Origin: a virus
IMG/VR virus record: IMGVR_UViG_3300048987_000007
Span: 1 to 25,386 of that record
Reading direction: 5' to 3' (one strand)
Length of the DNA stretch: 25,386 nucleotides
In this document: positions 1-25,386 of the stretch, in pieces
Position numbering within the stretch: position 1 is the stretch's first letter
Layout: every line of letters starts with the position of its first letter
Position numbers and translations under genes: made by a program
Notes under the pieces: model-generated
Database searches by the model: none
Told to the model about the DNA's origin: nothing
What the model saw: the letters and a program-made list of their open reading frames with translations, nothing else

Positions 1-1
1 C

Positions 2-265
2 CTCGGCGGCGGTCATTGTGCCGCCGAGGAAGCGGCGCTGGGGCTGAGGCTGCCGGCCGCAGGCCGGCAACCAGCCGGGCGCGATCTGATCCGCGCCGAG
101 CGCGACCTCGAGGCGGCGGCGTTCGTCGACCAATATGCCGATGCGGTCGAGAAGGGCCTGCCGTTCGGGCCCAACCGCCTCCGCCACCCGCCAGAGATCC
201 GCGGGCCCTTGCTCGCGGCGCTGCGCGGCCTCGCTTCCTCATTTCGCGCCGGGCTGGTCGAATGA
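2..265 (+). CDS. C-terminal part of an unknown phage protein (5' end outside window)
   Basis: The frame is open from the first bases to a TGA at 263-265 and encodes about 87 residues, ending ASSFRAGLVE. It is supported as coding because its stop overlaps the ATG of the next gene (ATGA at 262-265), the same coupling used by the following early genes. The visible part is rich in Ala, Arg, Leu and acidic residues, with a likely helical stretch around RAERDLEAAAFVDQY. I recognise no domain. The start lies upstream of the window, so length and function cannot be judged. Confidence 0.55.
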   Translation, partial: LGGGHCAAEEAALGLRLPAAGRQPAGRDLIRAERDLEAAAFVDQYADAVEKGLPFGPNRLRHPPEIRGPLLAALRGLASSFRAGLVE

Positions 266-507
266 GGCCGCGCGCCCTGCTCACCCGCGGCCAGCGCCAG
301 GTGCTCGACCTCGCCGTGTCGGGCCTGGCGACGGCCGAGATCGCCGACGCGCTCGGAATCGGAGCGTCGGCGGTCCAGGAGGGCCTCGCCAGGGCGCGGC
401 GGCGGATGGGCGCGCGCAACAATTTCGAGCTGACCGCCCGCGCCCTCGCGCTCGGCCTGGTCAAGCCCCCGCTCCGCCGCGCCGCTCGCCCGCAAAGGGG
501 GCGGTGA
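262..507 (+). CDS. Small LuxR-type helix-turn-helix protein
   Basis: An 81-residue protein that is almost entirely one LuxR/GerE-type DNA-binding domain. Residues about 7-60 follow the family pattern: LTRGQRQVLDLAVSGL, then AEIADALGIGASAVQ (scaffold and recognition helices), then a helix ending in LGARNNFE-like residues. No receiver or ligand-binding domain is present, so it would be a stand-alone DNA-binding protein, plausibly a phage transcription regulator; the target is unknown. The ATG overlaps the upstream stop codon and no good ribosome binding site precedes it, so translation is probably coupled. The tail after residue 60 is basic. Domain call good, role inferred. Confidence 0.8.
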   Translation: MRPRALLTRGQRQVLDLAVSGLATAEIADALGIGASAVQEGLARARRRMGARNNFELTARALALGLVKPPLRRAARPQRGR

Positions 508-989
508 TGGCGAACCCCCGGATGCGGATCGTGCCGCTGACGCTCCGCGAGGCGAACGATTTCGTCGAGCGTCATCATCGCCATAGCGCCCGCACGAGCA
601 ACGACGGCGGCAAGTTCGCGATCGGACTCGATCTTGGCGGCCAGCTGATCGGCGCCGCAATCGTCGGCCGCCCAGTCGCCCGGATGCTCCAGCAGGAGGG
701 CTCGGCGGAGTTGCTGCGCTGCTGTGTGTGTCCCGGAGCCCCCAAGGGCGCCTGCTCGAAGCTCGCGTCGCGGGCGAAGCGGGTCTGGCAGCAGATGGGC
801 GGCACGCGCCTCGTCACTTACACGCTGGTCGAGGAGAGCGGCATATCGATGCGCGCCGCGGGCTTCGTCCTGGAGGCGCGGGTGCGCGTCGAGCGCTGGG
901 ATTCGCCTTCCCGCCGGCGGCGTCATCGAGCGATCGAGGAAAGGCCGAAGCAACGCTGGTCCGCAGCCCTGCCCGAGGTGCCAGCATGA
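507..989 (+). CDS. XF1762-like protein, GNAT/Mom-like fold suspected
   Basis: A 160-residue protein whose ATG overlaps the preceding TGA. It carries features I associate with the phage XF1762 family: an N-terminal ANDFVERHHRH segment, then GGQLIGAAIVGRPVAR, a cysteine pair in LLRCCVCPG, the helix ACSKLASRAKRVWQQMG, and VTYTLVEESGISMRAAGF. The layout of beta strands around a central helix followed by 'S-x-RAAGF' resembles GNAT acetyltransferases and the Mom-type DNA-modification proteins of phage Mu. Known members sit in phage early regions. A role in DNA modification or anti-restriction is inference, and no catalytic residue can be assigned with certainty. The C-terminus, after about residue 135, is basic and poorly ordered. 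Confidence 0.7.
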   Translation: MANPRMRIVPLTLREANDFVERHHRHSARTSNDGGKFAIGLDLGGQLIGAAIVGRPVARMLQQEGSAELLRCCVCPGAPKGACSKLASRAKRVWQQMGGTRLVTYTLVEESGISMRAAGFVLEARVRVERWDSPSRRRRHRAIEERPKQRWSAALPEVPA

Positions 990-1162
990 CCCTTTCGGCG
1001 GCCTTCCTCGACCAGCTGCGCGAGCGGACGGCGTTGTCGGCCCTGATCGGCCGGACGGTCAAGCTGACCAGGGCCGGGCGGGAGCATAAGGGCTGCTGCC
1101 CGTTCCACGCCGAGAAGAGCGCCAGCTTCACGGTGAGCGACGAGAATCGGGGCGTCGTATGA
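986..1162 (+). CDS. Truncated DnaG-type CHC2 zinc-finger fragment
   Basis: Fifty-eight residues closely follow the N-terminus of bacterial DnaG primases (FLDQLRERTALSALIGR, then VKLTRAGREHKGCCPFHAEK, then SFTVSDENRG). The first half of the zinc site is present (Cys38, His41), but the reading frame stops where the second half, normally an HCFGCG-like strand, should follow. A complete CHC2 domain is about 90-100 residues. Start and stop both overlap neighbours by 4 bp (986-989 and 1159-1162), so it is still translated in register with the operon. It may be a remnant left by recombination next to the Prim-Pol gene, or a minimal accessory peptide; a remnant is more likely because zinc could not be fully coordinated. 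Confidence 0.75.
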   Translation: MTLSAAFLDQLRERTALSALIGRTVKLTRAGREHKGCCPFHAEKSASFTVSDENRGVV

Positions 1163-4113
1163 CCCGCGCGAGGGCGCCTTCGGGTGAGCCGTCCCCGATG
1201 CTCGAGGCCGCGCTGGCGTTCGCCGCCCGCGGCTGGCCGGTCTTTCCCTGCAACATGACGAACAAGCAGCCCCTGCTCGCGGCCGCCAAGGACCCCAAGA
1301 CGGGAGCGAAGATCAAGGGGACGGGCGGCGTGTCGCGCGCCTCGCTTCACGGGCAGGAGATCCGCACCTGGTGGAAGCGCTGGCCGATGGCGATGGTCGG
1401 CCTCGCCACCGGCCATGAACGCCTGTTCGTCGTCGATTTCGACCCGCGCCACGATGCCGAGACCGGCGAGGAATGGACGCTGGAGCGGCTCAAGGCCGAG
1501 CTCGAGGCGCAGATCGGCTGCGCGCTGCCGGCGACGCTGGCGGCGCGCACGCCCTCTGGCGGCGTCCACCTCTATTTCCTGTGGCCCGACGACGGCGGGA
1601 CTCCGATCCGGAATCGGGGCAATTTGCCGCTCCACGTCGACGTGCGCGGGGTCGGCGGCTATGTGATCGCGCCGCCGAGCGTGATGGAGGACGGCCGGCG
1701 CTACCGCTGGCTGCACGGCGCCGCCGACGTGGCGATCGCAGAGGCGCCGCCGTCGCTGGTCTCCGAGCTGAGGGCGCCGAAGCGCAAGGAACCCAAGGCC
1801 GTCCCCGCGCCGTCAGGCGAAGACGCCGCGGCCGACCAGGCCGCGTCCGTGCCTTCTTCCTCGTCCCCTGGCGCATCGTTGGGAGGCGGCCAAGGCGACG
1901 ATCCGGTGGCGGCGGCGAAGCGCCGCTATGCGATGAGCGCGCTCGAGCGCGAATGCGAGACGCTCGGCAAGGCGCCGCTGGGAGCGCGCAACAACCAGGC
2001 GAACGCCTCGGGCTTCGTCATCGGCCAGTTGGTTGGCGCCGGCGCCTTGGGCGAGAGCTTCGCGCGAGCCGCGCTCCACCAAGCCTGCGCGGGCTTCAAC
2101 GACCCGGCGAAGAACCAGGAGGCCGTCGACAACGGCCTCGACGCCGGCATGGCAAGCCCGCGCGACCTCAGCGACGTCGAGCAGAATGCGCGACGATGGG
2201 CTGAGCGAGCGCCACCGCGATCGCTCGGCGCCTCTTTATCCCTCCCCGCACCCCAAAAAAACGACCAAGGTAAGCTATCCTCCCATTTGGGAGTTAGTAG
2301 TCGCACAGGCATCAATGAAGGGTCCGGGGAGAGCGAGGGCGAACAGCTGACGCGGCATTGTGCGTTCCGGCCGCTGACCGATCTCGGCAATCTGGAGCGC
2401 TTGCTGGAGCGGTTCGGCCGCGACTTCCTCTATGTCGAGGCATGGGGGTGGCTGGCGTGGGACGGGCGCCGATGGGACCGCGATATGGCCCAGCCGCTGC
2501 TCAGTCGGGCCGCGCAGGCGACCGCGCGCGCGATCCAGGAGGAAGCGGATTTCGTCCGCCGGAGCGGGGTTCCGTTTCCCGACCGCGACGCGCTCAGCCG
2601 GCTGATGTCGGAAGACGGCGACGAATCGACCGACGAACGAAAGGCAAAGATCAAGGCCTGGCACCGCCAGCAGGCTGTGGCGCGGCAGGTGCCCGACCAT
2701 GGCGGCGAGCGACTCGATTCGATCGTGCAGGTCAAGTCGAACGGCGAGATACTGCTCTATTCCGACAAGCTGGCCGCATGGGGGCGGACGTCGGAGAGCT
2801 CGGGCCATATCGGCTGCCTTGGCCGGCCGGACATGGCCGGGGCGCGCTGTTCGGCCCGGACCGAGGATTTCGACACGGATCCGCTGAAGCTCAACGTGCT
2901 GAACGGAACCCTCGTATTTCTCCGCCCCGATGAGGGCTATGGCGCGGCCGTGTCGCGCCGCGAACATCGCCGCGAGGACAGGATGACGAAGCTGGCCGAC
3001 GTCGAGCACGACCCGGCCAGCGCATGCCCCAAGTTCGACGCCTTCCTCGAGCGCGTGCAGCCGGATCCCGATATGCGCAGCTTCCTCGACGTGTGGGCGG
3101 GCTACAACGCGCTCGGCCTCGCCGACGCGCAGAAATTCGCCTTGTTCTACGGCGAGGGATCGAACGGCAAGGGGGTGTGGGTCAACACCGTGGCTGGCGT
3201 TCTTGGCGACTATGCCTGGGCGGCGGGCATCGAGACCTTCATCGACCAAGGGCGCTACAAGAAGGGCTCGGACGCATCGCCCGACCTCGCCGCGCTCGCC
3301 GGGCGGCGCATGGTCTATGCGAACGAGCCGGAAGAAGGGTCGAAATTCTCGGACGGCCTGGTCAAGGCCCTGACCAGCGACGAGCCTAAGGGCGGCGTGC
3401 GCGAGCTGATGAAGGCGCCGTTCGAGCTGCGCATCACCTTCACCAACACGATCATGGCGAACAATCTGCCGAAGATCGGCACCGATCACGGCATCCAGCG
3501 CCGCGTCCAAGTGGTGCCGTGGACGGTGATCATCCCCGATTCCGAGGCCGATTTGCAGCTGAAGGACAAGCTGAAGGTCGAGCGAAGTGGCATCCTCAAC
3601 CGGATGGTCACGGGCGCGCTTTCCTATCTCGATAACGGGCTGCCTAAGCCCTCGGCGATCGTCGAGGCGACGCGCGAATATCAGCAGGAGAACGACCAAC
3701 TCGGTCTGTTCGTCACGCTTTGCGTTGCGCGGGTGCCGGGCGAGAGGGTCGGCGCCCGGCCGTTCCACCGCGTCTTCGCCGCCTGGCAGACGTGGGCGGG
3801 GCTGCTCCCGGCCTCGGGGAAGCCGTGGTCGGAAAAGTATCTCGGCACGAAGCTGAAGCAGCGCGGGTTCGCGAGCGCCAAGTCGAGCACGAATCGATGG
3901 GAGAATGTCGCCCTTCGCTACGAGGCGACCGACTTCTGCGTCCTCGACATGGACGGCAAGATCGTTCGGCCGATCGACGACGACCTGCCGGAGCCGAAGA
4001 CGTTCGCCGGCGAGGCGGCGACAATGGTCGCGCATGGGTTACCGCCCCCTGTCGCCGAGCGTGGCCCCGCACCCCTGGAACATGAGGACGACGATGGAAT
4101 ACCTTGGTCCTGA
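1159..4113 (+). CDS. Prim-Pol / SF3 helicase replication protein (phage primase-helicase)
   Basis: A 984-residue replication protein. Residues about 14-215 form a bifunctional primase-polymerase domain: ALAFAARGWPVFPC, the acidic pair in FVVDFDPRHD, TPSGGVHLYF and VRGVGGYVIAPPS. Residues about 255-345 look like a PriCT-type helical region (RNNQANASGFVIG). A low-complexity linker (about 345-400) is followed by a D5_N-like domain (about 405-630) and a superfamily-3 helicase core with Walker A GEGSNGKG at 665-672 and a Walker B-like ANEPEEG from 721. A D5 C-terminal winged-helix-like domain follows (about 860-950). It should unwind and prime phage DNA at the origin. ATG 1159 overlaps the upstream stop; ATG 1198 is an alternative that starts right at the domain. 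The linker DNA holds an A7 run and a palindrome. Confidence 0.92.
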   Translation: MTRARAPSGEPSPMLEAALAFAARGWPVFPCNMTNKQPLLAAAKDPKTGAKIKGTGGVSRASLHGQEIRTWWKRWPMAMVGLATGHERLFVVDFDPRHDAETGEEWTLERLKAELEAQIGCALPATLAARTPSGGVHLYFLWPDDGGTPIRNRGNLPLHVDVRGVGGYVIAPPSVMEDGRRYRWLHGAADVAIAEAPPSLVSELRAPKRKEPKAVPAPSGEDAAADQAASVPSSSSPGASLGGGQGDDPVAAAKRRYAMSALERECETLGKAPLGARNNQANASGFVIGQLVGAGALGESFARAALHQACAGFNDPAKNQEAVDNGLDAGMASPRDLSDVEQNARRWAERAPPRSLGASLSLPAPQKNDQGKLSSHLGVSSRTGINEGSGESEGEQLTRHCAFRPLTDLGNLERLLERFGRDFLYVEAWGWLAWDGRRWDRDMAQPLLSRAAQATARAIQEEADFVRRSGVPFPDRDALSRLMSEDGDESTDERKAKIKAWHRQQAVARQVPDHGGERLDSIVQVKSNGEILLYSDKLAAWGRTSESSGHIGCLGRPDMAGARCSARTEDFDTDPLKLNVLNGTLVFLRPDEGYGAAVSRREHRREDRMTKLADVEHDPASACPKFDAFLERVQPDPDMRSFLDVWAGYNALGLADAQKFALFYGEGSNGKGVWVNTVAGVLGDYAWAAGIETFIDQGRYKKGSDASPDLAALAGRRMVYANEPEEGSKFSDGLVKALTSDEPKGGVRELMKAPFELRITFTNTIMANNLPKIGTDHGIQRRVQVVPWTVIIPDSEADLQLKDKLKVERSGILNRMVTGALSYLDNGLPKPSAIVEATREYQQENDQLGLFVTLCVARVPGERVGARPFHRVFAAWQTWAGLLPASGKPWSEKYLGTKLKQRGFASAKSSTNRWENVALRYEATDFCVLDMDGKIVRPIDDDLPEPKTFAGEAATMVAHGLPPPVAERGPAPLEHEDDDGIPWS
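2256..2293 (+). other. Slippery A AAA AAC heptamer plus palindrome in primase linker
   Basis: In the primase reading frame the bases 2256-2262 read A AAA AAC, a legal X XXY YYZ slippery heptamer inside a run of seven A. A -1 slip would read CGA CCA AGG and then stop at TAA 2271-2273, giving a 371-residue Prim-Pol protein without the helicase. Seventeen bases downstream lies the 6-bp inverted repeat CTCCCA-TT-TGGGAG (2280-2293). The surrounding 100 bp is clearly less GC-rich than the rest of the gene. The functional reading is speculative; the sequence elements are directly visible. Confidence 0.4.
2277..2293 (+). repeat. TCCTCCCA motif copy inside primase gene
   Basis: ATCCTCCCA at 2277-2285 matches the motif repeated downstream of the same gene at 4113, 4318 and 4331. 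Here it overlaps a 14-bp palindrome with a 2-bp centre (2280-2293). It lies in the poorly conserved linker between the Prim-Pol and D5_N domains, where coding constraint is low. Confidence 0.6.
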
Positions 4114-4202
4114 TCCTCCCAAGCTCCCGCAGACGGGAGGATTGCGATGGCTCGGGAGTGGCGGTTTTCCGCCATTCTGGGAGGATGTGGGAGCTTGGGA
4201 GG
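4113..4202 (+). repeat. Inverted TCCTCCC/GGGAGGA repeat cluster after the primase gene
   Basis: The cluster begins at the primase stop codon. ATCCTCCC (4113-4120) pairs with GGGAGGAT (4135-4142). A longer perfect 14-bp inverted repeat, CCTCCCAAGCTCCC (4115-4128) and GGGAGCTTGGGAGG (4189-4202), encloses it. A further GGGAGGAT lies at 4179-4186, and a small hairpin TGGCGG-TTTT-CCGCCA at 4159-4174 occupies the centre. No U-tract follows, so it is not a standard terminator. The arrangement resembles iterons or operator arrays near a replication gene; function is unknown. Confidence 0.75.
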
Positions 4203-4221
4203 CAAATCGGGGACCATTTCT

Positions 4222-4233
4222 GCATATATATGC
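4222..4233. repeat. AT-rich palindrome GCATATATATGC
   Basis: A perfect 12-bp palindrome in a strongly GC-rich genome, 20 bp after the last inverted TCCTCCC copy. It could be a promoter -10 region, an easily melted segment of an origin, or chance. There is no clear -35 partner. Confidence 0.4.
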
Positions 4234-4317
4234 GCGGGCATGCGCGCGCGATACGGACCTGCTATCTCGCTCCCATCATCCCTGGCAATATGAAAGCCTT
4301 TGATATGACTGAATTCT

Positions 4318-4352
4318 ATCCTCCCAAAGCATCCTCCCAAGACAGGGAGGAC
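4318..4352 (+). promoter_or_regulatory. Tandem TCCTCCC repeats and hairpin covering the ribosome binding site of the 4362 gene
   Basis: ATCCTCCCAAAGC (4318-4330) and ATCCTCCCAAGAC (4331-4343) are near-identical 13-bp direct repeats. The second pairs with the GGGAGGA at 4345-4351 (TCCTCCC 4332-4338, loop AAGACA), a 7-bp stem. That GGGAGG is the only good Shine-Dalgarno candidate for the ATG at 4362, about 11 bases downstream. The hairpin would therefore mask the ribosome binding site, and the first repeat could compete for the same pairing. Translational control is inferred. Confidence 0.5.
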
Positions 4353-4361
4353 GGGACTTTC

Positions 4362-4886
4362 ATGACCTACGATGCCGTCGAGGCGCGGCTTGTCGATGCC
4401 GTGCGGTGGTGGCGGCGGCCGGAGGGGCGCTGGCCCTTCGCCGGCGACGGGCCGTGGCATCTCATCCGCAAGGAATGGTGGGACTGGGATGCGCGGGACC
4501 CGAAGCGGCTTCGCGATGGCGCGCCATCGCCTGCCGAGATCGACCGGATGGAGGAGGCGACCGGTTGGCTCGGATGGCTGGAGGACGACGGGAAGCGTCG
4601 GGCGCTCGTAGCTGGGCTGGTCGATCTCGCCAAGGGGCGTCGCCATCCCGGCTGGTCGGCGATGCGAGAGCGGCTCGGCGAGCCCGGGCTGAGCGGGGCG
4701 GCGGTCCAGTACCGATACAGCCAGGCGATCCGCTTCATCGCCAACGTGCTGAACTTCATGTCGGGCAGCGATTACGCCCCGAAAGGCATGCGCGTGCGCT
4801 ATCCGAAGGCGGTCGTAGCGCAGGTCGAGCGTCTGAGAATGGCGAAAAACTGCGGTCGTAGGCCGTCAAGCCCCGTAATGGAATGA
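4362..4886 (+). CDS. DUF6362-like phage protein
   Basis: A 174-residue protein. The middle contains PSPAEIDRMEEATGWLGWL, and the rest has the shape I associate with the phage DUF6362 family: an N-terminal helix (MTYDAVEARLVDAVRWWRR), a WP..G...WHLIRKEWWDWD segment, the EIDRM motif, and a C-terminal helix-turn-helix-like part (GWSAMRERLGEPGLSGAAVQYRYSQA). Its position between replication and terminase genes is typical. The biochemical role is unknown; DNA binding is plausible. ATG 4362 is chosen because GGGAGG precedes it; an in-frame ATG at 4290 has no ribosome binding site and would read through the repeat block. Confidence 0.65.
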   Translation: MTYDAVEARLVDAVRWWRRPEGRWPFAGDGPWHLIRKEWWDWDARDPKRLRDGAPSPAEIDRMEEATGWLGWLEDDGKRRALVAGLVDLAKGRRHPGWSAMRERLGEPGLSGAAVQYRYSQAIRFIANVLNFMSGSDYAPKGMRVRYPKAVVAQVERLRMAKNCGRRPSSPVME

Positions 4887-5171
4887 AGCGAAAATATTCC
4901 CCCTTGGTCTCCGGGGTCGATCCGGTCCATTTCTTGTCACACTGGTCGCGGGCGTTTGCCCCGAAGGTCCACCCGATGACGGAGAGCGGAGATGCGCAGC
5001 TGACGGCGAGGCGGCGGGGCCAAGGCCTCGCCGCCGTCCGCCGCAGGGCCTCGCGGGTCCTTCCCAGCCGTCCACCGTATGCGGGGGCCGAAGGCGCGAT
5101 GCGTGCGATTGGGTCGGAATTTTCCCGGGCTTGCTGTTGTTCTTTCGGTTTCGGTTCAACGGGTTGCGGCG
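4887..5171. other. Gap before the terminase genes
   Basis: About 285 bases with no convincing gene. A 99-codon frame (4883-5182) spans it but lacks a ribosome binding site, family resemblance or normal composition. A strong hairpin at 5010-5035 is the only structure I can see. It may hold the leader or promoter of the late packaging operon or a packaging (cos/pac) site, since such sites often lie next to the small terminase gene; no sequence feature proves this. Confidence 0.4.
5010..5035 (+). other. GC-rich stem-loop upstream of small terminase gene
   Basis: GGCGGCGGGG (5010-5019) pairs with CCTCGCCGCC (5026-5035), with one G-T wobble and a 6-base loop. No T-run follows. It could be a terminator without a U-tract, a leader structure, or a packaging-site element. 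Confidence 0.4.
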
Positions 5172-5780
5172 GTGAGGGGTAACCTTGCCGACCTGGCCGC
5201 GACGGGGCTGGCGAGCGAGCCGACGCTCCGCAAGTGGATTGCCGCCGAGCCCGACCAGCCTTGGATCATCAAGCGCGGGTCGAACGGCGACGCCTACGAG
5301 ATCGACCTGGTCGAAGCGGCGAACGCCTTCAAGGCCCGCGAAGAGGCGAGGATGGAGGCGGCCCGCCGGCGCGCCGAGGAGATCAACCAGCTCGGGCTCG
5401 ACCTTGGGCTGAGCGGGAACGCCGAAGAGGCGGTCGGCCTTTCGATCGCCGAACGCCGCCAGCTCCTCGAGGAGGAGATGGTCGCGCTCAAGCTGGCGAA
5501 GGCGCGTGGCGAGTCGGTCTCGCTGGCCTCGGCCAGGGCGGCCTTCGGCGACGTGCTGGTGAAGTTCGGGCAGAAGCTGGACAGCTTCTCGGCCCGCCTC
5601 GCCAAGAAAGTGGACCTCGAACGGCATCAGATCACCGCGATCGACCGGCAGATCGCCAGCGACCGTAGCGAGCTCGCCGACATGATGGAGAGGATGGAGC
5701 TTGGCGACGACGGCGCGACCGGCGGCGACCATGGCGCCACCGCCGAGATGGAGATTGCCGCCGGCCCCGACCGGGGCTGA
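5172..5780 (+). CDS. Terminase small subunit, DUF1441/Nu1-like
   Basis: About 202 residues from GTG 5172. Residues 1-45 form a Nu1-like DNA-binding head with a helix-turn-helix (NLADLAATGLASEPTLRKWI) and an AYEIDLVEAANAF strand-helix. Residues 48-75 and 90-115 are long charged helices (EEARMEAARRRAEE, AERRQLLEEEMVALKLAKARG), the oligomerisation and large-subunit contact region in this group. The arrangement matches DUF1441-type small terminases, which select phage DNA for packaging. It overlaps the large subunit gene. The start is uncertain: GTG 5172 fits the domain but has no good ribosome binding site; ATG 5079 would add 31 residues of unlikely composition. Confidence 0.8.
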   Translation: MRGNLADLAATGLASEPTLRKWIAAEPDQPWIIKRGSNGDAYEIDLVEAANAFKAREEARMEAARRRAEEINQLGLDLGLSGNAEEAVGLSIAERRQLLEEEMVALKLAKARGESVSLASARAAFGDVLVKFGQKLDSFSARLAKKVDLERHQITAIDRQIASDRSELADMMERMELGDDGATGGDHGATAEMEIAAGPDRG

Positions 5781-7863
5781 CATCGTCCGAAGTCAGGCGC
5801 ACCTGCTGCGCCCGCGCGAGAAGCTGACGCTCAGCCAGTGGTGCATTCTCTACCGCGGATACGACCCGGACGTGCTGCCCTGGCAGCCCGAACTGATGGA
5901 CGCGATGAGCGATTCGGAGGTCTCCGAAATCGGTCTCATGAAGCCGGTTCAATGTGGCGCCACCAAGATCGGCGTCGACTGGCAAGGATGGATCGTCGAC
6001 ACGGATCCGGACAATTTTCTCGGCATCCACCCCGATCGGGTGCTCGCCGAGAAGTTCGTCAAGGGTCGCCTCGACCCGATGATCGAGGAGACGCCGCGGG
6101 TCCAGCGCAAGCTGAAGCCGGTCCCGAATGCGAACAACCAGTGGATCAAGCTCTTCCAGGGCATGATGCTGGCGACGGGGTGGCCGGTCCCGGGCCAGTT
6201 CGCGCAATTCTCGGCGCGCTACGGCTGGCTCGACGACTTCGACCAGATGGACGAGAATATCGGCGCGGTCGGCGGCGAGGGCGGCCAAGGCTCCGCGCTG
6301 AAGCTGCTCGAGGGCCGCTTCACCGCGTTCGAGGGAAGGGAAAAGAAATTCGTCTCGTCGTCGCCGGCGGACGACAAGGGCGGGAAGATCGAGGGCTTCG
6401 TCGCCAGCGGCACGGACGAACGGCTTCACCCCCGCTGCCCGCATTGCGGCGATCGCTGGCCGATCGACCTGCTCAATGATCTGCGCTTCGACGACAAGGG
6501 CACCGCCGACCAGGCGGAAGCGAGCGCCCATGTCGTCTGCGGCGCGAACGGCTGCATCCTCGAACCCGCCGATCGGCGCGAGCTGCTGAAGGGGCTGGAC
6601 GATCTGCCGGCCAAGGGCTTCGTCCCGGCGAACCCGGAGCGATCGCGCCGGCGGCGGACCTTCCGGATCGACGGCCTGATGGCGCTGACGAGCTGGCCGA
6701 AGCTGGCGCGGGAATGGCGCGAGGCGAAGCTAGAGTGGGAAACGAAGCAGGACGAGAGCGCGCTGCGCACCTTTGTCCAGACCAAGGCCGGACAGAATTA
6801 CCGCTCGAAGATGTCGGGCGAGAAGCCGCTCGACGGCGATGCGCTGAAGCTTCGTCGGGAGAAGAGCTTCATGGCGGGGACGATCCCCGCCGGAGTCAAG
6901 GTTTGGGTTACCCTGGTTGACGTCCAGCATAACCGGCTTGAATGCCTGGATTTTGGATGGGGCGATGGGCTGGAAGGGTGGGTGCTCGAGCGCTGGTCGA
7001 TCGACGTGCTCGTCGACGGGCTGACGATGTTGGCGCCGTTCAGCCACCCGGAGCACAGCGCGGTTCTGCTGCCTTTGTTCAACAGGCGACTGCCGCTGGC
7101 CGACGGCTCGGGCCTGTCGCCGCCGCCGCTGACTGTGCAGCTCGACGTCGGCGGCGGCGGCGCCAAGGGCGAAGGCGCGACGGAGTTCGCGAAAAAATTC
7201 TGGGAGGCCGCGCGGGCGCTCGGCATTCGCAGGAGCCGGATCACGCTCACCAAGGGCGGCAACAGCCTGACCGGCGAGCTGATGCCGAGGGCGAAGTTCG
7301 CCGAGCAGAAGAGGGGCGGCGGTCCGAAACGGACGTCGGCGGAGCTCTGGCTCCCCAACGTCCATCGGATCAAGAACATCATCGACGCCAGGCTGCGCCG
7401 CGATGATCCGGGGCCCGGCTATATTCACCTGCCCGGCGGCAAGACCGGCGGCGGCCCCCTGAAGGCCGGGCAGGACGAAGGCGGGACGGGCCGGCTGCTC
7501 GATATGCACGTCGACGAGATCACGGCCGAGGAGGTCCAGAAGGGCAAGTGGGTCAAGATCAGGCCCCGCAACGAGACGTGGGACCTGCTGGTCGCGGCCT
7601 ATGCCTCGATCCTTCGCCCGCCCTTCGCCCAGTCGCGCACCCACATGCGCTGGGTGCCGGCGGCGTTCCGGGTGCCGGACCAGGCGGGGACGGAGGTCAA
7701 GGTCGAAGCCGAAGCCATTCCGAAGCCGGTCCCGCCGCGCAGGACTGAGACAGTGCCGCCGCCGGCGCCACCGCCGCCTTCGCCGGCGCCGGCACGGCCG
7801 CGGGTGAACCGAAAATCATGGGTCAAGCCGCCGCGGCGGGACTGGCTCAGCAGGAGACGATGA
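5701..7863 (+). CDS. terL: Terminase large subunit, GpA family
   Basis: A 720-residue DNA-packaging motor of the lambda gpA type. It starts at TTG 5701, preceded by GGAGAGGA six bases upstream; ATG 5731 is a weaker alternative. The ATPase part contains the atypical P-loop KPVQCGATKI (about 81-90), FLGIHPDRVLAEKF and YGWLDDFDQMDE (Walker B-like). A zinc-ribbon-like insert has C246-x2-C249 and C280-x4-C285. The nuclease domain starts near VTLVDVQHNRLE (Asp407), with a second acidic site in QLDVGGGG (Asp482). The last 60 residues are proline-rich and probably flexible. It should cut concatemeric DNA and pump it through the portal. The 80-bp overlap with the small subunit gene suggests coupled expression. 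Confidence 0.95.
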   Translation: MATTARPAATMAPPPRWRLPPAPTGADIVRSQAHLLRPREKLTLSQWCILYRGYDPDVLPWQPELMDAMSDSEVSEIGLMKPVQCGATKIGVDWQGWIVDTDPDNFLGIHPDRVLAEKFVKGRLDPMIEETPRVQRKLKPVPNANNQWIKLFQGMMLATGWPVPGQFAQFSARYGWLDDFDQMDENIGAVGGEGGQGSALKLLEGRFTAFEGREKKFVSSSPADDKGGKIEGFVASGTDERLHPRCPHCGDRWPIDLLNDLRFDDKGTADQAEASAHVVCGANGCILEPADRRELLKGLDDLPAKGFVPANPERSRRRRTFRIDGLMALTSWPKLAREWREAKLEWETKQDESALRTFVQTKAGQNYRSKMSGEKPLDGDALKLRREKSFMAGTIPAGVKVWVTLVDVQHNRLECLDFGWGDGLEGWVLERWSIDVLVDGLTMLAPFSHPEHSAVLLPLFNRRLPLADGSGLSPPPLTVQLDVGGGGAKGEGATEFAKKFWEAARALGIRRSRITLTKGGNSLTGELMPRAKFAEQKRGGGPKRTSAELWLPNVHRIKNIIDARLRRDDPGPGYIHLPGGKTGGGPLKAGQDEGGTGRLLDMHVDEITAEEVQKGKWVKIRPRNETWDLLVAAYASILRPPFAQSRTHMRWVPAAFRVPDQAGTEVKVEAEAIPKPVPPRRTETVPPPAPPPPSPAPARPRVNRKSWVKPPRRDWLSRRR

Positions 7864-8081
7864 TGACGCGTCGGTGGAATTGGAAGTATCTCGGATGGTG
7901 GCCGCGCCTGGCCGCCTTTCTGGAGGGTCGCGAGCATACCCTGTCGGACAGCCCTCGTGAGCGTCAGAAAGGACAGCCCTGGCTGCACTGGGTCCGTTAC
8001 GGCAGGGTAGGCGCCAGTCATTACAATCTGGCCGCCGACCCGGCTTGGCGCGCGGTTCTGCCGCATTCAGGCCGCCGATAA
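7860..8081 (+). CDS. Small hypothetical protein between terminase and gpW
   Basis: A 73-residue basic protein beginning MMTRRWNWKYLGWWPRL and rich in Trp, Arg and His. GGAG at 7853-7856 precedes the paired ATG codons at 7860 and 7863; the second has better spacing. Its start overlaps the terminase stop and its stop overlaps the gpW start, so it belongs to the packaging operon. The motif LHWVRYGRVGASHYNLAADP near the C-terminus is distinctive, but I do not recognise a family. A packaging or head accessory role is only suggested by position. Confidence 0.6.
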   Translation: MMTRRWNWKYLGWWPRLAAFLEGREHTLSDSPRERQKGQPWLHWVRYGRVGASHYNLAADPAWRAVLPHSGRR

Positions 8082-8293
8082 TGGCCTGGACTCAGACCGA
8101 CCTCGACCGGATCGACGCGGCGCTCGCCGCGAACGTGAAGAGCGTCACTTTCTCGGACGGCCGGCAGACCACGTACCAGGACACCGACAAGATGCTCGAG
8201 GTGCGCAAGGCGATCAAGGCCGAGCTGCTCGCCTCGGCGAGCCAGGTGAGCCCGCGGGTGCGGGCAACGCGCGGAACGATGCGCCGCCCGTGA
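8081..8293 (+). CDS. gpW-like head-tail joining protein
   Basis: A 70-residue protein with the small alpha-beta pattern of lambda gpW: an N-terminal helix TDLDRIDAALAAN, a beta hairpin VKSVTFSDGRQTTYQDT, and a second helix KMLEVRKAIKAELL. gpW plugs the filled head below the portal and provides the site for the tail connector. It overlaps the previous stop (TAATG) and the portal start, matching the lambda order terminase - W - portal. The last 15 residues are basic. Confidence 0.85.
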   Translation: MAWTQTDLDRIDAALAANVKSVTFSDGRQTTYQDTDKMLEVRKAIKAELLASASQVSPRVRATRGTMRRP

Positions 8294-9789
8294 ACAGGCT
8301 CGATCGCGCAATCGCAGCGGTGGCGCCGCGCGCTGCTCTTCGGCGCGAACTGGCGCGTGTCCAATTGCGCCAAGTGGAGAGGATCGGCAGCCGCGCGCAG
8401 ACGCGCCGGCGACCCGACGAGTGGCGGATCAACGACCCGGCAACCCGGCGCTGGGAGGCCCGTCAGGGCAAGCCGATGAACCGCTACGACCGGGAGATGC
8501 TCCGGCACGTGTTCGAAACCAACCCGTTCGCGGTCAAGGTCAAGGGCTCGCTGCTTAACAACCTGATCGGCTACGGGATCACCGGCACGGTCAAGGGCAC
8601 CAAGGCGGTGCAGTCGGCATGGACCGACTGGATCGAGGTCTGCGACTATGACGGCGTCTGCGACCTCTATGGGCTGCAGGAGCTGATCGCCAATATCTGG
8701 CTCGACGATGGCGAGGCGTTCGTCGTCACCCGGATCGTGCCGGGCGCTGCCGTGCATCCGCTGCGCCTGCAGGTGTTCGACGCCGACCAGCTCGACACAG
8801 CGGCCGCCCAGGCTGGCGTGAGGATGCGCGACGGGATCGAATATGGGACTGACGGTCGCCCGGCCTTCTACCATTTCAAGCGCAGCCGCGAGATCGAGGC
8901 TTACGGCGACCCGATCCGGGTGCCGGCGGACCAGGTGATCCACCTGTTCCACCGCAAGCGCGCCGGACAATGGCGCGGCCGCCCGCTGTTCGAGTCGGTG
9001 CTCGACGTCGTCGGCGACATTGACGACTATCTCGAAGCCGAGGGGGTCAGGAAGAAAATCTCCGCCTGCTTCGTCGGCTTTCGCGCTCCCTCGCTCGAGG
9101 GCGACGACCCCGCCATGGGCCGGATCAACCCGGACGGCACGCCGCTGGAATCGGCGGACGAACCGCCGGAGGAGAGCTTTTATCCGGGGATGATCATCAA
9201 CGGCCGCCCAGGCGAGCAGATGACCTTCGGAGATCCTAAGGTGGACGCGGGCATCGACGATTACATGCGCTGGGGCGGCCTGAGGATGGCAGCGGGCGCG
9301 CAGACGACCTACGAGCGCGCGACTGGCGACCTCTCGAAGGTCAATTATTCGAGCTACCGGGCCGGCGACCTGGAATTCCAACGCTTTGTCGGCCGGATCC
9401 AGTGGCTGCTGATCATCCCGAAGCTGCTGCGCCGGATCGAGCGCGCCTTCGTGGAGGCGGGCTATGTGACCGGCCTGATCGGCCAGCGAGCCCCGATGTT
9501 CAAGTGGACGCCGCCCCCGTTCGGCTCGGTCGACCCGGGCAAGGACATCAAGGCCAAGCGCGAACAGGTCGCGGCGGGCGTCGAGAGCCTTCGCAACCTG
9601 GCCGCCGAGCTCGGTTACGACCTCGACGACCTCAGCGACGAGATCGTGGCCGATCTCGCGATGCTCAAGAAGAAGTTCGAAGACGCTGGAATGGAGGCGC
9701 TGGTGCCGCAGCTGTTGGCATCGCTCCTTGGGCTCAATGCAAACACAGGAGGAGGCCAGAATGCTCCCGTCACCGAGCCCGCCGCCTGA
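8290..9789 (+). CDS. Portal protein, lambda family
   Basis: A 499-residue portal protein, the dodecameric ring at one head vertex through which DNA enters. It starts with GTG at 8290, overlapping the gpW stop by 4 bp. Family features include the N-terminal WRINDPATRRWEARQ segment, RHVFETNPFAVKVKGSLLNNLIGYGI, DGEAFVVTRI, VIHLFHRKRAGQWRG and the hallmark GDLSKVNYSSYRAGDLEFQR near residue 350. The C-terminal part (AKREQVAAGVESLRNLAAELGYD) is the usual helical crown. Length is normal for the family. The 3' end overlaps the capsid fusion gene by 29 bp. Confidence 0.95.
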   Translation: MNRLDRAIAAVAPRAALRRELARVQLRQVERIGSRAQTRRRPDEWRINDPATRRWEARQGKPMNRYDREMLRHVFETNPFAVKVKGSLLNNLIGYGITGTVKGTKAVQSAWTDWIEVCDYDGVCDLYGLQELIANIWLDDGEAFVVTRIVPGAAVHPLRLQVFDADQLDTAAAQAGVRMRDGIEYGTDGRPAFYHFKRSREIEAYGDPIRVPADQVIHLFHRKRAGQWRGRPLFESVLDVVGDIDDYLEAEGVRKKISACFVGFRAPSLEGDDPAMGRINPDGTPLESADEPPEESFYPGMIINGRPGEQMTFGDPKVDAGIDDYMRWGGLRMAAGAQTTYERATGDLSKVNYSSYRAGDLEFQRFVGRIQWLLIIPKLLRRIERAFVEAGYVTGLIGQRAPMFKWTPPPFGSVDPGKDIKAKREQVAAGVESLRNLAAELGYDLDDLSDEIVADLAMLKKKFEDAGMEALVPQLLASLLGLNANTGGGQNAPVTEPAA

Positions 9790-11761
9790 GCGCAAGCTCA
9801 CCGCGCCGACGATGATCAGGGCCGCCGAAGTGCGGCCCTCTTCTTATCAGGAGTCCGACAACTCGATCGAGATCGCCTGGTCGACCGGCGCCGCGGGGTT
9901 GCGCTTCGACTGGTACGACGGCGAATATTATATCGAAGAGCTGTCGATGGACCCCAGCGCGGTCCGCCTCGAACGGCTGAATGCCGGGGCATGCCTGCTC
10001 GACAGCCACCAGGATTATACGCTGGACGCCGTGCTTGGGTCGGTTGTGCCCGGGACGGCCCGAATCGAAGCGGGAGTCGGCATCGCCCGAGTTCGCCTGG
10101 CGACGACGCCCGATGTCGCGGACACCAACCAGAAAATCATCGACGGCCACATCCGGTTCGTCAGCGTTTCCTACCAGGTCCACACCTATGTTCGCACGGA
10201 GACGGAGGGCGAGAAGCCGCACCTCCTCGCCACCGATTGGGAGCCGGTCGAGCTCTCGATGGTGGCCGTGCCCTTCGACGCCGGCGCGCAGGTCCGCGCC
10301 CGGTCCGCCCAGCAGGGGGGCCACCCCTGCACCATCCGCGGCACGACCGCTACTTCCGAGGAGACTGTCATGTCCGAGGTAAACCCCGCTCCCGTCGTGG
10401 AGACGAATCCCGCTCCCGTGGTGGAGCCGAGCCCCGCTCCCGTCGTGGAGCCGGAGCAGCCGGAGGCCCGGAGCGGCAGCCCGGTCACCATCAGGCGGAT
10501 CCGCGAGGTCTGCGCCCGCGGCCTCGGCGCCGATTTCGCGCTCGAGCTGATCGAGCGCCACGAGAAGAGCCCGATGACCGAGGCCGATCTCAACACGGCC
10601 CTGGTCGCGGAATATGCGACGACCCGCTCGGCGCCGCATATCGACAATTCGGTGACGATCACCGCCGACGAGAAGGACAAGTACCGGGCCGCCCTCACCG
10701 GCGCCCTGGTCGTCCGGATGACCGACAGCAACGAGACCCCAAAGGACGGCGGCGAGCTGTTCGGCCACATGACCACCCGCGAGATCGCGCGCGACTATCT
10801 CGTCCGCGCGGGCATCAAGGGCCATGCGGCGATGGGCCCGTTCGAGCTGGTCTCGGCGGCACTCGGGATGGCGCGCCACGGCGCCCAGACCAGCAGCGAC
10901 TTCGCCATCGCGCTCCAGCAGGCTGGCAACCTCGCGATCGTCGACGCCTACCAGACGGCGGACGACGAGCAGTGGCGCCAGCTCTCCCGCGAGAAGAGCG
11001 CGAACGACTTCCGCCCGAATCCGGTCGCCGGCCTGACCGGCACCCCCGAATTCCTGGTCGTCGAGGAGAATGGTGAATATACCTACGCCTCGTTCCAGGA
11101 CATCGGCGACAGCTTCAAGCTGTGGACCTCTGGCCGGATCATCTCGCTGTCGCGCCAGCTGATCATCAACGACCAGCTCGGCCTGTTCGGCGACATGGCC
11201 GGCCATCTCGGCCGCGGCGCGGCGCTGCACGAGGCGAACGCGGTCTGGGCGACCCTGCTCGGCAATCCGACGCTCGCCGATGGGATCGCCCTGTTCCATG
11301 CGAGCCACGGCAATCTCGCCGGGTCCGGCACCGCGCTCTCGGTCGCGTCGCTCGGCGCGGCTCGGGCGGCGATGCGCAAGCAGAAGGACCGCGACGGCGT
11401 CACCCCGATCAACGTGACTCCGAAGTTCCTGGTCATCGGTCCGGACAACGAGACGGCCGCCGATCAGCTGCTCACCCTGATCATGGCCACCCAGGTCGGG
11501 TCGGCGGTGCCGGCCTTCATCCGCACCCTGACCGTGGTCGTCGATCCCAGGATCACCGACTACAGCTGGTATCTGCTCGCCGATCCGGCACGGGTGCCGG
11601 TGCTGCAGCACGCTTACCTTCGCGGCCAGCGTGGCATCTACACCGACACGCGGGTCGGCTTCGAGGTGGACGGCGTCGAATATAAGGGCCGCCTCGACTT
11701 CAGCGCCAAGGCCGCGGGCTACCAGGGCGCCTACAAGAACCCCGGCGCCGCGCCCTCCTAA
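9761..11761 (+). CDS. Prohead protease / major capsid protein fusion
   Basis: A 666-residue fusion. ATG 9761 follows AGGAGGAGG at 9747-9755. Residues 1-190 are a prohead-protease domain with the putative catalytic His83 (CLLDSHQDY) and Ser135 (FVSVSYQV), followed by PVELSMVAVPFDAGAQV. Residues 204-240 are a Pro/Val/Glu repeat linker. Residues about 245-666 are the major capsid protein: an SPMTEADLNTALVAEYATTRSAP scaffold-like helix, then the coat domain with GNLAIVDAY, LWTSGRIISLSRQLIINDQLG, ANAVWATLLGN and VTPINVTPKFLVIGP. The N-terminal part should be removed by self-cleavage during maturation. A strong internal start at 10370 suggests a separate capsid product as well. Confidence 0.92.
   Translation: MLPSPSPPPERKLTAPTMIRAAEVRPSSYQESDNSIEIAWSTGAAGLRFDWYDGEYYIEELSMDPSAVRLERLNAGACLLDSHQDYTLDAVLGSVVPGTARIEAGVGIARVRLATTPDVADTNQKIIDGHIRFVSVSYQVHTYVRTETEGEKPHLLATDWEPVELSMVAVPFDAGAQVRARSAQQGGHPCTIRGTTATSEETVMSEVNPAPVVETNPAPVVEPSPAPVVEPEQPEARSGSPVTIRRIREVCARGLGADFALELIERHEKSPMTEADLNTALVAEYATTRSAPHIDNSVTITADEKDKYRAALTGALVVRMTDSNETPKDGGELFGHMTTREIARDYLVRAGIKGHAAMGPFELVSAALGMARHGAQTSSDFAIALQQAGNLAIVDAYQTADDEQWRQLSREKSANDFRPNPVAGLTGTPEFLVVEENGEYTYASFQDIGDSFKLWTSGRIISLSRQLIINDQLGLFGDMAGHLGRGAALHEANAVWATLLGNPTLADGIALFHASHGNLAGSGTALSVASLGAARAAMRKQKDRDGVTPINVTPKFLVIGPDNETAADQLLTLIMATQVGSAVPAFIRTLTVVVDPRITDYSWYLLADPARVPVLQHAYLRGQRGIYTDTRVGFEVDGVEYKGRLDFSAKAAGYQGAYKNPGAAPS
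10370..11761 (+). CDS. Nested major capsid ORF from an internal start
   Basis: Inside the fusion gene, in the same frame, GAGGAGA (10358-10364) lies five bases before ATG 10370. Translation from here would give a 463-residue protein consisting of the repeat linker, scaffold-like helix and capsid domain, with no protease. The position is exactly at the domain border, as expected if two ancestral genes became fused while the second kept its start, or if nested products set the protease-to-capsid ratio as in lambda C/Nu3. The signal is clear; use in vivo is inferred. Confidence 0.5.
   Translation: MSEVNPAPVVETNPAPVVEPSPAPVVEPEQPEARSGSPVTIRRIREVCARGLGADFALELIERHEKSPMTEADLNTALVAEYATTRSAPHIDNSVTITADEKDKYRAALTGALVVRMTDSNETPKDGGELFGHMTTREIARDYLVRAGIKGHAAMGPFELVSAALGMARHGAQTSSDFAIALQQAGNLAIVDAYQTADDEQWRQLSREKSANDFRPNPVAGLTGTPEFLVVEENGEYTYASFQDIGDSFKLWTSGRIISLSRQLIINDQLGLFGDMAGHLGRGAALHEANAVWATLLGNPTLADGIALFHASHGNLAGSGTALSVASLGAARAAMRKQKDRDGVTPINVTPKFLVIGPDNETAADQLLTLIMATQVGSAVPAFIRTLTVVVDPRITDYSWYLLADPARVPVLQHAYLRGQRGIYTDTRVGFEVDGVEYKGRLDFSAKAAGYQGAYKNPGAAPS
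10382..10453 (+). repeat. Three tandem 24-bp repeats encoding NPAPVVEx
   Basis: Units at 10382-10405, 10406-10429 and 10430-10453 encode NPAPVVET, NPAPVVEP and SPAPVVEP. They form an extended, protease-accessible hinge between the protease and capsid halves. Copy number may vary by slipped replication. Confidence 0.85.
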
Positions 11762-11785
11762 GGCGCTCGCTGGCTGACGCCCACG

Positions 11786-11813
11786 AGGGGCGGCTCCTGA
11801 CGGGGCCGCCCCT
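11786..11813 (+). terminator. Hairpin after capsid gene, possible weak terminator
   Basis: AGGGGCGGC (11786-11794) pairs perfectly with GCCGCCCCT (11805-11813) across a 10-base loop; TTCCCGTTT follows. The U-tract is interrupted, so it would be a partial terminator or an mRNA 3'-end stabiliser that keeps capsid messages abundant relative to downstream genes. Confidence 0.5.
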
Positions 11814-11848
11814 TCCCGTTTCCAGACCCCTCCACAGGGAGACACGAC

Positions 11849-12277
11849 ATGAAGCTCTATCCGATCCGTCTGCTGCAGACGGCGATCATCAACGGCCTCC
11901 CACGCAGCCCCGTCGAGGGCATCCAGCTGGTGACCAAGGCCGAGCGCGACCGCCTGGTCGACGATGTCAAGCAGGCCGAGGATGCCGAGGACGACGTCGA
12001 TCGCGACGACGATGGCGACGGGCTCGACCGGAAGACGGTCAAGGAGCTGTCTGCGGTCGCCGACAAAGAGGGCGCGACCTTCGAGAATGGGGCCAAGAAG
12101 GCCGACATTCTCGCGGCCATCCGGACGCGCCGCGATATCTTCGCAGGCACCTCGATCGATCCGGTGTCGGACGAGGGCCTTCGCAAGCGCGCCAGGGATA
12201 TCGATCTTACCCTCGACGACGACGCCGACACGGCGGCGATTGTCGCGGCGCTCAAGCAGAAGCTCGCCCAGGCCTGA
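11849..12277 (+). CDS. Acidic head-region protein with SAP/HeH-like motif
   Basis: A 142-residue protein with a good ribosome binding site (GGGAG, 11 bases upstream). A short N-terminal strand region is followed by a very acidic stretch (EDAEDDVDRDDDGDGLD, about 46-62). Residues 62-92, KTVKELSAVADKEGATFEN plus a KKADILAAIR helix, resemble the short helix-extended-helix/SAP-like fold often found in small phage head and connector proteins. A second helical segment ends in AAIVAALKQKL. It lies between capsid and decoration genes, so a head-associated role is likely; nothing shows its biochemical function. Confidence 0.6.
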   Translation: MKLYPIRLLQTAIINGLPRSPVEGIQLVTKAERDRLVDDVKQAEDAEDDVDRDDDGDGLDRKTVKELSAVADKEGATFENGAKKADILAAIRTRRDIFAGTSIDPVSDEGLRKRARDIDLTLDDDADTAAIVAALKQKLAQA

Positions 12278-12354
12278 GCCCTTCGCCCTTCCGCGGGGAT
12301 GGGCTCCCGGACCAGAAATGCCCGCGCTGAGACGCCGGGCCACAGGAGCTATCC

Positions 12355-12690
12355 ATGAAGAACCTCGTCATGCAAAGCGGGCGGAACCTCCCCGTCACCG
12401 CCCCCTACGACGTCGCCAGCGGCGACGGTTGCCTTGTTGGTGCCCTCTTCGGCGTCGCCTCGTCCGCTGCGCTCACCGGCGCCCGTGTCGTGATCGACAC
12501 GGGCGGCGTCTACGCGCTCGCCAAGACCGCAGGCCAGACCTTCGCCCAGGGCGCGAAGGTCTATTGGGACGACACCGCCAAGTCGGTGACCGGCGTGTCG
12601 ACCGACAACGTCCTGATCGGCGCCACCACCCAGGCTGCGGCGAGCGGGGCCGCGACCGCGAACACCAAGCTCACCGGCCAGATCAGCTGA
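12355..12690 (+). CDS. DUF2190-type capsid decoration protein
   Basis: A 111-residue protein with the DUF2190 pattern: an N-terminal NLPVTAPYDVASGDGCLVGALFGVA segment, GVYALAKTAGQTFAQGAKVYWDD, and LIGATTQAAASGAATANTKL. Known members are head decoration (cement) proteins that trimerise on the capsid surface to stabilise it. Position directly after the capsid gene and the AGGAG ribosome binding site support this. It is preceded by a 77-bp spacer and followed by a hairpin. High confidence in the family, good confidence in the role. Confidence 0.85.
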   Translation: MKNLVMQSGRNLPVTAPYDVASGDGCLVGALFGVASSAALTGARVVIDTGGVYALAKTAGQTFAQGAKVYWDDTAKSVTGVSTDNVLIGATTQAAASGAATANTKLTGQIS

Positions 12691-12721
12691 GGCTGACGCG
12701 CTCTTCCGGAGCGCGAAAGGG

Positions 12722-12775
12722 ACGGGCGGCGGGTGTCCCCGGGGGTCCATCCCGCCCCTGATCCGCCGCCCGTTT
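12722..12775 (+). terminator. Long hairpin after decoration gene
   Basis: ACGGGCGGCGG (12722-12732) pairs perfectly with CCGCCGCCCGT (12763-12773), followed by TTT. The 30-base loop is C-rich. This is the second stem-loop bounding a highly expressed head gene in this operon. Partial termination or mRNA end protection is inferred. Confidence 0.5.
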
Positions 12776-12801
12776 CCCCCTGCAAATAAGGACAATTCGC
12801 G

Positions 12802-13083
12802 ATGAAGAAGATCCATCTCCACACCGCGACGGCCGACAATCTCGGTGGCTTTCAGGATGCTGGGGCGACGCTCACCGTGAGCGATCGCCAGCAGGCCGGC
12901 CATATCGGCGAGGACCGCGCCCGCGCGCTCGTGGCGAGCCACGGGGCCATCGTCGAGCGCGAGCCCGCGCCGAGGCGGAAGCCCGCTTCGCGTAAGGCGG
13001 CGCCTCGCAAAGCGACGGCGAAGGCCCAGAAGCCTGTGGTCGAGCCGGCAAAGCCGGATAGCGTCGTCGAGAAGGCCGAATAG
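12802..13083 (+). CDS. Small basic-tailed protein in head module
   Basis: A 93-residue protein with AAGGA before its ATG. The first 55 residues (HLHTATADNLGGFQDAGATL, then VSDRQQAGHIGEDRARALVASHG) form a compact domain loosely resembling the small Mu-like proteins found between capsid and connector genes. The last 40 residues are low-complexity with alternating Lys/Arg, Pro and Ala (PRRKPASRKAAPRKATAKAQ), ending acidic. The tail resembles DNA- or capsid-binding extensions. No family assigned with confidence. Confidence 0.6.
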   Translation: MKKIHLHTATADNLGGFQDAGATLTVSDRQQAGHIGEDRARALVASHGAIVEREPAPRRKPASRKAAPRKATAKAQKPVVEPAKPDSVVEKAE

Positions 13084-13086
13084 CCG

Positions 13087-13401
13087 ATGCGTGCCCATGA
13101 AGCGGCGGCGCTGGCGGCGATCGACGCCGCCTTCGCCATCGACATCCTCTACACCGGGGCCGGCCTCGAGGCGGAGGCGCTGAGCGCGATCAAGTCCGAC
13201 GTCGCGGCGAGCGACTTCCAGGGGCCTGGCAACACGCTCCGCGAGATCAGCTTCGAGATCAACGATTCAGATTTGCCGGAACGGCCGCGCAAGGGGAACG
13301 GGATCGTCGAGGTCGACACCGGCCTGTCGTGGGAGGTCAACGACATCACGCCGCTTTCCGAGTTCGCCAAGCAGCGAATGATCGTCGTGGTGGCGGCATG
13401 A
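13087..13401 (+). CDS. Putative head-tail connector (attachment) protein
   Basis: A 104-residue protein: an N-terminal helix (HEAAALAAIDAAFAIDIL) followed by a mainly beta region with regularly spaced hydrophobic residues (LREISFEINDSDLPERPRKGNGIVEV, then LSWEVNDITPL). This shape and the position, directly before a gpU-like gene, match the head-tail joining/FII-like connector proteins that close the head. The stop overlaps the next ATG (ATGA). There is no clear ribosome binding site. The family call rests on context and fold pattern only. Confidence 0.55.
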   Translation: MRAHEAAALAAIDAAFAIDILYTGAGLEAEALSAIKSDVAASDFQGPGNTLREISFEINDSDLPERPRKGNGIVEVDTGLSWEVNDITPLSEFAKQRMIVVVAA

Positions 13402-13844
13402 GCACCGCGCTCTCGCTGATCTTCGCGGCGATCGATGCCCGCCTCGAGGCGGTGACCGGGCTGCAGAGCTACGAGCGCGAGCCCTCTGGCGACCCCGATG
13501 CGTTCCCGGCGATCGAGGTCAACGACCTCGGCGACGACGAGGCGCCGGAGGGCGACGAGACCGGCACCGAGCGGCGCACCCTGTCGATCTCGGTCGCCGG
13601 CTTCGTCGAGGGCCTCAGTGGCCCCGCGGCGCACGACGCGCTCGCCGAACTTCACGCCGCCGCGGTCAAGGCCCTGTGCGGCGACCCCGGGTTCAACCTC
13701 GGCGGACTGGCCGAGAGCGTCGCCCGGGTCGGGCGCCGCAGGGTCGCGGTCGCCGAGCTGGCGAGCTCGCGGCGGCTCGGCTTCGCCCAGGATTTCGAAA
13801 TCACGTTCGCCACGCCCCGCGGTGACCCCGCGATTCTGCTCTGA
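13398..13844 (+). CDS. Putative tail terminator / tail completion protein (gpU-like)
   Basis: A 148-residue protein starting in the overlap with the previous stop. It has an N-terminal helix (LSLIFAAIDARLEAVTGL), the strand pair FPAIEVNDLGDDE and RRTLSISVAGFVEG, a helix (AHDALAELHAAAVKALCGDPGF) and a final strand pair (RVAVAELASSRRLGFAQDFEITFAT). This is the order seen in tail terminator proteins that cap the tail tube and set where elongation ends. Position immediately before the tail tube gene fits. Sequence-level recognition is moderate. Confidence 0.65.
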   Translation: MSTALSLIFAAIDARLEAVTGLQSYEREPSGDPDAFPAIEVNDLGDDEAPEGDETGTERRTLSISVAGFVEGLSGPAAHDALAELHAAAVKALCGDPGFNLGGLAESVARVGRRRVAVAELASSRRLGFAQDFEITFATPRGDPAILL

Positions 13845-13856
13845 GGAGAGACGAAA

Positions 13857-15077
13857 ATGGACTCGATCATCCGCCCCGGTAACGGCGCCATCCTGTTCAA
13901 GCTGCAGAGCGTCGAGGGGACCGCCGTCGTTCCGTCCGCCTCGGCCGACGCCGTGCCCTACGAGGAAGGCAGCGTCAGCTTCAACGGCCCCTACAAGGCC
14001 GAGGACAGCGGCGAATCGACCGGTTCGTTCGACGCCGGGGCGCCGCTGATCGTCGGCCAGCCGGTCACCTTCCGCTTCCGCGCCCGCCTCAAGGGCGCCA
14101 ATGCCACCTACACGTCGAGCGTCAAGCCGCCCCATCACCAGGCGTTCGCCGCCTGCGGCGTGCGCGGCTTCTTCACTGCGGCGATCGCCGCGGCCGCGCT
14201 GGCGGCCGGCTCCGGCACGACCGCGACGCTCGGCACCGGCTTCACCGGCACCGCGCAGCTCTACAAGGGCATGCCGCTGCTGCTGTCCGGCACGGCCGCC
14301 GGATCGGTGCCGCTGATCACCGATTACAGCGCTTCCAAGGTGGCGACGCTGAGCGACACCTTCTCGCCGGCGCTCGACGCGACGACTCTCGCCGCCATCC
14401 CGGCCAACTGGACCTATGCCCCAACCTCGCCGGCGGACGGCACCGCGCGGGCGACCGACCATCCCTGCGGCACCCTCTATTATTACGAGGATGGCACGCT
14501 CTACCAGTTCATGGACGTGCGCGGGAAGTTCGACGAGGACGGGGAGACGGCAAAGCCGGGGTTCGCCGCCTTCGAGATGACCGGCATCTTCGTCTCGCGC
14601 ACCGACGCGGCGATCCCGAGCGGCATCGTTCTTCCGAGCCAGTCGGCGCCGACCCTGGTCCAGGGCACCGGCTATGCCGCGCTCGCGGTCAACCGCAAGG
14701 GCCTGCCGATCTCGAAATGGTCGCTCTCGACCGGCCAGGCGATCACCAGCCCCGAGGATCCGAACACGACCTACGGCTTCGCGGCCGGGCAGATCGGCGA
14801 CCGCAAGGTGATGTTCGGCGCCGATCCACTGGCGACCCTGGTCGCGACTCGCAACACGCTCGCCGAGATCGCGGCCTTCACCCAATATCCGATCGCGCTC
14901 CGCTTCGGAGCGACGGCCGGCAACCGCTGGTCGCTGCTCGTGCCGGTCGCTCAGCCGGTCAGCGAGGATCCGGGCATGCGCGGCACCTACCGGAGCCACG
15001 ACCTCAACTTCCAGGCGATCCCGAACGGCAAGGATGCGCAGACCCGCGACTGCCCGTTCATCATGTGCTTCTATTGA
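13857..15077 (+). CDS. Major tail tube protein
   Basis: A 406-residue beta-rich protein with GAGGAGAG before its ATG. It begins GNGAILFKLQSVEGTAVVPSA, continues VGQPVTFRFRARLKG, and has repeated G/T/S-rich strands, typical of phage tail tube proteins that stack as hexameric rings. A central segment (about 105-165, LAAGSGTTATLGTGFTGTAQL to LITDYSASKVATL) looks like an inserted surface domain. GTLYYYEDGTLYQFMDVRGKF and FEMTGIFVSRTDAA belong to the core fold. Position before the assembly chaperone and tape measure is diagnostic. The stop codon sits inside a large inverted repeat. Confidence 0.85.
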   Translation: MDSIIRPGNGAILFKLQSVEGTAVVPSASADAVPYEEGSVSFNGPYKAEDSGESTGSFDAGAPLIVGQPVTFRFRARLKGANATYTSSVKPPHHQAFAACGVRGFFTAAIAAAALAAGSGTTATLGTGFTGTAQLYKGMPLLLSGTAAGSVPLITDYSASKVATLSDTFSPALDATTLAAIPANWTYAPTSPADGTARATDHPCGTLYYYEDGTLYQFMDVRGKFDEDGETAKPGFAAFEMTGIFVSRTDAAIPSGIVLPSQSAPTLVQGTGYAALAVNRKGLPISKWSLSTGQAITSPEDPNTTYGFAAGQIGDRKVMFGADPLATLVATRNTLAEIAAFTQYPIALRFGATAGNRWSLLVPVAQPVSEDPGMRGTYRSHDLNFQAIPNGKDAQTRDCPFIMCFY

Positions 15078-15119
15078 GTTCGTCCCCAAGTATTACTTGG
15101 GGCCGGGCAATAGAAGCAC
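15065..15119 (+). repeat. Nested inverted repeats at the tail-tube stop codon
   Basis: The outer arms GTGCTTCTATTG (15065-15076) and CAATAGAAGCAC (15108-15119) are a perfect 12-bp inverted repeat. Inside lies a second perfect stem, CCCCAAGT (15084-15091) and ACTTGGGG (15095-15102), with a 3-base loop. The tail-tube TGA (15075-15077) is within the outer arm. No T-run follows. It could act as a terminator with partial readthrough, an mRNA end stabiliser that raises tube protein over chaperone, or a protein-binding dyad. Its moderate GC is unlike the flanks. Confidence 0.7.
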
Positions 15120-15137
15120 TCCTTTAGGGATGAAACC

Positions 15138-15851
15138 ATGATCAGAACATCGAAGGCGCCGGTCGCGTGGCCGGTGCCGTGGAATGCCGGGCAGCAGGTC
15201 TTCTTCCGCCCGGGCGACGTGATCGAGCGGGGGGAGTTCGAGAGCGACCTGGCCGGCGATTACGGCGCCGGCCGGGTCTATTCGTTCCAGCTCAGCGAGG
15301 CCTTCGCGGCCGGGCTGCTGGCGGTGCTGCGGGACAGCCCCGACGATGCGGCGCGGCTGATCGAATGGGAAGGCCTCGACAGCCGCGCCGAGAAGCTCGC
15401 CCCCGACGAGGCGGCGGCGGTGACGGCGGCGCGGCAGACGGTCTCGGAGCATTGGCCGCCTTACCGCGTCCTCGCCAAGCGGCTGGAGCGCCGGCGGACG
15501 ATGACGCCGATTGCCGCCTTCCGGCGCTACTGCGCCGGCTGGGAGGGCGAGGGATTGCCAAAATATGAGGCCGGCGGTGACGGGTTCGTCACGCTCGACC
15601 TCATGCGGCGAATCGACCCCGTTCTGGTCGAAGCGGGGGGCATGTTCGCCTATTCGCTCCAATATGCGGCGGACCAGGAGGGAAACTCCGCTGCGCCTTC
15701 GAAGCCCGTCGAAGGCCGCAGGACTTCCAATTCGGGTCCCCGGAAGGCGGCTGGGAAATCGCGGGGCAAGAGTGGCTCGAGAACCCGCTCGTCGCGCTCC
15801 CGCCCTGGGTCTTCGCGGCCGTCGACCTCTGGCTCGACTGCCGGCGATTGA
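15138..15851 (+). CDS. Tail assembly chaperone, short form (gpG-like)
   Basis: A 237-residue protein from ATG 15138 (AGGGATGA upstream). Residues 1-180 are well-behaved and fit tail chaperones: WPVPWNAGQQVFFRPGDVIE, SFQLSEAFAAGLLAVLRDSPDDAARLIEWEG, a helical WPPYRVLAKRLERRRTMTPIAAFRRY and LDLMRRIDPVLVEAGGMF. After residue 183 the zero frame turns into a Ser/Arg/Pro/Gly string with no domain character, while the -1 frame becomes protein-like. The switch coincides with a GGGAAAC slippery site. The protein should coat the tape measure and recruit tube subunits, as lambda gpG does. Confidence 0.75.
   Translation: MIRTSKAPVAWPVPWNAGQQVFFRPGDVIERGEFESDLAGDYGAGRVYSFQLSEAFAAGLLAVLRDSPDDAARLIEWEGLDSRAEKLAPDEAAAVTAARQTVSEHWPPYRVLAKRLERRRTMTPIAAFRRYCAGWEGEGLPKYEAGGDGFVTLDLMRRIDPVLVEAGGMFAYSLQYAADQEGNSAAPSKPVEGRRTSNSGPRKAAGKSRGKSGSRTRSSRSRPGSSRPSTSGSTAGD
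15680..15716 (+). promoter_or_regulatory. -1 programmed ribosomal frameshift signal
   Basis: In the chaperone frame bases 15680-15686 read G GGA AAC, a canonical X XXY YYZ heptamer close to lambda's G GGA AAG. An 8-base spacer is followed by a perfect 8-bp stem, GCCTTCGA (15695-15702) and TCGAAGGC (15709-15716), with loop AGCCCG. A slip moves translation into the frame that is open to TGA 15974-15976. All three elements of a frameshift cassette are present at the place where lambda-like phages need one. Confidence 0.85.
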
Positions 15852-15976
15852 CCGGCGCCGGCGGAATGGGCGGCAGGGGGCCCTCGATCCTTCCGTGCGC
15901 GGGCGGGGCGGGGGACCAGCCCGCCGCGCTGATGGATGCGTTCGCCATGCTGGACGCATGGTCCGGGGAGAGCTGA
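15686..15976 (+). CDS. Frameshift extension of the tail chaperone (gpGT-like T domain)
   Basis: After a -1 slip at GGGAAAC, 96 more codons are read, from CTC 15686 to TGA 15974-15976, giving a 279-residue fusion with the first 183 residues of the chaperone. The segment includes GGWEIAGQEWLENPLVALPPW, then VFAAVDLWLDCRRL and a final helix ALMDAFAMLDAWSGES. This is good globular composition and resembles the DUF1799-type/T-domain partners of tail chaperones, though that match is tentative. There is no ribosome binding site with a start at its beginning, so independent translation is unlikely. The T domain binds the tail tube protein in lambda. The next gene starts directly at its stop. Confidence 0.75.
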   Translation, partial: LRCAFEARRRPQDFQFGSPEGGWEIAGQEWLENPLVALPPWVFAAVDLWLDCRRLTGAGGMGGRGPSILPCAGGAGDQPAALMDAFAMLDAWSGES

Positions 15977-16627
15977 GTGGCCGTCGACATCGCCTTCGAG
16001 ATCGCCAACGCCCGCGAAGCCGGCGACCTGGTCGCGCGCCGGGTGCTGACGGCCGGTACGCAGACCATCGCCGAGGCGACTCGCGGCCTCGAGCAGGGGC
16101 TCGAGGCGCTGACGCGCGACATGGTCGGCGGACGGCTGTGGCGGGCCTGGAAGAGCAATGTCTATCCCGAGAGCCTCGGACCGGCGCGGGATCCGGTCGG
16201 CGAGGTGTTCGTCAACGGCGGCGAGCGTTCGCGTGGCACGATGGTCTTCTTCACGCAGGCTGGACGCATCCAGCCGCGCAATGGCGCATTGCTTTGGATT
16301 CCGCTTCCGGCCGCCGGGTCGAAGGGGCGGGATCGCCTGCTGACGCCGGCGGAGTGGGAGGCGAAGCACGGCGTGAAGCTGAGGCCGGTGTTCCGGCGCG
16401 GCCGGGCGCCTTTGCTGGTGCTCGACCAGGGTGTGCTGTCGGGCCGCCGGCAGACCGGCGTGCCGAACACGCTGCGCCGGCGGAATCGCGGGCGTGGGGA
16501 TGCGACCATCCCGATGTTCGTCGGCCTGCCGAGCGTCGCCTTCGCCAACCGCTTCGCGGTCGAGCCCGAGGTGGCCCGCTGGGCCGCGCAGCTCGGAACG
16601 ATCTTCGCGCGGAGGATCAGGGGGTGA
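15977..16627 (+). CDS. DUF6441-like tail protein
   Basis: A 216-residue protein starting with GTG 15977 right after the chaperone-extension stop, with GGGGAGAG five to six bases upstream. Features include an N-terminal helical part (IAFEIANAREAGDLVARRVL), a helix (LEQGLEALTRDMVGGRLWRAWKSNVYP), then FFTQAGRIQPRNGALLWIPLP, a basic AEWEAKHGVKLRPVFRRGRAPLL segment and the C-terminal PMFVGLPSVAFANRFAVE. I associate this pattern and its place between tail chaperone and tape measure with DUF6441, related in position to minor tail proteins such as lambda gpZ. Exact function is unknown. Confidence 0.7.
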   Translation: MAVDIAFEIANAREAGDLVARRVLTAGTQTIAEATRGLEQGLEALTRDMVGGRLWRAWKSNVYPESLGPARDPVGEVFVNGGERSRGTMVFFTQAGRIQPRNGALLWIPLPAAGSKGRDRLLTPAEWEAKHGVKLRPVFRRGRAPLLVLDQGVLSGRRQTGVPNTLRRRNRGRGDATIPMFVGLPSVAFANRFAVEPEVARWAAQLGTIFARRIRG

Positions 16628-16667
16628 TGGGGTTGCCGAGCGAGGGTTTCGCGGTCATCCTCTGACT

Positions 16668-16910
16668 ATGAGGAGATGCTTCCTTGTTGCCGTCTTGCTG
16701 CTCGCCGCCTGCGGTTCGCCTGACGCCGAGGCTCTGAGCGCGGAGAATCAGTACGAGATCATCGAGCAGGCGAACGGATCAGATACAGAGAAATGTGTAG
16801 CAGCAGGCCGGGTGGCGGATGCTTGGCTGAAGCGCGAGAACAAGGATGAGTACGAGAGGTGGAAGCTTACCCGGGACGTGTACTGTGATTTGCCTCGGCT
16901 GAGGGATTAG
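16668..16910 (+). CDS. Small secreted lipoprotein, candidate moron
   Basis: An 80-residue protein with a type II signal peptide: MRRCFLVAVLLLAACGS, lipobox LAAC at residues 12-15, lipidated Cys15 and Gly at +2. The mature part (about 66 residues) is acidic and has two further cysteines (43 and 73) that could form a disulfide. It starts 40 bp after the DUF6441-like gene, does not resemble tail proteins, and has lower GC. Phage lipoproteins of this size can block superinfection by masking receptors; this is inferred from type, not from homology. The start lacks a strong ribosome binding site. Convergent with the minus-strand gene at 16867. Confidence 0.65.
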   Translation: MRRCFLVAVLLLAACGSPDAEALSAENQYEIIEQANGSDTEKCVAAGRVADAWLKRENKDEYERWKLTRDVYCDLPRLRD

Positions 16911-17073
16911 GCCCGGACGGCGCCGTCGAAGAGAGTCCGAAGCGAACAAGCCGCCTTATCGCCTCGGCGCGGGAAGGCAAATCCTCCTGTTGGCGCCGCC
17001 ATCCATCAATCGCGACGATCAGGCTCGGCTCGATCGCTAGGATGAAACGCTCGGTCTTCAGCTCGGTGGACAT
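16867..17073 (-). CDS. Ribbon-helix-helix DNA-binding protein
   Basis: A 68-residue minus-strand protein with a ribbon-helix-helix fold in residues 5-50: the strand TERFILAIEPS, helix LIVAIDGWRRQQEDLP, turn SRAEA and helix IRRLVRFGL. Proteins like this are repressors or antitoxins that bind palindromic operators as dimers. No toxin gene adjoins it on the same strand. It is divergently placed from the gene starting at 17271, with a promoter and an imperfect palindrome between them, so it may regulate that promoter and its own. Its 3' end overlaps the lipoprotein 3' end. The last 20 residues are low-complexity. Confidence 0.75.
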   Translation of the reverse strand: MSTELKTERFILAIEPSLIVAIDGWRRQQEDLPSRAEAIRRLVRFGLSSTAPSGPNPSAEANHSTRPG

Positions 17074-17098
17074 GCATTGAGTGTAGCGGAGTAATGTC

Positions 17099-17127
17099 TT
17101 GCATGCCAGTTATGCCGCTTATATAAG
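17099..17127 (+). promoter_or_regulatory. Candidate sigma-70 promoter of the accessory cassette
   Basis: TTGCAT (17099-17104) and TATAAG (17122-17127) are separated by exactly 17 bases, in a short AT-richer stretch. The -10 overlaps the palindromic TTATATAA. It would drive the 17271 and BRO genes independently of late transcription. Confidence 0.5.
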
Positions 17128-17133
17128 ACAGGC

Positions 17134-17159
17134 CGCCGGGGTGCTGTAACACCTCGGCG
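17134..17159 (+). promoter_or_regulatory. Imperfect palindrome just downstream of the promoter
   Basis: CGCCGGGGTG (17134-17143) and CACCTCGGCG (17150-17159) form a 10-bp stem with one G-T wobble and a CTGTAA loop. It sits at about the predicted transcription start, an ideal operator position for a repressor such as the neighbouring ribbon-helix-helix or BRO protein. It could also be an mRNA leader hairpin. Confidence 0.45.
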
Positions 17160-17270
17160 ACCCTAACCCGCGCTGGAGTATGGTCCATGCAGGCTGAAGA
17201 CAGAGATAGCATCGCTTGTTGCCCCGGTCGTTCCCAAAACGGCGCTTCGTCGCGAACTTCGGTTCCGGTC

Positions 17271-17528
17271 ATGAGGTCACTTGGCCGCCGCGCCTTGCTT
17301 CGGAGCCTGGGCCTGGCACCGCTGGCGTTTGCGGCGCCCGCTCTGGCAGCGGTGCCGGCGCCTGAGAAACCCTGGAAGGAGCGGCTGGCCGATCTGTTGG
17401 CCGAGAAGATGCCGCGGGGCGAGCGGGGAGAAGAAGCGGGGGATTATGCCGCCTGGGTGATATTCGCCATCTGGGTCGACGAGGGAAAGAAAATCATCAG
17501 GACGGCCGACGGGAAGAGGGTGGCATGA
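17271..17528 (+). CDS. Small exported protein with twin-arginine-like signal
   Basis: An 85-residue protein starting MRSLGRRALLRSLGLAPLAF and continuing AAPALAAVPAP: a GRRALLRS twin-arginine-like n-region, a hydrophobic core and an AxA-type cleavage site near residue 28. The mature 57 residues are charged (EKPWKERLADLLAEKMPRG, then WVIFAIWVDEGKK), with a short hydrophobic patch. No family recognised. ATG 17187 (GGAG 8 bases upstream) is an alternative start adding 28 residues of odd codon use. Its stop overlaps the BRO start (ATGA), so the two are co-translated. It is probably accessory rather than structural. Confidence 0.55.
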   Translation: MRSLGRRALLRSLGLAPLAFAAPALAAVPAPEKPWKERLADLLAEKMPRGERGEEAGDYAAWVIFAIWVDEGKKIIRTADGKRVA

Positions 17529-18292
17529 GCGCGGTGGCATTGCAGAGCTTCGGCTTCGGCGAGCAACTCGTCCGGGTCGTCGACCAGGCCGGAAGCATCT
17601 GGTTCGTTGGCAAGGACGTCTGCTCGGCGCTCGAGATCGGCAATAGCCGCGAGGCGCTTCGGCGCCTCGAAGAGGATGAAAAGGGTGTCATTACTACTGA
17701 CACCCTTGGCGGCCCCCAGGAGGTCGCGATCATCTCGGAGAGCGGCCTCTACGCGCTGATCTTCCGTTCGCGGAAGCCGGTGGCCGTCCAGTTCCGCAAA
17801 TGGGTTACCGGCGAGGTGTTGCCGGAGATACGGCGTACTGGCTCGTATCAGATGTCCCACGCGGCGAACGACCGGCGCACAATCGACCTGGAAGGCGCGC
17901 TGGGGACGGCGGACGAGCGGCATACGATCAAGACCGCGATGCTGATGGTGCAGATGTACAACGACCTTTACGGGCAGCAGGCCGGCCGCGACATCGCGAC
18001 CAAGCTCGGCTTCCCGGTTCCCCGCGTTCACCTGACGCCTGCCAACCCCGCCGCGGCGAACGGCTTTGCTCCGGTGGAGGGAGACATACATCAATGGAGC
18101 CAGGCGGCGGGGCTCAAGCCGAGCCGTCGGGACGCGACGCACCTCAGCGACCTGTATGCGAGCTATTCGCGCTGGTGCGGAGTGACCGGGGCGATCCCGA
18201 TGCACCCGGACAAGTTCAAGGCGGCGATGGTGATGCTCTTCAACCACGAGGAGCATCCCGAAATGATCAGGGTGGTGCTGTGTCGCCAGTGA
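17525..18292 (+). CDS. BRO-family phage antirepressor
   Basis: A 255-residue protein. Residues 8-115 are a Bro-N domain: VRVVDQAGSIWFVGKDVCSALEI, LEEDEKGVITTDTLGG, VAIISESGLYALIFRSRKP and FRKWVTGEVLPEIRRTGSY, all at the expected spacing. Bro-N domains bind DNA and occur in phage antirepressors. The C-terminal region (from about 120) is different from common KilA-C or ANT partners; its DLYASYSRWCGVTGAIPMHPDKF part recalls the winged-helix tail of phage D5-type primases. Inside the Bro-N coding region are two consecutive perfect hairpins. It lies in the accessory cassette, far from any visible immunity region. Confidence 0.9.
   Translation: MSAVALQSFGFGEQLVRVVDQAGSIWFVGKDVCSALEIGNSREALRRLEEDEKGVITTDTLGGPQEVAIISESGLYALIFRSRKPVAVQFRKWVTGEVLPEIRRTGSYQMSHAANDRRTIDLEGALGTADERHTIKTAMLMVQMYNDLYGQQAGRDIATKLGFPVPRVHLTPANPAAANGFAPVEGDIHQWSQAAGLKPSRRDATHLSDLYASYSRWCGVTGAIPMHPDKFKAAMVMLFNHEEHPEMIRVVLCRQ
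17651..17707. repeat. Two tandem perfect hairpins within the BRO gene
   Basis: GAGGCGC (17651-17657) pairs with GCGCCTC (17662-17668) around a TTCG loop, and AAGGGTGTCA (17681-17690) pairs with TGACACCCTT (17698-17707) around a 7-base loop. On the minus strand the second is followed by a run of T, so it could end minus-strand transcripts from the 18325-18588 gene. It might also be an autoregulatory operator. Confidence 0.55.
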
Positions 18293-18324
18293 GCGCTGAT
18301 CGCAGCTGGCAGGTGATTGCCGCG

Positions 18325-18588
18325 CTACAACTCGGGGGGTTTCTGCCGATTGGCCGGGCGGGGCTTGGATATGAGGTTCGCGCGGGCGAGGATCCTGAGC
18401 ATTGTCTCGTTTGCGACCCCAGTGCTCCGCTCGTCGACTATCCCCGGGAACCGGCCGGAAAGATTGGCGGGCCAAACCCGCTCAAAAGTGCCCCTGATCG
18501 TTGAAAGGTCGGTTACGTCTTTCGAAAGTAGAAGTTCAAGGATCACTTCGATTGCAGCAAACCGACCGGCAAGCTCACTATCATCCAT
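18325..18588 (-). CDS. Minus-strand hypothetical protein
   Basis: An 87-residue protein read from ATG at 18588 (AGGGGG shortly upstream on that strand). It begins MDDSELAGRFAAIEVILELL, a probable amphipathic helix, followed by LSKDVTDLSTIRGTFERVW and a basic C-terminus (ANLISKPRPANRQKPP). No family recognised. It runs against its neighbours, beginning just before the strong plus-strand terminator, which marks it as part of the accessory cassette rather than the tail operon. GC is lower than in the surrounding late genes. Confidence 0.5.
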   Translation of the reverse strand: MDDSELAGRFAAIEVILELLLSKDVTDLSTIRGTFERVWPANLSGRFPGIVDERSTGVANETMLRILARANLISKPRPANRQKPPEL

Positions 18589-18650
18589 GGTCGCCCCCTG
18601 CTGATTGGCTGAGCTAGTCGAAGTTTTACACAAGAGTCGAGTCAATCACC

Positions 18651-18676
18651 GGCCGCCTTCGGGCGGCCTTTTCTTT
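18651..18676 (+). terminator. Strong intrinsic terminator before the tape measure gene
   Basis: GGCCGCC (18651-18657), loop TTCG, GGCGGCC (18662-18668), then TTTTCTTT. This is a textbook rho-independent terminator for plus-strand transcripts from the accessory cassette. It lies only 16 bases before the tape measure start, so late transcription must bypass it by antitermination or restart. Confidence 0.85.
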
Positions 18677-18691
18677 GGGAGCTGATGCAGG

Positions 18692-21600
18692 ATGGGAAGC
18701 GCCGCCGCTGACATCGTCGCCCGGCTCACGCTGGCCGGCGAGCAATTCTCGTCCGAGAATGCGCGCATCTTCGCGGAGATGGAGAAGCGCGCCCAGGACA
18801 CGGCGGGCCGGACCAAGACCTTCTTCGAATCGAGCTTCAACGAAGTCGAGCAGATCGCCAAGAAGGCGCTGTCCCTGCCTCGCACCTCGGCGGGCACGCT
18901 CGACCTCGGCGTCGGTCAGTACAAGCAGGCGGCGGCCGAGGCGCAGCTTCACGCGGCGGCGGTGCGCCAGGTCGCGGTCGCGGCCGAGGCGGCGGCCAAA
19001 TCGACCGGCGACGACAGCGAGGCGACGCGGATCTACGTCCAGGCCGCCCGCGCCGCGGCGATCGAGGCCGAGCGGGACGCCAAGGGCAAGGCCGACCAGG
19101 CGGCGGCGATGGGCCAGCTGCAGGAGTCTCTGAACGCAACGGCCGCGCCGCTCCAGGCCCATGCCGACGGGCTCGAGCGGGCGCACGGCGCCTCCTACAA
19201 CCTCCGCCTCGGCCAGATGGAGCTGATGCACTCGACGCGGTCGTTCTTCGACATGCTCGTCGCCGGCCAGTCGCCGCTGGTCGCCTTCTCGATGGAGTTC
19301 GGGCGCATCGCCCAGGGCATCGCCACGATGGCCGCCGGCATGGATGCCGGCGGAGCCTCGTCGGAGAAGCTCGGCACCGCCCTCGGCACCGAGGCGGTCG
19401 CGACCGAGAAGAGCGCGGCGGCGAGCGGCGCCGACGCCGCTGCGAAGCGCGGCCAGGCCACCGCGGCGGCCGAGGGCAGCGTCGCGACCGGGGCGAACAC
19501 CGTCGCGACCGGCGCCAACGCGACCGCCCATGAAGCGGCGACGGTCGCGACCGTCGAGCATGCCGCCGCCCAATCCCGCTTCGCCGCCCTCATTTCCGGC
19601 CCGTGGGGCATGGCGATCCTCGGCGGCGTCACCGTCCTCGGAATGCTGATTCCCAAGCTGATGGGCGGCGGCGACGAGGTCGAGAAGCTGACCGACAAGA
19701 TGCGGGAGAATTACCGCCAGACCGGCCTCAACCAGCAGGCGACCGACATCTGGAAATCCTCGACCGAAGGCCTGATCGAGAGCTTGCGCGAGCTCGACAA
19801 GCAGACCGCGCACCTCAACCAGTCGCAGGCCCAGGCCCAGCAGGCGGCAATCGACGAGGCGCAGAAGAAGATCGATGATCTGCAGCAATCTCTCACGAGG
19901 GATCGAACCCATCTTAACGAGCTGGAGCGCCGGCGTGCCGAGTTACGGGGCCAAGCCGCCGCTGGGGACGAGGGCGCTGCGGCTGCGTTGATTGAATTAC
20001 GTCAAGTAAACAAGGACATTGCCACCACTGAGAATCTCATCATAGAGGGGCAGCGGCGAATCGCTGGTGGATATCAGGATCTGAGGGAGGCTCAGATCGC
20101 CAAGGATCGTCGCGAGGTGGCCGACGCGACCGATGCCGTCGCCGTGGCGAACGCTAAGCTGACAGCGACCGAAGATCGCCTCACCGAGGCCCGCCGCCGC
20201 GGCGACTTGGGCGAGGCGGAGTACAAGAAGCAGTTGCTCGACGCGCAGCGCCTTCGCGACAAGGAAGTGAAGGCCGCCCAGGATGCGGAGCGCGAGGCGC
20301 GCGACAAGAAGATCATCCTCGCGCGCCCGGTCGATGGCCCGATCACCTCGGGCTACGGCGCCCGCCCTCGGCCCAAAGAGGGCGCTTCGACCTGGCATCC
20401 CGCGATCGACTTCGGCGTCGGGATCGGAACGGCCGTCCGCGCCCAAGCGGACGGCGTGGTGATCAAGACCGGCATCGTCGGCAAACTCGGCCGTGTCGTG
20501 TGGATCGATTACGGGAACAAGGTCATCGCCGAGTTCGGGCACCTCAGCCAGGAACTCGTCAGCGAAGGGCAGGTCGTCCACGCCGGGCAGGTCGTCGCGC
20601 GGTCCGGCAATACCGGCCTCTCCACGGGCCCGCACCTCGACTATCGGCTGAAGGTTCAGGGCGCCTACGTCAACCCGCTGACCACCAAGGTCAATGTCGG
20701 CAAGGGCGTCGGCGATGCGATGGGCGATTACGAGCGCGAGCAGGCCGCCGCCGAGGAAAGGCGCCAGCACCAGGCGGAGCAGCTCGCCGAGACCCGGGAG
20801 CGGATCCTCGCGTCGCTGAGGGATGAGTTCAAGCAGACGGCCTTGAACGCCCAGGCGGATTCGCTTCGCGCGCGGGGGTTGACCGAGCAGGCGGACACGA
20901 TGGTCGAGGTGGCGCGCCTGGCGCGGGAGCGCGCCGACGAGCTCGCCAAGCTGCCGGAATCCGAGCGCGTTGTAACGCCTGCGCTCGTCGACCAGCTCGC
21001 CCTCTACCGCCAGCAGGCGGACGCCGTCGCCCAGCTCATGGTGGCGAACGGCTCGCGAGCGGCGCTGACCGAGCAGCAGAAGGCCGCCGAGGAGGCTCTC
21101 AATGCACAGATGCTCGCGCGCTTCGCGACGGCGAAGGGGCTGGTCAAGACCGCCGCCGACGAGCTCGCGATCAAGGACGCCCAACTCGACGTCGGCAACC
21201 GCCTCGGCGCGGCCGCTCAGCAGGCGGCGGAGGCCACGCGCGAGCAGAAGCGGGCCGACGAGGAGCGGCAGCGCTACCTCAAGCACCAGCAGGATGAGAT
21301 GGCCCGCCGCGAGCGGGAGCAGATCTCCACCCTGGCCGATTTCTACGAGCGAGCCTTCCGCAGCGGGGGCAAGAGCATCGTCCAGGACTTCAAGGACGAG
21401 ATGCTCGGCGTGATCGCCCAGATCGCCGCGCGATGGACGCTGGCGCTGCTCAGCGGCCAGCAGACCAGCCTGCCCGGCATCCTCTCCCAGATGGGCGCGA
21501 CGGCGAACAACGGCGGCTACGATTCCAAGGGCATTTTCGGCATGCTGATGGGGTTCGGCCAGGGTGGAGGCGGCGGCGTCCAGGCGACGCAGGTCGGCGA

Positions 21601-22933
21601 CTTCAACGGCATCCCGCTGCTCAATTTCGGCCTCGGCCAAGGCGGCGACTTCGCGGCGGCCGGCGGCGTGGCCGGCGGCGCCGCCACGGGTGGCCTGGGC
21701 GGCTTGGGCGGTCTGGCCGGCCTGGGCGGCGCCGGCTCCGCCCTGCCGGCGGCCGGCGCGGCGATGGCGGCCAGCATGCTGCTCAACAAGATTTTCGGGA
21801 TCAAGGATCCGACCGGCGGCCTGCTCGGCCCGATCAGCGCGCCGATCGTCAACTCGTTCATCCCCGCCAAGCGCGGCTCGGCGACGCTCGACTTCACCAA
21901 CGGCGCACTCGGCGTCGGCGCGACTCGCGGCAACAGCAGCTCGCGGATCGACACGTCGAAGGGCGACGTCGGCCAGCTCGCCGACATCCTCAACCGGATC
22001 GCGGAGCAGTTCGACGGCCACGTCTCGAAGGTCGGTGGCATCTCGTTCGGAGTCCGCGACGGCAATTTCCGGCTCGACCCGACCGGCCAGGGCATCACCA
22101 AGACCAAGAACGGCGCGCTGGACTTCGGCAAGGACGAGCAGGCGATGCTCCGCAAGGGCGTCGAGCTGATGCTCGAGCGCGGCGTCATCGACGGGCTCAG
22201 CGACGCCGAGAAGAAGATCCTCTCCTCCGGACAGGACATCGACAAGGCGCTGACCAAGGCGCTGTTGATCCACGACATCCCCAAGCGGCTGATGGAGCAT
22301 CTCGACCCGGTCGGCGCCGCGATCGACGCGTTGAACAAGAAGTGGGCCGACACGATCGACGCGCTGAACGAGGGCGGCGCCTCGACCGAGCAGATGGCCG
22401 ATGCGCAGAAGCTCTACAAGATGGAGCTCGCCGACGTGAAGAATGCGACGCAGGAGGCATCGGCCGGCCTCAAGTCGTTCCTCGACAGTCTCAATTTCGG
22501 CTCGGCCTCGCCTTACTCGCTGCACGACCAGGAGGCGATGGCGAAGGCGGCGCTCCAGCCGTTCCTCGACCAGATCGACGCCGACGGCGGGCAGTCGATC
22601 GACAAGCAGAAGTACCAGGCCTCGGCGCAGAGCTTCCTCGACATCGAGCGGCAGATCTACGGCTCGACCAAGGGCTTCTTCGACGCGATGGACATGATCC
22701 AGGCCTATACGGGCAAGGCGATCAGCGCGATCGACAACGCCAAGCCGATCCGCACCTACGCGGACCCGTTCGCCGAAAAAACCGCCGACAATACGACGAC
22801 CGCCAACGAGATCGCCGCGCAGCACACCGGCCTGCTGCTGCAGATCCGCGACGCGGTGACCGCGCTGGGGGGCGCGCCGGCCGGCGGCTTCATCGGCGGC
22901 GGACGCGGCTTCGCGGCGGCGATGAGCGCCTGA
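18692..22933 (+). CDS. Tape measure protein with embedded M23 peptidase domain
   Basis: A 1413-residue tape measure that sets tail length. The N-terminal 280 residues are Ala-rich helices; a hydrophobic segment near 297-325 (GMAILGGVTVLGMLIPKL) could insert in the membrane. Coiled-coil helices span about 340-545. Residues about 550-680 are an M23-type peptidoglycan hydrolase domain: H569-x3-D573 (WHPAIDFG), H617 in FGHLS, and GPHLDYRL with Asp650 where the family has the second His of HxH. More coiled coil (about 690-890) and a Gly/Ala-rich hinge (about 940-1030) follow. It should open the cell wall during DNA entry. GGGAG precedes ATG 18692. Confidence 0.93.
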   Translation: MGSAAADIVARLTLAGEQFSSENARIFAEMEKRAQDTAGRTKTFFESSFNEVEQIAKKALSLPRTSAGTLDLGVGQYKQAAAEAQLHAAAVRQVAVAAEAAAKSTGDDSEATRIYVQAARAAAIEAERDAKGKADQAAAMGQLQESLNATAAPLQAHADGLERAHGASYNLRLGQMELMHSTRSFFDMLVAGQSPLVAFSMEFGRIAQGIATMAAGMDAGGASSEKLGTALGTEAVATEKSAAASGADAAAKRGQATAAAEGSVATGANTVATGANATAHEAATVATVEHAAAQSRFAALISGPWGMAILGGVTVLGMLIPKLMGGGDEVEKLTDKMRENYRQTGLNQQATDIWKSSTEGLIESLRELDKQTAHLNQSQAQAQQAAIDEAQKKIDDLQQSLTRDRTHLNELERRRAELRGQAAAGDEGAAAALIELRQVNKDIATTENLIIEGQRRIAGGYQDLREAQIAKDRREVADATDAVAVANAKLTATEDRLTEARRRGDLGEAEYKKQLLDAQRLRDKEVKAAQDAEREARDKKIILARPVDGPITSGYGARPRPKEGASTWHPAIDFGVGIGTAVRAQADGVVIKTGIVGKLGRVVWIDYGNKVIAEFGHLSQELVSEGQVVHAGQVVARSGNTGLSTGPHLDYRLKVQGAYVNPLTTKVNVGKGVGDAMGDYEREQAAAEERRQHQAEQLAETRERILASLRDEFKQTALNAQADSLRARGLTEQADTMVEVARLARERADELAKLPESERVVTPALVDQLALYRQQADAVAQLMVANGSRAALTEQQKAAEEALNAQMLARFATAKGLVKTAADELAIKDAQLDVGNRLGAAAQQAAEATREQKRADEERQRYLKHQQDEMARREREQISTLADFYERAFRSGGKSIVQDFKDEMLGVIAQIAARWTLALLSGQQTSLPGILSQMGATANNGGYDSKGIFGMLMGFGQGGGGGVQATQVGDFNGIPLLNFGLGQGGDFAAAGGVAGGAATGGLGGLGGLAGLGGAGSALPAAGAAMAASMLLNKIFGIKDPTGGLLGPISAPIVNSFIPAKRGSATLDFTNGALGVGATRGNSSSRIDTSKGDVGQLADILNRIAEQFDGHVSKVGGISFGVRDGNFRLDPTGQGITKTKNGALDFGKDEQAMLRKGVELMLERGVIDGLSDAEKKILSSGQDIDKALTKALLIHDIPKRLMEHLDPVGAAIDALNKKWADTIDALNEGGASTEQMADAQKLYKMELADVKNATQEASAGLKSFLDSLNFGSASPYSLHDQEAMAKAALQPFLDQIDADGGQSIDKQKYQASAQSFLDIERQIYGSTKGFFDAMDMIQAYTGKAISAIDNAKPIRTYADPFAEKTADNTTTANEIAAQHTGLLLQIRDAVTALGGAPAGGFIGGGRGFAAAMSA

Positions 22934-22934
22934 C

Positions 22935-23333
22935 ATGCCCGCCACCACGACCGACATCCAGGCCGGCACCCGCCGTGCCAAGATTGTGATTTGGCCCGAT
23001 CCAGCGGACTCCACTGGGGTGGCGCAGAGTGCCGCCATCAAGGCTCGCTATCCTCGCGCCCGCGATGGTGCGGTGGAGCCCGCTGAGGGAATGTTCGACG
23101 CTGAGGCGGACGCCAAGACGGCCAACGGCCAACGAGCGGGCCTGTTCGGCATTGAGCGCCGGCGATTCGCGATCGCTGTCGCCGACATCGTTTGGCCCGA
23201 CCCGGCGGGCGCCGGAATCCCGGTCATCGCGCTTACCGATCCGGAGCAAGGGGCCGCTGGGCTCAAGACCATGTCGGTCCGCATCGAGGTCGATTGCGGA
23301 GCGGAAGCCACTGATTACGAGGCGTTCGGCTGA
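22935..23333 (+). CDS. Small tail-tip region hypothetical protein
   Basis: A 132-residue protein starting one base after the tape measure stop. It contains two WPDP motifs (IVIWPDPADSTG near residue 18 and IVWPDPAGAG near 86) that look like an internal duplication of a strand and turn, separated by a charged region (GMFDAEADAKTANGQ). The C-terminus (MSVRIEVDCGAEATDYEAFG) is strand-like. I do not recognise a family. Its position between the tape measure and distal tail genes suggests a tail-tip component. Codon use and coupling support a real gene. Confidence 0.6.
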   Translation: MPATTTDIQAGTRRAKIVIWPDPADSTGVAQSAAIKARYPRARDGAVEPAEGMFDAEADAKTANGQRAGLFGIERRRFAIAVADIVWPDPAGAGIPVIALTDPEQGAAGLKTMSVRIEVDCGAEATDYEAFG

Positions 23334-23334
23334 C

Positions 23335-24144
23335 ATGGCGAACGCGTGGGCGATGCGGCCGCTGGCGCCGGCGGCGGTGACGGCCGTCTCCGGCGACGGC
23401 AGCGACCCGATGAACGTCGCCAACGACTATCTCGGCGTCGTCTGGCGGTCGATCAGCACTGCCAGCACCAAGTCGCTGACCGTCGACCTCGGCGCCTCGC
23501 CGTCGCCTGTCGACGCCGCCTTGTTCTTCGGCTGCACGTCGGTTCCCGCCGCGACCTTGATAACCGTCGAGGCTGCCGACAATTCGGGCTTCACCGTCAA
23601 TTATTTCACATCGGGGCCGCTGACCTTCATCGCCGGGGCGACCTTCCCGGTCCACGGGCGCGGCGTCGGCTATTGGGAGAGCACAGGCGCCGTCCTGACG
23701 CGGCGCTACTGGAAGTTCACGTTCGACAATGGCGGTGTCGCGGTCATGACGGTCGGGCGCCTGGCACTTGGCCAGAAGCTTCAGCTCGCCCGCAATTTCG
23801 GCTTCGGCGGCGCCTGGGGCGTGCGCGACCTCGGCAATGTGGACTTCTCGCCCGCCGGCGCCCTGCTCCGGCGCCAGGCGGCGAAGCTGCGGACGATCGG
23901 CCTCACCTTCTCCAGCGTCTACAAGGACGAGGTCGAGACCAAGGTCCAGCCGTTGCTGCAGCTGGTCGCCGGCCAGCATCCGATCGCGCTGGTGACCGAT
24001 TCGGCGGTCTCCTCGCTTCGGCAGACGCGCTGCTGGATCGGCCCGCTGATCGGCGAGCTCGGCACCGTCTGGCGCAACGCCGCGGCTTGTGAGTGGCGCG
24101 CCAACCTGGTCGACCTGGTGCCGATCCCGAAGGATGTCTTCTGA
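23335..24144 (+). CDS. Putative distal tail / minor tail protein
   Basis: A 269-residue protein whose ATG follows the previous TGA by one base. It is beta-rich: YLGVVWRSISTASTKSLTVDLGA, LITVEAADNSGFTVNYF and RRYWKFTFDNGGVAVMTVGRL suggest a discoidin/jelly-roll-like carbohydrate-binding module, with a C-terminal segment (FGGAWGVRDLGNVDFSP, then VAGQHPIALVTDSAV) probably packing in the tail-tip ring. Such proteins follow the tape measure in siphovirus gene order. Family naming is tentative. Confidence 0.65.
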   Translation: MANAWAMRPLAPAAVTAVSGDGSDPMNVANDYLGVVWRSISTASTKSLTVDLGASPSPVDAALFFGCTSVPAATLITVEAADNSGFTVNYFTSGPLTFIAGATFPVHGRGVGYWESTGAVLTRRYWKFTFDNGGVAVMTVGRLALGQKLQLARNFGFGGAWGVRDLGNVDFSPAGALLRRQAAKLRTIGLTFSSVYKDEVETKVQPLLQLVAGQHPIALVTDSAVSSLRQTRCWIGPLIGELGTVWRNAAACEWRANLVDLVPIPKDVF

Positions 24145-24147
24145 GCC

Positions 24148-25386
24148 ATGGTCGCGTTCGTGGTTCAGGTCGACGGTTACGATCCGGTCGCCGGCGCGGC
24201 CGTGACGCTCTACGCCTCGAGCGTCGACGACGACCGGGTCTGCACCGGCCTGAACGGTCAGACCTGGTGGCCGGTGATCGCGGCGCTTCCCAAGCTGCGC
24301 TACGATTTGGTCGACGCCGGCTTTTCGGGACGGATCGACACGCCTTCCTCGAGCCTGGCTTTGGCGGTCGAGCCCTGGCCAGACTTCGCCCGCTACATCC
24401 TCGCCGACGCCCGGGTGCGGCTGTGGAGCGGCGAGGCGGGCACGGCCTGGGGATCCTGGACCCTGCGCTTCGATGGTCGCGCAACCTCGCAGCCGGCGAT
24501 CGAGGCAGGGCGGGCGCAGCTCGCCATCGCCGTCGACGATCGCTGGCTCGATACGCCTCTGCTCGCGCTCTACGCCGGAACGACCGGGGTCGAGGGGGAT
24601 TCCGGCATCAAGGGCCAGCCGAAGCCGCTCGCGCTCGGTGCCCCGCGTTACTGCCCGCCGACCCTGATCGACGCGAACAACATCGTCTATCAGCTGTCGG
24701 CCGGCGGGTTGATCGAGGATATCGAGACGGCGTTCGAGGGGCTGGCGAGCTTCGGCGCCAGCGTCGGCGACTATGCGAGCTATGCCGCCCTCGTCGCGGC
24801 GACGGTGAAGGCGGGCCAATGGGCGACGAGCAAGGCCTCGGGGCTGGTCCGCCACGGCGCTCCGCCGGCGCCGGGCCGGCGCTTCTGCTACCACGTCAAG
24901 GGCGACAAGGCCGGGCCGGACGGGTGGGTGAGGAAGCCCGGATCGATCATCCGCCGCCTGGCGCTACTCGCCGGCGGCACCGGCAAGACGCACGATTCGT
25001 CGCTCTATGCGCTCGACACGTCGCGGCCGTGGAACATCAGCTTCCTGGCGCGCGAGCAGATCACCGCGCGTGCGCTGATCCAGCGCATCGCGGCGAGCGT
25101 CAATGCCGTCGCCGGGGTGAGCTGGACCGGGCTGCTGTTCGCGGCGCCGTTGCCCGATCTCAGCGGCGCCGCGACGCTGACGCTGGATGCGACCGGCATC
25201 GCCTTGCCGCCGGTCGCCAAGGTCGCGCAGCTGGCGATCGACCCGCCTTACTGGCGGATGGCGATCGAGGCGGAGCGGACCGAGGACGTCCACGCATATT
25301 CCGATGTCGCCTTCACCTCGGTGCTGGTCGACCGCGGCGCCTACGATGCGACCCAAAGCTACCGAGAGGGCCATATCGTCCAGGAC
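24148..25386 (+). CDS. Large tail-tip protein, 3' end outside window
   Basis: An open frame from ATG 24148 through the window edge, 413 codons so far. It starts MVAFVVQVDGYDPVAGAAVT, and a baseplate-hub-like series of beta segments follows: ARVRLWSGEAGTAWGSWTLR, LDTPLLALYAGTTGVEGD, LALGAPRYCPPTLIDANNIV and LEDIETAFEG-like text. Later SWTGLLFAAPLPDLSGAATL and WRMAIEAERTEDVHAYSDV are seen. The 'value, reference, plot' like mix of small strands fits tail hub proteins that contact the receptor-binding tip. Partial, so function is inferred from position. Confidence 0.65.
   Translation, partial: MVAFVVQVDGYDPVAGAAVTLYASSVDDDRVCTGLNGQTWWPVIAALPKLRYDLVDAGFSGRIDTPSSSLALAVEPWPDFARYILADARVRLWSGEAGTAWGSWTLRFDGRATSQPAIEAGRAQLAIAVDDRWLDTPLLALYAGTTGVEGDSGIKGQPKPLALGAPRYCPPTLIDANNIVYQLSAGGLIEDIETAFEGLASFGASVGDYASYAALVAATVKAGQWATSKASGLVRHGAPPAPGRRFCYHVKGDKAGPDGWVRKPGSIIRRLALLAGGTGKTHDSSLYALDTSRPWNISFLAREQITARALIQRIAASVNAVAGVSWTGLLFAAPLPDLSGAATLTLDATGIALPPVAKVAQLAIDPPYWRMAIEAERTEDVHAYSDVAFTSVLVDRGAYDATQSYREGHIVQD

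Follow-up and report, generated by a model that had tools for sequence, protein, structure and literature searches.

A conserved array of opposed GGGAG repeats behind a phage primase-helicase gene is a probable replication origin

Introduction

The window analyzed here, a 25.4 kb fragment of a virus contig with a GC content of 68%, carries a family of TCCTCCC/GGGAGGA repeats in and behind its primase gene, raising the question of what function these repeats serve and which protein reads them. A sequence-only reading of this DNA had likened the repeats to iterons or to a multi-site operator. This pair of options proved well chosen, but that reading missed the repeat unit itself (GGGAG), the bipartite arrangement of the array and its overlap with two genes.

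Results

Gene setting and definition of the repeat unit

The primase-helicase encoded upstream of the array is composed of a Prim-Pol domain, a linker, a D5_N/SF3-type helicase and a predicted C-terminal winged helix, in this order. Its gene is followed by a DUF6362 gene, the start of which (ATG 4305) was inferred from a comparison of start codons with relatives, and then by a GpA-type terminase module. The window includes a small terminase gene as well as one for a GpA-type large terminase of full length, with the terminase genes located within 1-1.6 kb downstream of the array.

The exact heptamer TCCTCCC/GGGAGGA occurs seven times in the window, at 2278, 4114, 4135(-), 4179(-), 4319, 4332 and 4345(-). 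Eight sites had been listed previously; the one at 4195 reads GGGAGGC and retains only the GGGAG core (4197-4201). The exact copy in the primase linker (2278) and the 13-bp tandem at 4318/4331 are present as described, and the 14-bp inverted pair (CCTCCCAAGCTCCC at 4115-4128 and GGGAGCTTGGGAGG at 4189-4202) is indeed perfect. The heptamer is not over-represented across the window (7 versus 5.65 +/- 2.6 in shuffles). The octamer ATCCTCCC is enriched (6 versus 1.42 expected, with 0 of 100 shuffles reaching 6), and its six copies all lie at the places reported by the sequence-only reading rather than being spread over the record.

The pentamer CTCCC/GGGAG is depleted across the window (55 versus 93 expected), and 11 of these 55 pentamers fall within the 239 bp of 4113-4351, where 0.42 are expected (Poisson 1.2e-12). 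This clustering near the replication gene, which had been pointed out before, was matched by none of 2000 random placements. The true repeat unit is the pentamer GGGAG, arranged in two sets that face each other across a 68-bp spacer (Table 1). On the left, CTCCC-N3-CTCCC-N6-GGGAG is followed later by GGGAG-N5-GGGAG-N3-GGGAG; to the right of the spacer, one CTCCC precedes two CTCCC and one GGGAG located inside DUF6362 codons. The claim that the repeats are not explained by any gene has to be withdrawn in part, given that the first repeat (the 4113 copy) shares bases with the stop codon of the primase gene (TGATCCTCCC), as it does in relatives, and that the last three copies (4318-4351) belong to N-terminal DUF6362 codons if translation starts at ATG 4305. 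No GC-skew turn was found at the array site in the window.

Table 1. Coordinates of the repeat array and of neighboring features in the window
Feature	Position	Strand	Basis
Primase-helicase gene, 984 aa	1159..4113	+	Pfam PF09250, PF08706; phrog_1156
Putative iteron pair in primase linker, ATCCTCCC-ATTT-GGGAG, core palindrome 2280-2293	2277..2293		
C-terminal domain, coding part; predicted winged helix ~3691-4017; proposed iteron reader	3601..4110	+	
Left block of putative iterons, outer: CTCCC 4116, 4124; GGGAG 4135 (ATCCTCCC-N14-GGGAGGAT)	4113..4142		Motif counts
Additional GGGAG pentamer	4154..4158		Pentamer count
Perfect small palindrome TGGCGGTTTTCCGCCA amid the putative iterons	4159..4174		Read from sequence
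Left array of putative iterons, inner: GGGAG 4179, 4189, 4197 (gaps N5, N3)	4179..4201		Pentamer count
Spacer, 57% GC (window 68%); proposed melting/priming site	4202..4269		
Alternating purine-pyrimidine runs TGCATATATATGCGCG (4221-4236) and GCATGCGCGCGCG (4238-4250)	4221..4250		
First pentamer of right (opposed) array	4270..4274		Pentamer count
DUF6362 gene (MTEFYPPK...)	4305..4886	+	PF19889 and phrog_6836 matches
Right array of putative iterons: CTCCC 4321, 4334; GGGAG 4345; in DUF6362 codons	4318..4351		Motif counts

The spacer holds 29 bases in alternating purine-pyrimidine runs of at least 8, a value reached by 0 of 200 random windows. An excess of such runs was observed in 41 of 54 spacers; of the 23 spacers that lie outside the sphingophage family, 17 showed it. 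TTTTC-loop palindromes resembling the small palindrome of the left array were seen in many relatives.

Conservation of the array and of the linker pair

The array lies directly after the primase gene in all 29 related loci first recovered, viral contigs whose primases share 50-61% amino acid identity in the best segment and which correspond to Sphingomonadaceae prophages. It is also found behind the primase in further viral contigs and in 15 prophage loci, whose titles name Sphingomonas or Sphingobium in nearly every case and Microvirga in one. Furthermore, the octamer, whose absence from close relatives had been raised as a possible counter-argument, is not absent from relatives. The order and spacing of the outer left block (N3, N6) are kept in most relatives, CTCCC-N3-CTCCC occurs at the start of the right array in many of them, and the right array falls within N-terminal DUF6362 codons in most. 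The inner left arrangement, GGGAG-N5-GGGAG-N3-GGGAG, was found again both within the primase family and outside it. Searches of phage records returned no match, either by blastn at the DNA level or by tblastn with DUF6362.

The pair in the primase linker is conserved as CTCCC-N4-GGGAG in 22 of the 23 related genes read, a strong count that does not amount to 22 independent events because the rows include near-duplicates. Within the pair, Gly is always encoded by GGA, which makes up 8.5% of Gly codons, and the second Ser is always encoded by TCC. This codon fixation points to a constraint at the DNA level in addition to that on the protein.

Arrays behind distant helicases

Two lower-GC phages with helicases 34% identical (L071 and L068) present GGGAG arrays at the same place, and a separate Toprim/zinc primase gene adjoins the L071 helicase gene. 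Scanning IMG/VR for opposed GGGAG arrays, with no gene criterion applied, yielded 80 loci, and a primase-helicase ends within 1 kb of the array in 43 of these 80. The mirror motif GAGGG, intended as a control, gave no clean baseline for the chance number of hits. It returned 32 loci, 19 of them behind a primase-helicase; it thus marks primase-linked arrays of its own and represents a separate iteron class rather than a null. Twelve of the 43 primase-linked loci are contigs already seen, and the array lies 10-480 bp, mostly 10-110 bp, behind these diverse primase-helicases. No primase was detected nearby by profile in the remaining 37 of the 80 loci, indicating that some of them are chance or unrelated occurrences; a few adjoin VapE-like or phrog_10537 helicases missed by the profile, and some scan loci adjoin unrelated genes (a tail gene, for example). 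An AT-rich spacer is clearer in the GAGGG class than in the window, where the spacer has 57% GC. GGGAG arrays were also found in phages of Synechococcus, Lacticaseibacillus, Aurantimonas and Pseudanabaena.

We also applied a test that presupposes no motif to 30 primase-helicases, most of them chosen by protein similarity and encoded by phages, viral contigs or plasmids: the hexamer repeated most often in the 500 bp behind each gene was compared with dinucleotide shuffles (p <= 0.03). A significant hexamer was present behind 18 of the 30 genes, versus 2 of 30 inside the gene. The 500 bp behind the other 12 showed no significant repeat, as was the case for RpAliso, RR1-A, Ascela, Thermaerobacter and the Streptomyces and Bradyrhizobium plasmids. 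Other putative iteron words include GGGACG (RcapNL), GGGCCT (Pthi1), GGCACA (Curiosium) and GTGACG (L070). GTTAC (phi105) and GTGACG (Acinetobacter phage 4316) can also be made out by eye, although they did not reach significance here.

Relationship between repeat word and primase-helicase

At a single locus (L235), a DUF6362 relative is kept (39%) next to a different D5 helicase, and the intergenic repeats read GACGGA/TCCGTC. The word thus changes with the helicase while DUF6362 stays, indicating that the repeats follow the primase-helicase. Across 49 helicases, those sharing an iteron word have more similar C-termini at matched helicase-domain similarity: in the 0.50-0.65 bin, C-terminal similarity is 0.33 for word-sharing pairs versus 0.14 for the others (2 of 1000 permutations, ancestry uncorrected).

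The C-terminal domain of the window primase-helicase was modelled as a winged helix (AlphaFold2, mean pLDDT 80). The best match of this model among solved structures is the C-terminus of ASFV PrimPol (Z 9.1), followed by matches to the RFX DBD (Z 7.3) and to the P4 origin-binding domain 1ka8 (Z 6.8 against a clear level of Z 8 for this tool; rmsd 3.0 over 80 residues). The model predicts a winged-helix fold similar to that of the P4 origin-binding domain. An FtsK-gamma domain was rejected as a general reader of the repeats, being present in only 1 of 22 records.

Discussion

Iterons versus other explanations

The iteron option of the sequence-only reading is well supported by an array that is conserved behind the primase and recurs at distant helicases, by a repeat word that changes with the helicase and by the predicted winged helix. 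We conclude that the repeats are most probably the iterons of a replication origin belonging to the upstream primase-helicase. Clustered opposed sites would also suit a multi-site operator, through which DUF6362 or another phage DNA-binding protein would switch the phage from replication over to its packaging and late genes; the array, which lies upstream of the packaging genes, does overlap the first codons of the DUF6362 gene, and a minus-strand promoter-like site overlaps the right array (4313-4340; 1 found, 0.2 expected). Such a role may exist as a second function, but as the main role of the array it is unlikely, since GGGAG arrays are present behind helicases with no adjoining DUF6362 match (L071), L235 retains DUF6362 yet has other repeats, and both the mixed spacings (N3 to N7) and the copy 1.8 kb upstream in the primase gene fit iterons better. 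A cluster arisen by chance or from low complexity in GC-rich DNA, with which the shuffle-like heptamer count of the whole window would agree, is refuted by the conservation of the array in relatives and has next to no probability in view of the strength of the clustering and the invariant rare codons of the linker pair.

It is very unlikely that the arrays are cosB-like sites helping the GpA-type terminase to find and cut the packaging site, given that the repeat word follows the helicase and that arrays elsewhere lie away from the genome ends. In RcCronus, the array and the defined ends, which have a 13-base overhang (PMC8601537), lie about 1.35 kb and two genes apart, and the distance is about 5 kb in phi105 and about 14 kb in Curiosium, assuming that record ends are virion ends. 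The proximity of the terminase genes speaks in favor of such sites, as does RcapNL, in which a cohesive end is annotated just behind the primase and the iterons and is flanked on each side by iteron-like copies; a cos role may hold locally, as in RcapNL. A further rival is a hairpin formed by the 14-bp stem region in RNA or single-stranded DNA, acting as a regulatory RNA, an attenuator or a pRN1-like stem-loop origin. Folding of the 4100-4215 strand is much more stable than that of shuffles (z -6.3), the hairpin could sequester GGGAGGA ahead of downstream starts, and pRN1 provides a precedent with a stem-loop behind its PrimPol-SF3-winged-helix gene (PMC4234260). In relatives, however, the linkers between pentamers pair at 30 of 84 positions (24.4 +/- 2.4 in shuffled linkers), revealing that conservation extends to the pentamers but not to the stem. 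Moreover, 4215-4385 folds no better than shuffles, no Rfam family matches at gathering score and no intrinsic terminator was found at the array, making a structural role highly improbable.

Proposed mechanism and implications

The layout, the linkage between word and helicase and the predicted fold suggest how an iteron-based origin might operate. The primase-helicase would bind the GGGAG pentamers in double-stranded DNA through its C-terminal winged helix, and the facing arrays (left 4116-4201, right 4270-4351) would load two opposed helicase rings. These rings would melt the 68-bp spacer (4202-4269), within which the Prim-Pol domain would prime synthesis. The linker pair (2280-2293) would act as an iteron at a distance, possibly as an additional start or for control.

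On a more tentative note, opposed arrays around an alternating purine-pyrimidine tract might be the standard origin of phages with D5/SF3-type primase-helicases. The tract would then be a second module, handled by the conserved helicase/primase part, while the words would switch with the winged helix and so govern how compatible co-resident phages and satellites are; this extension is less likely than not. The tract is common to elements with different iterons, and could be a Z-DNA-prone melting or priming site.

Should the origin reading hold, two facing sets of short repeats right behind a primase-helicase gene would predict origins in many temperate phages and phage-plasmids, the correspondence between iteron word and C-terminal winged helix would offer a testable recognition code, and phages, PICIs and SCCmec elements would be joined in one origin design. 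Among the papers found, none describes such an origin for phages with this primase class.

Comparison with known systems

The P4 alpha protein is also a primase-helicase with a C-terminal winged helix, which binds iterons in P4 and is predicted here. P4 iterons have the sequence GGTGAACAG and are distributed over two separate cis regions (ori and crr). Unlike P4 alpha, which has a bacterial-type (Toprim) primase (PMC4234260), the window protein carries a Prim-Pol primase (PF09250). The combination of PrimPol, SF3 helicase and winged helix with a cis element just 3' of the gene is shared with pRN1 ORF904 and phage BIP-1, in which the element, the origin in pRN1, is a stem-loop described without iterons (PMC4234260); in contrast, the window array conserves its pentamers and not their pairing. 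The SCCmec cch2 origin, an experimental precedent, likewise couples a D5_N-type helicase with pentamer iterons directly downstream of its gene, which the C-terminal domain of Cch2 binds (PMC7581432). It differs in its AAGTG iterons, present in three copies with no opposed arrays described, and in its separate polymerase-primase pair.

The closest resemblance is to the origins of SaPIs and PICIs, for which experimental precedents exist, e.g. SaPIbov1 and EcCICFT073 (PMC6092414). The PICI origin is the region directly 3' of rep and always comprises two iteron sets flanking an AT-rich region, a layout that has been called unique to PICIs (PMC6092414). The window array is similarly placed directly 3' of a primase/helicase gene, the putative initiator, with two sets of short repeats around a spacer and words that vary between elements. 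It departs from these origins in that its spacer is only relatively AT-rich (57% versus 68% GC) and contains alternating purine-pyrimidine runs, and in that its repeats reach into the primase gene and the next gene. The window element itself is ruled out as a PICI satellite by its own large and small terminase genes, and belongs to a lineage of tailed phages that carry packaging genes of their own. By analogy, the best reading of the array is thus an origin laid out like those of SaPIs and PICIs, here in complete phages.

Variants of the primase and array layout

The array of GGGAG/CTCCC pentamers that follows the primase gene, read as the iterons of a putative replication origin, varies among the loci compared with the window. 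In four of them (L013, L016, L018 and L025), the entire left iteron block behind the primase is present as a tandem duplicate, and a remnant of the 3' part of the primase gene is repeated along with it. At a further locus, L137, a GGGAG array follows a gene whose product has a RepA-like AAA_25 domain and gave no match to D5_N; the layout may therefore extend beyond D5-type helicases.

Alternating purine-pyrimidine runs lie between the iteron arrays of the window and in the spacers of other elements. These runs are enriched in 41 of 54 spacers, including those of phages outside the sphingophage family. Several other iteron classes show less of this enrichment or none.

Features of the primase genes and their surroundings

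In the window primase, as in its close relatives, the Walker A motif carries a glycine at a position occupied by serine in nearly all other helicases compared. Directly upstream of the Prim-Pol gene, a short open frame with a truncated zinc finger could be a remnant, or it could encode a small zinc-finger protein.

Coordinates of features in the window and at two other loci
Locus	Position	Feature	Match or residues
Window	135-989	Open frame	Mom-like DNA modification protein (phrog_1384, E 5e-28)
Window	986-1162	Short open frame	DnaG CHC2 zinc finger, cut off (58 aa, E 1.6e-15)
Window	1159-4113 (+)	Primase, Walker A GxGxNGKG	Around residues 664-672
Window	4221-4250	Alternating purine-pyrimidine runs	
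L028	2971-6168	Primase, FtsK gamma insertion	Residues 223-282
L137	6863-9300	AAA_25 protein	

The primase of one relative, L028, contains an inserted FtsK gamma domain, and its putative origin array is of the GGGAG kind, like the others. The inserted domain is possibly a second reader of the iterons; in FtsK, the gamma domain is a winged helix that recognises GGG-rich KOPS sites.

Follow-up and report, generated by a model that had tools for sequence, protein, structure and literature searches.

Probable programmed −1 ribosomal frameshifting, with AAC as A-site codon, in the tail-assembly-chaperone gene of a probable sphingomonad siphophage

Results

Organization of the locus

The window analysed here is a stretch of 25,386 nt of viral DNA (IMG/VR record IMGVR_UViG_3300048987_000007, positions 1 to 25,386). 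At positions 15138–15976 it carries a putative tail-chaperone ORF that contains a slippery heptamer, followed by a short spacer and a stem-loop, and is overlapped by a second coding region in the −1 frame (Table 1). A sequence-only reading of the window had described an in-frame G GGA AAC, an 8-base spacer and a perfect 8 bp stem-loop, and all three proved exact: the arms of the stem, GCCTTCGA and TCGAAGGC, are 100 % complementary over 8 bp and enclose a loop of 6 nt. The same reading had placed the end of the −1 frame at the start of the next gene, and the terminal TGA of this frame is indeed followed directly by the GTG with which the next ORF begins. A Shine–Dalgarno-like AGGAGG at 15677–15682 overlaps the start of the heptamer.

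Table 1. Features of the putative frameshift cassette and its neighbouring genes (positions in the window)
Feature	Position	Strand	Basis or remark
Probable major tail (tube) protein	13857..15077	+	Position, synteny; directly upstream in most relatives
Zero-frame tail-chaperone ORF, gpG-like, 237 aa	15138..15851	+	ATG 15138 to stop 15849–15851
Conserved chaperone domain	Residues 1–183 of the zero-frame ORF		Extends up to the slip site
Slippery heptamer GGGAAAC	15680..15686	+	In frame as G GGA AAC
Spacer from heptamer to stem, 8 nt	15687..15694	+	Register the same in relatives
Stem 1, 5′ arm, GCCTTCGA	15695..15702	+
Stem 1, 3′ arm, TCGAAGGC	15709..15716	+
−1-frame T-like domain, 96 codons	15686..15976	+	TGA 15974–15976; without a start codon of its own
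Zero-frame tail past the slip site, 54 codons	15687..15851	+	Length not conserved
Loop bases GCCCG, possible 5′ arm of pseudoknot stem 2	15704..15708	+	Suggestive
CGGGT, possible 3′ arm of pseudoknot stem 2	15733..15737	+	Suggestive
DUF6441 protein, between chaperone and tape measure	15977..16627	+	PF20039, E 2.6e-12; synteny
Tape-measure protein with M23 peptidase domain	18692..22933	+	PF01551, E 6.2e-23; length, position

The order probable tube protein, chaperone, T domain, DUF6441 protein and tape measure recurs across the loci described below. The protein in the tube position has no credible Pfam or PHROG match, so its name is taken from its position, while the M23 domain of the tape-measure protein occupies residues 569–662 and is the part covered by the PHROG tape-measure matches. 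A variable island (16628–18691) that encodes a Bro-N domain protein (17525–18292) separates the DUF6441 gene from the tape-measure gene; in relatives this island seemingly ranges from about 0.1 kb (L006) to about 3 kb, sometimes with a Bro-N gene. In L022, L025, L026 and L042, about 350–820 nt separate the tube-like gene from the chaperone gene, suggesting an inserted gene. An ORF at 9728–11761 (677 residues) looks, by eye from its translation and position, like a fusion of prohead protease and major capsid protein.

When 35 members of either the chaperone domain or the T domain were compared with Pfam, PHROGs, NCBIfam and PDB sequences, no credible match was obtained. Models of the two domains made with AlphaFold2 were confident, with a pLDDT of 93.9 for the chaperone domain and 83.1 for the T domain. 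Foldseek returned no significant match in the PDB, and its viral matches were weak (probability 0.85–0.98, E > 0.06, TM-score < 0.46), although putative tail assembly proteins were among the best of them. As there is no match to a named family, the identification as a chaperone rests on position and layout.

Relatives of the cassette

A query with the fusion protein against 50,697 phage records gave no match, and a first genome scan with N-terminal patterns found no relatives. The chaperone query returned one close viral relative, L001 (54 % identity), and later L005; L001 has the site A AAA AAC and a −1 frame clearly homologous to that of the window. With the −1-frame (T) domain as query, 43 viral loci were obtained, 42 of them usable, and genome assemblies yielded a further 11 usable loci, labelled as Sphingomonas, Sphingobium, Sphingorhabdus or Sphingomonadales. 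L048 and L060, which were not clear relatives, and L002, a chance match, were left out. The collection therefore comprises 54 loci (53 further loci and the window), or 39 non-redundant sequences after thinning at 90 % identity, and the two-frame layout is common to all of them. Since the search patterns were drawn from the T domain, conservation of the QPAALMD motif reflects in part how the loci were chosen; neither the heptamer nor the chaperone domain entered into these patterns.

The slip site

The heptamer singled out in the window is kept at the junction in the form [A or G]3-AAAC in 35 of the 39 non-redundant sequences, as AAAAAAC in 22 and as GGGAAAC in 13 (the window and 12 others), which places AAC in the A site of 35 sequences, the window included, and AAG in the A site of none. 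The others have AAAAAAA, AAATTTT, CCCTTTG and the non-canonical GACTTTT, one each, so that a canonical X_XXY_YYZ heptamer is found at the junction in 38 of 39 loci, again with the window included. The loci without one are L043 and L044, where GACTTTT (L043:4288–4294 and L044:4480–4486) is unusual in that perfect re-pairing is possible for the A-site codon only. The codons that make up the heptamer differ from the normal codon choice of these genes, in which AAA accounts for 18 % of Lys, GGA for 9 % of Gly and AAC for 57 % of Asn codons. On a tree from which the two slip residues were left out, the GGG and AAA forms have interchanged 8–11 times by parsimony and at least five times on well-supported branches, the window (GGG form) and its sister L009 (AAA form) being one such pair. 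In each interchange all three bases are replaced, the one that precedes the codon included, from which it follows that the identity of the homopolymer is kept and not the amino acid. A search across the family for an upstream Shine–Dalgarno-like stimulator gave a weak excess (z −2.9).

The main ORFs of the window contain only 14 in-frame X_XXY_YYZ heptamers in 6613 codons, and in just three of these is the A-site codon AAA or TTT; a perfect 8 bp stem (loop of 3–8 nt) lies 5–10 nt downstream of 0.4 % of window positions. The combination of frame, place and stem is thus rare, unlike the bare string GGGAAAC, which occurs four times in the window against 2.45 expected. The stem itself is stable but not extraordinary when compared with shuffles (z −2.1 over 46 nt, z −0.6 over 74 nt). 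At the level of sequence, decisive proof of the predicted frameshift signal comes from the relatives and not from window statistics. A second in-frame AAAAAAC, at 2256–2262 inside a 984 aa ORF (1159–4113), is probably due to chance.

Downstream RNA structure

Every possible 9-pair stem in the 58 nt that follow the heptamer (631 stems) was scored over the family against synonymous shuffles that keep the −1-frame protein, a null in which zero-frame constraint and kinship are not modelled. The register of stem 1 ranks first of the 631 (z 11.2 with 35 sequences, z 8.7 with the 30 more divergent ones), and its covariation exceeds that of all slid registers and of all 500 shuffles (0/500 reach its score). 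The stem that had been picked out from the window is, therefore, also the best-supported candidate among the homologues. It is absent or imperfect in many relatives, with 62 % of cells paired. RNAalifold found no single consensus structure over the family, and the folding energy of the 62 nt downstream showed no overall excess when compared with synonymous shuffles (mean z −0.02), perhaps as a consequence of different structures in different relatives, and pair-register tests took the place of folding energy. Nine sequences, all of them with AAAAAAC, have instead a long hairpin (L type) with 13–14 of 14 pairs formed, and this association has a Fisher p of 0.01 after stricter thinning, kinship being uncorrected. 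The long hairpin gave no covariation signal over the whole set.

In the window, the stimulatory structure may be an H-type pseudoknot and not a plain hairpin, a refinement of the proposal above rather than an alternative to it, and one to which we would give somewhat less than an even chance. Bases in the loop of stem 1 can pair with a segment further downstream to form a stem 2 of five pairs, one of them G–U, and the resulting geometry, with stems of 8 bp and 5 bp and loops of 1 nt and 16 nt, is plausible. All pairs of stem 2 are present in 7 of 13 S-type sequences, where 1.5 would be expected, and in 14 of the 30 sequences taken together, where 3.7 would be; and where the loop has GCCC instead of GTCC, the partner is GGG and not GGA. 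On the other hand, several stem 2 pairs are fixed by the protein, the relatives with the longest hairpin (L031, L033, L035 and L039) lack stem 2, and the excess of complete stems is seen in L-type relatives too. Because neither zero-frame constraint nor kinship enters the null, we put the pseudoknot forward as a candidate structure.

The second frame and the zero-frame tail

The −1-frame domain of 34 relatives is 47–62 % identical to that of the window, and the chaperone domain is less conserved (27–54 % identity in homologues). It had been proposed that the zero frame loses protein character at the slip site and the −1 frame gains it, and codon-position variability does switch frame at the heptamer: in the 30 nt before it, variability is highest at position 3 of the zero frame (0.59 versus 0.40 and 0.52), and over the 92 codons after it, at position 3 of the −1 frame (0.54 versus 0.35 and 0.33). 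The Ser/Arg-rich zero-frame tail to which the sequence-only reading had drawn attention does run for 54 codons past the slip site in the window, but it is not a conserved feature. Its length varies from 0 to 62 codons among relatives, and in three non-redundant relatives (L014, L023 and L029) the zero-frame stop follows the heptamer immediately, so that the tail is best taken for a by-product of the coding in the −1 frame.

If the second frame were an independent gene that had its own start or was expressed by translational coupling, the heptamer would be incidental. The −1 frame of the window is open upstream of the heptamer, from 15581, as this explanation would have it, but the stretch of the −1 frame that leads from the upstream stop to the conserved domain contains no ATG, GTG or TTG, either in the window or in most relatives, and the heptamer is conserved, with its X bases changing together. 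Homologues with a conserved start for the second ORF and no heptamer, the case that had been named as contrary to frameshifting, are not what we found, and we consider a separate gene very improbable.

Discussion

Tail-chaperone frameshifting is a textbook case, and we interpret the locus as an instance of it, namely programmed −1 ribosomal frameshifting of the lambda G/GT type, in a tail-assembly-chaperone gene carried by what is probably a sphingomonad siphophage, with a probability of about 0.95. This reading, put forward from the window alone, is supported in the relatives by conservation of the heptamer, by the lack of a start codon in the second frame of most of them and by the top-ranked stem. 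We infer the slippage and its efficiency, as well as the host of the window phage and the roles of the proteins, and the fusion is a predicted product. Most ribosomes would remain in the zero frame, producing the chaperone domain plus a dispensable tail. A minority would be delayed by the downstream RNA structure while GGA occupies the P site and AAC the A site, and would slip back by one base, the tRNAs re-pairing on GGG and AAA. These ribosomes would then translate 96 more codons, giving a chaperone–T fusion that ends at the next gene. If the roles match those in lambda, the tape-measure protein would acquire a coat of the short form, and the less abundant long form would bring in the tail-tube protein through its T domain (PMC5009743).

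Several points count against frameshifting: neither domain matches a named family, many relatives have an imperfect stem or none, L043 and L044 have no canonical heptamer, and AAC in the A site is far less slippery than AAG in E. coli (PMC5009743, PMC4066793). In that organism A_AAA_AAC falls far short of A_AAA_AAG as a slip site (PMC5009743), and for high slippage ZZN must be all purine or all pyrimidine (PMC4066793); the window, with its AAC, departs from the efficient E. coli-type −1 motif, in which the A-site codon is AAG or AAA. The frames might also be joined by transcriptional slippage on a run of A residues, given that A AAA AAC, with six to seven consecutive A, is common among the relatives. 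We regard this as scarcely credible, however, as GGGAAAC in the window and 12 other non-redundant sequences contains no run longer than three, the X_XXY_YYZ phase is kept and the stem lies at ribosomal spacing. The window comes from one virus record, but a sequencing error or gene decay has a negligible probability as the cause of the frame break, since 53 other loci, including 11 from genome assemblies, have the break at the corresponding position.

As in the G/GT system of phage lambda (G GGA AAG), there would be two products of a gene that lies between the tail-tube and tape-measure genes, with a slip into the −1 frame where the chaperone domain ends, a T frame without its own start and G_GGA as the P-site half of the heptamer. 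The differences are that the A-site codon is AAC here and AAG in lambda, that a conserved downstream stem is present here, that a DUF6441 gene and a variable island precede the tape-measure gene here, and that a sequence relation between the two systems is undetectable. The HK97 tail assembly chaperone (PDB 2ob9) is alike in presumed role and gene position, and its Foldseek E value of 2.2 is meaningless.

The sequence-only reading had made the AAC A-site codon part of a specific prediction. The codon is not without precedent, as such sites have been predicted before: GGGAAAC in Colossus and AAAAAAC in phiCbK, in the pre-tape-measure chaperone gene of these Caulobacter phages (PMC3556154), GGGAAAC for gp18/gp19 of Burkholderia phage KL1 (PMC3483164), and G_GGA_AAC in tail genes of halovirus HCTV-1, AAC sites being found in haloviruses (PMC5009743). 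The Caulobacter phages share with the present family the same two heptamers and an alphaproteobacterial host, but the fusion query of the 50,697 phage records showed no sequence match to them. KL1 and HCTV-1 have the identical heptamer in tail genes and differ in their hosts. In KL1, too, a gene separates the chaperone from the tape measure, and its zero frame stops right after the site, as is the case here in only three non-redundant relatives.

The unusual point is, rather, the uniform use of AAC in the family. Lambda-type frameshifting in tail chaperones was already known and AAC slip codons had been predicted; what is new is an undescribed chaperone family, its uniform use of AAC, the exchangeable downstream RNA structures and a possible pseudoknot. 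The family should also let annotators recover the T domain, which in most members has no start codon and is without a match among named families.

Measurements of bacterial slip sites come mainly from E. coli, where AAC scores poorly. As 35 divergent sequences keep AAC, including every one found in a sphingomonad assembly, a dependence of slippage on host tRNA becomes testable. ARAGORN detected both tRNA-Lys(CUU) and tRNA-Lys(UUU) in five of the seven host genomes examined, and in the other two a CUU pattern was found, unconfirmed by ARAGORN. If AAG is read by a dedicated CUU tRNA, it could slip poorly. An explanation that we offer as doubtful is that sphingomonad phages use A-site AAC, of the animal-virus kind, clade-wide because host tRNA-Lys(CUU) would make the E. 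coli-type AAG non-slippery, and that the stimulatory RNA has been repeatedly exchanged between short hairpin, pseudoknot and long hairpin. Phages KL1 (AAC) and AH2 (AAG) share a host genus, and for this reason the part assigned to the CUU tRNA is a lead only. Loss of queuosine was also considered as a reason for the use of AAC and was rejected, as tgt is present in all seven host genomes tested.
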